64,000 bases of DNA, taken from positions 1-64,000 of the forward strand of contig NZ_VUOK01000019.1 of the NCBI RefSeq assembly GCF_009806555.1, written 5' to 3'. Made by a program: the position numbers and the translations under genes. The notes under the pieces were generated by a model. That model was not told the origin of the DNA and ran no database searches. It saw only the letters and a list, made by a program, of their open reading frames with translations. Source of the DNA: Methylobacterium sp. 2A. Its GTDB lineage: Bacteria > Pseudomonadota > Alphaproteobacteria > Rhizobiales > Beijerinckiaceae. Positions 1 to 64,000 of the stretch are shown here, piece after piece; position 1 is the stretch's first letter, and each line of letters begins with the position of its first letter.

Positions 1-294
1 CCCACCAGCCTACCCGCCACGCCCGCTTCGTCACCTCACACCCTCGACAACCCGTCAAAATTGGCCAAAGTCGAGCTTAGTCACCGTCCGGTGCGAAGCA
101 GATCAAAGCGGGTCCGCGGGAACTCTGCGGTGGCTCGACCGACAAACATCGCGCGCAGCAGCCGACGCACTCGCTGCCCCTAGAAATCGCGGTCAACGAC
201 ATCAAGGATTTGATGAGGAACGCGTCGACAAACTTCGGCTACCAGCACATGATTTGTGCGCGCGCCGGACGTTCGTCGGCAGGCGCGGGTATCG
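1..294. other. No recognisable gene
   Basis: This stretch before the first IS terminus holds no open frame that resembles a protein family on either strand. The only feature I can support is one copy of a 30-bp sequence that recurs at 41.9 kb. Confidence 0.5.
254..283. repeat. 30-bp repeat, copy 1
   Basis: This 30-bp stretch, beginning ttgtgcgcgcgccggacg, is identical to 41911-41940 in the same orientation. It sits 11 bp outside the outer IS3-type terminus at 295. The other copy is fused directly to a truncated transposase. It is probably a shared scrap of some third mobile element; I cannot name its source. Confidence 0.8.
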
Positions 295-318
295 GGATTG
301 CCCCGGATTGGTGGACGA

Positions 319-588
319 TCAGGGGACTTGGCTGAGCCGGGGTTCTTTAGCTGGTTCTGACCCGGCGTCCTGTTCGTAGACGGCGGGCGAGCGGTATCCG
401 AGCGCCGAGTGACGGCGCAGCGGGTTGTGGAAGGCCTCGATGTAGCTGAAGATCGCCATGCGCGCCTCCGCCTGCGAGCGGAAGCGGCGGCGGGCCAGTA
501 GTTCGCATTCGAGGGTCGAGAAGAAGCTCTCGACCAGGGCGTTGTCGTAGGCCTCACCGACCAAGCCCATCGCAGGGTTCTGCCCCAT
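319..588 (-). pseudogene. IS3-family transposase orfB, C-terminal fragment
   Basis: The frame encodes the end of an IS3-type integrase-core (rve) transposase. It contains GLVGEAYDNALVESFFSTLE, which supplies the final catalytic Glu, and the usual tail HNPLRRHSALGYRSPAVYE. The rest of the protein lies at 1974-2674, on the far side of the nested IS4-family element. The apparent first residues before the AMGLVG motif come from the IS4 junction and do not belong to the original protein. Confidence 0.9.
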
Positions 589-1973
589 AGGCGCTAAGAT
601 AGTCGTTTTCTGTTGTAATGGATGGCCTGTCGTCGCTTACGTTTTGGGTTGGCGATGCGCGCGTGCAGATCGGCGGAGGCTGTCGTGAGCTGGCACAGGC
701 CGATGGCTGGCGCGATCGCCGATCGGATAGCCTCCAGCGCCAGCCGTAGACCCGCCACAGCGACGGGCTCGCGCCCGCCGCCTCAAGCGCCGGGGGAAAA
801 ACGTCCAGGACATCCCGGCTCAGATCTTCGGTCAGCAGGGCGACCACCAGCAGCCCGTAGAGCCAGCAACGGGTCCCGGCCTCGGTCCGGGTCCGGATCT
901 CGTCGACCCGGATCAGGGATTTCAGCCGCTTGAACGCCCGTTCGATCTGCCAGCGCAGGCGATAGACCGCCAGCACCTCGGGGTCGGGGAAGGCCTCGGC
1001 CGGCAGCGTGGTCGCCAGGATGATCCACTCCGCCGCGATCAGGCTGCGCGGATCGAGCGCATGCTGGCGGCGGCTGGTGTTGCGGCGCAGCGCCTTGGGG
1101 GCGGCCGCGATGGCCTCCGGCGTCTTGCGCTGCGCGATCAGGCGGATCGGGATCGGAGCCTGCCCTCGGCCGGGATCGGCCTGGACCACGACGGCGCGGA
1201 TGGTGCCCGCCTCGGGGGGCGGATCCTGCGTCAGCCAAGCGATGAGGTCGAACGCGTCGCCGGCCGGCGTGGTCAGGCGGACCGACGACCAGCGCATCCG
1301 GACGATGAAGTCGCACCCCGCGTCGCCCTCCATGTCGCCCTCCTGCGCACCAGCCTCCCGCAGGAAGCGCTGCCAGGCTCGGGCGGCGGCATAGCCGCGG
1401 TCGGCGATGCGGATCTCACCCGCGGCCGGCTGCGCGCGGTCCAGGCTCTCCCCGCCGTGCCGGTCGGTGACCTGCAGGCTCGTGAACCGGCCCAGGGCCA
1501 GATCGAACACGCCGTGGATCCGCCAGTCGGTGCCGGAACTGGCCGGCCCGCTCAGGCTGGTGCTGTCGGCCACGCGCAGGACCCGGCCGTGCCAGCACGG
1601 CACCGGGCCGATCCGGCGCAGGAGCTGCTGGCTCAGGGCCTCGAGGAACGGCCCGGTCCGGTGCAGGCGCTGGCTCAGCGCCTCGTCGGTCAGCGCAGCG
1701 ATGCCGTGCGCGCCGGCCCAGGCGGCCACGTGCTGCATTGAGGGGCCGCACGCCCAGGCCAGGGCCAAGCGCAGCAGATCGGTGCCGGAGCGGATCCCCC
1801 GCGGGCGCTGGAACGCCTTGGTCTGCCGGGCCAGGGCCTCGATGTCGAGGTCGGGCGGCAGGCGCGCGAGCAGGTCGGGGAACGCATCGGAGCGATGGGA
1901 AGCGGCGACCAGCATCGCACCGGTGAGTCACAACCCACACCCACCTGTCCAGGCTAACTTAGTGCTTATGGGG
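583..1973 (-). mobile_element. IS4-family element nested in the IS3 element
   Basis: The termini are imperfect inverted repeats. The left end reads ccccataggcgctaagatag (583-602). The right end (1954-1973) gives ccccataagcactaagttag in reverse complement. The insertion splits the IS3 orfB at the codons following Gly-Val-Arg-Pro. The flanking sequences (gggtgtgcgcccc on one side, gggcagaaccct on the other, minus-strand sense) are only loosely alike, so I cannot claim a clean target duplication. The inner transposase is frameshifted near its 3' end. Confidence 0.8.
594..1915 (-). pseudogene. IS4-family transposase, frameshifted near the C-terminus
   Basis: This DDE transposase has the first Asp in RVADSTSLSG, the second in IRIADRGYA, and the complete IS4 signature Y-(2)-R-(3)-E-(6)-K in YRLRWQIERAFKRLK. 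The main frame runs unbroken from 1915 to about 750. It then continues out of frame through serine- and arginine-rich sequence into the IS3 remnant, ending at 554. In a neighbouring frame of the same strand the expected tail appears (LRLALEAIRSAI, then SADLHARIANPKRKRRQ) and stops at 594, right inside the terminal repeat. So an indel of one or two bases near 745-755 has swapped the C-terminal 50 residues. Since the catalytic triad is upstream, residual activity cannot be excluded. Confidence 0.85.
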
Positions 1974-2674
1974 GCGCACACCCGCCTCCCGGCAGTGGTT
2001 CCCGAGGGCCAGCGACGTGTACTGCAAGCCTTGGTCTGAGTGATGGATCACGTCGCGCGGCTTGCGCTGCGTGACGGCCATCTCCAGGGCGTCCAGCACC
2101 AATTCCGCGCGCAGCTGGTTGGCCATCGCCCATCCCACGAGCCGCCGGCTGAAGGCGTCGAATACGACGGCGAGATAGAGGAAGCCGGCCGCCGTCGGTA
2201 CGTAGGTGATGTCCGCGACCCAGAGCCGGTTCGGCGCCTCGGTCGCGAAGTCACGATCGACGAGGTCAGGGGCGGGCCGCGCCTCCGGATCGCGCCGGGT
2301 CGTGATGGGGCCGCCGCGCCGATGGCTGGCCCCAACGAGGCCAGCCGCGCGCATCAGACGGGCGACGCGCTTTCGAGAATGCCGCCCCCCTGCTCGTGCA
2401 GGTCGGCGCGGACGCGCGGCGCGCCGTAGGTCTCATGCGAGCCGAGATGCACGGTGCGGATGCGCTTCAACAGCGCGGCGTCCGCCAGCACCCGCGCCGA
2501 GGGTTCCCGGCTGGCCCAAGCTGAGTCGCCAGCCTTCGACACGCCGAGCACACGGGCCATGGCAGCGATCGGGAAGTCGGCCTGGTTCGCGCTCATGAAC
2601 CGGAAGACCCTGACGGCAGGACCCCGGTCTCCCGCGCGAACCAGACCGTCGCGCGAGATAGGATATTGCTGCAC
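1974..2674 (-). pseudogene. IS3-family transposase orfB, N-terminal and central part
   Basis: The first segment (2674 to about 2380) encodes the HTH_21-type region, with VFRFMSANQADFPIAAMARV and HETYGAPRVRADLHEQGGG. The second (about 2380 to 1974) encodes the start of the integrase core, with NRLWVADITYVPT (first catalytic Asp) and VIHHSDQGLQYTS (second Asp). The two segments are in different frames; a shift near 2375-2390 would restore HSRKRVARLMRAAGLVG. The gene then breaks off after Gly-Val-Arg-Pro at the nested IS4 element. It is non-functional as it stands. Confidence 0.9.
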
Positions 2675-2948
2675 TGACCTTCGGTTCGCGCTCCAGCTTC
2701 AGCTGCCGGTTCTCACGCCTCAGCCGGACGAGTTCCGCGCGCTCGGTCGCCGTCAGATCGGGATGGACCGCTGGCGACTTGGCCTCTCGATGGCCCTCAC
2801 CGCGGTCAGCCTCCGCGACCCAGTTCTGGATGGTCTGGCGCGAGGGCTCGAACTCGCGGGCCAAATCAGTCGGATCGCGCCCGGTGCGGACCAGATCGAC
2901 CATCTGCCGATGGAACTCGGCCGGGTATGCGGGGCGGGTCTTGGGCAT
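2660..2948 (-). pseudogene. IS3-family orfA remnant
   Basis: This is a helix-turn-helix protein typical of IS3 orfA: it starts MPKTRPAYPAEFHRQMVDLV, has a recognition-helix region PSRQTIQNWVAEAD, and a leucine-zipper-like stretch ELVRLRRENRQLKLERE. The normal ending is replaced by KVSAAISYLARR and the frame then runs on out of phase into orfB. In intact relatives orfA and orfB are joined by programmed -1 frameshifting; here additional lesions in orfB make the element inactive. Confidence 0.8.
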
Positions 2949-3083
2949 CGGACAAACACCTCACGCGAAAGCGTTCTCGGTGTCCACCCAACTGGGGCAA
3001 TCCTAATCCCCACTCGATCCATCTAGCCTTCGTCGGCAACGTCCGTGATGTGGTCGGCCTGTCCCTAGCGCCGCCGTATCTAG

Positions 3084-4552
3084 GAGCCTGTCCGAGTAAT
3101 GGGGCTTGCAGCCGGGATTGAGATTGCGAGACCGGAGCCGCTGAGGGCTGATCAGCTGGCTCAGCGGTCGGCCTGTGCCAGCTTGAGGAGGTTGTGAGCG
3201 GTGCAGATTATCGCCCACTCGCTCCGGACCTGATCGAGGCCGCGGAGCAGGAACTGTCGGAAGCCTCGGGCCTGCTTGATCTGCCCGAACACCGGCTCGA
3301 CCACCTGCTTCCTGAGGCGATAGCGGCTGCGGCGGCCAGCTCGTTTCAGGCGGGCGGCCATCGCGCTCATCAAGGGCATCCTGGTCAGCCTCCGGCGGCC
3401 GGCCGCGTTCGCCTCGCCGTGTCGCGCCCGGCCCGGAGCAAGGTAGCCCGTGATGCCTCGCTCCTGCAGCGCGGCGAGGTTCGCCTCGTTGGCAAAGCCG
3501 GCATCGCCCGAGACCTCCCGCGGCTTCTCGCCCGAGATGAGCCCGGACCCCGTCCACAAGCGGCACAAGCGCGCGGTAGTCGGTCGCGTTGGTCACGAGG
3601 CGGTGCGCGACGATCACCTGATGGGCTGCGTCGACCGCGATCTGGCCGTTGTATCCCTGCACGAAGCCGTCACGCGTGGGCAGGATCCGGCTGTCCGGGT
3701 CGGTGAAGTTGCGCTGCGCCCGGTCGGGCGGACCGCCATCCTCGCCGCGCAGTGGCCGCCCCTGCCAACGCATGCCCGACGAGGCGCCCGGCCCGCTCTC
3801 GTCCTCGGGATCGGGCGGATCAGCCGCCTCCGCCTCAAGCGCGGCCTTGGCGGCGCGGATCGCTTCCAGCCGCCGCTGCTTGTCGGCCATCCAGTCCGGC
3901 GTCTCGTCGCCGCGCCGGTCCACGCCATGAGTCCGATCCTCGGCCGCGTCAGCCTCGTGCGCGCGGTCCAACCAGGCTTGGACCTCAGCGGTCAGGGCCG
4001 GCTCGGCCGTCTTCATCCGCCCATAGCTCATCGCTTTGTGGCGGGAGGCGTTCGCCTTCAGCTTGGTCCCGTCCACCGCCACGTGGGCAAACGCGACCTG
4101 ACCGGCCGCCCGACACAGGCGCAGCACCTGCACGAACAGATCCGACAGGGCCACGAGGTGGCGCTTGCGGAAGTCGGCGATGGTGCGGAAGTCCGGACGG
4201 TTCAGGCCGGTGACGGCCATGACATCGACCCGCTCCTCACAGGCCCGGGCGAGTTGGCGCGAGGAGTACAGGCCGCGGCTGTAGCCGTAGAGCAGGAGCG
4301 CCACCATCATGCCCGGATGGTAGGGCGGGTATCCGCGCTCCTCTTTGTAGGTGTCGAGAATGGCCGAGAGGTCGAGCGCCTCCCGCACCGTGTCGCGGAC
4401 GAAGTGCGCCATGTGCCCGGGCGGCACGAACTCGTGCAGCGAGGACGGCAGCAGCCAGCCCTGATCAACATCCCACGCGCGAAACACCTTGGCCATGAGC
4501 CGAGTGAATCACCCCGCAGCCTCGCCGTCGAGACACTTACTCGGACAGGCTC
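3084..4552 (-). mobile_element. IS1182-family element with CTAG target duplication
   Basis: The element has perfect 16-bp terminal inverted repeats. The left end is gagcctgtccgagtaa (3084-3099) and the right end is its exact complement (4537-4552). Both ends are followed by CTAG (3080-3083 and 4553-4556). CTAG is itself a palindrome, so it can be read as a duplicated 4-bp target or as an extension of the repeat. The single transposase gene inside is split by a frameshift. Intact, matching ends with a damaged gene point to a fairly recent arrival. Confidence 0.9.
3161..4496 (-). pseudogene. IS1182-family transposase, frameshifted
   Basis: The N-terminal part begins MAKVFRAWDVDQGWLLPSSL at 4496 and carries the DUF772-like domain (YPPYHPGMMVALLLYGYSRG) and the first catalytic Asp in HVAVDGTKLKANASRHK. 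The central region RDGFVQGYNGQIAVDAAHQV follows. Near 3525-3545 the coding sequence switches frame and continues as GDAGFANEANLAALQERGI and VEPVFGQIKQARGFRQFLLR to a stop at 3161. Read as one frame from 4496 the second half is meaningless. A single base indel in the segment encoding AHLGREAAGG explains this. The family is not known for programmed frameshifting, so I treat it as a pseudogene. Confidence 0.85.
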
Positions 4553-4622
4553 CTAGGCGTGGTGGTGTGCGTGAACAATCCTTTCACAAGCTCGGGATGA
4601 GGAGCCCAAGATCTCGGTGCTG

Positions 4623-5621
4623 CTACACCACGTGGCAGGCGACGTGATGCCCCGGACCAATTAGGCGCAGCTGTGGAGTTTCCGTCAGGCAACGCGGCAT
4701 CGCCTGGCGACAGCGCGCTTTGAACCTACACCCATCACCCGAGGCCGAAGTGCGGTGCAGATCCCACGCCCCGTCGGCCGGGGGCGGTGAGGCCGTTCCA
4801 CTCCGCTGGCGCCCGAGAGAGGGGGAGGAGGCAAACAGCAGGCGTGTGTAGGGATGCGTGGGCGACAGCCAGAACGTGCGGCGCTCGGCGGTCTCGACGA
4901 TCCGGCCGCCATACATGACCGACACCCGGTCCGACATGTGCTCGACCACCGACAGATCATGGCTGATGAACAGCAGGGCGATGCCGCGGCGATCCTGCAG
5001 ATCGGCGAGCAGGTTCAGGATCTGGGCCTGCACCGAGACGTCGAGAGCCGAAACCGGCTCGTCGCACAGGATCAGCTCCGGCTCCACCGCCAGAGCGCGG
5101 GCGATGCCGATGCGCTGGCGCTGCCCTCCGGAGAAGGCGCGGGGATAGCGTGCGGCGGCCTCGGGCGGCAGCCCGACATCGCCGAGGATTCGCGCGACCC
5201 GGCTCGGCCGATCGGCCGCGGAACCGATCCCGTGGGTCTGCAGCGCCTCGGCGATCGACCGGCCGACGAGCCAGCGTGGATCCAGCGCTGCACCGTTATC
5301 CTGGAATACCATCTGGAGCCGATGCCGCTCGCGCCGGATCGCGCGCCGCGACATCCGGGTCAGGTCCACTCCGTTCAAATGGATCGAGCCCCGGCTCGGC
5401 GCGATCAGGCCCATGATGGCGCGGCTCAGGGTGGACTTCCCGCAGCCCGATTCACCGACGAGGCCGTGGGTCTCCCCGGAATGGATCGTTAGCGTCACGC
5501 CATCGACGGCGCGCACGGTGCCCTGAGTGCTCGCGAAGTCGACTGCGAGGTCGGTCACCGCGAGCAGCGGGACCGCCGCGGCGTCAGGGGACGGACCGAG
5601 CCGGTTCCGGCTGTTGGACAT
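4623..5621 (-). CDS. Oligopeptide/dipeptide ABC transporter ATPase, DppF/OppF type
   Basis: This is a cytoplasmic ATP-hydrolysing subunit of a peptide-type importer (about 332 aa). It has Walker A GESGCGKST, Q-loop MVFQDN, signature FSGGQRQRIGIARAL, Walker B LILCDEPVSALD and H-loop FISHDLSVVEH. The C-terminal oligopeptide-transporter extension HPYTRLL and the Cys-containing end (CRFKARCRQAMPRC) match the OppF/DppF class. I place the start at the ATG beginning MSNSRNRLG, which overlaps the end of the partner ATPase gene by 38 bp. A longer in-frame extension upstream lies entirely within the partner gene and looks like shadow. With the partner gene it forms a two-gene minus-strand unit. The binding protein and permeases it presumably serves lie on the plus strand at 11.6-16.8 kb. 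Confidence 0.9.
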   Translation of the reverse strand: MSNSRNRLGPSPDAAAVPLLAVTDLAVDFASTQGTVRAVDGVTLTIHSGETHGLVGESGCGKSTLSRAIMGLIAPSRGSIHLNGVDLTRMSRRAIRRERHRLQMVFQDNGAALDPRWLVGRSIAEALQTHGIGSAADRPSRVARILGDVGLPPEAAARYPRAFSGGQRQRIGIARALAVEPELILCDEPVSALDVSVQAQILNLLADLQDRRGIALLFISHDLSVVEHMSDRVSVMYGGRIVETAERRTFWLSPTHPYTRLLFASSPSLGRQRSGTASPPPADGAWDLHRTSASGDGCRFKARCRQAMPRCLTETPQLRLIGPGHHVACHVV

Positions 5622-6633
5622 GGAGCGTCTTCCAATGGTGACAGGCGACGCGCCCGGCCGCCTTGCCGGTGCGATCGACCGGATCGGGAACCGGAGGGAG
5701 GTCGTGGCAGAGGCCCGTCGCGTGCGGACAGCGCGGCCCGAAACTGCAACCCGGTCCGAGGCCGCCGGGGGCCGGCACCTGGCCGGGGATCTCAGCCAGA
5801 CGTCGCGGACCACTTCCGCCAGAGGGCCGGGCCGCTACGAGTCCGCGCGTGTAGGGGTGGAGAGGGGCGGCAAACAGCGCCTCCACCGACCGGCTCTCGA
5901 CCGCGTGGCCGGCATACATGACCAGGATCCGGTCGGCGTACCGGCGGACCAGTTCGAGGTCGTGGCTGATCAGGAGCACCGCCAGGCCGGTCTCCCGACG
6001 CAGATCGTCGATCAAGCCGAGTATCTCGGCCTGCACCGTCGCGTCGAGGGCCGTGGTCGGTTCGTCGGCGATCAGGAGGGCCGGCGAGCAGGCCAGCGCC
6101 ATCGCGATCACGACCCGCTGCCGCATGCCACCCGAGAGCTGGTGCGGATATCCGGCAAAGACGCGTTCGGGGTCTGGGATTCGCACCTGCGCGAGCAGGG
6201 CGAGAGCCCTGGCCCGGGCCTCCGATCGCGTCACGCGTTCGTGGGCGCGCAGGGTTTCGACGATCTGTGCGCCGATCCTCAGGACGGGATTGAGGGCCGT
6301 CATCGACTCCTGGAAGATCATGGCGGCCCGGCCGCCGCGCAGGCGCCTCAGGGCTTCGCCGCGCAACCGCAGGACATTGCGGCCCTCGAGGCCGACGCGC
6401 CCCTCCGCCCGGATGCCTTGCGGCAAGAGGCCGATCAGCGAAAAGGCCGTCAACGACTTGCCGCAGCCCGATTCCCCGACGATCGCCAGCGTCTCCCCCG
6501 CGGCGAGCGAGAACTCGAGGGCGTGCACCGTGCGGATGTCCCGGCCCCCGTCCCGAATCCAGATCGACAGGCCTTCCACCGCGAGGATCGGCGGCGCATC
6601 GCAGCGGCGTGAAGGTTCAAGCTCAATCGGCAT
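5584..6633 (-). CDS. Oligopeptide/dipeptide ABC transporter ATPase, DppD/OppD type
   Basis: This is the 349-aa partner ATPase. It shows Walker A GESGCGKSLTAFSLIGLLPQ, the MIFQESMTALNPVLRIG Q-loop region typical of OppD, signature QLSGGMRQRVVIAMAL, Walker B LLIADEPTTALD and H-loop ISHDLELV. The C-terminal Cys-rich peptide-transporter motif is present as CSFGPRCPHATGLC. It starts at 6633 and is divergent from the decarboxylase gene across a 278-bp spacer. Together with the downstream ATPase it would form the heterodimeric motor of a peptide-type importer; the remaining subunits are encoded divergently, which is unusual for these normally five-gene operons. Confidence 0.92.
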   Translation of the reverse strand: MPIELEPSRRCDAPPILAVEGLSIWIRDGGRDIRTVHALEFSLAAGETLAIVGESGCGKSLTAFSLIGLLPQGIRAEGRVGLEGRNVLRLRGEALRRLRGGRAAMIFQESMTALNPVLRIGAQIVETLRAHERVTRSEARARALALLAQVRIPDPERVFAGYPHQLSGGMRQRVVIAMALACSPALLIADEPTTALDATVQAEILGLIDDLRRETGLAVLLISHDLELVRRYADRILVMYAGHAVESRSVEALFAAPLHPYTRGLVAARPSGGSGPRRLAEIPGQVPAPGGLGPGCSFGPRCPHATGLCHDLPPVPDPVDRTGKAAGRVACHHWKTLHVQQPEPARSVP

Positions 6634-6911
6634 GCGATCCTGGAATAAACATCATGGCGACCGGCGGATGTCCGGAAGATAATATTTATCGGCGTCTATG
6701 CTTATGCCGCAGCCCATCGGGCAAGAGGTGTGGCCGATCTCATGATCGAGTCGTGTCATAACCGCATCGAACAAGAATTTGTGCCCAAAATTCGGTTCGT
6801 TTATGAACTTTAATCCTTTAATTTGCGGCAACAAAGTTTGTAATGTTTCGTTGACGAGCCGAAAGATGCCGATCTATACGTTAGATCGTCAAATCGATCG
6901 GAACAGTTCTC
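6634..6911. promoter_or_regulatory. AT-rich divergent spacer between ATPase and decarboxylase genes
   Basis: This spacer is much richer in A and T than its surroundings and separates two divergent transcription units. A sigma-70-like promoter for the plus strand is plausible: ttgacg at 6851-6856 followed, after 17-18 bp, by ctatac/tatacg at 6874-6880, about 30 bp before the start codon. An inverted motif gatcgtcaaatcgatc lies just downstream at about 6885-6900. No regulator gene is adjacent. The promoter assignment is a reading by eye only. Confidence 0.4.
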
Positions 6912-8345
6912 GTGAGTATACAAGCGAAGAGCTTGGCGCGACATGTGCCGAAGGCCTCATTGGCGGACGAGATCGCTCAGGCCCTGAGACGGCAGACGGT
7001 GTCGTTCCACGCGCTGCCGCTCAGCTTCGGTGGATCCCTGCGTGGGTCTGCCCTCAAGGGCGCGTATCAGGAGATCCTGGGGACGCAGTGGCGCGGCGAT
7101 CTGACGGTCGGTGCCCCCTATGTGGATAGTTTCTTCTTCCCGAAGGGCTCGATCGCGCATGCGGAAGCCCGGGCGGCGAGTGTCTTCGGGGCCGATGCGA
7201 CCCTGTTTCTCACCGCGGGGACGACGCTGGCCAACCAGATCGCGGTTGAATCCCTGGCTTCGAACGGGACGCGCGTCCTGATCGACAAGGCGACGCATCA
7301 ATCGATCCATTTCTCGCTCGATCGGCTGCGTGCGCGGGTCGACTACATCGAATCCCGCCTCCTGTGTCTCGATTCCGAGAGGACATCCTTTGCGCTGATC
7401 GATGTGCTGTCCAAGGTCGAGGCGGCCGAGAAGGAGGGCGACCCCTACCGGTTGCTGATCCTCAACGGCCAGTCCTACGACGGGGTGATCTACAATATCT
7501 CGACCATCCTTAGGGCCCTGTCGGAATTCGCTCCGTCGCTCCGCAACATCATCGTGGATGAGGCGTGGGGATCCTGGAGCTATCTCGATCACGAACTCCG
7601 ACAATCGACCGCGATCTACGCGGCCCGGTTGCCGGACCTCGCCGGCCGATACAACATCATCGCCACGCAATCCGCGCATAAATCGTTGAGCGCCCTGCGT
7701 CAGGGCTCCCTGATCCATGCCGTGGGGGATGGCGGCCTCGGCGCACTGGTTCGTGCGGCCCGCTACAAGCATCACACGACATCGCCGAACTTCGCCATCC
7801 TGGCCTCCCTCGATCTGGCGTGCGCGCAGGCCGAGACCGAGGGGGTGCGGCTGGTCGAGCGCGCCATCCGCCTCGCATCCGAACTCCGCGATCGGATCGC
7901 TCACGATCCGCTCCTCGACGCGTACTTCGTAAACGAGACCCCGAGCGTCGAAGGATTGTTTCAAATCGATCCGAGCAAGATATCTCTCAACGTGAGCGCG
8001 CTCACGATCTCGCCGGCAGAGATACGAGATGTCTTGTACAGGGAGTTCGATATCTACATCAATCGGACGACGGTGACGTCGCTGCTGTTGAACTTCCATA
8101 TCGGAATTAACGAGGATGACCTCGACCGTCTGTCCGAAGCCTTGAGGGCAATCCAGAAGCGGTATCAGACGCTTCCCGATCGGAAGCGCTACGCCACCGG
8201 GTTCGTCATCCCCTATCCACCCGGGGTGCCTCTGATGGTGCCGGGCGACGAGATCCGGCCGTCGACCCTGCGGCGGCTGCACGCGCTCCAGGCCTCCGGC
8301 ATCAACCTGTTCACCATGGATCCCTCGGAGCCCCTGCCGCGATGA
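6912..8345 (+). CDS. PLP-dependent Orn/Lys/Arg decarboxylase family protein
   Basis: This 477-aa protein is a fold-type I PLP enzyme of the Orn/Lys/Arg decarboxylase family, of the shorter SpeA/YaaO-like size. Visible features are the GTTLANQIAVESLAS cofactor-binding start, NIIVDEAWGSW carrying the PLP-pyridine Asp near residue 218, and the Schiff-base lysine near residue 256 in SAHKSLSALRQGSLIH. The typical C-terminal domain ends with YPPGVPLMVPGDEI. The expected reaction is removal of CO2 from a basic or related amino acid to give an amine; the true substrate cannot be read from sequence. The start is GTG at 6912, without a strong ribosome site. Its stop overlaps the next start in ATGA, so it is translationally coupled to the adenylating enzyme-transporter fusion. 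It could alternatively act as a non-decarboxylating PLP enzyme. Confidence 0.85.
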   Translation: MSIQAKSLARHVPKASLADEIAQALRRQTVSFHALPLSFGGSLRGSALKGAYQEILGTQWRGDLTVGAPYVDSFFFPKGSIAHAEARAASVFGADATLFLTAGTTLANQIAVESLASNGTRVLIDKATHQSIHFSLDRLRARVDYIESRLLCLDSERTSFALIDVLSKVEAAEKEGDPYRLLILNGQSYDGVIYNISTILRALSEFAPSLRNIIVDEAWGSWSYLDHELRQSTAIYAARLPDLAGRYNIIATQSAHKSLSALRQGSLIHAVGDGGLGALVRAARYKHHTTSPNFAILASLDLACAQAETEGVRLVERAIRLASELRDRIAHDPLLDAYFVNETPSVEGLFQIDPSKISLNVSALTISPAEIRDVLYREFDIYINRTTVTSLLLNFHIGINEDDLDRLSEALRAIQKRYQTLPDRKRYATGFVIPYPPGVPLMVPGDEIRPSTLRRLHALQASGINLFTMDPSEPLPR

Positions 8346-10870
8346 TCCCGCTCGATCGTCTTCGACAGGTCGCTGCGGCCCGCGGCGAATACCCGGCCCT
8401 CGTCACGCCGGATACGGTGCTGACGTGGCACGCCTTCGCGGCCCGGGTCGAGCAGGTCGCGCATGTCCTCGCGGGCACCCTGCGGGAGCGGGAGGCGCGG
8501 ACCGTCTGCAGCATCGCACCGAATTCCCCCGATCTGATGGCGGCGTTCGGGGCGGCCGCGACCCTGAAGCTGACCCATTTCGGTCTGGACTACAGTCTTT
8601 CGGAAGAAGCTCTCCGCCATCTGATCGACGAGACCGACGTCGATGCCCTGATCGTGTCCGCGGGTTTTCTGGCCGAGCGCCACATCGACGTGTGGAAACT
8701 GGCCAACGGGCGGCCGGTGATCGATATCGAGGGGCGGTTGCACGGCGCGTTTCATCTGTCCGACACCGACACGGCCGATACGGGTCCTTCCACAGGCGCC
8801 TTGCCGTCCGCGCCGGCGCGGGCCTTCCGCGCCGTCGCGTTCACCTCGGGCACCACGGGCCGGCCGAAGCCGGTCATACGCACGGCCTCCTTCGACACCC
8901 GGCGCTTCGACTACTTCGCCACCCGCTACGGCTTCTCCGCGTCGGATCGGCACCTCGTGACGATTCCGCTGTACCACGCGGCCGGGAACGGCTGGGCGCG
9001 CCTGTTCCTCAACCTGGGCGCCACCGTGGTCCTGGCCCCCCCGGACGATCCGGCGACCCTGGTCGATCTGATCCGGAGGGAAGCGGTGACCACGAGCGCG
9101 ATGACGCCGCCGGTCCTGTCGGGTCTCCTGCGCCAGATCGCGGAGAGCGGCACGCAGATCGGACCGCACCGGCTCCGGTTCGTCCTCGTGGGCGGCAAGC
9201 ATTTCCCGGTCGGCCTGAAGCAGGAGGCCATCACGGTCCTGGGGCCGGTCGTCCACGAATATTACGGCACGACCGAGACTGGCGTGAACACCATCGCGGA
9301 ACCGGCGGACCTGCTCACCCATCCCGACAGCGTCGGCCGCGCGTATGATGGCAACCGGATCGCCATCGTCGACGGGCAGTCGAAGGCCCTGCCGCCGGGC
9401 CTCGTCGGATCGGTGGCCATCGCGAGCTACATGAACATGGACGGGTATCTTCAGGCGCCGAGCCGGAAGATCCTGCTGCAGGGCGAGCGCTATCTCGTCA
9501 CCTCCGAGGTCGGGCATCTCGACGAGGCCGGGCGCCTCTACGTGCACAATCGGGCGACGGCGGGGGAGACCTTTGACGTCTATGCCCTGGAGAACCTGAT
9601 CCGGGCCATTCCCGGGATCGACGATGTCGCGCTCAATGTCCGCGCCGCGGGGCGCGAGAAGGCAGTCGACATCGCGGTCTCGCTGCGTCGGACCTCGACC
9701 TGGACGAGCCGCTCGCTCGAAGAGCACGTCCGCCACCTGCTCAAGGCGGAGAGCGTGCGGGTCGAGCGCTTCGCGCTGTTGGACGCCATCCCCTACAGCC
9801 CGTCCGGCAAGGTCCGCCACGCCGATCTCGAACGGGCCCTGGCCTCGGTCGAGCCGGCGGTCCGGCGCGGGGTCCCGCGGACCCCGGCTTCGGGGCCGGT
9901 GCAGACCTCGCTCCTGACGGGCGCGCTGCTGCTGACCTTCACGACCCTGTCGTGGGGCGGCATGTTCCCGGTCGCCAAGTCGGCCCTGGAGGCTATGGAC
10001 GGCTTTTATCTCACCCTGTTCCGGTACGGATTCGCCTCCGCGGTGCTGCTGGCGCTGCTCGTCCTGACGGAGGGGTGGGGTGCCCTCGCGCTGGAGGGGC
10101 GCGGCAAGCGCCTGTTCCTGCTCGGGGCCTCGGGCTTCGCGGGCTTCAGCATCCTGGCCTTCCTGGGACTCGCGCATTCGACCCCCGAGCACGGGGCCAT
10201 CATCATGGCCCTGATGCCGCTGATCACCGCCGTGCTGCTCTGGGTCCTGCGCGGCATCAGGCCCGCCGGGGTGACCTTCTGGTGCATCGCGGCCGCCCTG
10301 ACCGGCGTCGTCATCGTGGTGACCAAGGGCGACGCGCGGGCGCTGTTCGGCGGGGCAATCCTGCCGGACCTCGTCATCCTGGCCGGGGCGACGTGCTGGG
10401 TGGCCTACACGATCGGCGCGCAAGCCTTCGCCGACTGGTCGCCGATCCGGTACACGGCCCTGACCGCCGCGCTCGGCACGGTCTCGATCGCGCTCGTCAC
10501 CGTGGTGGCCACCGAACTCGGCTTCAGCACCGCTCCGAGCGCCGCGCAGGTCTGGAGCGTCGTTCCGGAGATCCTGTACCTCGTGGTGATCGCGGCCGTC
10601 CTGGCGGTCTTCACCTGGAACGTCGGCATCGCGCGCCTCGGACCACTCAACGGCGTTCTGTTCATCAATCTCGTGCCGGTGACGGCTTTCGTGATCGGTG
10701 CGGCGCGCGGCAATCCGGCCTCCGCGATCGAGTTGGCGGGGGCCGCCCTCACCATCGCCGCCCTGGTCGCCAACAACCTGAATGCCCGGGGCGTCTTCAA
10801 GGCCTGGCCGCAGCCGCGCCAGGAGCCCCGTCATGAGCCCCGCCAAGTCCGCCGGGCCTTCGCCGACTGA
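8342..10870 (+). CDS. Fusion: AMP-forming acyl/aryl ligase (ANL) + EamA/DMT transporter
   Basis: This 842-aa protein joins two normally separate activities. Residues 1 to about 515 are an adenylate-forming ANL enzyme: P-loop FTSGTTGRPKPV near 168, A5 motif EYYGTTETGVN, and the A10 catalytic lysine in PYSPSGKVRHADLE near 489. The A7 motif is odd: where most relatives have T-G-D, this has VTSEVGHLDEAGRLY, with Glu in place of the ribose-binding Asp. Residues 525-830 are an EamA drug/metabolite-type transporter: about ten hydrophobic segments, beginning LLLTFTTLSWGGMFPVAKSA, in two repeated halves. The tail is Arg/Pro-rich. There is no stop or frameshift between the parts, and the junction is inside a single clean frame. 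I infer activation of a carboxylic acid on the cytoplasmic face coupled to export or import of the product. Confidence 0.85.
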   Translation: MIPLDRLRQVAAARGEYPALVTPDTVLTWHAFAARVEQVAHVLAGTLREREARTVCSIAPNSPDLMAAFGAAATLKLTHFGLDYSLSEEALRHLIDETDVDALIVSAGFLAERHIDVWKLANGRPVIDIEGRLHGAFHLSDTDTADTGPSTGALPSAPARAFRAVAFTSGTTGRPKPVIRTASFDTRRFDYFATRYGFSASDRHLVTIPLYHAAGNGWARLFLNLGATVVLAPPDDPATLVDLIRREAVTTSAMTPPVLSGLLRQIAESGTQIGPHRLRFVLVGGKHFPVGLKQEAITVLGPVVHEYYGTTETGVNTIAEPADLLTHPDSVGRAYDGNRIAIVDGQSKALPPGLVGSVAIASYMNMDGYLQAPSRKILLQGERYLVTSEVGHLDEAGRLYVHNRATAGETFDVYALENLIRAIPGIDDVALNVRAAGREKAVDIAVSLRRTSTWTSRSLEEHVRHLLKAESVRVERFALLDAIPYSPSGKVRHADLERALASVEPAVRRGVPRTPASGPVQTSLLTGALLLTFTTLSWGGMFPVAKSALEAMDGFYLTLFRYGFASAVLLALLVLTEGWGALALEGRGKRLFLLGASGFAGFSILAFLGLAHSTPEHGAIIMALMPLITAVLLWVLRGIRPAGVTFWCIAAALTGVVIVVTKGDARALFGGAILPDLVILAGATCWVAYTIGAQAFADWSPIRYTALTAALGTVSIALVTVVATELGFSTAPSAAQVWSVVPEILYLVVIAAVLAVFTWNVGIARLGPLNGVLFINLVPVTAFVIGAARGNPASAIELAGAALTIAALVANNLNARGVFKAWPQPRQEPRHEPRQVRRAFAD

Positions 10871-10896
10871 CCGAGCCACCACCGGAGATCAGAACC

Positions 10897-11514
10897 ATGT
10901 CGACCCACGAACGAACCGCGCCCCAGACCCTTCTCGGCTTCGCCGACGCGCCGACGCATCCGAGCGCGCTCGCCAGCGCCGCGCTGGTGCTGATCGACAT
11001 CCAGGACGAGTATGTCGGCGGTTCCCTGCCGCTGTCCGGGGTCGAGGACGCTGTCGCCGAGGCCAGGACCCTTCTCGACGCCGCCCGGGCCGCGGGGACC
11101 CCGGTGTTCCACATCGTGCATCACGGCAAGCCCGGCGGCCGCCTGTTCGACCCGGAGGGCCCCCACGCCGCGATCGTCCCAGCTTTGCGGCCGGCCGAGG
11201 GCGAGGCGATCATCGCGAAGAGCCTGCCGAACAGCTTCGCCAAGACCGATCTCCACGATCGGATCACGGCGACCGGGCGCAAGGAACTGATCGTCGCCGG
11301 GTTTCAGACGCATCTCTGCGTGAGCGCGACGGTCCGCGCGGCCCTCGATCTCGGCTACCGCACCACGCTGGTCGAGGCTGCAACCGCGACGCGGGACCTG
11401 CCCGACCCCCTCGGCGGCGTTCTGGCCGCCGACGCAATCCACCGGGCGACGATCGCGGCCCTCGCCGACCGGTTCGCCATCGTCGTGCGCCGGACCGAGC
11501 AACTCGCCGCCTGA
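10897..11514 (+). CDS. Isochorismatase-like cysteine hydrolase
   Basis: This 205-aa protein belongs to the isochorismatase-like hydrolase superfamily. The catalytic triad is visible: Asp in LVLIDIQDEY near residue 33, Lys in IIAKSLPNSF near 107, and Cys in GFQTHLCVSATVRAALDLGY near 140. The FQTH-LCV stretch before the Cys corresponds to the conserved cis-peptide and nucleophile elbow. Members cleave amides or related bonds (nicotinamidase, N-carbamoylsarcosine amidase) or vinyl ethers (isochorismatase). The triad supports amidohydrolase activity; the substrate is unknown. It begins 26 bp after the ANL-EamA gene in the same direction and is followed by the periplasmic binding protein gene. Confidence 0.88.
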   Translation: MSTHERTAPQTLLGFADAPTHPSALASAALVLIDIQDEYVGGSLPLSGVEDAVAEARTLLDAARAAGTPVFHIVHHGKPGGRLFDPEGPHAAIVPALRPAEGEAIIAKSLPNSFAKTDLHDRITATGRKELIVAGFQTHLCVSATVRAALDLGYRTTLVEAATATRDLPDPLGGVLAADAIHRATIAALADRFAIVVRRTEQLAA

Positions 11515-11607
11515 CATGGCAGCTTGACCTGGCAGCCGCGCGCTTCGAGGCGGCAGGCAGGCCCTGCGCGGCGAGGCGCGCCCTCTCCACAGAGATCGGA
11601 CACACCC

Positions 11608-13194
11608 ATGGACCGCCGCCAAATCCTGGCTCTCCTGGCCGGGCTCGCACCGATCCCTCTGACATCGGCGGCCCGGGCCGCCGGCGACGGGGCGCGGGAA
11701 CTCCGGCTCGGTGTCGTCACGGCGCCCAATTCCCTGGACCCGCACTTCTACCAGTCGCCCACGAACAATCAGACCCTGAAGCAGATCTTCGATCCGCTGG
11801 TGGTCGAGAATCTCGAAGGCCGGATCAGGCCCTGGCTCGCCGAAACTTGGCGGCCGATCGACGACGTCACCTGGGAATTCAAGCTCCGGCCGGGCATCCG
11901 CTTCCACGACGGGACGCCGCTCGAGCCCGAGGACGTCGCGTTCTCGATCGCGCGGATCCCGGCGGTGCCCAACAGCCCGGGCTCGTTCATCCCGTTCGTG
12001 CGCAACATCGCGGACGTGATCGTCGTCGACCGCACGACGTTCCGGTTCCGCAGCAAGACGCCGAACCCGTTCCTCGACCGCGATTTTACCTCGGTGCTGA
12101 TCCTGTCGCGCAAGATCCACGCGAATGCCGCGACGGCCGATTTCACCTCCGGCCGGTACGCCATCGGCACCGGTGCGTTCCGCTATGCCGGCTTCACGGT
12201 CGGCCAGCAGCTGGATCTGGTCCGCAATCCCGACTTCTGGGGCGCGCCGACGCCCTGGAGCCGCGTGCGGGCGCGCTTCATCGCGGATCCGGGCAGCCGC
12301 GTGGCCGGCCTGCTCGCCGGCGACCTCGACCTGATCGATGCGGTGCCGATCCAGGATGTCGCGCATCTGGCCGCCGGCCCCGGGACGGCGGTCTTCAGCG
12401 CCGCCAGCGCCACCACGGCCTACCTGTTCCCGGACTCGACGCGCGATCAATCGCCCTTCGTGACCGACCGCCAGGGCGCGCCGCTGCCGCGCAATCCGTT
12501 CCGGGATCCGCGCGTCCGGCGGGCCCTGTCGCTGGCGATCAACCGGGCCGGCATCGTCAACCAGCTCCTGGCCGGACAGGGCATCCCGGCCGACCAGTTC
12601 GCGCCGCCGCCAGCCGCCGATCGCCTGCCGGGCCGGCCGCCCCTGCCGTACGATCCCGCCGGCGCGAAGCGGCTGCTGGCCGAGGCCGGCTATCCTGAGG
12701 GATTCGGCCTGACGATCCACGGACCCAGCGGCTTCTTCGCGGGCGACAGCGCCGTCCTGCAGGCGATCGCGCAGGGTCTGTCGCGCGTCGGGATCGAGAC
12801 CCGCGTCGACACGCTGCCGCCGGCAACCTTCTTTGGCCGCGCGACGAACCGGGATTTCTCCCTGTTCCTGACGACCTACGCCGCGACGAGCAGCGTCGAC
12901 TTCCTCCGCCAAGTGGTCCTGACCAAGGATCCCGATCGGGGCACCGGTCCGTTCAACCGGCAGCTTTACTCGAACCCGCGCCTCGACGAGAACGGCCTCG
13001 CGGCGCTGACCGAGATGGAACCCAGCCGCCGCCTGAGCCTGACGCACGCGGCCCTGACCGAACTTGAGAGCGATCTCGGCATCGTCCCGGTCTTCTATCC
13101 GCGCTTCAACTGGGCCGGGCGCCGGTCCCACGTGACGTTCGAGCCGGGCAACCCGTTCGGGCACACCAACGCGCTCTTCGCGAAACCCGTTTGA
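11608..13194 (+). CDS. Peptide-type ABC transporter substrate-binding protein (SBP_bac_5)
   Basis: This periplasmic binding protein of the DppA/OppA/NikA class has about 528 aa. I start at the ATG for MDRRQILALLAGLAPIPL, because this gives a signal peptide with twin arginines and an Ala-rich cleavage region (SAARAAGD). The longer upstream frame has no such features. Family hallmarks include the N-terminal APNSLDPHFYQSP, then FDPLVVENLEG and the FKLRPGIRFHDGTPLEPEDV motif. The internal DPRVRRALSLAINRAGIV is the usual hinge-region helix. It would deliver a peptide or other amide-like ligand to the permease pair at 14.9-16.8 kb. It sits in the middle of the enzyme genes, between the two hydrolases, which ties transport to their chemistry. 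Confidence 0.92.
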   Translation: MDRRQILALLAGLAPIPLTSAARAAGDGARELRLGVVTAPNSLDPHFYQSPTNNQTLKQIFDPLVVENLEGRIRPWLAETWRPIDDVTWEFKLRPGIRFHDGTPLEPEDVAFSIARIPAVPNSPGSFIPFVRNIADVIVVDRTTFRFRSKTPNPFLDRDFTSVLILSRKIHANAATADFTSGRYAIGTGAFRYAGFTVGQQLDLVRNPDFWGAPTPWSRVRARFIADPGSRVAGLLAGDLDLIDAVPIQDVAHLAAGPGTAVFSAASATTAYLFPDSTRDQSPFVTDRQGAPLPRNPFRDPRVRRALSLAINRAGIVNQLLAGQGIPADQFAPPPAADRLPGRPPLPYDPAGAKRLLAEAGYPEGFGLTIHGPSGFFAGDSAVLQAIAQGLSRVGIETRVDTLPPATFFGRATNRDFSLFLTTYAATSSVDFLRQVVLTKDPDRGTGPFNRQLYSNPRLDENGLAALTEMEPSRRLSLTHAALTELESDLGIVPVFYPRFNWAGRRSHVTFEPGNPFGHTNALFAKPV

Positions 13195-13244
13195 ACGGGT
13201 CTCGCGCGAGCCGCCCCGGTTTCACGACCCAGACAGGATCGTCC

Positions 13245-14675
13245 ATGCCCGCCTTCGCCGAATACGCCGACCACGATGCGGTCGGACTAGCCGAGCGCAT
13301 CCGCCGCCGGGCGGTCTCCGCCGCTGAGGTCGTGGAGGCGGCCCTGGCGCGGATCGCCGCGGTCAATCCGGCGATCAACGCGGTGGTCGATCTCTTCGCC
13401 GACGAGGCCCGCGCCGCGGCGGACGGACCCTTGTCTGACGGTCCCTTGGCCGGCGTCCCGTTCCTGCTGAAGGATCTCAACATCCAGTATGCGGGGCACC
13501 GCACCACCAACGGCAGCCGGTTCTGGTCGGAGCACAGGGCCGTCAAGGACTCCACCGTGATGGAGCGGTACCGCAGGGCGGGGCTGGTCACGCTCGGCTT
13601 CACCAACACCGCGGAACTGGGTCTCGCCTGCGAAACCGCGCCCGCCGCGCACGGGCCGACCCGGAATCCCTGGGCCCTGGCGCGCAGTGCGGGCGGCTCG
13701 TCCGGCGGGGCCGCGGCCGCCGTCGCGGCGGGCCTCGTGCCCGCCGCCCACGCGACCGATGGCGGCGGATCCATCCGCATCCCCGCCTCGAACTGCGGCG
13801 TGTTCGGGCTGAAGCCGACCCGGGGTCGAAACCCGTACGGGCCGGATCTGGGGGAGGGCTGGAACGGGCTCTCCGTCCACCATGCCATCACGCGCTCCGT
13901 CCGCGACAGCGCCGCCCTGCTCGACATCACGCACGGTCCCGCGCCCGGTGATCCCTACGCGGCGCCACCTTTCGAAGGCCGTTTCATCGACGCCGTCCGC
14001 GTGGATCCCCAACCCCTGCGCGTCGCGTTCCAGACCGTCGATCACGAGGGCCGGGCGATCGATCCGGCCTGCGCAGAGGCCGTCCGATCTGCCGCCGCCC
14101 TGCTCTCCGAGTTGGGGCATCGGGTCGAGGAAGCGCGGCCCAGGGCCGATGGCGGCGCGATGAAGTGGGCGACCCGCATCATCGTGGCGGCGAACGTCGC
14201 GAACGTGCTCCGCCTCCGCGCGGAGGCGCTCGGCCGTTCCCTCCGGGAGGACGATGTCGAGCCGATCACGTGGCTCTGGGCCGGGGAATCCCGGCGCTGG
14301 TCGAGCGACGACCTCGCCCGCGCGATCTGGACGATCCACGGGCTCGCGCGGGAGCTCGGACGCTTCTTCGAACGCTACGACGTGCTCCTGACCAGCACCT
14401 TCGCGGCACCGCCCCTGTTGCTCGGGACGGTGGACATGCAGTCGCGCGATCTCGACGCCTTCTACGAGGACCTCCGACGCTACAGCGCCTTCACCTCGCT
14501 CTACAATTGCACCGGCGTTCCGGCGGCGAGCGTTCCCTTCGCCTGGGAGGCGCGGGGGCCGATCGGCGTGCAGATCGCCGGCCGCTTCGGTGCGGATGCC
14601 ACGGTGCTCGCGCTGTCCGCGCAGATCGAGCGCGCGCGGCCGTGGCAGCATCGCCGGCCGACGCCCCCAGCCTGA
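13245..14675 (+). CDS. Amidase (amidase-signature family)
   Basis: This cytoplasmic amidase has about 476 aa, with the complete Ser-cisSer-Lys triad: Lys near residue 77 in PFLLKDLN, cis-Ser in SAGGSSGGAAAAVAAGLVPA near 150, and nucleophile Ser in DGGGSIRIPASNCG near 175. The sequence resembles the 6-aminohexanoate cyclic-dimer hydrolase branch more than GatA, because no aspartyl/glutamyl-tRNA amidotransferase partners are nearby. I choose the ATG of MPAFAEYADHDAVGL, since it begins just before the conserved first helix; an in-frame start 54 bp earlier overlaps the preceding gene. It hydrolyses a carboxamide, probably of the ligand imported by the neighbouring ABC system. Confidence 0.9.
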   Translation: MPAFAEYADHDAVGLAERIRRRAVSAAEVVEAALARIAAVNPAINAVVDLFADEARAAADGPLSDGPLAGVPFLLKDLNIQYAGHRTTNGSRFWSEHRAVKDSTVMERYRRAGLVTLGFTNTAELGLACETAPAAHGPTRNPWALARSAGGSSGGAAAAVAAGLVPAAHATDGGGSIRIPASNCGVFGLKPTRGRNPYGPDLGEGWNGLSVHHAITRSVRDSAALLDITHGPAPGDPYAAPPFEGRFIDAVRVDPQPLRVAFQTVDHEGRAIDPACAEAVRSAAALLSELGHRVEEARPRADGGAMKWATRIIVAANVANVLRLRAEALGRSLREDDVEPITWLWAGESRRWSSDDLARAIWTIHGLARELGRFFERYDVLLTSTFAAPPLLLGTVDMQSRDLDAFYEDLRRYSAFTSLYNCTGVPAASVPFAWEARGPIGVQIAGRFGADATVLALSAQIERARPWQHRRPTPPA

Positions 14676-14721
14676 AGCGGGTCACCGACCGTGCTCGCCG
14701 ATCCTCAAACTCCCGTGGATT

Positions 14722-14844
14722 CCAAAGGGATCATCCCTTTGGCGGGGTCTCGGGGCAGAGCCCCGAAGATCTTGGCCCCAACGCTTGGGCTTCGCCCGAC
14801 ACCAGGGCTCCGTCCTGGACCCGCAAAAGGTCGAAGTCCTTTTG
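14722..14844. repeat. Intergenic hairpin array (five consecutive stem-loops)
   Basis: Five inverted repeats follow each other in the gap before the permease gene. They are ccaaaggga-tca-tccctttgg (14722-14742), cggggc-aga-gccccg (14751-14765), gggc-tt-cgccc (about 14787-14797), ccagg-gctccgt-cctgg (14802-14818) and caaaagg...ccttttg (14824-14844). The layout resembles REP-like intergenic repeats that I associate with methylobacteria and other alphaproteobacteria. It could act as an mRNA stabiliser or attenuator between the amidase and permease cistrons, or be a mobile palindromic element. Confidence 0.75.
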
Positions 14845-14920
14845 AAACCATGACAAGCCCGCGGCATGATCCGGTCTTCATGACCGAACGATCATCGCTC
14901 ACGAGACGATCGCAATCACG

Positions 14921-15892
14921 ATGACCGTCTGGATCCCCGGCCGCCTGGTTCAAGCAGGCTGCGCGGTGATCGCGATGACGCTCATCGTCTTCGCCAGCCT
15001 GCATCTCATCGGGAACCCGATCGACCTTCTGCTCCCGCCCGATGCGGACGCGGCCGAGCGCGCGCGTATGATCGCGGCCTTCGGTCTCGACCGGCCGCTT
15101 GCGCTCCAGTACCTCGCGTTCGTCGAGCGCGTGCTCCACGGTGATTTCGGGCTGAGCTTCGTCTACGGCACGCCGGCCGTGGCGCTCGTCCTGTCGCGCC
15201 TGCCGGCTACGCTGGAACTCGCCGTCCTTGCGACGGCGCTGTCGATCGGCCTCGGGATCCCGCTCGGCCTCGCGGCGGCGCTTCGGCAGAGTTCGCCGGT
15301 CGGGCAAGCGCTCACGGGCTTGAGTACGCTGAGTTACAGCCTGCCGGCCTTCTGGACCGGCCTCCTCCTGATCCTCGTCTTCAGCGTCGTTCTCGGCTGG
15401 CTCCCGAGCACCGGACGGGGGCAGACGGTTGCTATGGCGGGCGGCGAGTGGTCGTTCGTGACGCTTGACGGGCTGCGCCACCTCTGCCTGCCGGTTCTCA
15501 ACCTCGCGGTCTTCAAGACCGCCCTGATCCTGCGCCTGACGAAATCCGGAGCGCAAGGTACGCTCGTCGCCGATCACATCCGCTTTGCCCGCGCGCGGGG
15601 CCTCACGACGTGGCGGATCGTGTTCGTCCATATCCTCCGCACGATCCTCGTCCCCATCATCGCGGTGCTGGGTGTCGAATTCGGCGCCACGGTCGCCTTC
15701 TCGGTCGTGACAGAAAGCATCTTCGCATGGCCAGGGATGGGGAGCCTCTTCGTGGAGAGCCTGCACACGCTGGATCGGCCGGTGATCGTCGTCTACCTCG
15801 CCACCGTCGTCCTAATCTTCATCGTGTCCAACATGGCGGCCGACGTCCTGGTCCGGCTGGCCGATCCCCGCATCAGAACCGGTCCGCTATGA
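14921..15892 (+). CDS. Peptide-type ABC transporter permease, DppB type
   Basis: This inner-membrane permease has 323 aa. It shows the N-terminal first membrane segment (GCAVIAMTLIVFASLHLIGN), the periplasmic loop with GLDRPLALQYLAFV, and the inner-membrane binding-protein-dependent transport domain. The EAA-like loop is ARARGLTTWRIVFVHILRTI, followed by the conserved ESIFAWPGMGSLFVES. It starts with ATG at 14921 and its stop overlaps the start of the second permease (ATGA at 15889). It works with the ATPases at 4.6-6.6 kb and the binding protein at 11.6 kb. Confidence 0.92.
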   Translation: MTVWIPGRLVQAGCAVIAMTLIVFASLHLIGNPIDLLLPPDADAAERARMIAAFGLDRPLALQYLAFVERVLHGDFGLSFVYGTPAVALVLSRLPATLELAVLATALSIGLGIPLGLAAALRQSSPVGQALTGLSTLSYSLPAFWTGLLLILVFSVVLGWLPSTGRGQTVAMAGGEWSFVTLDGLRHLCLPVLNLAVFKTALILRLTKSGAQGTLVADHIRFARARGLTTWRIVFVHILRTILVPIIAVLGVEFGATVAFSVVTESIFAWPGMGSLFVESLHTLDRPVIVVYLATVVLIFIVSNMAADVLVRLADPRIRTGPL

Positions 15893-16773
15893 TCCCGACC
15901 CTGCTTGGGCGCCGGGCGTCCGGCGATGGGGGCGGCTCAGCCGGGCGGTCGCGCTTCGCCTTCTGCGCGGCGATCGCTCTCCTAGGTCTCAGTCTGGCGG
16001 CCGTTGGAGCGCCCTGGATCGCGCCGCACGATCCCTACGACCTCGCCCGGATCGACATGCTGGACGGCCGGCTTCCACCGGGGTCCACCGGCGCTTCCGG
16101 ACCGTACTGGCTCGGCACCGACGAGCAGGGGCGGGATCTTCTGTCCGCCATACTGTACGGTTTGCGCGTCAGCCTGGGCATCGGCATCGGCTCGGCCCTC
16201 GCCGCTGCCGTGCTCGGGACGGCCTTCGGCCTCTGTCTCGCGTGTGCCGGCCCTCGTCTGGCTCGTGTCCTGGCCCGCGCCGTCGACCTTCAATTGGCAG
16301 TCCCCTCGATCCTCCTCGCGATGATGATCATCGCGGTGCGGGGAAAGAGTGTCGTCAACGTCTTCTTCGCTCTGATCCTGGTCGAGTGGGCGTATTATGC
16401 GCGGGCCGCTTATGCCGCGGCCGTCGCTGAACTAGGCCGGCCCTATATCGAAGCGACGGAAGCGCTCGGGGTCGCGCCGTGGCGCATCGTCCTCCAGCAC
16501 CTGCTCCCGAACTGCATGCCGCCTCTCACCGTGATCCTGACAGCGCAGATAGCCCGGGCAATCTCGCTCGAAGCGACGCTTAGCTTCCTGGGGGTCGGCG
16601 TTCCTATCACCGAGCCCTCGCTCGGACTCCTCATCGCGTCCGGAAGCCAAAGTTTCTTTTCCGGCCATTATTGGATGATCATTTTTCCTGGATTGTTCCT
16701 CGTGCTCCTCATCGTATCCCTGAATGTCATGGGCGACGAAATCTCGATCCGCATCGATGGATCGTTGCGATAG
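15889..16773 (+). CDS. Peptide-type ABC transporter permease, DppC type
   Basis: This second permease subunit has 294 aa. Features are the early segment APWIAPHDPYDL and the conserved GTDEQGRDLLSAILYGLRVS of DppC/OppC proteins, then several membrane spans. The EAA loop is IEATEALGVAPWRIVLQHLL, followed by ISLEATLSFLGVG. The start is the ATG overlapping the stop of the upstream permease. Open sequence extending further upstream in this frame lies within the other permease and is not coding. It completes a five-part importer, split into two divergent operons. Confidence 0.92.
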   Translation: MIPTLLGRRASGDGGGSAGRSRFAFCAAIALLGLSLAAVGAPWIAPHDPYDLARIDMLDGRLPPGSTGASGPYWLGTDEQGRDLLSAILYGLRVSLGIGIGSALAAAVLGTAFGLCLACAGPRLARVLARAVDLQLAVPSILLAMMIIAVRGKSVVNVFFALILVEWAYYARAAYAAAVAELGRPYIEATEALGVAPWRIVLQHLLPNCMPPLTVILTAQIARAISLEATLSFLGVGVPITEPSLGLLIASGSQSFFSGHYWMIIFPGLFLVLLIVSLNVMGDEISIRIDGSLR

Positions 16774-16811
16774 GCACGGGGTCGACACGCAATCACGACT
16801 CTCATCGGGCA

Positions 16812-16827
16812 CACGCTCGCGAGCGTG
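16812..16827. terminator. Possible terminator hairpin after the permease operon
   Basis: The perfect palindrome cacgctcgcgagcgtg lies 39 bp after the stop codon of the second permease gene. There is no run of T after it, so a classic intrinsic terminator is not established. It might instead be a protein-binding site. Confidence 0.3.
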
Positions 16828-16909
16828 AGCCAGATCCTTGAGACGTACCTGGGGTCATCTCAGAATGACCTGACCGGCTGGCTTTGGCCCGAGTTGATTG
16901 AGAGGATTA

Positions 16910-17760
16910 GGGTGTGAACCGAACCAAGGCATTGCGAGGTCTTTGGTTTTGTGATTCCAGGCAGCCGTTTTGCAGAGTGGAGGCTGCGATGGCGGACCTG
17001 TTCTGGCTCTCGGATGAGCAGTGGGCGGTGATGGCCCCGTTCATGCCCAAGGATCAGCCCGGACCGGAGCGGAAGGACGACCGGCAGATCATCTCCGGCA
17101 TCCTGCACGTGCTCACCTCCGGCTGCCGCTGGCGCGATTGCCCCGCCGCCTACGGCCCGCGCACCACAGTCTACAACCGCTTCAACCGCTGGTCGCGGCG
17201 CGGTTTCTGGAAGGCGATGCTGGCGGCGCTGGCCAAATCCGGATGGGCCGGCGACGCAGCCGCCCTCGATAGCACCTATGTGCGGGCTCACCGCTCGGCC
17301 CACGGCGGCAAAGGGGGGCGAAAGCACAGGCCATCGGGTGCTCGCGCGGCGGCCAGACGACCAAGATCCACGCGCTCACCGATGTCCTCGGCCGCCCCGG
17401 CGTCCTGCTGCTGACACCCGGCAACGCCAGCGACGTGACGACCGCGCCTGCCGTGTTGGCCGAAGCGCCCGGCCGGATCCGGCGTCTGGCCGCAGACAAG
17501 GGCTACGACGCCGATTGGCTGCGTACCGATCTGCGGGCGCAGGGCATCACGCCGGTCATCCCGGGCAAGCGCGGCCGCAAGCGGAAGATCCGCCACGACA
17601 AACGCCGCTATCGCGAGCGCTGGCGGATCGAGGCCGCCTTCAATCGCCTCAAGGACTTCCGCCGGATCGCCACCCGCTACGACAAGCTCGCCCGCAACTA
17701 CGCGTCAGCTCTCGCTCTAGCTGCCGTCATCGCCTTCTGGTGCTGATCGAGTCCAGACCC
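16910..17760 (+). mobile_element. IS5-family element (IS427-like group)
   Basis: Inverted repeats bound the element: gggtgtgaaccgaa at the left and, in reverse complement, gggtctggactcga at the right. TA flanks both ends (16908-16909 and 17761-17762), as expected for a TA target duplication. It encodes a transposase in two overlapping frames joined by a slippery run. The right end lies directly against the terminus of an IS701-family element, which suggests sequential insertion into a hot spot downstream of the permease operon. Confidence 0.85.
16989..17746 (+). CDS. IS5-family transposase, two frames joined by a slippery frameshift
   Basis: The first frame starts MADLFWLSDEQWAVMAPFMP at 16989 and contains the DUF4096-like region (SGCRWRDCPAAYGPRTTVYN) and the first catalytic Asp in ALDSTYVRAHR. 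The second frame continues from about 17320 as AQAIGCSRGGQTTKIHALTD and LAADKGYDADWLR (second Asp), then RRYRERWRIEAAFNRLKDFR (Glu) to a stop at 17746. The switch falls at AAAGGGGGG (17310-17318), a typical slippery sequence, and IS427-group elements normally use this device. I therefore regard it as an intact transposase made by programmed frameshifting, not a broken one. Confidence 0.8.
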
Positions 17761-17809
17761 TAGCACTACTTTGGCAGATTGATTTCAGGGTGGCAGGTTG
17801 AGATCGGCG

Positions 17810-19109
17810 TCACAGTGCGGGCATCGCCGCGGTGGCGGCGGACTGAGGTGATCCAGGATGGCCTGCCGGATCGCCGGCATCGAGGGCTGGGGTGGTGGGC
17901 AGGCGATTCTTTTTTTTCCGCCCCGCCGCTGCCAGGCGCCGGGATTGGAGGAAGGCGTAGGCCATCATCGTCATCAGCGCGTGCCGATGCAGCCCGGTCC
18001 AGGATCGGCCCTCGAAGTGATCGAGGCCGAGTTCCTCCTTCATCTGCTGGTGGGCCTGCTCGCAGATCCATCGCGCCTTGATGGTTGCGGCCAGCTGCTT
18101 GAGGGTGGCCTCGGCCGGCAGGTTCGAGAGATAGTACTTGCGCTCGCCCGAGCCGCGCTCCTCGCGCACCAGCCAGACCTCGTCACCGGGCAGGTGCTGG
18201 TTGCCTTGTCCGCCGATCCTCTGGGTCGGGCCATCGGCCATCCGGACGCGCAGCGCGCAGAAGCGAGCCCGCAGCCGGCCCTTGGTGCCGCGCCGCCAGG
18301 TCACCGCCCGGCCGCTCATGTCCGCGAGGATCGTCTCCGCTGAGACCGAGACCTGATCCGGCACGTGACGCTTGCGCGGTCGCCCACGCCCCGCGACGGG
18401 GAAGATCAGCGTCACGTCGGCCGGGTAGACCTTGCTGCGTCCCGAGATCCCGACGGCCCAGCTCAGGCCACGCGCGCTCAGGGCCTGCCGGAACGGGGCG
18501 GATCCATATCCGGCATCGGCCAACACGCAGCCGAAGCGCACGCCGCCCGCCCGGACCCGGTCGATCTCCGCAACCGCGATCTTCAGCTTGGTGCGGGCCG
18601 CCCGCAGGCCCTCAGGTACGCCGGCCGAGACCATCCGATCCGGGTCGCGCGTCCAGGTCTCGGGTAGGAACAGCGCCAGACTGACCGCTACGGGGACCTC
18701 GCCGCGCGCCAGCGTGAGCGACACCAGCGTCTGGCAGTTGGCGGTCTTACCCAGCGTCGTGGCGTATTGCGGCGCCACCCCGACCGAGCGGTTGCCCTTC
18801 TTCGGCAAGGCGGCCTCATCCTGAGCTTGTCGAAGGATCGTCGACGACCAGGATCGCATCCATGCCGCCGACGAGGCGATCGGCCTCGCCGAGCAGCGCC
18901 CGCTGCAGCGGCGCCTCATCCCAGATCCCGGCCGCGATGAAGTGGTGGAGCCGGTCGTAAGGGATCCCCTCGGCCCGAGCCGCCATCGGCTGGACGCTCT
19001 TGCGATCACCGAGGCCGATCAACCCGGCCACATAGAGCAAGCCCAAGGACGGTCGTCCCCGAACACCCGAATGCGCGACGCGTTCGTGCCACAGCCCGGC
19101 GTGTATCAC
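17810..19109 (-). pseudogene. IS701-family transposase with 22-bp insertion and truncated start
   Basis: The upstream frame carries VAGLIGLGDRKSVQPMAARA and LHHFIAAGIWDEAPLQRALL up to AILVVDD, the first catalytic Asp region of the DDE_5 domain. A 22-bp insertion at 18815-18836 then changes the frame. The rest continues as ALPKKGNRSVGVAPQYATTL, RFGCVLADAGYGSAPFRQAL (second Asp) and KARWICEQAHQQMKEELGLD (Glu) to 17810. The N-terminus lacks the usual first residues. Both lesions make it inactive. Confidence 0.88.
18815..18836. repeat. 22-bp insertion in the transposase catalytic site
   Basis: The segment reads ctcatcctgagcttgtcgaa plus gg on the plus strand. It lies between the codons for AILVVDD and ALPKKG, which are adjacent in intact relatives, so it is an insertion. 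I recognise the core cctgagcttgtcgaagg from memory as a short repeat scattered in many proteobacterial genomes. A near copy of the core (gagcctgtcgaagga) occurs at about 35210 in this window. Confidence 0.6.
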
Positions 19110-19115
19110 TCGAAG

Positions 19116-19877
19116 TCAGGACATCGCCTGAACGATCTCCGTCAGCCGTTCGGCGCGTAGGATCCGGATGGATGCCTTGTCGACCGCCACGATGCCGTCC
19201 GCCTGGAAGCGCTTCAGCATCATGGTCACCCATTGCCGCGTCGAGCCGATGAGGGCGGCAATCTCGTCATGCGTGATCCGGCGCTCGATCACGCGGGCGC
19301 CGGCTTCGTCCCGCCCGTAGAGATCGCCGAGGTTCAGCAGAAGCTGCGCCAGACGCTCGATCACCGAGCGCGTGCCGAGCATCTGCGCCATCGCGGTGTA
19401 GCACCGCCCCTTGGCCTCCAGCGCCTCGATCAGGCAGAGGGCAAAGTCCGGCATCTGGCGGATGAGCTGGCGCAGGGTCGCGGCGGAGAGCACGGTGACC
19501 GTGCAGGGCTCGATCGCCTCCCCCGACCATTGGTGCACGCCGCCGCCAGTCAGGCTCGGGCCGCCGATGAAGTGGCCGGGCGTCCAGTAGGCCAGCGTGA
19601 TCTGCCGGCCCGACGGACCGGTGTAGAAGACGCGCACGCGCCCGGTCTCGATCAGGAAGATGCCGCCATGCAGCTCGCCCTGGCGAAAGACGCTCTGGCC
19701 AGGTCTGAGCGACAGGGTCCGCCCGGCCGCCCGCAGGCGCGTGATGTCGGCGGGCGGAAGGGCATCCAGGAAGCCGGCGCCCTCATCGAGACCCTCGATG
19801 CTCTCGCTCAGGAACAGGGCGCTGACGATCAGCGGCGCGCGCGGCGACGTCGGCAGAGTGGCGAGTGCGGGCGACAT
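19116..19877 (-). CDS. Crp/Fnr-family transcriptional regulator
   Basis: This regulator has about 253 aa. A cyclic-nucleotide-binding-type beta-roll (SLRPGQSVFRQGELHGGIFL, then GRVRVFYTGPSGRQITLAYW) occupies about residues 40-150. A Crp-type winged helix follows, with the recognition helix in ITHDEIAALIGSTRQWVTMM. I see no N-terminal four-Cys cluster like that of FNR, so an oxygen-sensing Fe-S centre is unlikely. I set the start at the ATG of MSPALATLPTSPRAP; the upstream extension lacks family similarity and has basic, Cys-containing shadow composition. It is divergent from the transporter-redox operon at 20.2-26.7 kb and probably controls it. Confidence 0.85.
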   Translation of the reverse strand: MSPALATLPTSPRAPLIVSALFLSESIEGLDEGAGFLDALPPADITRLRAAGRTLSLRPGQSVFRQGELHGGIFLIETGRVRVFYTGPSGRQITLAYWTPGHFIGGPSLTGGGVHQWSGEAIEPCTVTVLSAATLRQLIRQMPDFALCLIEALEAKGRCYTAMAQMLGTRSVIERLAQLLLNLGDLYGRDEAGARVIERRITHDEIAALIGSTRQWVTMMLKRFQADGIVAVDKASIRILRAERLTEIVQAMS

Positions 19878-20158
19878 TGTCCGACGATCCGGAATCGAGC
19901 GGTGGAGCTCACCACTATGCGCGCCGCAACACTTCGAACCATTCCAAACATTCGGTGAAGCAGAGAATTCCGTCTTCTTACCGCCGGTTGAGAGAGACGT
20001 ATCTTTTACATCGCTCCATCGGCACGATTTCGGTACCCATCTTCGCGCGGCGCGCAATTAATTGCTGTTTTGCAGCGCGGCCGACGGACGAACATCGGCG
20101 CCGTTCCGACACCGCCGCGATCCGCCCCGGTGTCTCCCCGATCGACGGAGCCGCCCGC
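19878..20158. other. Divergent spacer between regulator and transporter operon
   Basis: This 281-bp stretch presumably holds promoters for both directions. I looked for a TTGA-N6-TCAA type Crp/Fnr operator and found no convincing match. The part near 19930-20070 is richer in A and T than its surroundings. Confidence 0.4.
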
Positions 20159-21577
20159 GTGATCCTCCTTCGCCGCCTCGCCGCTGCCCTCCTGGCCGCC
20201 TCCGCCCTCGTAACGGCGGCCTCGGCGGAGACCATCCGCGTCGCCGTGGGCACCCAGGACACCACGATCAACTGCGCGACCGGTGGCCTCCTGATCCGCG
20301 AGCTGAAGCTCCTCGAAAAGTTCCTGCCGCATGACGGCAAATACAAAGGCGCCACCTACGATATCCAGTGGCGCAACTTCACCAGCGGCGCGCCGCTCAC
20401 CAACGAGATGGTCGCCGGCAAGCTCGATCTCGGCGCGATGGCAGATTTCCCGGGCTCACTGAACGGGGCCGCCTTCGCCAAGGCGGGCCGGCGTAGCCTG
20501 TTCCTGAGCGTGCTGTCGGGCAGCATCAAGGGCAGCGGCAACGGCATCGTGGTGCCGAAGGCCTCGCCGGTTGAGTCCTTCGCGGAGCTGAAGGGCAAGA
20601 CCATCTCGGTACCCTTCGCGTCGACAGCCCACGGCCTGCTGCTGCGTGCCGTCACGGCGCAGGGCTGGGATCCGGAGCGCGACGTCTCCATCATCACCCA
20701 GGCGCCGGAGGTGGCGGGCTCCGCGCTCAAAGCCGGCAAGATCGAGGCGCACGCCGACTTCGTGCCCTTCGCCGACCTGTTTCCCTGGCGCGGCATCGCC
20801 CGGAAGATCTACGACGGCGCCCAGTCGAACGCGCCGACCTTCCACGGCGCGCTGGTCGATGCGGCCTACGCCGAGCGCTACCCCGAGATCGTCACCGCGT
20901 ATCTGCGCGCCGCGATCGAGGCGGACCGGCTGATCGCCGCCGAGCCCGAGCGTTACGCCGAGCTGATTGAGCGGGTGACCGGCATCGAGGCGGAGGTCGC
21001 CTACCTGTTCCACGGGCCGCTCGGCCTGCAGACCCGCGACATCACCTGGAAGCCCGAGTACCGGCAGGCGCTCAAGACCTCGATCGCCACCCTGACGCTC
21101 CTGAAGAAGGCCGATGGCGACCTTGACGTCGACCGCTTCATCGACGACCGCTTTGTGCGCGCGGCCGCCCGGGAAGCCGGGATCGACTACGAGGCGCGCC
21201 TCAAGGATTACGCCCAGACGCCGCTCCAGGCCGCCGACGCGGCGACCGGCCAGCCGATCACCGACGTGACGCGCGTCGCCCAGATCTGGGTGAAGGGCGA
21301 GGAGAAGGTCCGCCCCTACGCCTCGCCCGAGGGCGCCTTCGCGGCCCTGGCCACCCTCGAACAGGCGGGCGGCAGCGCCCGGGTCGTCTACGCGCAGGAC
21401 CGGGACAGCGGCATCAAGCTGTTCGCCGCGCAGGCGTGGTACGTGCGCGATGCCGAGCGCCGCTTGAGCGCCTTCCTGCTCAAGGGCGACGCCGAGGCCT
21501 TCGCCAAGGTCCAGGGCGGCGAAGTGCTCGATTACGACGCGGCCCGGGCTTCGGTCGCGCGGGTGAGCGCCCGATGA
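20159..21577 (+). CDS. NMT1/SsuA-like ABC substrate-binding protein with NosL-like C-terminal region
   Basis: This secreted protein has about 472 aa. The GTG start is chosen because it gives a clean signal peptide (LLRRLAAALLAASALVTAAS-AE). Residues 25-340 resemble nitrate/sulfonate/taurine-type binding proteins, with IRVAVGTQDTTINCATGG and FTSGAPLTNEMVAGKLDLGA. The C-terminal 110 residues go beyond the normal length. Their ending, FLLKGDAEAFAKVQGGEVLD, looks like the NosL fold, a copper-binding accessory domain; this resemblance is by eye only. The stop overlaps the permease start (ATGA). The ligand is unknown. Confidence 0.8.
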   Translation: MILLRRLAAALLAASALVTAASAETIRVAVGTQDTTINCATGGLLIRELKLLEKFLPHDGKYKGATYDIQWRNFTSGAPLTNEMVAGKLDLGAMADFPGSLNGAAFAKAGRRSLFLSVLSGSIKGSGNGIVVPKASPVESFAELKGKTISVPFASTAHGLLLRAVTAQGWDPERDVSIITQAPEVAGSALKAGKIEAHADFVPFADLFPWRGIARKIYDGAQSNAPTFHGALVDAAYAERYPEIVTAYLRAAIEADRLIAAEPERYAELIERVTGIEAEVAYLFHGPLGLQTRDITWKPEYRQALKTSIATLTLLKKADGDLDVDRFIDDRFVRAAAREAGIDYEARLKDYAQTPLQAADAATGQPITDVTRVAQIWVKGEEKVRPYASPEGAFAALATLEQAGGSARVVYAQDRDSGIKLFAAQAWYVRDAERRLSAFLLKGDAEAFAKVQGGEVLDYDAARASVARVSAR

Positions 21578-22428
21578 GCGCCGGAGCGCTCGGCGCGCCG
21601 GCCCTCGCCGCCGGGCCAACGGCGCCGCCGCGGCGCTGGACGATCCGGCCGCGCCTTTCCCTGCGCCGCCTCGCGACCCGGGCGGCCGCGCTCGGCCTCG
21701 GTCTCCTGGCCTGGCACCTTGCCACGCGGCTCAAACTCGATTTCGGTCCCGTCACGTTCCGCAACGTGCCGACTCCCGCCGAGGTGGCGCGGGCGGCCTG
21801 GGCGCTGGCGCAGTCGCCGAAGCTCGGCGCGCATGTCGGTGCGAGTCTCGCGCGAGTGCTCACGGGCTTCCTGGCGGCGCTCGCAGCCGGAATCGCGATC
21901 GGGCTCGCCATCGGCCGCTCGCGGCTGGCGGGCGACCTGCTGCTGCCGCCGCTGGAGGTGCTGCGGCCGATCCCGGCCGTGGCCTGGATCCCGCTCGCGA
22001 TCCTGATGTTCCCGTCCTCGGAAGCCTCGATGGTGTTCATCACCTTCACGGGCGCCCTGTTCCCGATCCTGCTGAACACCGTCCACGGGGCCGAGGCCGC
22101 GAGCCCGCGCCTCGTCGCCTCCGCCCGCAGCCTCGGCGCGGGCCGGGCCGCGATCCTGCGCGAGGTGGTGATCCCGGCCGCCCTGCCCAGCATCGTCACC
22201 GGGGCGGCGATCGGCATGGGCACGGCGTGGTTCTGCCTCGTCACCGCCGAGATGATCTCCGGCCAATATGGGATCGGCTACTTCACCTGGGAATCCTACA
22301 CCCTGCAGAACTACGACGCGATCGTCGTCGGCATGCTGCTGATCGGGCTGCTCGGCATGGGATCGAGCCTCGCCGTGCGCGGCCTCGGCCGGCTTGCCAT
22401 GCCGTGGACCCCGGGAGGCCGACCGTGA
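21574..22428 (+). CDS. ABC transporter permease, nitrate/sulfonate/taurine type
   Basis: This inner-membrane permease has 284 aa. The basic N-terminus is followed by six predicted membrane spans and the EAA-type loop ASARSLGAGRAAILREVVIP. The sequence VLRPIPAVAWIPLAILMFPS is the SsuC/TauC/NrtB family hallmark. It begins with an ATG overlapping the stop of the binding protein and ends with a GTGA overlap into the ATPase gene. Confidence 0.92.
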   Translation: MSAGALGAPALAAGPTAPPRRWTIRPRLSLRRLATRAAALGLGLLAWHLATRLKLDFGPVTFRNVPTPAEVARAAWALAQSPKLGAHVGASLARVLTGFLAALAAGIAIGLAIGRSRLAGDLLLPPLEVLRPIPAVAWIPLAILMFPSSEASMVFITFTGALFPILLNTVHGAEAASPRLVASARSLGAGRAAILREVVIPAALPSIVTGAAIGMGTAWFCLVTAEMISGQYGIGYFTWESYTLQNYDAIVVGMLLIGLLGMGSSLAVRGLGRLAMPWTPGGRP

Positions 22429-23264
22429 GCGCCGCGCCGATCCCGTCCGCCGGCCGCATCGAGATCGCCGAGGCCGCGATCCGCCTCGGCACCGGCGCCG
22501 CCGCCTTCGAGGTGGTGCGCGAGATCGACCTCGCCATCCCGCCACGCCAGTTCGTCTGCCTGCTCGGCCCCTCGGGCTGCGGGAAATCGACCCTGCTCGG
22601 CGCGCTGGCTGGTCATCTCGGCCTCGCCCGCGGCCGCATCGCCCTCGACGGTCAGCCCGTGGCGGGTCCCGACCCGGAGCGCGGCATCGTCTTCCAACAG
22701 CACACCCTGCTGCCCTGGCGGCGCGTGATCGACAACGTTGCCTTCGGCCCGAAGATGCGCGGCATCGCGAAGCCTGAGCGGCTGGCGCTGGCCCGCGAGT
22801 TCCTGGCCCTGGTGGGGCTTGCCGACAGCGCCGAGCTCTACCCGCCCGAGCTGTCAGGCGGTATGCAGCAGCGGGTCGAGATCGCCCGGGTGCTGATCAA
22901 CCGGCCGCGGATCCTGCTGATGGACGAGCCGTTCGGGGCGCTGGACGCCCAGACCCGGCTGATGATGCAGGAACTGCTGCTCGACATCTGGACGCGCCTG
23001 CCGACCACCGTGGTCTTCGTGACCCACGATATCGACGAGGCTTTGTTTCTCGGCGACCGGGTCTTGGTCATGTCGGCCCGTCCCGGGCGGATCCTGGAGG
23101 ACATCCCACTGGCCTTTCCGCGTCCGCGCGGGCGCGACTTGGTCACCGATCCCGATTTCGTGGCGCTGAAGCGCCGCTGCCTCGACCTGCTGCGCCCGCG
23201 GGATGGAAAGCCGCCGCTGCCGCGCCTGACCCCGCTCGGGTTGCCGCTGCCGGGGGCGGCGTGA
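22425..23264 (+). CDS. ABC transporter ATPase, nitrate/sulfonate/taurine type
   Basis: This ATPase subunit has 279 aa: Walker A GPSGCGKSTLLGALAGH, Q-loop IVFQQHTLLPWRRVIDNV, signature LSGGMQQRVEIARVL, Walker B ILLMDEPFGALDAQTR and H-loop FVTHDIDEALFLGDR. All are typical of SsuB/TauB/NrtD. The GTG start overlaps the permease stop, so the three transporter genes are translationally coupled. Confidence 0.93.
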   Translation: MSAAPIPSAGRIEIAEAAIRLGTGAAAFEVVREIDLAIPPRQFVCLLGPSGCGKSTLLGALAGHLGLARGRIALDGQPVAGPDPERGIVFQQHTLLPWRRVIDNVAFGPKMRGIAKPERLALAREFLALVGLADSAELYPPELSGGMQQRVEIARVLINRPRILLMDEPFGALDAQTRLMMQELLLDIWTRLPTTVVFVTHDIDEALFLGDRVLVMSARPGRILEDIPLAFPRPRGRDLVTDPDFVALKRRCLDLLRPRDGKPPLPRLTPLGLPLPGAA

Positions 23265-23346
23265 GCGACGAAATCCGCAGGGCCTCGACCGAGCGACCGG
23301 CAAGGAATTGCTATCACGCGGCAGCCGCCCGGTCTCCTATCGGCCG

Positions 23347-23715
23347 ATGACCGATCCAGCCATGCGCCTCCCCGCCGAACCGCCCTTCGATCCCGACGCG
23401 ATCCCAAGCACGATCGTGCTCGCGGCCGGCGGCCGGGCTCTGCGCCTGACCTGGGCGGGCGGCAGCGCCGCGACCCTCGGCGCGGAGGCCCTGCGCCTCG
23501 GCTGCCGCTGCGCCTGGTGCACCCGCGACCGGATCCAGGGCCGCTTCCCGGCCGGGTTCGAGGCCGTCACGGTTACCCAGGTGGCGCCGTTGGGCGGGTA
23601 CGCCCTCCATCTCGGCTTCTCTGACGGGCACGCCCGCGGGATCTACCCCTTCGCCTACCTGCGCGACCTCGCCCGTGAAGCACGGGCGACCGAGCCGACG
23701 CCCCGGGCGGCCTGA
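23347..23715 (+). CDS. DUF971 (GBBH-like N-terminal domain) protein
   Basis: This 122-aa protein resembles the DUF971 family, which is the N-terminal domain of gamma-butyrobetaine hydroxylase and also occurs alone near Fe-S proteins. It shows LRLTWAGGSAATLGAEALRL, a Cys cluster CRCAWCTRDR, and the closing GYALHLGFSDGHARGIYPFA. The cysteines could bind a metal. I start at ATG 23347, giving MTDPAMRLPAEPPFD; an earlier in-frame codon exists but lacks support. The gene lies between the transporter and flavoprotein genes in the same direction, so it is likely an accessory factor for the redox pair. Confidence 0.82.
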   Translation: MTDPAMRLPAEPPFDPDAIPSTIVLAAGGRALRLTWAGGSAATLGAEALRLGCRCAWCTRDRIQGRFPAGFEAVTVTQVAPLGGYALHLGFSDGHARGIYPFAYLRDLAREARATEPTPRAA

Positions 23716-23748
23716 GCCCGACCTTCCCCATCCCGCACGAGGGCCCGT

Positions 23749-25488
23749 ATGAGCGCGACCGAACCCAGATCTGAGATCATCGAAGCCGACATCCTGGTGA
23801 TCGGCGGCGGCACCGGCGGACCGATGGCCGCCATCAAGGCCAAGGAGGCCGACCCGAAACTCCGCGTCATCCTGATGGAGAAGGCGAACGTGAAGCGCTC
23901 GGGCGCGATCAGCATGGGCATGGACGGGCTGAACAACGCCGTCGTGCCGGGTTACGCCACGCCCGAGCAGTACGTGAAGGAGATCACGGTCGCCAACGAC
24001 GGCATCGTGAACCAGCGCGCCGTGATGGCCTACGCGCAGGGCTCCTTCCCGATGATCCAGTATCTCGACCGGCTCGGCGTGAAGTTCGAGAAGGACGGCT
24101 CGGGCGAATACAACATGCGCAAGGTCCACCACATGGGGACCTACGTGCTGCCGATGCCCGAGGGGCACAACGTCAAGAAGGTGCTCTACCGGCAGCTCCG
24201 CCGCCTGCAGGTCGGCGTGACCAACCGCTACATGGCGACTCGCCTGCTCAAGGGTTCGGACGGGCGGATCGCGGGCGCGGTCGGGGTCAACACCCGCACG
24301 TCCGAGTTCCTGGTGGTGAAGGCCAAGGCGGTGATCCTCGCCTGCGGCGCGGCCGGGCGGCTCGGCCTGCCCGCCTCGGGCTACCTGTTCGGCACCTACG
24401 AGAATGCGGCCAATTCCGGCGACGGCTACGCGATGGCCTATCATGCGGCCGCCGAACTCGCGAACCTCGAATGCTACCAGATCAACCCGCTGATCAAGGA
24501 CTATAACGGGCCGTCCTGCGCCTATGTCACCGGTCCGTTCGGCGGATACACGGCCAACAACAAGGGGCAGCGCTTCATCGAGTGCGATTACTGGTCGGGC
24601 CAGATGATGCTGGAGTTCTGGCGCGAGTTGCAGAGCGGCAACGGCCCGGTCTTCCTGAAGATGGACCATCTGCGTGAGGAGACGATCGCCGAGATCGAGA
24701 CGATCCTCCACACCAACGAGCGGCCCTCGCGCGGGCGCTTCCACGAGCGGCGCGGCACCAACTACCGCCGGCGCCCCGTGGAGATGCACATCTCCGAGAT
24801 CGGCTTCTGCGCGGGCCACTCGGCCTCGGGCGTGTTCGTCGACGAGCATGCCCGCACCACGGTACCCGGCCTCTACGCGGTCGGCGACATGGCGAGCGTG
24901 CCGCACAATTACATGCTCGGCGCCTTCGTGAACGGCGGTATCGCAGGGGCCGACGCGGCGGCCTATTGCGCCGCCACAAGCCTCGCCGATTACGATGACG
25001 GCGATCTCCGCGCCGAGCAGGACCGCGTGCTCGCCCCGACCCGGCGCGCCGACGGCCTCACGCCGCACGAGATGGAATTCAAGACGCGCCGTCTCGTCAA
25101 CGACTATCTCGAGCCGCCGAAGGTGACGGCGAAGATGGAGATCGGCCAGCGCCGCTTCGCCGAGATCCGCGAGGATCTCGACCATCTCTGCGCCCGCGAC
25201 CCGCACGAGCTGCTGCGCGCCCTGGAGATGCAGACCATCCTCGATTGTGCCGACATGGCGGCGGCGGCCTCCCTCTACCGCACCGAAAGCCGCTGGGGCT
25301 TCTACCACCAGCGCGTCGATCACCCCGAGACCGACGACGCGAACTGGAACTGCCACACCGTCCTGTTCAAGGACGCGCAGGGCCGGATGGCTCACGCCAA
25401 GCGCGCCGTCGATCCCTTCATCGTGCCCGTCGCCGAGGCGGAGATGGGCGCCTACCATCAGCTCCGCATCCGGGCGGCGGCCGCGTGA
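23749..25488 (+). CDS. FAD flavoprotein, AprA-like (fumarate reductase/SDH superfamily)
   Basis: This FAD-dependent oxidoreductase subunit has 579 aa. The dinucleotide-binding motif is ADILVIGGGTGGPMAAIKAK near residue 15. NVKRSGAISMGMDGLNNAVV recalls the adenylylsulfate reductase alpha subunit (AprA). The central part has ILACGAAGRLGLPASGYLFG, and the second FAD contact is VPGLYAVGDMASVPHNYMLG. The C-terminal helical domain contains SRWGFYHQRVDHPETDDANW, again AprA-like. No signal peptide is present, so it acts in the cytoplasm. The next gene encodes its probable electron partner. The genes for sulfate adenylylation or siroheme sulfite reductase that accompany true AprAB are absent here, so the substrate may differ. 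Confidence 0.85.
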   Translation: MSATEPRSEIIEADILVIGGGTGGPMAAIKAKEADPKLRVILMEKANVKRSGAISMGMDGLNNAVVPGYATPEQYVKEITVANDGIVNQRAVMAYAQGSFPMIQYLDRLGVKFEKDGSGEYNMRKVHHMGTYVLPMPEGHNVKKVLYRQLRRLQVGVTNRYMATRLLKGSDGRIAGAVGVNTRTSEFLVVKAKAVILACGAAGRLGLPASGYLFGTYENAANSGDGYAMAYHAAAELANLECYQINPLIKDYNGPSCAYVTGPFGGYTANNKGQRFIECDYWSGQMMLEFWRELQSGNGPVFLKMDHLREETIAEIETILHTNERPSRGRFHERRGTNYRRRPVEMHISEIGFCAGHSASGVFVDEHARTTVPGLYAVGDMASVPHNYMLGAFVNGGIAGADAAAYCAATSLADYDDGDLRAEQDRVLAPTRRADGLTPHEMEFKTRRLVNDYLEPPKVTAKMEIGQRRFAEIREDLDHLCARDPHELLRALEMQTILDCADMAAAASLYRTESRWGFYHQRVDHPETDDANWNCHTVLFKDAQGRMAHAKRAVDPFIVPVAEAEMGAYHQLRIRAAAA

Positions 25489-25515
25489 GCGGCGCGACCA
25501 TCGGGAGAGTGCATC

Positions 25516-25749
25516 ATGCCGATCATCACCCAGGCCAAGAGCGCCGCCGTCGTCATCGATGACGACAAGTGCATCGCCGAGAAAGGCTGCCGCGTCTGCG
25601 TCGACGTCTGCCCCCTCGACATCCTCGCGATCGACGAGACCCGACAGAAGGCCTACATGAAATACGATGAATGCTGGTACTGCATGCCGTGTGAAGTCGA
25701 TTGCCCGACCAACGCAGTGAAGGTCAATATTCCTTACCTTCTGCGGTGA
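25516..25749 (+). CDS. Two-cluster 4Fe-4S ferredoxin, AprB-like
   Basis: This 77-aa ferredoxin-like protein has two cysteine sets: CIAEKGCRVCVDVCP (spacing 5-2-3) and CWYCMPCEVDCP (spacing 2-2-3). The widened first loop (Cys-x5-Cys) is also seen in the AprB subunit, but AprB is about twice as long, with a C-terminal tail wrapped around AprA that is missing here. It follows the flavoprotein gene by 27 bp and is expected to pass electrons to or from the flavin. Confidence 0.9.
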   Translation: MPIITQAKSAAVVIDDDKCIAEKGCRVCVDVCPLDILAIDETRQKAYMKYDECWYCMPCEVDCPTNAVKVNIPYLLR

Positions 25750-25754
25750 GCGTC

Positions 25755-26711
25755 ATGCCGATTTTCGACAGATTCGAGGACGACCTTGACGATCTCGCGG
25801 AGCGCTGCGCCAATCCCGATCCGGGCATCCGCCGGGTGGCGATGATGGAGTTGGCCGAGGCGGTCGGACCGGACGCCACGGTGCTGCTGCTGAAGGGGCT
25901 CGGCGACGACGACGCGGCGGTGCGCGCCGCGGCCGCCAAGGCCCTCGACGAGCATGACGGCGCGGACGTGGTCGCGGGGCTGGTGCAGGCGCTGGAGGAT
26001 GCCGATGCCGCGGTCCGGCAGAGGGCCGCCGACACGCTCGCCGAGAAGAAGGAGCCCGGCTGCGGCCCGCTCCTCATCGCGCGTGCAGCCCATGCCGATC
26101 CCTTCGTCCAGGCGGCGGCCCTGCGGGCCCTGCGCGAGTTGGTCCTCCCGGACGCCCTCGCGGCGGCGCTGGACGCCTTGCGCAGCCCTGTGCCCGAGGT
26201 GCGGCGCGAGGCCCTCGGGGTGATCGGCTATCTCAAGGCCGAGTCGGCGCTGCCCGCCCTGATCGCCACCGCGAAGGATGTCGATCCGAGCGTGCGTCGG
26301 GCCACGATGGCGGCCCTCGTGTTCCTACGCCCGGGCAGTCCCGGTGTCGCGACCCTGGTCGCCGGGCTCAGGGACGAGGACTGGCAGGTTCGCGAGGAGG
26401 CCGCGATCTCGGCCGGCAAGATCCGCCTGCCAGAGGCGGTAGAGCTTCTGATCGCCTGCATGGACGATCCGGTCTGGCAGCTTCGGATCAAGGCCGCCAA
26501 CGCGCTCGGCCGCATCAAGGCCGCGGACGCCGTCCCCGTCCTCGGCCACGCCCTCCGCTCGGAGATTGGCAACCTCCGTAAGGAAGCGGCGGCGGCCCTG
26601 GGCGAGATCGCCGATCCGCGCGCGCTGCCGGTCCTCAAGGCAAATCACGACGACCCCGACCCGGACGTGCGCAAGCTCGTTCGCTGGGCGATCGGCCGCT
26701 GCGGCGGATGA
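25755..26711 (+). CDS. HEAT-repeat protein
   Basis: This 318-aa protein consists almost wholly of HEAT/PBS-lyase-type helical repeats of about 31 residues. Repeat signatures include DDDAAVRAAAAKALDEHDGA, DADAAVRQRAADTLAEKKEP and VPEVRREALGVIGYLKAESA. There is no signal peptide. I start at MPIFDRFEDDLDDLAERC, 6 bp after the ferredoxin stop, since the open sequence upstream overlaps that gene. Such proteins work as scaffolds or chaperones, and in bilin systems as lyases. Here it is probably an assembly or interaction factor for the flavoprotein-ferredoxin pair. It is the last gene of the operon. Confidence 0.85.
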   Translation: MPIFDRFEDDLDDLAERCANPDPGIRRVAMMELAEAVGPDATVLLLKGLGDDDAAVRAAAAKALDEHDGADVVAGLVQALEDADAAVRQRAADTLAEKKEPGCGPLLIARAAHADPFVQAAALRALRELVLPDALAAALDALRSPVPEVRREALGVIGYLKAESALPALIATAKDVDPSVRRATMAALVFLRPGSPGVATLVAGLRDEDWQVREEAAISAGKIRLPEAVELLIACMDDPVWQLRIKAANALGRIKAADAVPVLGHALRSEIGNLRKEAAAALGEIADPRALPVLKANHDDPDPDVRKLVRWAIGRCGG

Positions 26712-26771
26712 CGCGTGATGAGCGCCGGACGCGCCGCCGCGTGCGGCACCGGCCCCTGTTGGCGCGTGTCC

Positions 26772-27992
26772 CTACACTTGAGATCCCGTCTCACGACGCG
26801 CGGCCGCCGCCCCTGCCATCACGCCGCGGATCTCGGCGAGCCCGCGCAGGCGGCCGATCAGGGAATAGCCCGGATTGATCCGCTCCTTGTCGAGATCGTC
26901 CGCAATCCGGTGGCCGTGGTCCGGACGGAACGGGATCTGCCAATCCGCGCGGCCCTCGGCGCGCCGACGCTCTTGCTCCTCCAACAGCGCGATGACGATC
27001 CGTGGCATGTCGGCCGAGCCGCCAAGGTGGTCGGCCTCGTGGAACGAGCTGTCCGGCTCCCGCGTGACGTTGCGCAGATGCGCGAAATGGATTCGCGGGC
27101 CGAATTCCCGCACCATCGCCAGGAGGTCGTTCTCGGCCCGGGTGCCGTAGGAGCCGGTGCAGAAGGTGATGCCGTTGGCCGGCGAATCGACCGCCGCGAG
27201 GATCCGGCGGACATCCGTGGCGGTCGAGACGATGCGGGGCAGGCCGAACAGCGGGAAGGCCGGATCGTCCGGATGGATGCACAGGCGCAGGCCATGCTCC
27301 TCGGCGACCGGCACGATGTCCCGGAGGAAGGCCGCGAGGTGGCCGTGCAGCACCGCCGCGCTGATGCCCTGGTACTCGGAGAGCGCCGCCAGGAAGCCGG
27401 CGCGGTCGAAATGGCGCTCGGCGGCGGGCAGGCCGGCGATGAGCGTGCGCTCGATCCGCTCCATCCCGTCCGTGCCCTGCAGGGCGAGCCGGGCCTCGGC
27501 CTCGGCGAGGCGCGCGGCCGGGTAATCGTCCTGCGCCCCCGGGCGCTTCAGCACGAACACGTCGTAGGCGGCGAAATCCACGGCGTCGAAGCGCAGCGCC
27601 AGGGCTCCGCTCGGCATCGGGTGGCGCAATTCGGTCCGGGTCCAGTCGACCACCGGCATGAAGTTGTAGCAGACCGTCCGCACGCCGATCCGGGCGAGCG
27701 CGCGCAGGCTGTCCTGGTACCAGCCGACATAGCGGGCGCGCTCCGCGCTGCCGGTCTTGATGGCGTTGTGGACGGGGATGCTCTCGACCACCGCCCAGTG
27801 CAGGCCCGCCGCCTCGATCAGGCGTTTCCGGGCGACGAGGTCCGCCTCCGGCCATGGGCGCCCATCGTAGATCTCGTGAAGCGCCGTGACGATGCCGGCC
27901 GCCCCGGCTTGGCGGATATGCGCGAGCGGCACCGAATCGTCCGGACCGAACCAGCGGAAGCATTCCGTCATGGGCGGCATGATGGGCTGCAT
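26772..27992 (-). CDS. uxuA: Mannonate dehydratase
   Basis: This 406-aa enzyme converts D-mannonate to 2-keto-3-deoxygluconate in hexuronate catabolism. Recognisable blocks are [20 protein letters not shown] near the start, [16 protein letters not shown], the metal-ligand regions [15 protein letters not shown] and [16 protein letters not shown], and the C-terminal [15 protein letters not shown]. Start codons at 27992, 27980 and 27971 are all possible; the family block begins right after the last one. It is convergent with the HEAT-repeat gene and divergent from a GntR regulator, with a matched pair of palindromic half-sites in the spacer. Confidence 0.93.
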
Positions 27993-28024
27993 GGGCGCTC
28001 CTCGGGCGTCTGACGCGCCGTCGT

Positions 28025-28039
28025 ATTTGTTGGACCAGA
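28025..28039 (-). promoter_or_regulatory. Operator half-site, uxuA side
   Basis: The 15-bp sequence atttgttggaccaga is the exact reverse complement of 28142-28156. It lies 33 bp upstream of the uxuA start, and the core ttggacca resembles FadR-class GntR operators. It likely binds the product of the adjacent gntR-family gene. Confidence 0.7.
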
Positions 28040-28141
28040 TAACCGTAGGTCTCGATCATGCTGTGGCGAAAGGCAAGGCGCTATGACCCGGACAGGATTT
28101 TTTTCGATAACGTCTCGCACGGCGATTGACCGAATCAGCAC

Positions 28142-28156
28142 TCTGGTCCAACAAAT
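28142..28156 (+). promoter_or_regulatory. Operator half-site, regulator side
   Basis: The sequence tctggtccaacaaat is an exact inverted copy of 28025-28039 and ends 26 bp before the regulator's start codon. Two identical oppositely oriented sites about 100 bp apart, one per promoter, suggest joint autoregulation of uxuA and the regulator, perhaps with looping. Confidence 0.7.
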
Positions 28157-28182
28157 CTAAAAACAGGGATAGAACGTTCGCC

Positions 28183-28926
28183 ATGTCGGGCCGTACCGGC
28201 TTCCGTGCCGCCGTCGAACCGCTGAAGATCTCCGCCGTCGATCGTTTGGTCGACGAGATCCGCGCCTTCGTGGCCGAGCAGGGGCTTCAGGTCGGCGACG
28301 CACTCCCGACTGAACGCGAACTCGGCGAGCGCTTCCAGGCCTCACGCAACACGGTGCGCGAAGCACTGGTGATCCTGCGGGCCTACGGGCTCGTCGAGAC
28401 CCGGCCGAAGGCCGGCGCGGTGATCGCCGGGGATCATGCCGAGGCGGTGCGGCGCGTCTTTGCCTTCCACAACGGCGTCTCGCCGGACAGCTTCCGCGAT
28501 CTTCAGGGCTTCCGCCGGATCGTCGAAACCGGGGTCGGCGAGCACATCATCCTGCACGCCACCGGGGCCGATTTCGACCGGCTGGACGCGGTGAACGATG
28601 AGCTCCTCGCCGCCGACGGCGTGGAGGAACTGGCGCTGGCCGATTACCGGTTCCACGAGGCGCTCGTCGCCCTGGGGGGCAACCGGACCGCACTGGCGAC
28701 CTACCGGCTGATGCGGCCGGTGATCGTCGATCTCATGCATGTCGGAAAGGCGGCGCGCCCCGCCCGCGCCGAGACGCACGAGACCCATGGCCGGATCGCG
28801 GCGGCCCTGCGCGCCCGGGATCGCATCGCCTTCGCCTACCTGCTGAGCCGTCACCTCGATTACGGCCTGCAATTCGTCACCGGTTCCGGTCCGGGCGCCC
28901 CTCGGGGGGATCCAGGCGACGGATAG
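28183..28926 (+). CDS. GntR/FadR-family transcriptional regulator
   Basis: This 247-aa regulator has an N-terminal winged helix (PTERELGERFQASRNTVREA, then LRAYGLVETRPKAGAVIAG) and a C-terminal FCD ligand-binding domain. The FCD domain has helices such as FRRIVETGVGEHIILHATG and the His residues that typically bind metal or a sugar acid (FHEALVALGGN, HLDYGLQF). The ATG at 28183 is chosen because an earlier one would place the start within the operator. It is the probable repressor of uxuA and the downstream sugar-acid operon. Confidence 0.9.
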   Translation: MSGRTGFRAAVEPLKISAVDRLVDEIRAFVAEQGLQVGDALPTERELGERFQASRNTVREALVILRAYGLVETRPKAGAVIAGDHAEAVRRVFAFHNGVSPDSFRDLQGFRRIVETGVGEHIILHATGADFDRLDAVNDELLAADGVEELALADYRFHEALVALGGNRTALATYRLMRPVIVDLMHVGKAARPARAETHETHGRIAAALRARDRIAFAYLLSRHLDYGLQFVTGSGPGAPRGDPGDG

Positions 28927-29009
28927 GCGCGGATAGCGCCCAAAAACTTATCCCGGGGGCCGGGAGGGCAAACCCAACACGACGCAAAAAAATACAATGG
29001 GGGGACTTC

Positions 29010-29978
29010 ATGCGTATCCGTCGACGCCACGCCATGCCGCTGGCGCTTGCCCTGATCGGCGTCCTCGCCTTCGGCTCACCGGCGCGCCCGGCCGAGCGGA
29101 CCGTGGCGGGGGTCGTCCTGCAGCAGGACCAGTTCTTCCGCACCATCCAGCTCGGCATGCAGGCGGGTGCCAAGGCGGCGGGGGTCAAGCTGATCGAGGC
29201 GAACTCCGACTCGAAGGCCGAGAAGGAAGCGAGCCTGATCGACACCTTCGTGGCCCGGGGCGTGAACGCCATCGTGATCTCGCCTTTGTCGGCGACGGCC
29301 TCGGTCCCGGCGCTGAAGCGGGCGGCCGATGCGGGCATCCCGGTCGTCACCTTCAACGCGCCGGTCAATGCCGGCTTCCCGGTTGCCTACCTCAACTCCA
29401 GCCAGCGGGCGATCGGCGAGAGCACGGGCCAGGCCGCGGCGGCGTTCATCAAGGCGCGGCTCGGGGGCAAGGCGAAGATCGCCACCCTCGGCTTCAAGGC
29501 CCTCCTTCCGGAGATCTCCCGCGACCGGGTTGACGGCTTCATCGCGACCGCGCAGGCGGGTGGCGCGGTCGAGGTCGTGGCCCAGCAGGATGCGTGGCTC
29601 GCCGAGAAGGCGGTGGCGGTGGCCACCGACCTCCTCACCGCCAATCCGGGCATCAACGTCCTGTTCGGGGCGAACGAGGGCGGCACGGTCGGCGCCGTCC
29701 AGGCGGTGCGCAACGCGGGCCTGTCCGGCAAGGTCTTCGTCTTCGGCACCGACGGCAGCAAGCAGATCGCCCAGTTCCTGCTGGCCAATGACGACGTGCT
29801 CCAGGCGGTGACCGCCCAGCAGCCCTTCGAGATGGGCCGCCGCGCCGTCCAGGCGGCGGTCGATCACCTCGACGGGAAGCCCGTGGAGAAGACGACCATC
29901 ATCCCGGTGGCCGGCCTCAACCGGTCCGACAGGCCCGGGGTCGAGGCGTTCCTGACCCAGCTCAACACCCTGAAGTGA
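29010..29978 (+). CDS. Sugar ABC transporter substrate-binding protein, RbsB type
   Basis: This periplasmic type I binding protein has 322 aa. A purine-rich ribosome site (gggggga) lies just before the ATG. The signal peptide is RRRHAMPLALALIGVLAFGS with cleavage after ARPAE. Ribose-type blocks are VVLQQDQFFRTIQLGMQAGA, ANSDSKAEKEASLIDTFVAR, VNAIVISPLSATASVPALKR and VFVFGTDGSKQIAQFL. Its stop overlaps the ATPase start. The ligand is presumably the sugar acid or related carbohydrate metabolised by uxuA and the dehydrogenase at 32.6 kb. Confidence 0.92.
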   Translation: MRIRRRHAMPLALALIGVLAFGSPARPAERTVAGVVLQQDQFFRTIQLGMQAGAKAAGVKLIEANSDSKAEKEASLIDTFVARGVNAIVISPLSATASVPALKRAADAGIPVVTFNAPVNAGFPVAYLNSSQRAIGESTGQAAAAFIKARLGGKAKIATLGFKALLPEISRDRVDGFIATAQAGGAVEVVAQQDAWLAEKAVAVATDLLTANPGINVLFGANEGGTVGAVQAVRNAGLSGKVFVFGTDGSKQIAQFLLANDDVLQAVTAQQPFEMGRRAVQAAVDHLDGKPVEKTTIIPVAGLNRSDRPGVEAFLTQLNTLK

Positions 29979-31528
29979 TCGGCCACGCCGTGTCCCTGCC
30001 GCTCTCCATGAGGCCGGAACCGGAGACGGGCGTCGCCCTGGAATTCCGGGGCGTCACCAAAAGCTTCGGGCCGGTCGTCGCCCTCGACGGCTTCAGCCAC
30101 CGCTTCGAGCCCGGCCGGGTCCACGCCCTCATGGGGCGAAACGGCTCGGGCAAGTCGACGCTGGTCAAGATGCTGGCAGGCGTCTTCCCTCCCGATGCGG
30201 GCGAGATCCGGCTCGGGGACACCCCGTGCCGCTTCGACGGCCCCGCGGACGCGTTCCGGGCCGGCATCGTCACCGTCCACCAGGAATTGTCGCTCGTCCC
30301 GAACCTGTCGATCGGCGAGAACATCGTCCTCGGCCGGTTGCCGCAGCGGCGGCGCGCCGGCCTGCGGGTGGTGGACTGGCCGGCTCTGTTCGCCCGGGCG
30401 CAGGCCCAGCTGGAGGCGATGGGGCTCGACCTCGATCCCCGGGCCCCGGTGGCGACGCTCTCGGTCGGCCAGCAGCAGGTGGTCGAGATCGTCAAGGCGA
30501 TGGCGTTCCAGCCCGCGGTTCTGCTCCTCGACGAGCCGACCTCGGCGCTGGCGACCCGGGAGGTGCGCCTGCTGTTCGACCTCGTGCGCCGCCTGAAGGC
30601 GAGCGGGGTGACGATGCTGTACATCACCCACCGGATGAGCGAGCTCTTCGAGATCGCCGACACCTGCACGGTGCTGCGCGACGGCGTCCGGATCGGCGCG
30701 CTCGACATGGCAACCGCCAGCCATGGCGCAATCGTCGAGATGATGTTCGGCGAGGCCGCCCACGAGGTGCCGCGCCGCCGCTCTCCCGCACGGGGCCGCC
30801 CGGTGCTCTCGGTGCGCGGCTTGAACCGGGCCGGCGCCTTCCACGACATCGGGTTCGACCTGCACGCGGGCGAGGTGCTGGGCATCGCGGGACTCCTCGG
30901 CTCGGGCCGGACCGAGGTGCTGCGCGCGATCGTGGGGGCGGACCGCGCCGAGTCCGGTTCGGTCCGCCTGCACGGTCGGGAGATGTTCGGCGCCCGCCCC
31001 CGCGACCTGCGGGCGGCTGGCCTCGGCTACGCCCCGGAGAACCGCAAGGAGGCCGGGCTCGTCCAGAGCCTGTCCACCGCCGACAACATCTGCATGGCGG
31101 CCGCCGGATCCGTGGCGCGGCGCGGCTTCCTCACCCGGGCGATGGAGCGGCCCCTGGTCCGGGAGCAGATCGACGACCTGCGCATCAAGGCCGGCGACCC
31201 GGAGCTGCCGGTCTCCGCGCTCTCGGGCGGCAACCAGCAGAAGGTGGTCATCGGCAAGTGGATGGCCACCGCCCCCACGGTGATGCTGTTCGACGAGCCG
31301 AGCCGCGGCGTCGATATCCGGGCCAAGCGGCAGATCTTCGAGATCATCTGGCGCAAGGCCGAATCCGGCTTGGCGGCCCTGTTCGTGTCCTCCGAGCTGG
31401 AGGAGGTGCTCGAAGTCGCCGACCGGGTGCTGGTGATGCGCCACGGCCGAATCGTCGCCGAGGTCGATCCGGCCGCCACCACCCTGACCGAACTCTACGG
31501 GCTCTGCATGGAGGGCACGCGCGCATGA
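29975..31528 (+). CDS. Sugar ABC transporter ATPase, RbsA/XylG type (tandem domains)
   Basis: This 517-aa protein has duplicated nucleotide-binding domains. The first has Walker A GRNGSGKSTLVKMLAG, signature LSVGQQQVVEIVKAM and Walker B VLLLDEPTSAL. The second has a degenerate Walker A (GLLGSGRTEVLRAI), signature LSGGNQQKVVIGKWM and Walker B VMLFDEPSRGVDI. This pairing of one intact and one degenerate site is normal for sugar importers of this class. The GTG start (29975) overlaps the stop of the binding protein gene; an ATG at 30008 is an alternative. Confidence 0.92.
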   Translation: MIGHAVSLPLSMRPEPETGVALEFRGVTKSFGPVVALDGFSHRFEPGRVHALMGRNGSGKSTLVKMLAGVFPPDAGEIRLGDTPCRFDGPADAFRAGIVTVHQELSLVPNLSIGENIVLGRLPQRRRAGLRVVDWPALFARAQAQLEAMGLDLDPRAPVATLSVGQQQVVEIVKAMAFQPAVLLLDEPTSALATREVRLLFDLVRRLKASGVTMLYITHRMSELFEIADTCTVLRDGVRIGALDMATASHGAIVEMMFGEAAHEVPRRRSPARGRPVLSVRGLNRAGAFHDIGFDLHAGEVLGIAGLLGSGRTEVLRAIVGADRAESGSVRLHGREMFGARPRDLRAAGLGYAPENRKEAGLVQSLSTADNICMAAAGSVARRGFLTRAMERPLVREQIDDLRIKAGDPELPVSALSGGNQQKVVIGKWMATAPTVMLFDEPSRGVDIRAKRQIFEIIWRKAESGLAALFVSSELEEVLEVADRVLVMRHGRIVAEVDPAATTLTELYGLCMEGTRA

Positions 31529-32610
31529 ACACGCACGTGATGGGTACGCAAGCGTTCTCCGCCGAAATGGACGCCGGTTCGGCGCAAGGGAGCGGGTCGA
31601 CACAAGGCGCCAAGTCCGAGCGCAAAGCGATCGGGCACGGCTCCAAGCCGCCGCGCCGCGGGTTGCCGCGCGCCGTCCGGGCCTACACGATGGAGCTGAT
31701 CCTTCTCGCCCTGACGGTGTTCCTGGTGGTCGCGGCGCCGGGCTTCGCCTCGCTCGGCAACATCCTCAACGTGCTCCGCACCGTCGCGATGCTGGGCATC
31801 ATCGCCTTCGGCATGACGGCGGTGATCGTCGCGGGCGAGATCGACCTGTCGGTGGGGGCCGGCGTCGCCCTGGCGGGCAGCATCGTGGCGTGGTTCGCCG
31901 ACGCACTCGGCGACATCCTCGGCCCCTGGCCGGCGACCGGCCTCGGGTTCCTCACGGCCGCCGGCCTCGGCTTCGGTCTTGGCGTGATGACCGGCAAGTG
32001 CCGGCAATACTTCAACGTGCCGACCTTCATCAGCACGCTGGCGCTGTTCACGGCCCTGCGTGGGGCGGCCAACCTCATCACCGGCGGCTTCCCGCTGGCC
32101 TCCTTCCCCCCGGGCTTCGGAATCCTGGGCGGCGGCTATCTCCTCGGCATCCCGGTGCCGGTCTACGTCTTCGCCGCGACCTTCGCGGCCCTGCACATCC
32201 TGATGAACCACACGCCCTTCGGCCGGGCCGTCTATGCGGTCGGCGGCAACATGGAGGCGGCCCGGCTCTCGGGGATCGACGTGTGGCGGGTGAAGGCGCT
32301 GACCCTCGGCCTCACGGGCCTGCTCACCGCGGTCTCGGGGACGCTCTACGCCTCGCAGATCGGGGCCGGCACCGGCACCACCGCCACGGGCCTCGAACTC
32401 GACGTGATCGCGGCCGTCATCATCGGCGGCACGTCCCTCTCGGGGGGAAAGGGCCAGATCTGGGGAACGCTCGTCGGCGTCGTCTTTCTCGGCTGCATCG
32501 CCAACGGCATGACGCTGATGAACGTCTCCGAATACTGGCAGTACGTCGTGCGCGGCGCGATCATCTTCGGCGCCGTACTGCTCAACCAGACCTTGGAGCG
32601 GGTGCGCTGA
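31525..32610 (+). CDS. Sugar ABC transporter permease, RbsC type
   Basis: This 361-aa permease has an unusual hydrophilic N-terminal extension of about 50 residues rich in Ser, Gly and Lys before the first membrane span. The BPD_transp_2 domain contains MTAVIVAGEIDLSVGAGVAL, TPFGRAVYAVGGNMEAARLS and AAVIIGGTSLSGGKGQIWGT, all diagnostic of ribose-type permeases. The ATG overlaps the ATPase stop, completing a three-gene importer. Confidence 0.93.
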   Translation: MNTHVMGTQAFSAEMDAGSAQGSGSTQGAKSERKAIGHGSKPPRRGLPRAVRAYTMELILLALTVFLVVAAPGFASLGNILNVLRTVAMLGIIAFGMTAVIVAGEIDLSVGAGVALAGSIVAWFADALGDILGPWPATGLGFLTAAGLGFGLGVMTGKCRQYFNVPTFISTLALFTALRGAANLITGGFPLASFPPGFGILGGGYLLGIPVPVYVFAATFAALHILMNHTPFGRAVYAVGGNMEAARLSGIDVWRVKALTLGLTGLLTAVSGTLYASQIGAGTGTTATGLELDVIAAVIIGGTSLSGGKGQIWGTLVGVVFLGCIANGMTLMNVSEYWQYVVRGAIIFGAVLLNQTLERVR

Positions 32611-32611
32611 C

Positions 32612-33433
32612 ATGACCGGACACACCTCTAACAGCCCGAACGACTTCACGGGCAAGGACTTTGCGGGCAAGATCGCCCTGGTCACCGGCACGACCGGAAT
32701 CGGCCGCGCCACCACCCTGCGGCTCGCCGAGGGCGGCGCCCGGGTGCTCGCCTGCGGCATCGACCCCGAGGCCAATGCTGCCCTCGACGCGGTCGCCGCC
32801 GAGCGGGGCTTGAGCCTCGCCGCGCACCTCACCGACGTGGCCGATGCCGCGGCAGTCTCGGCGGCGGTGGCCGCGTGCGTGGCGCGCCACGGCGGCCTCG
32901 ACGTCATCGTCAACGCCGCCGCGGTCCATCCCTACGGCACGGTGCTCGACACCGATCCCGAGACCTGGGCCCGCTGCATGGCGGTCAATGTCGGCGCAAT
33001 CCACCTGACCGCGCGCTACGGGATCCCCGAGATGGTCAAGCGCGGCGGCGGGGCGATCGTCAACCTCTCCTCGGCGCAGGGCCATGCCTGCCAACAAGGG
33101 GTGGCCGCCTACGTGGCCAGCAAGGGCGCGATCCACGCCCTGACCCGCGCCATGGCGCTGGACCACGCCGCGGCCGGCATCCGGGTGAACTCGGTCTCGC
33201 CGGGCTCGGTGCGCACGCCGATCCTCGCGCTGTCCGCCCGCATGCTCGGCGCGGGCCTGCCGGAAGATGAGGTGTTCGCCCGCTTCGGCGCCGCCCACCC
33301 GATCGGGCGGATCGGCGAGCCGGAGGAGATCGCCGAGCTGATCGCCTTCCTGGCCTCCGACCGGGCCGGCTTCATCACCGGCGCCGATCACCGGATCGAT
33401 GGCGGCCTGACCGCCGGCCTCGGCGTGAAGTGA
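32612..33433 (+). CDS. Short-chain dehydrogenase/reductase
   Basis: This 273-aa classical SDR has the cofactor motif ALVTGTTGIGRATTL near residue 27, NAAA near 107, the catalytic Ser in NLSSAQG, and Tyr-x3-Lys in AAYVASKGA near 166-170. The C-terminal end GADHRIDGGLTAG is typical. It begins one base after the permease stop. Likely substrates in this setting are an aldonate, hexuronate or keto-aldonate. The other NAD(P)-dependent step of the uxuA pathway (fructuronate reductase, UxuB) is not otherwise seen, so it could fill that role; this is inference. Confidence 0.88.
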   Translation: MTGHTSNSPNDFTGKDFAGKIALVTGTTGIGRATTLRLAEGGARVLACGIDPEANAALDAVAAERGLSLAAHLTDVADAAAVSAAVAACVARHGGLDVIVNAAAVHPYGTVLDTDPETWARCMAVNVGAIHLTARYGIPEMVKRGGGAIVNLSSAQGHACQQGVAAYVASKGAIHALTRAMALDHAAAGIRVNSVSPGSVRTPILALSARMLGAGLPEDEVFARFGAAHPIGRIGEPEEIAELIAFLASDRAGFITGADHRIDGGLTAGLGVK

Positions 33434-33440
33434 GGCGCCG

Positions 33441-34334
33441 ATGACGGCCGCGTCGACCCTGCGCTGCGTCGCCCCCGTCGGCGACCGGTGCGGCGAGGGG
33501 CTGGTCTGGTGCGCGCCCGAGGCGGCGCTCTACTGGACCGACATCAACCGCTTCCTGATCCACCGCTACGACGAGGCCTCGGACAGCGTGCGCAGCTGGC
33601 TGTTCGACGAGCCGGTGGTCGCCCTGGCGCTCTCGACCGAGCCGGGGCGGCTGCTCGTCGCCCTCGGATCGCGGCTGATCTGGTGGTGGCCCGCGACCGA
33701 CCGGCGGATCGACCACGGCTTCCGCCTGCCGGGCTGGCCGCGCGTGCGCCTCAACGACGGCCGGGCCGATCCGGCGGGCCATTTCTGGATCGGCTCCATG
33801 CGCAACAATGTCGGCCCCGGCGGCGAGCCGGGCGAGGCCGGCGGGACCGACGGCATCCTGGTCCGGATCGCCCCGGACGGCACGGTCACCGAGTGGGCGA
33901 CGGGTATCGGGATCGCCAACACCCTGTGCTGGAGTCCGGACGCGCGCCGCTTCTACTTCGGCGACACGCTGGCGAACTGCATCTGGTCCTACGACTACGC
34001 GGCCGAGGGCCTGTCCAACCGCAGCGTCCACGCGGAAGGCCACGTCCGCGGCCTGCCGGACGGTTCGGCCATCGACGCGGCGGGCGATCTCTGGAACTGC
34101 CGTTACGGCGGCGGCTGCATTCTGCGCATCGGGCCCGACGGGCGCCTGCGCGAGACCGTCGACCTGCCGGTGCCCAACATCACCACGGCAACCTTCGGCG
34201 GCGCGGATCTGCGCACCCTCTACGTCACCACCGCGAGCGGCGGGGCGCCGGGGGGCCACCGTCTGGCGGGGAGCCTGTTCGCCCTGCGCAGCGCCGTGCC
34301 GGGCCTGCCCGAGAACCGCGTGCGGATCGCCTGA
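33441..34334 (+). CDS. SMP-30/gluconolactonase family lactonase
   Basis: This 297-aa beta-propeller protein belongs to the SMP-30/gluconolactonase/LRE-like family. Metal-site residues are visible: Glu in CGEGLVWCAPEAALYWTDIN, Asn in GIANTLCWSPDARRFYFGDT, and Asp in DGSAIDAAGDLWNCRYGGG. The substrate is probably a sugar lactone formed by the preceding dehydrogenase. It follows the SDR gene by 7 bp in the same operon. Confidence 0.9.
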   Translation: MTAASTLRCVAPVGDRCGEGLVWCAPEAALYWTDINRFLIHRYDEASDSVRSWLFDEPVVALALSTEPGRLLVALGSRLIWWWPATDRRIDHGFRLPGWPRVRLNDGRADPAGHFWIGSMRNNVGPGGEPGEAGGTDGILVRIAPDGTVTEWATGIGIANTLCWSPDARRFYFGDTLANCIWSYDYAAEGLSNRSVHAEGHVRGLPDGSAIDAAGDLWNCRYGGGCILRIGPDGRLRETVDLPVPNITTATFGGADLRTLYVTTASGGAPGGHRLAGSLFALRSAVPGLPENRVRIA

Positions 34335-34335
34335 C

Positions 34336-34995
34336 ATGGCGATCCTCCGCAGGGCGCTAGCCTGGGATTACGGCGTCCTGGCGGTGCAGTCGCTCGGCGG
34401 TATGCTTGGCCCGGTGCTGTTCCCGCTCCCGGACGGGCGGACCGTGTCGCCGCTGCAGGTGGCGCCCTGGGCCAACGAGCCGGGCGCCGAGGCCCTGCCG
34501 CCGATCCTGCGAGCCCTGCGCGGCGAGTGGTCCTGCGTGCCGTTCGGCTTCGATGCCGAGCGCGCCCTCACGCCGGGCTGGCAGATCGCGGGCGAAAGCT
34601 TCGCCGGCGCCGAGGTTCCGCACGGCCACGGCGCGAACGCCCGCTGGACCTTCCTGGACGGACCGTCCGACAGACTGATCCTCGAATGCTTGTATCCGGC
34701 GGATCATCCGGTCCGCGGCCTGCGCCGCACGATCCGCCCCGACCCAAAGGCGCCTGCGATCGACCTGACTCTGGAGATCTCGGTGCGGCGGCCCTGCCGG
34801 CTGTCGGAGCGGCCGGGATCCGTTGTCCTCGAGCCCGGGCCCTTCCGCGCGGCCCACAGCTTCCCCGGTACGCTGGAGCCCGGCGCAGCCCTGTTCACCG
34901 AGAACGCGACGTTCACCGCGCTTGACGCGGCTCCGGCGCGAGGCGGCGGCACCCTGGATATTTCAGCCCTGCCACTCCAATCCCGTACCGTCTGA
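34336..34995 (+). CDS. Galactose-mutarotase-superfamily protein, C-terminally truncated
   Basis: The first 219 residues resemble an aldose 1-epimerase-like protein: LPPILRALRGEWSCVPFGF, then HGHGANARWTFLDGPSDRLI and the strand-rich CLYPADHPVRGLRRTIRP. The frame ends in DISALPLQSRTV followed by a stop. Complete relatives continue for a further substantial portion that includes the end of the beta-sandwich, so the gene looks cut short. The sequence that follows, with the near copy of a 22-bp repeat at about 35210, shows no continuation. It is probably a broken last gene of the sugar-acid operon. Confidence 0.6.
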   Translation: MAILRRALAWDYGVLAVQSLGGMLGPVLFPLPDGRTVSPLQVAPWANEPGAEALPPILRALRGEWSCVPFGFDAERALTPGWQIAGESFAGAEVPHGHGANARWTFLDGPSDRLILECLYPADHPVRGLRRTIRPDPKAPAIDLTLEISVRRPCRLSERPGSVVLEPGPFRAAHSFPGTLEPGAALFTENATFTALDAAPARGGGTLDISALPLQSRTV

Positions 34996-36063
34996 AGCCC
35001 AACCCTGCCGAGAGCGGCGGCGGCCGAGCGTGAACTGCCCGCGTAGATCGCCGACACAGCCAGCAGGCGCCGCGTCTGGGCGGAATCACGCGCGACCTTG
35101 GTCAAGGCGCGCAGGCCCTCTCCTCGGGCTCCAAACCTCAGGACAGAATCACCCCCTCAGCCGCCGAGGCTACCCCGTGAGTCCCACTCAACGAGCGTTG
35201 GTATGAGCCTGTCGAAGGACGGCGCGATCTGTTCCGGGAAGGGCAAGGACGCCGGTCACGGCCTGCGCGACTCGGCCTATCGGTTATGATCAATGCCGAT
35301 TGGCGTGAGGCGTCGATCTCTGCGTGGGTCTTGGACTGACCGGCGCGGATATAGGCAGCGCGGACGACGTCACGCAGGGCGAGTTGGCCCTGGGGATCAG
35401 TGGCCTGGGCGAAGGCCGGCACGGTCAGCCAGAGGGCGTCCAGGAGGGTTCCGGAAACACACAGTCGCCCGCGTGCTGGGGGCAGGCCAAGGACCATGGT
35501 CGATCTCCGGATCGGTGAGTCTCAGAAGAGTGTTCGACGGGCCAGGGCGCGGCATGCACGCCGCGGGCGGACTCACCCGGGCCTCCGCCTTCGGTGACGG
35601 GAGCCATTTTGGCGAGAGGAGCTCCGACGCTCGAAGATCGGCCTGCCGTCCAATGCATGGGACGCGGCTTGCGATGTCGGGTTGAGCGTTCGAGCCCCAC
35701 CAGAGCAGATCCGGATCGCCCGTCTCTGCGGGGGCACGCAGCAAAAGTGTGGCAAAAATGCTGCGCGCGATCGATCGATGCAGCTCGCAGATCTCACCGG
35801 GCAAGCAATATTTGTGCCAATAGGAAGAACAGCTGTTGTAATCGGTTAGCTGGCATCCGACCAACCTAAAAATTGACGTTGATTGAAAATACATTCCTCA
35901 GATTTTCAAATACATTTTCCGTCATAATCCGACGGTTGCGCTGAGATCAAAATTGTACCTAAGTTGTCGAAGCGCAAAAAATTGCGATCGGCCAGGGCAT
36001 TGCTTTCTGTTCCGATGAGATATTTGCGCGTCGTTCCAGATAATGTCGCTTTTGGACTGATTG
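34996..36063. other. Gap of about 1.07 kb with no confident gene
   Basis: The region separates the truncated mutarotase gene from the autotransporter. A minus-strand frame near 35138-35497 has a short Ala-rich, possibly signal-like start and the segment QGQLALRDVVRAAYIRAGQS, so it might be a degenerate small secreted protein, but its C-terminal third is not protein-like. The last 300 bp are strikingly AT-rich compared with all surroundings and contain aaatacatt twice (near 35887 and 35910); this is probably the promoter region of the autotransporter. A near copy of the 22-bp repeat lies at about 35208. Confidence 0.4.
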
Positions 36064-39000
36064 ATGCGCAAGAAAACTGAGTCCTCGCGGGTCACTACGG
36101 AAAAGAAACGGCTTCGGGATTCGGTCTTATCGATCTCGTGCCGCGCGAGCCTGGGCCTCGCGGCTTTAGGATGGTCCGCTTCAAACTTCGCAATCGCGCA
36201 GAGCGCAGTCAGCACCGATCCGCGGTCCTGGCGCACTTCGGAATATCGGGCCGATTGGGGCCTGGAAGCCATGCACGCCGCCGATGCCTATGCGGCCGGC
36301 TACACGGGCTTGGGCGTCACGGTCGGCGTAGTCGATTCGGGCGTCTACAGCGCCAGCCCGGAATTCGCCGATGGCCGCGTGAAACCGCTCACGATCACCG
36401 GCACCTTCGGATCGGACGGCTACTACTTTCAAGACTTAAGGGCGCAACCGCAAGATTTGTCGCCACAACGCAGCTTCTTCTCCGCCGGTCAGTCCTACCG
36501 GGTCCCCGGCACGTACGATGCCGCCTTCAATGATCCACACGGAACGCACGTTACCGGAACGATCGGCGCCGCACGCGACGGCATCGGCATGCACGGCGTC
36601 GCATTCGATGCCAATGTCTTTGTCACTAATTCGGGGACGACGGATTCGGGGCGTTACGGACGGAATGTAGACTACGCGTACTTCAAGAACGCGTATGGGA
36701 CCCTGGCCCTGGCCGGGGCACGGGCCATCAATTCCTCCTGGGGCACGCCGCCGGCTGCCGACGATTACGGCAGCGTTGCGGGCGAACGGATCGCTTATGC
36801 CCGGTTTGCCAGCAGGCCGAGCTTGCTCGACGCCATGGGCGAGGTGGCGAAGCAATACGACATCATCCATGTGATCGCCGCCGGCAATGCGGGCATGGAT
36901 AATCCCAACGCCCGCTCGTCGCTTCCCTATTTCCGGCCGGATCTGGAGAAGAACTGGGTCACGGTTGGCGCGGCTGCTCCGGGTCAGAACGGAAGCACGG
37001 CCCCGGCGGATCTGCGCCTGATCTTTTTCTCGAATCGCGCCGGCATAGATAAATATTGGTATGTCGCGGCGCCCGGAGTTGATATCCTCAGCACCGCTCC
37101 TGTCTATACGCGGGGCGCGGCCTGGGCGCCCGGCAACTGGAACATCAATCCGAACGCTCAGACCGGCTACACGGTCGCCAGCGGCACATCGATGGCGGCG
37201 CCGCATGCCACGGGCGCGCTGGCCGTGATCATGCAGCGCTTCCCCTACATGACCAATGAGCAGACGCGGGACGTCCTGCTCACCACCGCGTTCCACCGCA
37301 ACGCGGTCGACGGAGTCCCTGACACCAATCCCAACGCGCCGAACGCCGTCTGGGGCTGGGGCGTGATCGACCTCGCCAAGGCGATGAAGGGTCCGGGCCA
37401 GTTCCTCGGCCCCGTCGCGGTCAATCTCCCGGGCGGGACCCGGGACACGTGGTCCAACGACATCTCGGAAGATGCTCTGATCCAGCGCAAGCAGGAGAAC
37501 GATGCCGAGGCCGCCGCCTGGGCGCTCCGCAAGGCCGCCCCAGACCCGAAGAGGCAACCCGACGCCCTGCAGGCCTCAATCCCTGCGGCCCGCACCGCGC
37601 TCAGCGCCGTGGCGCGCGCGATGCGCAGCGGAAGCCAGTCCGCCTTCCTCGATGCCCTCAAGGTGACCGATGCGGATCCCGTCGCGCATGCGGTGCTGAC
37701 CACTTTCGTGAATGCCTACGGCTACAGTGCATTTTGGCCGCTCACCAGCGGTCCCTATGCGTCCGCTCGCGTCTTTCTGGGCGGAAGGCTCGCAGGCTAC
37801 CTCGCCGGCCTGACAGACGCCGACTACGGGGCGGTGGTGGCGGATGTGGCTCAGGATTGGCCGACCGAGGTCCAGGTCGAGACCACGCGGATCGCGTCCT
37901 TCGCCAGCTTCCCGACCCGTGGCAGCCTGATCAAGCTCGGGGCCGGGACGCTGACGCTGAGCGGGACCAACACTTTCTCGGGGGGCGTCACCTTCGCGGG
38001 CGGCATCCTGTCGGTTTCCCGCGATGCCAGCCTCGGCGCCGGCGGCAGCCCGCTCACCTTCGACGGCGGCACCCTCCAGATCACCGGAACCGCTTTCACA
38101 TCCACGGCCCGGCCAATCACCTGGGGCCAGAATGGCGGTGGCCTCGACATCGCCGATCCCGCCAACACCTTCACGCTCGCCCAGTCCCTCACCGGCACTG
38201 GCGGCCTGACCAAGGCCGGACCCGGAACACTCACCCTGGCGGGCACCAACACCTACACGGGCGCCACCACCATCGCGGCGGGCACCCTGTTGGCTCAGGG
38301 CGGACAGGCCATCGGCGATCTCAGCTCCGTCACCATCGCGACCGGCGCAACCCTGGCGCTTGCCGACAGCGAGACCATCGGATCCTTGGCCGGGCAGGGC
38401 CGCGTCGCGCTGGGCGCCGCCCGCCTCACCGCCGGCACCAACGGAACCTCCACCACCTTCGCCGGCACCCTCGACGGAACCGGCGGCCTCACCAAGATCG
38501 GAAGCGGCACGCTCGAACTGTCCGGCACCAACACCTATGCGGGCGGCACCAGCGTCTACGGCGGCACTCTTGCGGTGTCGCGCAACGCCAACCTCGGTGC
38601 GGACAGCGCCAGCCTCACTCTCGGCGGCGGCGGACGGCTGGGCGTCCTGGCGGACGGGTTCTCCACCGCGCGCCCGATCACCCTCGACGGCACAGGCGGC
38701 CTGCGCATCGATCTCGGATCCGCGACCTTCGCGGGTGTTATCGCGGACGGGACCCAGCCGGGATTCCTTCTGAAGGACGGCTCCGGTACGGCAATCCTGA
38801 CGGCCACGAACACTTATACCGGCGGCACCACCGTCGCGGACGGCACGCTGGCGCTCACAGCGACCGGCCGCCTCGTATCCCAGGTCTCGGTCGGCCAGGG
38901 GGGGCGCTTCGTCAATGCCGGCCTCGCTGCCGGGAGTGTGACGAATGCAGGTATCCTGAGCAACACGGGCACGATCGCGGGTGGCATTAGGAACGCGGCC

Positions 39001-41448
39001 CTCGCGTATGCCGAGAATGCCAGCACCATCACGGGCGGCCTGTCCAATGCGGGAACGGTCCTCAACAGCGGGACCATCATGGGCGGCGCCGGCAACTCCG
39101 GCCGCCTGTTCAACAGCGGCACGCTCGCGGGCGGGCTGACCAACACCGGCACCGTCACGGCCAGCGCCGGCCGGATCGACGGCGCCATCCGCAACGACGC
39201 CGGCACCCTCGCCGTCACCGGCACGGTGGCTAGCGACGGCACCTTCGCCAACGCCCCCGGCGCAACCCTCGCGGTGACCGGTACCGGCGCCTACAGCCTC
39301 GCCGGGCCGCTCACCAATGCCGGCACCGTCGCGGTCGCGCAGAATGCCAGCCTCACCGCGCCCGCCGGCCTGAGCAATGCCGGGCTCGTCGCCAGCGACG
39401 GCATCCTCAACACCGACCTCACCAACACCGGCACCGCCCGCCTCTCCGGCCAGCTCAACGGCGCGCTCGTCAACACCGGCAATCTCCTCGTCACCGGACC
39501 GCTCGCCGGCCTGACCAGCCTGACCAATGCCGGACCGCTCGATCTCGGCGGCAGCGCGCTCACCCTCGCCAACCTCACGGGGCCGGCCTCCGGCGTGGTC
39601 GGCAACGGCGCCCTCACGGTCAGCGGATCGGCCGATTCGACCTATGCCGGCGCGATCCTGGAGAGCGCCGCCCCCACCAGCCTGACCAAGGCCGGATCCG
39701 GCACCCTCAAGATCACCGGCGCCGGCCGCTTCTCCGGCCCGACCACGATCCAGGCCGGAACCCTCTCGCTCAACGGCTTCTGGACCTCGCCGGTCGCGGT
39801 CGCCGCCGCCGGGACCCTGCGCGGCATCGGCACCGTGGCGGCCCCGCTCACGGTCGCCGGTGCCCTGCGGCCGGGCAACTCGCCCGGCACGCTCACCGTG
39901 CTCGGCCCGGTCGCCTTCGCGCCCGGCAGCCGGTTCGGCCTCGACATCGACGGACCGGGCACCGGCACCGGCGCGGGCAGCTACGCCCGCCTGCTGGCGC
40001 TCGGGCCGAGCGGCGCGGTCGCGGCCAACGGCACCCTGGTGCCGGTGCTGCGCGGCCTCACCGGCAACGCCACCAACGGCTTCACCCCGGCGCTCGGCCA
40101 GCGCTTCGGCGTGCTCGCCGCGCAAGCCGGGCTCACCGGCTCGTTCGCCGGGCTCGCCCAGCCGGAGATCGGCCTGCCGGCCGGCACGCGCTTCGACGCG
40201 CTCTACCGCGCCACCGGCCTCGACCTCGTGGTCACGCCGTCCGCCTACGGCGACCTCGCCGGGCTCGGGCTCTCCCAGACGGGCAACGCGCGCGCCGTGG
40301 GCGCGGCGCTGGACATCGCCCGTCCGGCCGCCGGCACGCGGCCGGACGCCGACCGGGCGCGGGTGTACGACGCGCTCTACGCGGCCGGGCCGGCGACCCT
40401 GCCGGGCGGGCTGGCGAGCCTGTCGGGGCAGGCCTACGGCGACGCCGTGATGGCCGATCTCGCCGCGCGCCGGCTCACCGCCGACACGATCGACCGGCAC
40501 CTGCGCGGACAGGGGGCCGGGGCGGCTTCGTTCAGTGCGGGCGAGCCGGGGCTCGGCCCGAACCGCTCGGCGCTGCAGCTGCGCGGGGCGGCGGGCGCGC
40601 CGGACCAGCCGCTGGCCTCGGGCGAGGGGCGGATCTGGGCGGAGGCGCTGTACGGGTTCGGGTCCCGCGCCGGCGACCGGGCGGCAGCCGGGGCGGATCT
40701 CGACGCGGGCGGCCTGCTGCTGGGCGTCGACCGTCAGGTCGGGGCCGACACGCTGGTGGGCGGGGCGTTCAGCTACCTGCGCGAGGGCGGCACGTCGCGG
40801 GGCGCGGGGCTCGGGCGGTTCACCACCGACAGCTACGGCGGCACGCTGTATGCCGGCACGCGGCTGGGCGCGGTGATCCTGCGCGGCACGGCGGGCCTGT
40901 CCTACGCGGACGGGCGGATCGACCGGACCGAGGCGCTGGGCTCCGCGGTGTCGCGGGCGAGCGGGCTGGCCTCGGGCTGGGATGCGGGGGTGTCGGGCTT
41001 TGCCGGCTATGCGCTGGCGACCGGCCTGCCGGTCGAGCTCGTTCCGGAGGTGGGCTTCAGCTACGACCGGCGGACCCGGGCGCGGGTGGCGGAGCGGGGC
41101 GGTCTGGCGCGCCAGAGCTTCGCCACCGCCGACCTGAACGCGGCGCGCGCGCTGGTGGGCGGGCGACTGGCGAGCCTGGCGCTGGAGGGCACGGCGGCTC
41201 TGCGTCTGGAGGGCCGGGCCTACTGGGCGCATGAACTGGGCGACACGTTCGCAACGGTGCGCTCGAGCCTGTTCGGGGTTCCGTTCGCGAGCCGGACGAG
41301 CGCGCTGGGCCGGGACGGTGCGGTGCTGGGGGTGAGCCTGACCGGTCCGGTGGCGGAGGGCGTGCAGCTGTCGCTGAACTACACCGGCGAGGTGCGGCCC
41401 GGCGCCAGCGCCCAGGTGATCTCGGCCGGCCTCCAGGCCCGCTGGTGA
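36064..41448 (+). CDS. Subtilisin-like serine protease autotransporter
   Basis: This 1794-aa type V secreted protein has three parts. An extended basic signal region is followed by a peptidase S8 domain: Asp in VGVVDSGVYSASPEF near residue 90, His in DPHGTHVTGTIGA near 159 and Ser in VASGTSMAAPHATGALA near 376. The passenger (about 620-1450) holds autotransporter-associated beta-strand repeats (LSGTNTFSGG, LAGTNTYTGATTIAAGTL, LTATNTYTGGTTVADGTLAL). After these comes a second repeat type built on Asn-Ala-Gly/Asn-Thr-Gly units (residues about 950-1200). The C-terminal beta-barrel domain (about 1500-1794) contains EGRIWAEALYGFGS and ends with Trp, as expected for Bam recognition. I start at the ATG; a TTG codon immediately upstream is in frame. 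It is transcribed alone. Confidence 0.93.
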   Translation: MRKKTESSRVTTEKKRLRDSVLSISCRASLGLAALGWSASNFAIAQSAVSTDPRSWRTSEYRADWGLEAMHAADAYAAGYTGLGVTVGVVDSGVYSASPEFADGRVKPLTITGTFGSDGYYFQDLRAQPQDLSPQRSFFSAGQSYRVPGTYDAAFNDPHGTHVTGTIGAARDGIGMHGVAFDANVFVTNSGTTDSGRYGRNVDYAYFKNAYGTLALAGARAINSSWGTPPAADDYGSVAGERIAYARFASRPSLLDAMGEVAKQYDIIHVIAAGNAGMDNPNARSSLPYFRPDLEKNWVTVGAAAPGQNGSTAPADLRLIFFSNRAGIDKYWYVAAPGVDILSTAPVYTRGAAWAPGNWNINPNAQTGYTVASGTSMAAPHATGALAVIMQRFPYMTNEQTRDVLLTTAFHRNAVDGVPDTNPNAPNAVWGWGVIDLAKAMKGPGQFLGPVAVNLPGGTRDTWSNDISEDALIQRKQENDAEAAAWALRKAAPDPKRQPDALQASIPAARTALSAVARAMRSGSQSAFLDALKVTDADPVAHAVLTTFVNAYGYSAFWPLTSGPYASARVFLGGRLAGYLAGLTDADYGAVVADVAQDWPTEVQVETTRIASFASFPTRGSLIKLGAGTLTLSGTNTFSGGVTFAGGILSVSRDASLGAGGSPLTFDGGTLQITGTAFTSTARPITWGQNGGGLDIADPANTFTLAQSLTGTGGLTKAGPGTLTLAGTNTYTGATTIAAGTLLAQGGQAIGDLSSVTIATGATLALADSETIGSLAGQGRVALGAARLTAGTNGTSTTFAGTLDGTGGLTKIGSGTLELSGTNTYAGGTSVYGGTLAVSRNANLGADSASLTLGGGGRLGVLADGFSTARPITLDGTGGLRIDLGSATFAGVIADGTQPGFLLKDGSGTAILTATNTYTGGTTVADGTLALTATGRLVSQVSVGQGGRFVNAGLAAGSVTNAGILSNTGTIAGGIRNAALAYAENASTITGGLSNAGTVLNSGTIMGGAGNSGRLFNSGTLAGGLTNTGTVTASAGRIDGAIRNDAGTLAVTGTVASDGTFANAPGATLAVTGTGAYSLAGPLTNAGTVAVAQNASLTAPAGLSNAGLVASDGILNTDLTNTGTARLSGQLNGALVNTGNLLVTGPLAGLTSLTNAGPLDLGGSALTLANLTGPASGVVGNGALTVSGSADSTYAGAILESAAPTSLTKAGSGTLKITGAGRFSGPTTIQAGTLSLNGFWTSPVAVAAAGTLRGIGTVAAPLTVAGALRPGNSPGTLTVLGPVAFAPGSRFGLDIDGPGTGTGAGSYARLLALGPSGAVAANGTLVPVLRGLTGNATNGFTPALGQRFGVLAAQAGLTGSFAGLAQPEIGLPAGTRFDALYRATGLDLVVTPSAYGDLAGLGLSQTGNARAVGAALDIARPAAGTRPDADRARVYDALYAAGPATLPGGLASLSGQAYGDAVMADLAARRLTADTIDRHLRGQGAGAASFSAGEPGLGPNRSALQLRGAAGAPDQPLASGEGRIWAEALYGFGSRAGDRAAAGADLDAGGLLLGVDRQVGADTLVGGAFSYLREGGTSRGAGLGRFTTDSYGGTLYAGTRLGAVILRGTAGLSYADGRIDRTEALGSAVSRASGLASGWDAGVSGFAGYALATGLPVELVPEVGFSYDRRTRARVAERGGLARQSFATADLNAARALVGGRLASLALEGTAALRLEGRAYWAHELGDTFATVRSSLFGVPFASRTSALGRDGAVLGVSLTGPVAEGVQLSLNYTGEVRPGASAQVISAGLQARW

Positions 41449-41527
41449 GCGTAGCGCCGATGCGGTGAAGCTGGCCGAGCGGCTGGTCGGGGTCTCCGGT
41501 ATGCTCGGCCCGCGCGTCACGTCGCGT

Positions 41528-41592
41528 GGGCCGAGTCGCCTGGGCCGAGTCGCCTGGGCCGAGTCGCCTGGGCCGAGTCGCCGGGGCCGAGT
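41528..41592. repeat. 14-bp tandem repeat
   Basis: The unit gggccgagtcgcct occurs about 4.6 times in direct tandem. The first three copies are identical, the fourth differs in its last base and the final one is partial. It lies 80 bp downstream of the autotransporter gene in non-coding sequence. Confidence 0.9.
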
Positions 41593-41684
41593 ACACCGTG
41601 ACCAAAGCTGGAGGAGAACGGGCTTGGCCGGGAGATAGACTCACGGACCACTCAAGGCTCCGCAGGTGCTCGATCGGTCGCCGT

Positions 41685-41922
41685 CACTACTTTCGCAGAT
41701 TGAGGGAACGCCACAGGTTTTGGCGGATACGCATGCCATGGGCGTGGGTGCTCGCGATGTCAGAGACTGGCGGATGGCGGCGCGGGCCGAGGACACCCTA
41801 CGATTGGCTGCACCACGTCATCGCGGCCGGGATCTGGGACGAGGCCCCACTGCAGCAGGCGCTTCTTGGCGAGGCCGATCGTCTGGTCGGTGGTGCGGAT
41901 GCGATCCTGGTTGTGCGCGCGC
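41685..41922 (+). pseudogene. IS701-family element remnant: one terminus and a transposase N-terminal piece
   Basis: The fragment opens with the terminus cactactttcgcagattga. A short stretch later it encodes PYDWLHHVIAAGIWDEAPLQ and LLGEADRLVGGADAILVV, nearly the same as the transposase at 17.8-19.1 kb but on the plus strand. The part between terminus and PYD is shortened, so there is an internal deletion. It breaks off immediately before the first catalytic Asp, where a 30-bp repeat begins. Confidence 0.85.
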
Positions 41923-41940
41923 CGGACGTTCGTCGGCAGG
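41911..41940. repeat. 30-bp repeat, copy 2
   Basis: This is an exact copy of 254-283. Its first bases overlap the codons for Val-Val where the transposase fragment is cut, so it marks a recombination or insertion junction. Confidence 0.8.
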
Positions 41941-42399
41941 AGCGGGTTGTGTGTCGGCCTGGGCGCGCGACGTTTGTCGGCGCGTCAAGGCCTGCCGGGG
42001 ATCACGGTATTCCAGCTCTGAATGCATGAGGCTGCTTGCTCATGCCCGGGGCATCGAGGCCGCGCAGGCCAAGCGTGTTTCATGCGATCGACGACCGGCA
42101 TCGCCCGCACGCCGGGCCTGAGCCCGCGCATGGCGGAGATTCATCATGCCCGGGTGATGGAGGCGCCCGGTAACCCTACCCTGCCCGAAGCCGTTCTCGT
42201 CGCGACGGTCGTCGGCGTGCGTCCCGCCAATCACGACGGCGATCGGGTCGCACGGCCCCACGCCTGGGTCACAAGCAGACCGCCAGGAAGACTGCGGCGG
42301 CCGGCGAACGTCCGGGGTATCCGGCCTCGAATGCCGTAAGCCGACGCCGTCGCCGCGGCGCGCATATCCGTTGGCGGCGTTCCCGAAGCGTAGGAGGCC

Positions 42400-42498
42400 G
42401 GTTTTCTCAAACAGGGCACAGCCTCATGCGGTTTGGGCCGGCAGTACACGGGCTCGGCCGGCAAGATCACCAACTGCCAGATCGGCGTGTTTGCCGCC
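42400..42498 (+). pseudogene. Fragment of a second IS701-type transposase
   Basis: Thirty-three codons read [20 protein letters not shown] then [13 protein letters not shown]. This matches the region after the first catalytic Asp in a different IS701 subgroup (relatives read G-F-x-K-K-G ... R-Q-Y-T-G ... N-C-Q). It has no continuation on either side. It is distinct from the copy at 17.8 kb, which has VGVAPQYATTLGKTANCQ here. Confidence 0.75.
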
Positions 42499-42855
42499 CC
42501 CGAGAACGACGCACGTCGCCAAGCTCGCAGGTGCCGTATCCATCCGAGAGATCCGCCCAAGAGATCCGCCAAAGAGATCCGCCAAAGAGATCCACCGCTT
42601 GGCGATGCCCTCGGCGCAGCAGCGCAGGGAACCTGCCGTCCCGCTCGCTTGGTCAGCTTGGCGACGCGCCCACGAAGCTGCCGCGCAACAGGCGAACCTC
42701 AGAGCGAGGAGCCACCTGCACTGCAAACCCCCTTGATGCCGCCCCATCGCCTTGGGCTGAACATCCTGCCGCACCGGCCATGCGGTGCCCTGTGTCTTTG
42801 CACCCTGCCGGTCCCCGCCGGGCCAGGGCGGGCCTGTGATCCGCAAGGGCGCGCA
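42499..42855. other. Non-coding remnant sequence before the sugar-transferase island
   Basis: No gene is recognised. It contains the 13-bp tandem repeat at 42547-42598. The several short overlapping open frames here are all of shadow composition. Confidence 0.4.
42547..42598. repeat. 13-bp tandem repeat
   Basis: Four consecutive 13-bp units of agagatccgccaa are present. The two middle copies (42560-42585) are identical, while the first and last differ by one or a few bases. The array is immediately downstream of the IS701 fragment. Confidence 0.85.
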
Positions 42856-43515
42856 TCATGACGGAGACCGGGAGCTGCCGGTCCACGCCGCATGAACGGC
42901 TCCGGTCGCCGTGTCGGGCTTCGCCGGGCCGATGAAGATCACCACCGGGCCATGGGCGTCGCGCCGGGGATCGTAGAAATCCAGCAGGCCGGGGTGGATC
43001 CGCTGGATGAAATCCGGGCGCCGGCCGCTCCGGCGCAGCAGGTGGTCGATGACGACCTGATCGCCATGCACCGCATTCGGCACGGGGCCGCAGGATCCCG
43101 GCGCCATCCAGCGATCGGGGTCGGCCGCAAAGGTCGTGTAGAGCGCGGCAAGTTCATCCCCGCGCCAGCGCAGCAGCGCGCTGGAGAGCCGCCCCGCGTG
43201 AAAGTAATCCTCCATCGCGGCGAGACCGGGCACGGCCAGGGCCTCCGCCGGTCCGGTGAGCACCGTATCGAGATCGCACAGGAGCGTCGGGCCGTCGGCC
43301 AGGTCGGGCCGGAACGCCTCCATCTTGGCCCACCAGGCCGGCCAGTCATGGCGCAGGGGAATCCGCTCCACCCCCGCGACGGCGAGCGGCAGGTCCGTGA
43401 GGCAGCGGATCCGCCGGAAAGCCGGTGCGTGACGGCGGACGCCGCGCGCGAGCCGCTCGACCCAGGTCGCATCGTAACGGCCGCCGCTCCTGAGGACCGT
43501 GATCAGCGTGGACAT
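42856..43515 (-). CDS. Glycosyltransferase-like protein (GT-A fold suspected)
   Basis: This 219-aa protein has no recognised name. It begins [20 protein letters not shown] and contains [19 protein letters not shown] with a D-L-D metal-binding-type motif at the end of a hydrophobic strand, as in nucleotide-sugar-dependent GT-A enzymes. A later [16 protein letters not shown] resembles the acceptor-site Asp region in GT8-like proteins. No membrane segment is present. It is the second gene of a minus-strand pair with the GT29-like gene, 6 bp apart. The substrate is unknown. Confidence 0.65.
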
Positions 43516-43521
43516 GCGGGT

Positions 43522-44169
43522 TCAACCTTCAGGCGGGTGCAGGCGCAGACGCCCCGACGCCGCCGCGGCCGCGAACCAGGCGCGCTCGGCGTCCCAGGGA
43601 TGGCCCGGCCAGCCGGCGAAGCCGAAGCCGTAGGCATCCGCCGGCCGGATCCGCGCCGAGCGATCGCGCAGCAGCGCGAGGGTCACGAGGAAGCCGGTGC
43701 TGGGGTTCGGCGATCCCGCGGTCCCGGGTGCGAGCAGGTCGTGCGCCTGGCGGTGGAGCGCCTGCGGCAGGATGTGGATCGGGCGCCCGAGGGGACGCAG
43801 CCGGCGCGTGAGTTCGCGCGTCCAGCAGATGGGCTCGGGGACATTCTGCTCGGCCGGGAGCATCGGGAAGGGCAGGATGAAGGCCCGCGCCTCGCGCACG
43901 ACCGGGCGCTCCAGGAAATGGCGGTCGGCCAGCCATTCCCGGGTCTGGCCGCCGCGGTTCACGAGGGCCAGATGCGTGACGCGTCGGCCGGCCCCCGCGC
44001 CGAAACCGGGGGCGTTGTTGAAGCGCACCACGCAGGCCGCCGCATCGATCGCCGGCCCGACGGGACCGATCCCGGGCGCGTTGCCGACGATGACGAGGGA
44101 GGCGGCGGCCGGCAGGTCCGGAAGGGGATCGGCGAGGGGGGCGGTAAGGGGATCGACGGCGGATGGCAT
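43522..44169 (-). CDS. GT29-like (sialyltransferase-fold) protein
   Basis: This 215-aa protein has a nucleotide-sugar-binding start resembling the sialyl-motif L region of GT29 proteins: SLVIVGNAPGIGPVGPAIDA followed by CVVRFNNAPGFGAGAGRRV. The later STGFLVTLALLRDRSA and VNRGGQTREWLADRHFLE fit the same family. Bacterial members of this kind are uncharacterised, and the donor is probably not CMP-sialic acid. I take the ATG of MPSAVDPLTAPLADPLPDLP as the start; the open frame extending further upstream crosses into the divergent neighbour. Confidence 0.65.
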   Translation of the reverse strand: MPSAVDPLTAPLADPLPDLPAAASLVIVGNAPGIGPVGPAIDAAACVVRFNNAPGFGAGAGRRVTHLALVNRGGQTREWLADRHFLERPVVREARAFILPFPMLPAEQNVPEPICWTRELTRRLRPLGRPIHILPQALHRQAHDLLAPGTAGSPNPSTGFLVTLALLRDRSARIRPADAYGFGFAGWPGHPWDAERAWFAAAAASGRLRLHPPEG

Positions 44170-44261
44170 CGCTGGCAAGGATCGGGGGACGCAGCCGCAG
44201 TCGCGGTGCCGGTGGCTGACAACCCGGCTCCGGCCGGATCGGATGCACCGGGACGACGACC

Positions 44262-45245
44262 ATGCGACGCTGCTTCGTGTGCGCGGCCGACATGCTCGGA
44301 TCCAGCGTGCGGGCTCTGACCTATCCCGACGGCCGCCGCCGCACCTTCCCGCGTGCCTGCGGCTCCTGCGGCGTGCTGCTGGCCCATGATGCGGACCCGG
44401 CCGCGTGCCGGGAGCACTTGGCCCGGCATCTCGCCGCACCGGTCTTCGTGTCCGACCCGGAGGCGCCCTACGGCCTGGACATCTACACCCTGCGAACGGC
44501 CGCGACCGGCCTCGACCGGGGCATCGATCCGCTCGACGCGGCGGGCCGTGCGGCGCTGCGGCATCCCCACGACCAAAACGCGGCGCGGGCCGATCTCTTC
44601 CCCCTCGCGGAGGCCGGTCGGCCGCCTGTCTCGCTCGGGCTGCTCTGCCGCCCTGCGGAACGGGATGCGGCGCTCGCGTCGCTGCCCGAGCGAGCGGGCT
44701 GGACGGACGATGTCGTGATCCTCCTCGACGGGCCGGCACGCGCCCCCCGGGCGGTGCCGGTCGCGGGATTCCCGGACGGGGCGGTGCGTGTCGCGGCGCG
44801 GCCCCTCGACGGCGATTTCGCCGCCCAGCGAAACGCGCTACAGGACCTCGCGCGCCACGCCTGGATGCTGCAGCTCGACGCCGACGAATCCCTCGACCCG
44901 GCCGCCGGACGGCGCCTGCCGGCGCTCGCCGCCCTGGCCGAGGCGGGGGACGCGGTGTCGATCGGGCTCGCACGGGCGAACCGGGTCGACGGCGTGCTGT
45001 CGGACGTCTTCCCGGATGTCCAGTACCGGTTGAACCGCACGCGCGTCCGTTTCGCGGGGCGGGTGCATGAGCGCCCGGTTCTCGACGGGGGCTGGCCGCG
45101 CAGCTTCATCGCGCTGCACGGGGTCATCGCGCATCGCCTGGAGGCCGCCCATGTGCGGGCGCGGTCGCGCCGCTACGAGGCCCTCGATCCCGGGCGCGGC
45201 CGGCTCGACGAGGAAGCGGCGCTGCTGCGTCCCTACGCCGATTGA
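44262..45245 (+). CDS. GT2-like glycosyltransferase with N-terminal zinc-ribbon-like region
   Basis: This 327-aa protein begins with a paired Cys region, MRRCFVCAADMLG and ACGSCGVLLAHD, resembling a small zinc finger, which is unusual for a glycosyltransferase. The second part resembles SunS/WaaE-type family 2 enzymes: DFAAQRNALQDLARHAWMLQ with the D-A-D-E metal motif right after (LDADESLDP). Then comes YRLNRTRVRFAGRVHERPV, a typical acceptor-site segment. It is divergent from the GT29-like gene, 93 bp apart, and convergent with the next gene. Confidence 0.75.
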   Translation: MRRCFVCAADMLGSSVRALTYPDGRRRTFPRACGSCGVLLAHDADPAACREHLARHLAAPVFVSDPEAPYGLDIYTLRTAATGLDRGIDPLDAAGRAALRHPHDQNAARADLFPLAEAGRPPVSLGLLCRPAERDAALASLPERAGWTDDVVILLDGPARAPRAVPVAGFPDGAVRVAARPLDGDFAAQRNALQDLARHAWMLQLDADESLDPAAGRRLPALAALAEAGDAVSIGLARANRVDGVLSDVFPDVQYRLNRTRVRFAGRVHERPVLDGGWPRSFIALHGVIAHRLEAAHVRARSRRYEALDPGRGRLDEEAALLRPYAD

Positions 45246-45270
45246 GGGTCCGTGCCGCGCCAAACCCCGT

Positions 45271-46455
45271 TCAGGTTCGGCCGGCCGCCGCGATCGCCTC
45301 CCGGTACAGCGCCAGGGTCGCCTGTCCGAGCTCGGCCCGGCCGAAGCGCCCGGCCGCCGCCAGGGCCCGCGCGCGGTACAGCCGGCGCAGGCCGGGATCC
45401 CTGAGGATCGGACGGATGGCGTCGGCGACGGCCGGCCCGGTCGCGGCTCCGGCCAGGGGGCCGGCGCCCGGTAGGCCCACGAAGGCGCGGGCGCTCGCAT
45501 CCTCCGCGCAGGCGACGATCGGCCGACCGTAGGCCAGGGCCTCCTGGTAGACCAGGCCGAAGCTCTCGTAGCGCGAGGGCGCGACCACCGCATGGGCCCG
45601 CGCATAGGCCTCCGCCAGGGCGAGGCCGTCGATCCGGCCGCGAGCCCGGATGTGGTGCCGTGTTTCCGGCGGAAGATCGGCCGGAAGATCGGCCGGGGTG
45701 ACACCGACGAGGTCGAGGCGGAAGGGGGGCAGGCTGCCCCGGGCCTGCTCCAGGCCGAGGATCCCCACGGCCCCCAGGAGCGCGTCGAAACCCTTGCGCG
45801 CCTCGGCCCGCCCGACGAACAGCAGGCGCACCGGCCGCTCGGCCTCCGGATAGGCCGCGCCATGCGCGCGCGTCGCGACCTCGGGCGGGAGGCTGAGCCC
45901 GATCACCGCGTCGGGCTGCCGGCCGGTCAGCCCGTAGGAACGGGCGATCACCGCCGCGTGCGCCGCGGTGTTGGCGATGAGCCCGGCGCTCGCCTGAGCC
46001 TGTCGGCGCTCCAGGCGGTCGGCCGTGCCCCCGTCGAGGCGGTCGCGCAGGCTGCCGGCCGGGTCGCGGGTGAAGGCGGCCGGCGTCGAGCTGCGCGTGA
46101 CCAATGGCAGGTCTCGGCGGCCGGCGAGCAGAGCGGCCGGCGCGTACCAGTTCGTCGCCTCGACCACGGCGAAGGGCGTCCGGCGATGCGCGTCGAGCAC
46201 GGCGCGGCGGAAGGCGAGCGGAGCGGCGAGATGTCCGGCGGAGCCCCAGCGGCGCAGGCGCGCCAGGGGGCTTCCGGGCGCCAGGGCGAGGCCCGACACG
46301 GCGACGCCGCCGATCCGTTCGTGTCCGCTCCGGTCGAGGGTGAAGACCGTCACCTCCGCGCCGGCCTCGGCGAGGCTCTCGGCGATTTCCCGGGCGGCGG
46401 TGGAGAGCCCGCTCGGGGATGGCGGGTAGTCCCAGGCCAGGAGGGCTGTGCGCAT
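45271..46455 (-). CDS. Family 4 glycosyltransferase (GT-B)
   Basis: This 394-aa retaining glycosyltransferase has an N-terminal MRTALLAWDYPPSPSGLSTA with glycine loop, VRLLFVGRAEARKGFDALLG at the start of the C-terminal domain, and the donor-binding E-x7-E region APSRYESFGLVYQEALAYGR. The ATG overlaps the stop of the upstream gene (TGATG), so the two are translationally coupled. The longer open frame upstream is shadow of that gene. Confidence 0.9.
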   Translation of the reverse strand: MRTALLAWDYPPSPSGLSTAAREIAESLAEAGAEVTVFTLDRSGHERIGGVAVSGLALAPGSPLARLRRWGSAGHLAAPLAFRRAVLDAHRRTPFAVVEATNWYAPAALLAGRRDLPLVTRSSTPAAFTRDPAGSLRDRLDGGTADRLERRQAQASAGLIANTAAHAAVIARSYGLTGRQPDAVIGLSLPPEVATRAHGAAYPEAERPVRLLFVGRAEARKGFDALLGAVGILGLEQARGSLPPFRLDLVGVTPADLPADLPPETRHHIRARGRIDGLALAEAYARAHAVVAPSRYESFGLVYQEALAYGRPIVACAEDASARAFVGLPGAGPLAGAATGPAVADAIRPILRDPGLRRLYRARALAAAGRFGRAELGQATLALYREAIAAAGRT

Positions 46456-47492
46456 CAGGCTCGCAGGCGGCGATAGAGGGCGAGATAGTCCCGGGCCATG
46501 CGTTCGGCGGTGAAGCGCGCCTCGAACCGGCGGCGGATGCCGGCGCGGTCGAGCTGCCCGATCCGGGCGAGGGCCGCGACGGCCTCCGCTTCGGTGGAGA
46601 CGATGAAGCCCGTCACCCCGTCCTCGACGATCTCGGGGACCGAGCCGCGGTCCCAGGCGACCACGGGGGTACCGCAGGCCATCGCCTCGATCATCACGAG
46701 GCCGAACGGCTCGGGCCAGTCGATCGGGAACAGGAGCGCCCGGGCGCCCCCCAGGAGCTCGCCCTTCCGGGCATCGTCGACCGGCCCGAGGTAGGTCGCA
46801 TCGGGACCGAGGAGCGGACGCACCCGCTGGTCGAAATAGTCCGGGTTGCCGACATCGATCGTGCCGCCGAGCCGGATCGGCAGGCCGGCGGCGCGGGCGA
46901 CGCGGATCGCCACGTCGGGCCGTTTCTGGTCGGTCATGCGGCCCACGAAGGCGACATGGTCGTCCGGCACAGCGCGGAACCCGTAGCGGGTCCGATCGAT
47001 GCCGTGATGCACGATGCCGGCCCGGTTCGCGGCGGGGATGCCGGCCGCCTGTGCGGCCGAGATCGCCGCCACCGGCAGGTCGGGGAAGCCCTGGAAGAAC
47101 AGTGCCCGGTCGCGCTCGTCCACCCGCCAGTGGATCGTGGTCAGGCTGTGCCGGCGGCGCTCGCCCAGGAGCGCCGCATGGGCGAATTCGCCGTGGCAAT
47201 GGACGATGTCGAAATCGTCGAGCCGCAGGCGCAGGGCCTCCAGCTGCAGGGCGTCCAGCGCCGCCGGCACACCGGGTGCGACGCGCCCGTGTTGCCGCTC
47301 CAGCGCCGCGAGACTCGGGTAATCGCCGACCCGCGGCAAGTCTGTCGCACTGTCCGAAGAAGCAAACAATGTTAGTTCGACCCCCAAGCTTCGCAGCGCC
47401 GTGCTCAGATCGTGCACAACCCGCTCGGTGCCGCCGTGATGGGCTGGGGGGACGGGAAATATGTTCGGTGCGACCTGGGCGACGCGAAGCAC
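46455..47492 (-). CDS. Family 4 glycosyltransferase (GT-B)
   Basis: This 345-aa protein begins with GTG, giving MLRVAQVAPNIFPVPPAHHG, the usual N-terminal strand and glycine-rich loop. Other blocks are DDFDIVHCHGEFAHAALL, HVAFVGRMTDQKRPDVAIRV, and the donor site FPIDWPEPFGLVMIEAMACG. I chose the GTG because it directly precedes the family's first strand; there is no good ATG. It is divergent from the sucrose-phosphate synthase gene across 93 bp. Confidence 0.88.
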   Translation of the reverse strand: MLRVAQVAPNIFPVPPAHHGGTERVVHDLSTALRSLGVELTLFASSDSATDLPRVGDYPSLAALERQHGRVAPGVPAALDALQLEALRLRLDDFDIVHCHGEFAHAALLGERRRHSLTTIHWRVDERDRALFFQGFPDLPVAAISAAQAAGIPAANRAGIVHHGIDRTRYGFRAVPDDHVAFVGRMTDQKRPDVAIRVARAAGLPIRLGGTIDVGNPDYFDQRVRPLLGPDATYLGPVDDARKGELLGGARALLFPIDWPEPFGLVMIEAMACGTPVVAWDRGSVPEIVEDGVTGFIVSTEAEAVAALARIGQLDRAGIRRRFEARFTAERMARDYLALYRRLRA

Positions 47493-47585
47493 GGCAACCT
47501 CTTTACATATGTTAAGCCGGAGCGCGGCGACCGATTTACAGACGTCAAGTTTTCCGGGTCGTCCGGACGCCGCAGCCCGCGCCTG

Positions 47586-49637
47586 ATGTTCGTCCTGCAT
47601 ATCGCCCTGCAGGGCTGCCTGCGCGGCGACGGTGTCGTCTACGGGCTCACCGCCGACACGGGCGGCCATATCCGTTATCTGCTCGATCTGGTCGCGGCCT
47701 CGGCGCAGGATTGCGACCTCGCGCGGATCGTGGTGGCGACCCGCCTGTTCCGCGGCCCCCTCGGCGCCGCCTACGCCGTGCCCGAAGAGCCGATCGCCGA
47801 CAAGGTCACGCTCGTGCGGCTCGCGAGCGCGTCTCCGGATTACCGCGCCAAGGAGGCGATGCACGCCGAGGTCGCGTCCTTCGCCGAGAACCTCATCGCC
47901 TGGATCGCCGCGCAGGACCGGGCGCCGGATCTGATCCACGCGCATTATGCGGACGCCGCCACGGTGGCGGCCCTGGTCGAGGACCGGCTCGGCATCCCCT
48001 TCGTGTTCACCGCCCATTCGCTCGGACGCGTGAAGGCGCGGATGCTGGGCACCTCCCCCGTCCGCCCCGATCTCACGCGCCGGATCGCCGCCGAGGAGGA
48101 GGCCCTGGCGCGAGCCCAGCTCGTCATCGCGTCCTCGCGCGACGAGGCGGAGGTGCAGTATGCCGGCTACGCGGCCTACGATCCCGGCCGCGTCCGAATC
48201 CTGCCTCCGGGCAGCGACCTCGCGCGCTTTGCCGCGGCCCAGCCCCATCCCCGTATCGACGGGGCGATCGACCGCTTCCTGGACGATCCGGCCAAGCCGG
48301 CGATCCTGGCGCTCGCCCGGCCGGTGGCGCGCAAGAACCTCGCGGCCCTGGTCTGCGCCTACGGCGAGAACCGCGCGCTCCAGGCCTGCGCCAATCTCGT
48401 GATCGTCGCCGGCAGCCGCGACGACATCGACGCCCTCGACGGCGACATGGCCGCGACGATGCGCGACCTCCTGGTGCTGATCGACCGCTACGACCTCTAC
48501 GGGCGCGTCGCCTACCCGAAGACGCACCGTCCGGAGGACGTGCCGGCGATCTACGCCCATGCCCGGGCGCGCGGCGGCCTGTTCGTCAACCCGGCCCTCA
48601 ACGAGCCCTTCGGCCTGACGCTGCTGGAGGCCTCGGCCGCCGGCCTGCCGCTGGTCGCCACCGATAGCGGCGGCCCCAACGACATCGTCGAGACCTGCGG
48701 CAACGGTCTGCTGGTCGATCCGCGCGCGCCGGACGCGATCGCCGAGGCCTGCCTGCGGATCCTGGGCGATCCGGCCCTCTACGCCCGCTGCGTGGCCGGG
48801 GGTGCCCGGGCGGCGGCGGCCTATGACTGGGACCGGCATGCCGCCCGCTACCACGTGCTGCTGCGCGCGCTGCTGGCCGCGGAACCGCCCGCCCCGGCGC
48901 CCCGGCAATTGCTCGTCTGCGACATCGACAACACGCTGGTCGGCTGCGATGCGGCGATGGGCATCTTCCGCCGGTGGCGCAGCCGGCAGGCGGGGCTGGC
49001 CTTCGGCGTCGCCACCGGCCGGTCCTTCCACAGCGCCATGGCGGTGCTGGAACAGCAGGACTCTCCCCGGCCCCAGGTGATGATCACCTCGGTCGGCTCC
49101 GAGATCTACCACCTCGACGCCAACGGCGTGACCTACACGGCGGATGCCGCATGGCGCCGGACCATCGCGCCCGGCTGGGACCGGCCCGCGATACAGGCAG
49201 CCTTGACCGGGCTCGACGGGATCACCCCGCAGGGCCCGCTGGAGCAGCGCGCCCTGAAGCTGAGCTACTTCGCCGACGCGGCGGCCGCGCGGCGCATCCG
49301 CGCGCACCTCGCCCAGGCCGGTCTCGCCGCCCGCGTGATCCACAGCCACGGCCGCTACCTCGACATCCTGCCGGAGGCGGCCTCGAAGGGCACCGCCGTC
49401 GATCACGTCCGGGCGCTCTACGACCTGCCGGAGCACGCAATGTTCGTGGCCGGCGATTCCGGCAACGACATCGAGATGCTGGGCGCCCGCGTCCAGGCGA
49501 TCATCGTGGCGAACTATTCCGACGACCTCGCGAGCCACGCCGCCCTGAAGCACTCCTACGTGGCCCGCCGCACCCATGCCCGGGGCATCATCGAGGGGGT
49601 CTCGCATTTCCGCCGGATGCTCGCCGATGTCAGCTGA
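47586..49637 (+). CDS. Sucrose-phosphate synthase with C-terminal HAD phosphatase-like domain
   Basis: This 683-aa protein combines a GT4 synthase domain and a HAD-IIB domain, like plant-type SPS. The synthase part contains LTADTGGHIRYLLDLVAA, FVFTAHSLGRVKARMLGTSP, ALARPVARKNLAALVCAYGE and the donor site NEPFGLTLLEASAAGLPLVA. The HAD part (from about residue 440) has motif 1 LLVCDIDNTLVGCDA, VMITSVGSEIYHLDANGV, the Lys in EAASKGTAVDHV and motif 4 VAGDSGNDIEMLGA. It would join UDP-glucose and fructose-6-phosphate to make sucrose-6-phosphate, or a related product; the HAD domain has the catalytic Asp pair. I start at MFVLHIALQGCLRGDGVVYG; an earlier ATG at 47412 would overlap the divergent gene. 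Confidence 0.88.
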   Translation: MFVLHIALQGCLRGDGVVYGLTADTGGHIRYLLDLVAASAQDCDLARIVVATRLFRGPLGAAYAVPEEPIADKVTLVRLASASPDYRAKEAMHAEVASFAENLIAWIAAQDRAPDLIHAHYADAATVAALVEDRLGIPFVFTAHSLGRVKARMLGTSPVRPDLTRRIAAEEEALARAQLVIASSRDEAEVQYAGYAAYDPGRVRILPPGSDLARFAAAQPHPRIDGAIDRFLDDPAKPAILALARPVARKNLAALVCAYGENRALQACANLVIVAGSRDDIDALDGDMAATMRDLLVLIDRYDLYGRVAYPKTHRPEDVPAIYAHARARGGLFVNPALNEPFGLTLLEASAAGLPLVATDSGGPNDIVETCGNGLLVDPRAPDAIAEACLRILGDPALYARCVAGGARAAAAYDWDRHAARYHVLLRALLAAEPPAPAPRQLLVCDIDNTLVGCDAAMGIFRRWRSRQAGLAFGVATGRSFHSAMAVLEQQDSPRPQVMITSVGSEIYHLDANGVTYTADAAWRRTIAPGWDRPAIQAALTGLDGITPQGPLEQRALKLSYFADAAAARRIRAHLAQAGLAARVIHSHGRYLDILPEAASKGTAVDHVRALYDLPEHAMFVAGDSGNDIEMLGARVQAIIVANYSDDLASHAALKHSYVARRTHARGIIEGVSHFRRMLADVS

Positions 49638-50523
49638 GATGTCGGCTGATTTCCGGGCGGAGCCGGCTCCGAGCGTCCTGACCCTGGTCCGCGGCCGGGC
49701 CGACCGCCTGCGCAACCTGATGCGCGGGCTTGCCCGCCAGACCCTGCCCCCGCGCGACCTGATCATCGCCTGGATGCAGCCGGAGACCGCGCCGGACCTG
49801 CCGGATCCCGGCTGCCCCGTCCGCCATCTCCATGTCCCGGGCGAGCCGATGCCGCTCGCCGCCGCGCGCAACCGGGCCGCCGAGGCGGCCAGCGCGGATC
49901 TCCTCGTCTTCCTCGACGTGGATTGCATCCCGGCGCCCACGCTGGTGGCCGCCTATGCACGGGCCGGCGCCACGGCGCGGGGGCTTCTTCTCGGCGAGGT
50001 TCTCTACCTGCCGCCCGAGGCGGTCGCGGACGATCCCGATCCGGCGGTGCTCGACCGCCTGGGCCGTCCCCATCCGGCCCGGCCCGCCCCGCCGGAAACC
50101 GGCCTGCGGCCGGAGCCCGATGCGGGCCAGCTCTGGGGCCTGTCCTTCGCGCTGCCGGCCGCGTCGTGGCACGCGGCCGGCGGCATGGACGAGGCCTTCG
50201 TGGGCTATGGCGGCGAGGAGACCGACCTCGCCGCCCGGCTCGCCGCCTCCGGCCTGCCGGTCTTCTGGGTCGCGGGCGCCCGCGCCTACCACCAGCACCA
50301 CCCGGTCCACGTGCCGCCGCTGCAGCACTTCGCGGCGATCCTCGCCAACGCGGCGCGCTTCCGCGCGCGGCACGGGCGCTGGTGCATGACCTACTGGCTC
50401 GGCCAGTTCCGCGCGGCCGGGCTGATCGACTGGCACGCCGACGCCGCCGCGATCCGCCTGATCCGCCCGCCCTCCGCGTGCGAGATCGCCGCCGCCCTGC
50501 GGCCCGACGCCCTGTTCTCCTGA
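49627..50523 (+). CDS. Family 2 glycosyltransferase
   Basis: This GT-A enzyme has about 298 aa. It has SVLTLVRGRADRLRNLMRGL at the start, [20 protein letters not shown] then [11 protein letters not shown] with the D-x-D motif, and GGMDEAFVGYGGEETDLAAR as the base-containing acceptor region. It is a clear paralogue of the protein at 51.7-52.7 kb. Two ATG codons (49627 and 49639) are possible; the first overlaps the SPS stop. It is transcribed with SPS. Confidence 0.9.
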   Translation: MSAEMSADFRAEPAPSVLTLVRGRADRLRNLMRGLARQTLPPRDLIIAWMQPETAPDLPDPGCPVRHLHVPGEPMPLAAARNRAAEAASADLLVFLDVDCIPAPTLVAAYARAGATARGLLLGEVLYLPPEAVADDPDPAVLDRLGRPHPARPAPPETGLRPEPDAGQLWGLSFALPAASWHAAGGMDEAFVGYGGEETDLAARLAASGLPVFWVAGARAYHQHHPVHVPPLQHFAAILANAARFRARHGRWCMTYWLGQFRAAGLIDWHADAAAIRLIRPPSACEIAAALRPDALFS

Positions 50524-50545
50524 GATCGAGCCCGAACCGCCCGCC

Positions 50546-51691
50546 ATGAAGAAGCCGATCGCGTTCTTCGTCCATCACCAGGGCCGCGGCCACGCCAACC
50601 GCACGATGGCGGTGGCCGCCGAATTCGCCCGCGACCGGCCGGTCTCGGTGCTGACCGCCGATCCGCGCCTGTTCGACGGCTTCGGCCGCGACATCGAGAT
50701 CGTGGCGCTGCCCAACATGATCGGCGCCGCGGTGCCGACCCCGCGCCTCTACGCCGAGCCCACGCCGCAGGTGATGCACTGCGTGCCCCTGGGGCTGTCC
50801 GAGATGCGCCGGACCATGCGGGCGATCCTCGACCATCTCGACGCGCGCGAGATCGGGCTGTTCGTGGTCGACGTCTCGGCGGAGATCGCGCTTCTGTCCC
50901 GCATCGCCAGCGTGCCCGCCGTGCAGATCCGCATGCATGGCGACCGCTCCGATATCGGCCATGTCGGCGCCTACGAGGCCTGCGTGGGGATGCTCGCCCC
51001 GTTCGACGAACGCCTGGAGCAGGACGATTACCCGGCCCCCTTACGCGCCAGGACCTTCTACAGCGGCGGCCTGTGCACCAGCGTCGACCGGGTGCCGGAG
51101 CGCGCGGAAGCCCGCGCCAGGCTCGGCCTCGACCCGGCACGGGAGATCGTCGTGGCGGTGACCGGCGGCGGCGGCAGCGGCACGCCCTACGCCCCGCTCA
51201 CGGTCGCGGCCCGGGCCGAACCCGAGGCCCTGTGGCTCACCCTCGGTCCGACCCATCGCGAGGGCCACGAGACCGACTTTTCGAATTTGCGCGAGCTCGG
51301 CTGGGTGGCCTCGGTCACCGATTACCTCGCCGCCGCCGACATCGTGATCGCCTCGGCGGGCGACAACACGGTCCATGAGGTGGCGCGGGTCGGCGGCCGC
51401 CTGATCGTGATGCCGGAATGGCGCTACTTCGCCGAGCAGACCCGCAAGGCCGAGGCCCTGGTCCGCCTCGGCGCCGCCGTCCAGGCCCCCGCCTGGCCCG
51501 GCGATCTCCGGGGCTGGCGGGATCTCCTCGCCCGCGCCCGCGCCCTCGACGGGGCCGCGCTGCGGAGCCTCTACGCCCCCGACGCCGCCGCCCGCGCCGC
51601 CGGCTGGCTCGAAGGGCTGACCGACGCGCTCTGGGATCGCGGACCCGCCGGCGCCGAGCCCCTCCCGCTCCAGGGCATCGCGGCCGAATGA
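50546..51691 (+). CDS. GT28/MurG-like glycosyltransferase
   Basis: This 381-aa GT-B protein has an N-terminal MKKPIAFFVHHQGRGHANRT with H-x-x-G-R-G-H-A, typical of MurG/UGT-like enzymes. A central EIVVAVTGGGGSGTPYAPL follows, then the C-terminal donor site ADIVIASAGDNTVHEVARVG. It follows the GT2 gene by 22 bp and overlaps the next start (ATGA at 51688). The sugar donor is likely a UDP- or TDP-sugar. Confidence 0.85.
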   Translation: MKKPIAFFVHHQGRGHANRTMAVAAEFARDRPVSVLTADPRLFDGFGRDIEIVALPNMIGAAVPTPRLYAEPTPQVMHCVPLGLSEMRRTMRAILDHLDAREIGLFVVDVSAEIALLSRIASVPAVQIRMHGDRSDIGHVGAYEACVGMLAPFDERLEQDDYPAPLRARTFYSGGLCTSVDRVPERAEARARLGLDPAREIVVAVTGGGGSGTPYAPLTVAARAEPEALWLTLGPTHREGHETDFSNLRELGWVASVTDYLAAADIVIASAGDNTVHEVARVGGRLIVMPEWRYFAEQTRKAEALVRLGAAVQAPAWPGDLRGWRDLLARARALDGAALRSLYAPDAAARAAGWLEGLTDALWDRGPAGAEPLPLQGIAAE

Positions 51692-52671
51692 CCGCTGCCC
51701 TCCCCCCGACCCAGAAGGAGCCCGACCGCCCCATGTCCACCGCCTCCGTGGTGACCCTCGCGAAGGGCCGGCCGGCGCATCTGCGCAACCTGCTCCGCGG
51801 CCTGGAGCGGCAGACGCAAGCTCCCGCCGCCTTCATCGTCGCGGTGATGCAGGAGACGCCCTACGACCTGCCCGAGGTCGGCTTCCCGGTGCATCAGATC
51901 CTCGTGCCGGGTCGTGAGCTGCCGCTGGCGGCGGCGCGCAACCGCGGCGTCGCGGCGGCGAGCGGGGATGTCGTCGTCTTCCTCGACGTCGATTGCATCC
52001 CGGCGCCCGACCTCGTCGCCGACTACGCGCGGGGGCTCGCCGACCTCGACGGCCTGCTGATGGGCGAGGTGCTGCACCTGCCCGAGCGCGCCACGACGGG
52101 CGCCTGGGACTATGACGGCCTCGATGCCGTGGCGGAGCGGCATTCCGACCGCCGCGGCCCCCCGGCCTCCGGCATCGAGATCTGCCACGATTACCGCTGC
52201 TTCTGGTCGCTCAACTTCGCGATCCGGCGGGCGACCTTCCTGGCGACCGGCGGCTTCGACGAGCGCTACACCGGCTACGGCGGCGAGGACACCGACTTCG
52301 GCAAGATCCTCGACCAGAGCGGTATCCCGATCGCCTGGATGAAGGGCGCGCGCGCCTATCACCAGTACCACCCGCACCACATGCCGCCGGTCCATCACCT
52401 CGACAGCGTGGTGCGCAACGCCGAATTGTTCGAGGCCAAGTGGGGCTACCGCACGATGGGCCACTGGCTCTACGCCTTCAAGGTGATGGGCCTGATCGAC
52501 GACACCCCCGACCGGCCGATCCGCATCCTGCGCCGGCCCGACGCGGCCGATCTCGCGCTGACCGGCCAGCAGAGCCACCAGCCCTACACGAATTCGGCCT
52601 CGGTGATCCGCGCCATCGAGGCCCGGCACGATGCCGACGCCGCGGAAGCGCCGGCGCCGGTGACGGCGTGA
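51688..52671 (+). CDS. Family 2 glycosyltransferase, paralogue of the 49.6-kb gene
   Basis: This 327-aa protein repeats the domain plan of the upstream GT2: [40 protein letters not shown] with [31 protein letters not shown], and [20 protein letters not shown]. The two share the unusual His-rich segment near the C-terminus, which suggests tandem duplication with divergence. Alternative start at 51733 ([13 protein letters not shown]) is possible. Its stop overlaps the GTG of the next gene. Confidence 0.9.
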
Positions 52672-53750
52672 GGATCGCGCTCCTCGCCCATCTGCGCCAC
52701 CCGATCGCGCCGCCCTTCGCGGGCGGCCTCGAAGCCTATACCTGGACCCTCGCGGACGGCCTCGCCGCCCGGGGGCACGTTGTCACGCTGTTCGCCTCCG
52801 GCGACAGCGATGCGCGCTTCGCCCTGGATCCTGTGATCCCGGTCCATCACGAGCGGAGCCATGCCGGCCTGGAGCACCGGGGCGATGCGGGCCTGAAGGC
52901 TCATTGCGACACCGGCTACGCCGCCGCCTGCGACCGGATTGCCGCCGGCGGTTTCGACGTGCTCCACAACAACAGCCTGAGCCGCCTGCCGCTGGAGAAA
53001 CGGCGCATTGCCGCGACGCCGACCGTCACGTCGCTGCACGTGCCGCCCTACGACGCCCTGCGCTGGTTCGTGCAGGCGAGCGCCGCCCCGGGGCACCGGA
53101 TCACCGCGCCGTCCCGGGCCCATCTCGACGCGTGGTGGCCGGCCGGGGCGCCGCCGGAGGCCTCGGTGCTCCACAACGGCATCGATCCCGCCGCCTGGCC
53201 ATATCGTCCGGACGGCGACGGCAGCGCCGTCTGGTGTGCGCGGATCACGCCCGACAAGGGCGCGCATCACGCGATCGCGGCGGCGCGCCGGGCCGGGCTG
53301 CCGCTGACCCTGTTCGGCCCGATCGAGGAGCCCGATTACTGGGCGGCGCAGGTCGCGCCGCGGCTCGGCGGAGCGATCCGCTACGGCGGTCGGCTCGGCG
53401 GCGCGGCGCTGGCCGCGGAGGTCGGCCGCGCCTCCGTGTTCCTGACCACCCCCTGCTGGGACGAGCCGTTCGGGCTGGCGGCGGTCGAGGCGATGGCCTG
53501 CGGGCTGCCGGTCGCCGGGTTCGCCCGGGGCGCCGTCCCGGAGGTCGTCGGCGAAGCCGGAGCCCTCGCGACACCGGGGGACGCGGCGGAGGATGTGGCG
53601 GAGGACGTGGCGGGTCTTGCCCGCGCCATCGGCGAGGCGCTCGCGATCCCGCGCCGGGTCCCGCACGGGCGCGTCCTGCGCCTGTTCACCCGCGCGCGCT
53701 GGCTCGACCGCTGCGAGGAACTCTACGCGCAGGCCCGCGCCGGGGGGTGA
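52668..53750 (+). CDS. Family 4 glycosyltransferase (GT-B)
   Basis: This 360-aa protein starts with GTG ([19 protein letters not shown]) overlapping the preceding stop. Blocks include [39 protein letters not shown] and the donor site [20 protein letters not shown]. It resembles the family 4 enzyme at 46.5 kb in layout. It is fourth in the run of coupled glycosyltransferase genes after SPS. Confidence 0.9.
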
Positions 53751-53817
53751 CCCCACGCTCCCACGACCGTTCGCGCGTCCCGCGCCTCTTCCAGACTCTC
53801 CAAGCCAGAGCCGAGAC

Positions 53818-54486
53818 ATGACCCGACAGGACCTGATCGCCGCCCTGTGGCACGGCCGCGACCCGTTCGCGGATCCCCCGGCGGACCTGCGCGCCGCCGA
53901 CCTTCAGGGCTGGCGCAGCATCCACCCCTACCTCGCGGAGGCGGTGACCGATCTTCGGCCCCGCGTGGTCGTCGAAATCGGCACCTGGAAGGGGGCCAGC
54001 GCCCTGTTTCTCGCGCGAACCATGGCCGAGCACGACGTCGCCGGCAGCGTGATCGCGGTCGATACGTGGCTCGGGGCGGTCGATCATTGGGCGGACGCGG
54101 CGCTCTTCGCGGAACTCGCCACCGAGCATGGCTATCCGAGCCTCTACCGCACCTTCCTGGCCAACGTGGTGCGCGAAGGCATGACGGACCGCATCGTGCC
54201 GCTGCCGCTCGACTCGGTGAACGCCGCGGAACTCCTGCATCTGCGCGGCGTGACCGCCGATGTCATCCACCTCGATGCCGGGCACGAGGAGGCCTCGGTC
54301 GCGGCGGACCTGCGCGCGTGGTGGCCGGTCCTGCGTCCCGGAGGCCTCCTGATCGCCGACGATTACGACCGCCTGGGCGGCCGCTTCCCGGGCGTGACCC
54401 GGGCGGTCGATGCGTTCTGCGCGGAGGCCGGCGTGCAGGGACCGTGGTCGCTGCGGGGCAAGTGCAAGTTCGTCAAGCCGGAATAG
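53818..54486 (+). CDS. Class I SAM-dependent methyltransferase
   Basis: This 222-aa protein has the AdoMet motif VVVEIGTWKGASALFLARTM near residue 45, an acidic strand end SVIAVDTWLG, and a metal/acceptor region TADVIHLDAGHEEASVAADL with LLIADDYD. This matches the cephalosporin-hydroxylase/Mtf24-type group of methyltransferases found in sugar-modification clusters. It lies 67 bp after the last glycosyltransferase gene. It probably methylates the sugar or aglycone assembled by the island. Confidence 0.82.
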   Translation: MTRQDLIAALWHGRDPFADPPADLRAADLQGWRSIHPYLAEAVTDLRPRVVVEIGTWKGASALFLARTMAEHDVAGSVIAVDTWLGAVDHWADAALFAELATEHGYPSLYRTFLANVVREGMTDRIVPLPLDSVNAAELLHLRGVTADVIHLDAGHEEASVAADLRAWWPVLRPGGLLIADDYDRLGGRFPGVTRAVDAFCAEAGVQGPWSLRGKCKFVKPE

Positions 54487-54918
54487 AGCCGGATTGAGAG
54501 GTCCGCCAGCCGGCAGGCCAGCGGGTAGAGGGAGCGGTCCGCGGCAGTTCAGTCTCGATCTGGAACGCGCGATCGAGACCGCCCAGAGGCAAGGGCTGGC
54601 CCTTCGACCTGCTGGGCGCCCTGCCGAAGGCGGAAGTGGCCTCAGGCGCGGCCTCGGCACCGGCCGCGGTCGAGCATGCCGTCCAGATCGGGGCCGGTTG
54701 GGCGGCGGGCGATGCGCGCCTGCGTCAGGCCCTCTTCGCGCTGCCGCGTCGTCGGCCCAGTCCCAGCACCCGACAGCGCGCCTCGGCGCATGAACGAGCC
54801 CCACGCAAACGCCCACCCCGAGCAAGCCAAGCTCGAGCCGCACGATCCAAGCGCCTATGGGGCGTCGCCCTCCAGGCGGCAGGCCCGGAACCCGCCTCCG
54901 CCAAGCCGGGATCCCGCG
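54487..54918. other. Gap with no recognised gene
   Basis: This stretch of about 430 bp separates the methyltransferase and the convergent siderophore operon. The open frames here have repetitive Arg/Ala/Pro composition typical of non-coding high-GC DNA. No terminator hairpin stands out. Confidence 0.4.
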
Positions 54919-56313
54919 TTACCTGGCCCCGGCAGCCGGGCGCGGCGCTCGCACCGTCTCGAACGGGGCGAGCGATCCGATGGCGTCCCTGCGTCCTCGT
55001 CCGTCCTGGCAGGTCGGTCCGCATTCGGCGCTCGACCACGTGATCGGCGATGGCGGCAAGCCGGTCTCGAAGACGGGGCGCCCCGCCACGGCGTTGACGA
55101 TGACGGCGCTGCGCCACGCCATCAGGCTGAGCTGCGGCTCCGCGATACCGTGGCTGATCAGGCCGCCATTGAGCACGAAGATGCGGTTCTGCGCCGGCCC
55201 GTCCCAGGCTGCGGCGAAGTCGGGGCCGATCTGCGGGCGCCCGGTGGAATCGCGGGCGAGCCGGTCGCGCAGCGGGTCCAGGCAGGGCGGCAGCGCGAAG
55301 CGGTAGCCGGTCGCCAGGATGACGAGGTCGGCCTGCGCGACGTCGATGCGCCCGTCGAAGCCGTTGCGCATCAGGAGGCGGTAGGCGCCACCCGCCCGCT
55401 CGACGTCCAGCACCTCGCGATGCGGCATCAGGCGTGCGGCGACCGGCGCGTCGGCCGCGTGCGGCCCGGCGAGATGCCGCAAAGCATAGAGGCGCCGGTA
55501 GATGGCCTGCAGCGTCGAGGGCGAGATGCCGTCGCCCGCGAGCTTCTGGTGCGCCACGGTCGCGCGGCGGCGTGCCTCCGGGAGGGCATGGAAGCGCTCG
55601 ACATAGCCGGGCGTGAACAGCTCGTTGGTGAACGGCGTCGCGTCGATCGGCTGGAAGTTCGGGCGCCGGCTGATCCAGTCCACCGAGGCCGGGGCGTCCG
55701 GGCTCCGGTTCAGCAGGGTCAGAACGATCTCCGCGCCGCTCTGGCCGCCGCCGATCACCGCGACCCGCCGGCCGGCGGTGCGGTCGAGGAACGAGGCGGC
55801 CTGCGCGCTGTGTGCGTGGTCGCGCGGGTCGAGCTTGCCCGCGAAGGCCGGCAGGTTCGGCTGCAGGCCGATGCCGAGGGCGATGCTGCGCGCGTGGGCC
55901 GGACCGCCCTCGCCGCGCAGATGGAACCGGTCCGCCTCGAAGCGGACTTCGTGGATCGCCGTGCCGAAGCGCAGACTCGGGAGCCGGGCCGCCACCCAGG
56001 CGAGGTACTGCGCGAATTCCTGCCGCGGCACCGCCCCGAACTCGGCGTTGAGGAATTCGTAGAAGCGCTTCTGCGCCACGAGATAGGCCAGGAAGCTCCA
56101 GGGGCTCGTCGGATTCACCGCCGTGACGAGGTCCTTGAGGAACGAGGTCTGCAGCGCGACCTCCGGGAGCATCATCCCGGGATGCCAGTCGAAGGCCGGA
56201 GCGCGGTCGAAGAACAGCGCGTCGATGTCCTCGACCGCGTCGAGCTGCGCCGCGAGGCTCAGGTTGAAGGGGCCGATGCCGATGCCGGCCAGATCGAGCG
56301 TACGGTCCGTCAT
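54919..56313 (-). CDS. iucD: L-lysine/L-ornithine N-hydroxylase, IucD type
   Basis: This 464-aa flavin monooxygenase hydroxylates the side-chain amine of lysine or a short diamine before acylation. It shows the FAD motif AGIGIGPFNLSLAAQLDAVE near residue 12, MMLPEVALQTSFLKDLVTAV, the NADPH motif VAVIGGGQSGAEIVLTLL and the conserved VILATGYRFALP. The closing HGIAEPQLSLMAWRSAVIVN also fits the family. It is the last of four overlapping genes; its start overlaps the stop of the iucC-like gene. In rhizobactin loci the equivalent is RhbE and acts on 1,3-diaminopropane. Confidence 0.9.
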   Translation of the reverse strand: MTDRTLDLAGIGIGPFNLSLAAQLDAVEDIDALFFDRAPAFDWHPGMMLPEVALQTSFLKDLVTAVNPTSPWSFLAYLVAQKRFYEFLNAEFGAVPRQEFAQYLAWVAARLPSLRFGTAIHEVRFEADRFHLRGEGGPAHARSIALGIGLQPNLPAFAGKLDPRDHAHSAQAASFLDRTAGRRVAVIGGGQSGAEIVLTLLNRSPDAPASVDWISRRPNFQPIDATPFTNELFTPGYVERFHALPEARRRATVAHQKLAGDGISPSTLQAIYRRLYALRHLAGPHAADAPVAARLMPHREVLDVERAGGAYRLLMRNGFDGRIDVAQADLVILATGYRFALPPCLDPLRDRLARDSTGRPQIGPDFAAAWDGPAQNRIFVLNGGLISHGIAEPQLSLMAWRSAVIVNAVAGRPVFETGLPPSPITWSSAECGPTCQDGRGRRDAIGSLAPFETVRAPRPAAGAR

Positions 56314-58181
56314 GATGCGAGGAACCCTGCCTGGGAGCCTGTCCGGGCGGCGGTCTCAGGCGCTGCCCGGGCCGCCGCGGCGATGTCTGCGCGGTGGAGG
56401 GGGTTGATCAGATCGCTGCCGAGCCGCGGCACCGGCCGCAGGTTCGAATCGCCGTATCCGAGGGCGAGGCGGACGCGGTTGATGCAGACCCGCGGCACGG
56501 TCGGCGCGAACAGCTCGAACAGGCGGAACCGGTCGGCGAGTTCGGGATGCCGGGACTGGTAGCCGCGCAGGACCCGCGCCAGCGCGCCGTAGAAGGCGAT
56601 CTCCGGCACGCCCTGGTCGCGCAAAAGCGCGTCCGAGACGAAGCGCAGCAGGCTCGCGAAATGGCCGGTCTGGAGATGCTGCAGCAGATGGGCGTGCGGG
56701 CGGCGCAGGAGCGTCTCCCGCACGCCCGGCGGCAGATCGTGGCTTTCCGGGAAATCCTGATCGACGAGATCGGCATCGCCCTGGAAGTCCTTGAGCGCCA
56801 CGCCGCAGGGCACGCCGTCCCGCAGGATCACGGTGACGTTCTGGCCGTGGGCGATGAAGCCGACGCCGTAGCGGCAGAGGAAATGGTAGAGCGGCACCGC
56901 CACATGGTCGAAGAGCCGCTCCAGCCACGCCTCCGCGCCGAGGCCCGAGCGCGCGATCAGGGTCCCGACGAGGGGGCGGCCCTGCCCGTCCGCCTTGAGG
57001 AGCGCGCCCATCATCAGGGCGGTGGTGCCGGGTTCGAGCCGGCCCTCGACGCCGTCGCGCCAGATCACCCCCAGCATCTCGCGATACTGGTAGGGCGCGT
57101 CGGCGATCCGCTCGTAGACGGGGTGCGGATAGAAGGCGCCGGCCCGCTCCCGCAGGATCACGGTGCCGGCGAGCGCGGGATCGGATGCGGCCTTGTCGGC
57201 GAGCCAGCCCGAGAAGGCCGGCCCGATCGCCATGTACTTGCCGGGCACGCCCCGCCACGCGGAGGTGTTGAGGATCGTCAGCGCGAGCTTCACGTCGAGG
57301 CGGCCGCCCGATTCCGCGGGGGCCAGGGTGCGCAGGGATTGCAGCGGCCTGTAGGCCCGGCCGAAGATCCCGAGCGGGACGAGGCGCCCGGCCGCGATCT
57401 CCCCCGCGAAATGCAGCGCGATCCGGCTCTGCCACTGCCAGGGATGGACCGGCAGCAGCAGGAACCGCTCCGGGTCGACGCCGCGGGCGGCGCAGGCCGC
57501 CGTCAGACGGGTCCGCTCCGGCCCGTCGAGGGCGTCGGCGAGGAGATCGGCCTCGGCAAGGCCGGGCTCGTGATCGAAGCGGCAGGCGGCCCGGTCGGCC
57601 GCGACCCAGAACAGCCGGATCTCCGGCTGGAATTCCGGCGCGTAGGCCTCGAACTCGGCCAATCCCCAGCCGATCCGCCCCTTGCTCGCCGGCGCCTTGG
57701 GATGCCCGTCGAGATAGGCCTGCAGGATGCGGTCGCTCAGCGCCAGGAGCGCCGGCCCCGTCCTGTCCCGGCCGATCGCTGCGATCCGGGCGTCGGCGGT
57801 CAGGGTGCTCAGCACCTCGGCGATGTAGGTGCAGAGCGTCGCGGGCGCGATCCCCAGCACCCGGCTCGCGTCGACCAGGAAGCCGGCGGCGTCGCCGGCC
57901 GGGCTCGCGCGGTCGCCGACGACGCGAACCAAGCTCGCGGGATCGATCGCGAGGTTGCCCCAGATCCGGCGCTCGGCCCGGAAGCGGTAGGCGATCCCCT
58001 CGTCGAGGCGCAGCAGCCATTCCGTGGCTTCGCGGTTCGTCGGCTCGGGCTCAAGCGCCTCCTCGAAGGCGAGTTCGGCGATGGTCTTGGCGATGAGCGC
58101 GCGGTTCAGGTCGCGCCAGAGCGGCGCCGTCACCGGGCCGCCACCCGGCAGCGGCCCGAGGCTCACGGGGCCGACGCTCAC
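56310..58181 (-). CDS. iucC: NIS siderophore synthetase, IucC type
   Basis: This 623-aa IucA/IucC-family enzyme uses ATP to join a citrate carboxylate to an N-hydroxy, N-acyl amine. It has LLLPVHPWQWQSRIALHFAG, RTLAPAESGGRLDVKLALTI with adjacent ILNTSAWRG, and YGVGFIAHGQNVTVILRDGV followed by DFQGDADLVDQDFPE. The start is GTG at 58181, overlapping the acetyltransferase stop (GTGA). It is expected to catalyse the second condensation. Confidence 0.9.
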   Translation of the reverse strand: MSVGPVSLGPLPGGGPVTAPLWRDLNRALIAKTIAELAFEEALEPEPTNREATEWLLRLDEGIAYRFRAERRIWGNLAIDPASLVRVVGDRASPAGDAAGFLVDASRVLGIAPATLCTYIAEVLSTLTADARIAAIGRDRTGPALLALSDRILQAYLDGHPKAPASKGRIGWGLAEFEAYAPEFQPEIRLFWVAADRAACRFDHEPGLAEADLLADALDGPERTRLTAACAARGVDPERFLLLPVHPWQWQSRIALHFAGEIAAGRLVPLGIFGRAYRPLQSLRTLAPAESGGRLDVKLALTILNTSAWRGVPGKYMAIGPAFSGWLADKAASDPALAGTVILRERAGAFYPHPVYERIADAPYQYREMLGVIWRDGVEGRLEPGTTALMMGALLKADGQGRPLVGTLIARSGLGAEAWLERLFDHVAVPLYHFLCRYGVGFIAHGQNVTVILRDGVPCGVALKDFQGDADLVDQDFPESHDLPPGVRETLLRRPHAHLLQHLQTGHFASLLRFVSDALLRDQGVPEIAFYGALARVLRGYQSRHPELADRFRLFELFAPTVPRVCINRVRLALGYGDSNLRPVPRLGSDLINPLHRADIAAAARAAPETAARTGSQAGFLAS

Positions 58182-59272
58182 AGCGGCACCTCGCGGAAGA
58201 AGCGCGCGCGCTCGCAGCAGACGAGCGCCGCGCGCTTGTGGGGGAAGTCGAATTCCTTGAGCGTCGCGTAGGCCGCGTCCGCGCAGTAGCTCAGCATCTT
58301 GCGGTGCGAGGCCCGCGGCTCGCCCATGATCCGCCGGGTGCGGGGCTCGTCCAGGAACAGGTAGTGGGTCACGGCCTTGAACCACGCCAGGGTCTTCGGC
58401 CGGCCGAGATGGGCGGCGTTGCCGATGAGCCCGTGCCAGCCGCGGTCGAAATCCTCCGCGTCGTAATAGGGGCCGAGCCGGTCCTCCTTGGCCCAGTAGA
58501 ACTCGAAATAGCCGACCGGCACGTCGTCGAAGCTGCCGATCACCCCGAACAGGTGCGGGTCGGCCTCCTGGTCTGCGAGATAGCGGTCGAGTTCCGCCGC
58601 GCCCTGCGCCAACTCCCAGTAATAGGCGACCCGGGGCTGGTTCATCCATTCGTGGAACAGCGCGAGGTCGCGCCGCCGGTCGATGGACCGGAACGACAGG
58701 GTCGTGCCGAGATGGGGCAGCCAGCGCCGGTACAGCGTGCCGTTCGGCTGCGGCGGCCGCAGGGGCGGCAGGCGGTCCTGCGGCCCGACGCGCGATCGGA
58801 TCAGCGGGTAGGCGGCCCGCGTCCCCGGGCTCAGCCAGAGCAGCGGGAGCTGGTGGAACTGCGCCCGCTCGATCAGCGCGTCGGGCGTCGCGCCCGGTTC
58901 GGTGCGGATCTCGCCGGCCAGGGCGAGAAGCGCCGGGGCACCGCCGAGGCCGGCGACGCGCAGGCGTTGCGCGTCCGGGCAGCGCTGGAACGCGGCCTCG
59001 ACCAGGGCGGCCAAGATCGCGGTCTCGCCGGGATGCCTTCCGTCCGGGTGCAGGATGTCCAGGATCGCCGTGTCGGCCCCGGCCGGTCTGCGCAGCTCCG
59101 CCTCGGCGACGGTCGCCCCGTTGCGCGTCGCCTGGAGCCGGGCGCTGTGGGCGTCGCGGGGCAGGCTCTCCACCGTGAGGCCCTCGCCAACGACCGGCCA
59201 ATGCCGGCTCGTTCCCGTCCAGCCGTCGAGGGGGATGCCGACGAAGCTGTCGGTGCGGGCGCGCAGGGTCAT
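58178..59272 (-). CDS. iucB: N-hydroxylysine acetyltransferase, IucB type
   Basis: This protein has about 364 aa. The C-terminal half is a GNAT acetyltransferase of the siderophore type (RhbD/IucB): HEWMNQPRVAYYWELAQGAA, VGYFEFYWAKEDRLGPYYDA, and FLDEPRTRRIMGEPRASHRK. The N-terminal region (1-190) is the variable part seen in IucB. I take the ATG at 59272 (MTLRARTDSFVGIPLDGWTG), which overlaps the stop of the iucA-like gene. Confidence 0.88.
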   Translation of the reverse strand: MTLRARTDSFVGIPLDGWTGTSRHWPVVGEGLTVESLPRDAHSARLQATRNGATVAEAELRRPAGADTAILDILHPDGRHPGETAILAALVEAAFQRCPDAQRLRVAGLGGAPALLALAGEIRTEPGATPDALIERAQFHQLPLLWLSPGTRAAYPLIRSRVGPQDRLPPLRPPQPNGTLYRRWLPHLGTTLSFRSIDRRRDLALFHEWMNQPRVAYYWELAQGAAELDRYLADQEADPHLFGVIGSFDDVPVGYFEFYWAKEDRLGPYYDAEDFDRGWHGLIGNAAHLGRPKTLAWFKAVTHYLFLDEPRTRRIMGEPRASHRKMLSYCADAAYATLKEFDFPHKRAALVCCERARFFREVPL

Positions 59273-61077
59273 GGGCGGACCTCCGCGGAATCGACGGCGA
59301 GCGGGTTGGGCAGGCCGACATGATGCGCCAGGGGATCGGTCACGTCCGTGTTCTCGTTGATGTTGCGGAAGCAGATCATGAAGTTGCCCTTGCTCCCGAG
59401 GGTCGGGGCCTCGAGCAGGAGGCGCAGGCAGGTCTTGTCGGGCAGATCCGTCCCGGCGAGCGCCTCGACGAACCGGCGCAAGTGCCGGATGAGCACGTCC
59501 TCGCGCGCGAGGCCCGCGACGGCGATGGCGCCGATCACCGCGAAGACGCTGTTGACGATCAGGTAATAGGCCACGATCCGCGCGGCCTCGGCGGCGGTGA
59601 AGAGGTGGCCGGATCCGAGGTCGAGCCCCGGCGCGGCCTCGGCGAGCATGGGCAGGAACTCGCGCACGAAGCCCGTGCCCTGGCAGTCGCGGAAGAAGGC
59701 CTCGGCCGGCCACCCGTCCGCGAGGCCGATGACGAGGTTCTGCTGGTGCGCGCCGAACAGCAGGCCATACGCGCATTGCAGTTCGAGGAGCGGCCGGACC
59801 GCGGCGTCGAGGAAGCGGTCGAACCAGTCGATGGCCACGGTCTCGGCCCCGCGCGCGCCGCCCTCCCGCGCGGCGATGCGCAGGATCGTGTCGGCCAGCG
59901 CGCTGCCCCGCCCGTCCGGGTCGATCTCGCACAGGGCCGCCAGGACCGCCGCCGGGCGCTGACCGGATCCGCGGAACGGATTGTCACGCAGCGCGACGAT
60001 GGTCTGCGGCAGCAGCGCGCCGTCGGCGCCGCGCAGGGCGAGGTAGCCCGGCTCGCCGAGGATGTGGAAGCGCGGCCAGCGCGCCGCGATCGCCGCCCCG
60101 ATCGGCCCCTGCAGCAGCGCGTCGACCGCGAGGCCGCGGGCGCACTCGACCGGCTTGATCAGGCGCAGCGAGTTGGTGAGCCGGAGGCTCAGCGAATGCT
60201 TCAGCATGAGGCGCGCATGCGGCGCGTAGAGGCTGCGCAGGGAGGTCGTGGCGAACCACGGGCTGCCCCCGGGGCCGTGATCGATCAGCTGCCCTGAGCG
60301 GAACAGGGCGTCGACCGCGGGATCGAGGGTGAGCCGGGCGGCCTGCCAGGGATGCATCGGCAGGAGGACGCGGCCCTCGGACGCCGCCAGGATCCGCCGG
60401 TCGAGGGCGGAATCCTCCGCGGCGAGGCCGGCGCTGAAATCCGCCGCACTCTCGGCCCGCGCGCTGCCCTGCACCACCGCCTCGGGCGCGGCCGACCACC
60501 AGCGCAGGGGGAAGCCCCGGCCGTATTCGGGCGCGAAGCTGCGCGCCTCCTCAAGCGTGAACGCATCCCGGCTGCGCGGGGTCGGATGCACCGCGTGGCC
60601 GAAGCGCAGGGCCCGCTCGGCGTCCCGGAAGCTCGGATCGCCGTGCCGGCCAAGGCCGGACGAAGGCGCGCGGGCGAGCAAATCCTCGATCGCAGCGAGG
60701 CTCTGGAAGACCCGGCCCAGGAAGGCCGGCGCGGCCCGGGCCGCCTCCGGACCGACGATCTCCGGCTCGTACGCGATGGCCGCGGCGAAATCCGGGAAGG
60801 CCATGATCCGGGCGGGCGCGCCGGCGCGGTACTCGCGGAACGGGAGGCGGAACACGTGCAGGCCGACCGCGGAGACGTGGACGAGCGCGATCTCCACCAC
60901 GGAGCCGCGGCTCGGCAGCGGGATGCGCAGCCGCCGCGCGCCGGGGCCGGCATCCGGGTCGACCTCGGTGGCCGGGACGAGCGACCAGCCCCGCCATTCG
61001 CGCAGGAGTGCGTTCAGGAAGCCGCGCGCCGAGATCTCGCAAGCAACGTCGGCCAAGAAGATGCCCGCTTCGACCAT
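59269..61077 (-). CDS. iucA: NIS siderophore synthetase, IucA type
   Basis: This 602-aa member of the IucA/IucC family has LLPMHPWQAARLTLDPAVDA, the KHSLSLRLTNSLRLIKPVEC block and YGLLFGAHQQNLVIGLADGW with FRDCQGTGFVREF. The start is supported by a strong ribosome-binding site (aaggagg) just upstream. First in the operon, it would catalyse the first citrate condensation. The gene order A-B-C-D equals the aerobactin operon; rhbA/rhbB-like diaminopropane genes are not in the window. Confidence 0.9.
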   Translation of the reverse strand: MVEAGIFLADVACEISARGFLNALLREWRGWSLVPATEVDPDAGPGARRLRIPLPSRGSVVEIALVHVSAVGLHVFRLPFREYRAGAPARIMAFPDFAAAIAYEPEIVGPEAARAAPAFLGRVFQSLAAIEDLLARAPSSGLGRHGDPSFRDAERALRFGHAVHPTPRSRDAFTLEEARSFAPEYGRGFPLRWWSAAPEAVVQGSARAESAADFSAGLAAEDSALDRRILAASEGRVLLPMHPWQAARLTLDPAVDALFRSGQLIDHGPGGSPWFATTSLRSLYAPHARLMLKHSLSLRLTNSLRLIKPVECARGLAVDALLQGPIGAAIAARWPRFHILGEPGYLALRGADGALLPQTIVALRDNPFRGSGQRPAAVLAALCEIDPDGRGSALADTILRIAAREGGARGAETVAIDWFDRFLDAAVRPLLELQCAYGLLFGAHQQNLVIGLADGWPAEAFFRDCQGTGFVREFLPMLAEAAPGLDLGSGHLFTAAEAARIVAYYLIVNSVFAVIGAIAVAGLAREDVLIRHLRRFVEALAGTDLPDKTCLRLLLEAPTLGSKGNFMICFRNINENTDVTDPLAHHVGLPNPLAVDSAEVRP

Positions 61078-61231
61078 TCATCCTCCTTCTATCGGCAATT
61101 TTTGGCAGTAGACGAAGATAAAGCGCGGCGCAAGCCCGTTTCTATACTATGGAATTATTTCAAAACAACAAAACAGATTTTGCAGGCCGGGCGAACGATG
61201 CGCTAAGAGGGCGCCCATCGACGAGGCGCCC
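61078..61231. promoter_or_regulatory. Divergent control region of the siderophore operon
   Basis: This AT-rich spacer separates the iucA-like gene and the MFS gene. It should carry promoters for both directions. I saw no good Fur box, RirA motif or Irr ICE palindrome. The segment ggcgccc occurs twice close together (about 61211 and 61225), just before the MFS start. Confidence 0.4.
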
Positions 61232-62497
61232 ATGGTTGCACATCCGATCGGCCCATCCGGACGCGCGGCGGCGCGGCTCTCCCTCGCGGCGGCTTCCGTG
61301 GGCTTCGGTCAGTCGGCCGTCCTCGCCCTGGTGCCGGTGACCGCGGCGCGCACCGGGCTCGATCCGGCGGCGATCGGGGGCGTCGCCCTGCTCGGATCGG
61401 TGGTGTTCCTGCTCTGCGCGCCGGCCTGGGGGCATCGCGGCGGCGCGTGGCGCCTGCGCGGCCTGTTCGGGCGGCTCGCCGCCCTGATGGGGCTGGGTCA
61501 CGCCCTGTTCGGCCTCGCGCTCGTCCTGCCGGGTCTCCCGGCGGCCGGCGCGCTGGGCCTGCTGGCGGCGTCGCGGATCGCCTACGGGGCGGGCGCGGCC
61601 GGGGTGATGCCCCATGCCCAGGCCGCCCTGGTGCGCGGCCTGCCGCAGGCCCTGCGCCCGGCAGCGCTCGGGCGGCTTTCTGCCGGCCTCGCGGTCGGCC
61701 GTATCCTGGGCTCGCTGGTGATGGCGGGCGGCCTGTTCGGGGCGGTCGCGCCGCTCCTCGCGCTGGCGGCGAGCCCGCTCCTGCTGCTCGCCGCGCCGGA
61801 CCTCGCGGGCGGGGCCCGGCCGGCGCGGGGTAGCGCGGGGCGGGACTTCCTGCGCGCCGCGGCGCCGCTCCTGGCGATCGGCTTCGCGCTGACCGTCGGC
61901 CTCGGGCAGATCCAGCTCGTGCTCGGCCTGTTCCTGCAGCAGCGCTTCGGCCTCGTCGCCGAGGCGGCCGCCGGGTTCGCCGGGGCGACCTTCGCGCTGG
62001 TCGCGGTCGCGACGATCCTGACGCAACTCCTCGTGGTGCCCCGCCTCGGCCAGGACCTCGGGCGCAACCTGGGCCTGGGGCTCGCTGGGTTCGCGGCCGG
62101 CTCCGGCCTGATCGCCCTGGCGCCGACCCCATGGCTCGCCGGGCTCGGCGCGGTCCTGGCCGGCGCCTGCCTCGCCCTCGCGACGCCGACCTATACCGCG
62201 GCCCTGGTGGCCCGGGTGCCGGAGGAGGCGCAGGCCGCCGCGGCGGGCTGGCTCGCGAGCGTCCACGTGCTGGGCCAGGGGATCGGCGCCCTGAGCGGCG
62301 GCGCGGCCTTCCGGATCGCCCCGACCCTGCCGCCCTGGTTCTGCGCGGCGCTCGGCCTCGCGCTGATCCCCGTGGCCCTTCGGCTCGGGCGCGGCGCGGA
62401 CCATCAGGACGGGCCGCGGCCGGTGCCGAGCAGCCGCACGGTCGCCACCGTGGCGATCCCTGAGAGCAGCGTGGCGAGCCCGAACAGGGCGCCGTAG
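61232..62497 (+). CDS. MFS transporter, probable siderophore exporter
   Basis: This 421-aa membrane protein has 12 predicted hydrophobic segments, e.g. AAIGGVALLGSVVFLLCAPA and GLLAASRIAYGAGAAGVMPH, typical of the MFS_1 superfamily. The short divergent distance to a siderophore biosynthesis operon suggests export of the product; sequence alone does not fix the direction. Its 3' end overlaps the end of the convergent MFS gene by 94 bp. The last 30 residues are therefore encoded over that overlap and look non-conserved. Confidence 0.75.
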   Translation: MVAHPIGPSGRAAARLSLAAASVGFGQSAVLALVPVTAARTGLDPAAIGGVALLGSVVFLLCAPAWGHRGGAWRLRGLFGRLAALMGLGHALFGLALVLPGLPAAGALGLLAASRIAYGAGAAGVMPHAQAALVRGLPQALRPAALGRLSAGLAVGRILGSLVMAGGLFGAVAPLLALAASPLLLLAAPDLAGGARPARGSAGRDFLRAAAPLLAIGFALTVGLGQIQLVLGLFLQQRFGLVAEAAAGFAGATFALVAVATILTQLLVVPRLGQDLGRNLGLGLAGFAAGSGLIALAPTPWLAGLGAVLAGACLALATPTYTAALVARVPEEAQAAAAGWLASVHVLGQGIGALSGGAAFRIAPTLPPWFCAALGLALIPVALRLGRGADHQDGPRPVPSSRTVATVAIPESSVASPNRAP

Positions 62498-63645
62498 CCG
62501 AGGAGGTCGGCGAGCTGGCCCGAGATCAGCGAGCCGACGAAATAGACGATGAGCTGCGCGCAGGCGAGGATCGTGAAGTCGGTGCCGGGCTGGTCGGTCG
62601 AGGAGACCGCCATGAACAGGCTGTAGAGCGCCACGATCTCCATGTAGCGGATCAGCGTCTGGAATCCGGCCGCGCCGAAGAGCGGCCACAGGCCGACCAC
62701 GGCGCCCAGCGCGTGGGCGGTGAACAGGGCGAAGCACAGGGTGCGCGCGGTCCCGAGCAGGCCGAGCGTGGCGGCGGTGCCGTAGCGGCGCACCAGCAGC
62801 GCGGCGAGCCCCGAACCGGCGAGCCCTGCGGTGGCCGCCGCGAAGCCCGACAGGTAGCCGATCCGGTCGAGCGGCACCCCGGCATCGACGAGGTAGGCGC
62901 CCTCCATCGCCTTCACGAGGCCCTCGCTGACCCGGTAGGTCAGGGCGACCCACAGGATGGTGCGCACCTCCGGCCGCCGCAGGAAGGCGCGGATCGAGGG
63001 GCGCGGCGCGCTCGGGCCGGGTGCGGGATCGCCCTCACGCATGCAGAAGGCGGCGGCGAGCGGCGGCAGGCAGAAGGCGGCCGCGGTGAGCAGCATCACC
63101 CGCCAGCCGGCCTGGTGGTAGAGCACGAGGCTCAGCGTCCCGCCCACCACCACGCCCAGGGCGACCGAGCCGCCCTGGATGGCATTGCCGATGGCCCGGT
63201 CCTCGGGCCGCAGCCGGGTCACGGCGTAGCCGTCGGTGGCGATGTCCTGCGTCGAGATCAGGAGCGCGGCGACGAAGCCGATGCCGATCAGGCCGGCGAC
63301 ATCGGTGGGGCCGAGCGGCAGCATCGCCAGGATGCAGCCGATCACGCCGATCTGGGTGACGATCACCCAGCCCGCCCGGTGCGCCCGCGCGAAGGGCCGG
63401 ACCCGGTCGACCCAGGGCGCCCAGAGGAACTTCAGCACGAGCGGCAGGAACAGCAGGCTCAGATAGCCGATCGCCGCCCGCGAGACGCCGGCCTCGCGCA
63501 GGATCGGCGGCAGCGCGGCCGCGATCAGGTAGGAGGGGATCGCCTGCGCCATGTAGAGCGCGGCCAGTACGGCGAAGAGCCGCATCCGCTCGGACCGGGC
63601 GGCGCTGACGGGGATGCTCATCGGGGTACTCACGGGGGCATTCAT
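62404..63645 (-). CDS. RhtX/FptX-like MFS siderophore importer
   Basis: This 413-aa MFS permease begins MNAPVSTPMSIPVSA. It has an RhtX/FptX-like arrangement: LYMAQAIPSYLIAAALPPIL in helix 1, then GYLSLLFLPLVLKFLWAPWV and the loop DIATDGYAVTRLRPEDRAIG. The latter is characteristic of the AmpG/RhtX branch. Such proteins carry ferric siderophore across the inner membrane without an ABC transporter. The start overlaps the stop of the small upstream gene (ATGA). Confidence 0.85.
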   Translation of the reverse strand: MNAPVSTPMSIPVSAARSERMRLFAVLAALYMAQAIPSYLIAAALPPILREAGVSRAAIGYLSLLFLPLVLKFLWAPWVDRVRPFARAHRAGWVIVTQIGVIGCILAMLPLGPTDVAGLIGIGFVAALLISTQDIATDGYAVTRLRPEDRAIGNAIQGGSVALGVVVGGTLSLVLYHQAGWRVMLLTAAAFCLPPLAAAFCMREGDPAPGPSAPRPSIRAFLRRPEVRTILWVALTYRVSEGLVKAMEGAYLVDAGVPLDRIGYLSGFAAATAGLAGSGLAALLVRRYGTAATLGLLGTARTLCFALFTAHALGAVVGLWPLFGAAGFQTLIRYMEIVALYSLFMAVSSTDQPGTDFTILACAQLIVYFVGSLISGQLADLLGYGALFGLATLLSGIATVATVRLLGTGRGPS

Positions 63646-63995
63646 GCGGAAAACGCCCGCACCGCGGCCCGGGCGGCGGCCTCGTCGGGCGCGATCCGGA
63701 TCGGGAAGCGCCAGAGCCGGCGGAACACGTCCGCGCCCGCTTCGGTGAAGCCGGGCCGCACGAGGACGAGGCCGCGGCAGAGCCGGTCGAGCTCGGCGCG
63801 GGTGCGCTTGAACCACAGGGCCTGGGCGCGTTCCCCGGCCGGCGAGAGCTTGCCGATTCCGCCGAGCACCAGGATCAGCGCGAAGGGCCGGTCCTGCGCG
63901 CCGATCCGCTCCAGGGCATCGAGATAGGCCGCCTCGTCGCCGGACTGCGGCGGGCCGAGATAGCGCAGGACGACGAGGTCGTCGGTCTCCTCCAC
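63642..63995 (-). CDS. Small uncharacterised protein in the siderophore locus, possibly partial
   Basis: This acidic protein has about 117 aa. It has alternating hydrophobic strands and charged helices (RPFALILVLGGIGKLSP, then WFKRTRAELDRLCRGLVLVR) reminiscent of STAS/SpoIIAA-like folds. There is no signal peptide or membrane segment. The GTG at 63993-63995 is the only visible start, five bases from the window edge, so it may begin further out. It is translationally coupled to the importer gene. Confidence 0.6.
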   Translation of the reverse strand: MEETDDLVVLRYLGPPQSGDEAAYLDALERIGAQDRPFALILVLGGIGKLSPAGERAQALWFKRTRAELDRLCRGLVLVRPGFTEAGADVFRRLWRFPIRIAPDEAAARAAVRAFSA

Positions 63996-64000
63996 GGTGA

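Follow-up and report, generated by a model that had tools for sequence, protein, structure and literature searches.

A single reading frame of Methylobacterium sp. 2A joins an adenylate-forming (ANL) enzyme to an EamA-type permease, and the fusion is judged here, at about even odds (roughly 50%), to be the ligase and exporter part of a carrier-free, amide-forming small-molecule pathway, in which a PLP enzyme encoded directly upstream would supply the amine and the chemical steps are deduced from the gene content. Direct observations are the fused frame, the conserved PLP–ANL–EamA trio, an ANL half that keeps the P-loop and the A10 lysine but departs from the usual A7 and A8 motifs, and the active-site residues of the PLP enzyme, which do not vary. 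A wider proposal, held tentatively and with the odds somewhat against it, is that the trio represents a type of carrier-free pathway, so far undescribed and dispersed among unrelated proteobacteria, whose amide-forming ligase has a rebuilt A7/A8 lid and passes its product directly to its own fused exporter. The window referred to throughout is the whole stretch of DNA analyzed, 64,000 nucleotides of contig NZ_VUOK01000019.1.

The Fusion Protein and the Upstream PLP Enzyme

The genes and domains at the center of the analysis are the following.

6912..8345, + strand: PLP enzyme of the Orn/Lys/Arg decarboxylase type, 477 aa (PF01276, E 7.6e-40)
8342..10870, + strand, stop included: ANL–EamA fusion, 842 aa, with an ATG start and without internal stop
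8342..9856, + strand: ANL (adenylate-forming) half, residues 1–505, with the Pfam AMP-binding match at 8–370, folded in the model
9854..9898, + strand: linker, residues 505–519, predicted disordered (pLDDT below 50 in the model)
9899..10867, + strand: EamA permease half, residues 520–842, with two EamA stretches and ten predicted membrane helices in the model

The AMP-binding match of the fusion (E 1.5e-53) scores 182.4 bits vs a cut-off of 29.9, which, together with the P-loop, the A5 motif, and the A10 lysine, places the N-terminal half in the ANL superfamily at the level of sequence. The two EamA stretches recognized by Pfam (E 5.8e-21, the best covering residues 526–660) and the ten predicted membrane helices likewise assign the C-terminal half to the EamA (DMT) permeases, with which it shares both the two repeats and the ten helices; it differs from them in carrying an ANL enzyme at its N-terminus. 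In the AlphaFold2 model of the 842-aa chain (mean pLDDT 86.8, pTM 0.61), the ANL part is folded and the ten membrane-type helices lie within residues 520–815. The earlier note on this DNA had described one uninterrupted frame of an ANL enzyme and a ten-span EamA permease, and the 842-codon ORF, its Pfam domains, and the ten helices of the model bear this out. A search of the EamA half by sequence against solved structures (E 0.1) returned no relative except one unrelated-looking match at E 0.08.

The gene of the PLP enzyme, which scores 137.4 bits against PF01276 (cut-off 27), overlaps the start of the fusion gene by four bases. Its H256-K257, D216, and H129 are invariant in 23 sequences, and these are taken here to be the PLP lysine following a histidine and the Asp and His at the cofactor. 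When compared with known Orn/Lys/Arg decarboxylases and Rv2531c, the enzyme is short, since the decarboxylases aligned in the top rows have chains of 692–771 aa (2x3l: 420) vs 477 aa here, and it thus lacks their flanking domains. A second and much stronger OKR_DC_1 match (495 bits) lies elsewhere in the same genome (G000:C8:138411-139805), so that the island copy is not the sole enzyme of that fold there. As a separate observation, one database protein of 905 aa (P0132) is listed with OKR_DC_1, PF13538, PF12705, and PF13361 in one chain, an odd combination.

Relatives of the Fusion and the Conserved Trio

The homologue search scored 7998 candidates and gave 163 matches; among the 120 of these that were listed, 44 carry both the ANL and the EamA domain, the window's own protein included, and a rescan of the fused relatives recovered both domains in 42 of 42. 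The sources named in this list comprise Azospirillum, Photobacterium, Vibrio, Aliivibrio, Xenorhabdus, Providencia, and Chromohalobacter, and in an alignment of 24 fused proteins the identity to the window's protein runs from 58 down to 40%. The architecture, which the earlier note had held to be uncommon, is therefore rare and not unique. The same numbers, along with 12 fused cases among 24 loci, dispose of the artifact that the earlier note had considered, namely that relatives are always two separate proteins and that an error removed a stop near residue 515: with so many fused relatives, a lost stop codon has a negligible chance of being the source of the fusion.

In a tree of 76 ANL domains, a quick one computed without bootstrap, the 29 fused rows need two state changes, of which the starred branches force only one, and the unfused row P0055 sits in an open fork of fused rows; a single fusion event is therefore possible for these proteins. 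One listed protein, P0057, has its PLP and ANL parts joined in one chain. When 60 relatives and the genome of origin were searched, the matches outside that genome were weak and of a generic ANL kind.

A scan of genome contigs for the ANL family yielded the 24 loci just mentioned, the neighbors of which were listed as ORFs of at least 70 aa (L036–L038 being covered in part). In 23 of the 24, the gene immediately upstream of ANL encodes a PLP enzyme of the Orn/Lys/Arg decarboxylase type; L044 is the one locus without it. EamA is fused to ANL in 12 loci and encoded by a separate gene nearby in the other 12, where it is found downstream in nine, divergently and upstream of the PLP gene in two (L038, L039), and about 2.8 kb downstream, with 30% identity, in L044. 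The proposal of the earlier note that the activating enzyme is tethered to a permease is thus supported by the fusion in one half of the loci and by proximity in the other, but the note had overlooked the main partner, the upstream PLP gene. The set occurs in Azospirillum, Vibrio, Photobacterium, Aeromonas, Xenorhabdus, and Providencia, while Erwinia, Cedecea, and Chromobacterium carry it unfused; one genome of the phylum sample carries PLP, ANL, EamA, and LysR genes in a row. Loci of other ANL genes served as controls (26 had an ANL match); neither the PLP nor the EamA part has a relative there within the flanks, which are short, the four control loci of stated length measuring 3.9–4.5 kb. 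When the Cedecea trio was searched for at the DNA level, no copy turned up in E. coli, though more diverged copies would escape such a search.

A LysR gene is located around 22 of the 24 family loci, and none was found in the first 20 kb of the window; to judge from the LysR genes that accompany most relatives, expression may be induced. Two further loci have peculiarities of their own. In a Xenorhabdus locus (L030:1287-2952), the PLP frame is broken into two ORFs (447 and 95 aa). A plasmid of Streptomyces sp. NBC_00525 (L050:5947-7918) encodes a DMT permease on its own that shares 47% identity with the EamA half; a LysR gene is its neighbor, and the annotated stretch contains no AMP-binding gene.

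The Active Site of the ANL Half

The P-loop, the A5 motif (EYYGTTE), the A10 lysine, and a Ser-Glu at A7, all claimed in the earlier note, are found in the sequence, and the elements with defined positions are as follows.

8843..8869, + strand: P-loop (A3) TSGTTGRPK, residues 168–176, retained in 44 of 44 fused relatives
9500..9508, + strand: A7 motif T-S-E, residues 387–389, replacing T-G-D, residue 389 being Glu in all 44 fused relatives
9551..9592, + strand: shortened A8 loop R404–E417, 14 residues (14–15 in the 44 fused proteins, 19 in 8 paralogues)
9809..9811, + strand: A10 lysine K490, retained in all 44 fused and all 75 unfused relatives

The counts refer to the 44 fused and 75 unfused proteins among the 120 homologues listed, with P0057 in neither group. 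The nine motif controls include the window's own copy and hence eight real ones, left from 17 places by the motif filter; a later scan of the ANL controls took in six of the eight, and one of the eight (L060) has Ser instead of Gly before the A7 Asp. The altered A7 is a trait of the family and is paired with the shortened A8 loop. The canonical acyl-CoA ligase signature, an A7 Gly-Asp with an A8 glycine, is accordingly absent, with T-S-E and a 14-residue A8 loop devoid of the usual glycine in its place, and in this the ANL half differs from acyl-CoA ligases such as MenE and 4-coumarate-CoA ligase, which have both.

A Foldseek search with the model of the fusion placed amide bond synthetases at ranks 1–13. 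These enzymes, McbA (6sq8, 6h1b) and ShABS (8ppp, 8pyx, 8pyy), share with the ANL half the ANL fold and the A10 lysine, and McbA likewise lacks the A8 glycine; the ANL half differs from both in its low identity (about 23%), its shorter A8, its T-S-E at A7, and the permease fused to it, and it has His212 at the position of McbA Asp201. McbA is reported to catalyze both steps, adenylation and amidation, within a single active site (PMC6282839).

It has to be noted that the fold comparison also accommodates a different assignment, according to which the ANL half would be an acyl-CoA ligase in all but details, the EamA half would move its acid substrate or product, and the PLP enzyme would belong to the same catabolic or biosynthetic route. 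VIA-align puts MenE level with McbA as the nearest fold, His212 is retained, relatives are named acyl-CoA ligases in several databases, and CoA ligases appear among the 26 of the 50 listed Foldseek matches that stand below rank 24, with E-values that are nearly equal. However, none of the 25 NCBIfam models listed, out of 86, reaches its cut-off (the best attaining 181 vs 476 bits), the A8 glycine is missing from a loop that is itself short, and EamA is an exporter-type family; this assignment is regarded as unlikely.

The Proposed Pathway

In the preferred model, the decarboxylase-type PLP enzyme would provide an amine and the ANL half would adenylate a carboxylic acid; attack by the amine on the adenylate would release an amide without participation of CoA or of a carrier protein. 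The ANL half, which requires ATP, would on that account lie in the cytoplasm, and export of the amide would likely fall to the EamA half. An isochorismatase-fold hydrolase encoded next to the fusion might then cleave the amide or take it back, a role that in Azospirillum and in the genome of origin may be shared by an amidase with a peptide-type ABC importer.

A parallel in the literature searched is the fungal biosynthesis of E-64, a pathway without an NRPS whose text names an "amide bond synthetase" and a "PLP-dependent decarboxylase" (PMC12568646). That system is fungal, the part of its text that was covered contains no permease fusion, and the likeness is one of description. In the same literature, with subscription papers mostly outside it, no description of the ANL–EamA/PLP architecture was found.

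The source of the amine is the step at which a second reading departs from the preferred one. In it, the ANL half would join an amino acid or another acid to an amine that does not come from the PLP enzyme, e.g. one from general metabolism, with the PLP enzyme modifying the product or making the acid part. The same gene trio fits such a scheme, the results are compatible with other orders of steps and other substrates, and the PLP and ANL genes are separate in all listed proteins but P0057. The retention of a decarboxylase-type active site by the PLP enzyme argues against it, as a decarboxylase yields an amine, and this reading is considered improbable as well. That the ANL half is catalytically dead, serving as a ligand sensor or as a scaffold for the permease, might account for an A7 that is changed in every fused relative and for a C-terminal domain of the ANL half that is poorly recognized, but it is very improbable given the P-loop and A10 lysine kept in 44 of 44 fused relatives and an A7 Glu that could still bind ribose, the role of the Asp in other ANL enzymes.

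If the amide-ligase and exporter model is right, synthesis and secretion would reside on one polypeptide, a compact make-and-export unit, and the exporter fusion would render the product tractable, as it would be expected in the medium. The ANL half would also offer a natural variant with which to study the part of the A7/A8 lid in the choice between forming a thioester and forming an amide.

Gene Neighborhood, Distribution, and Mobility

The trio is embedded in the window in a larger set of genes.

4623..6633, − strand: two ABC ATPase genes, divergent, the start of the second being unsure (PF00005, PF08352)
10897..11514, + strand: isochorismatase-fold cysteine hydrolase, 205 aa (PF00857), with a relative in 11 of 12 fused loci
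11524..13194, + strand: peptide-type ABC substrate-binding protein (PF00496), with relatives in L024, L025, and L034
13191..14675, + strand: amidase (PF01425), with a 71% relative in L024, L025, and L034
14921..16773, + strand: two ABC permease genes (ORFs 14921–15892 and 15610–16773, the second start being unsure; PF00528)

The hydrolase, binding protein, and amidase of L024, L025, and L034 are 64–71% identical to those of the window, and, by annotation, the same extra gene set surrounds the fusion in two Azospirillum plasmids. Among the 12 unfused loci, a relative of the hydrolase is seen in one, and weakly. Such a hydrolase is present in 75 of the 111 genomes of the genus, which weakens it as a specific marker; the island copy, nevertheless, is 67–70% identical to the copies of the Azospirillum loci vs at most 59% to the best other copies of the genus among the matches listed.

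With the cut-offs used and the genome of origin counted, the ANL family profile finds a match in one of 111 genomes of the genus, one of 385 of the class, and two of 398 of the phylum. Transposase-type genes flank the set on both sides, within 554–4496 (DDE_Tnp_1, rve, HTH_Tnp_1, DUF772) and within 16914–19009 (DUF4096, DDE_5), and this, together with its rarity in the genus, makes it likely that the module is mobile. Horizontal transfer of the gene set would be the natural reading. Over 5.9 kb, the window matches a Methylobacterium plasmid with 92% identity.

The segment that separates the PLP gene from the divergent ABC ATPase genes (6650–6912) has 46% G+C in a window of 71% G+C and is likely a control region. 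Further along, at 25701–26711, lies an ORF composed of HEAT repeats.
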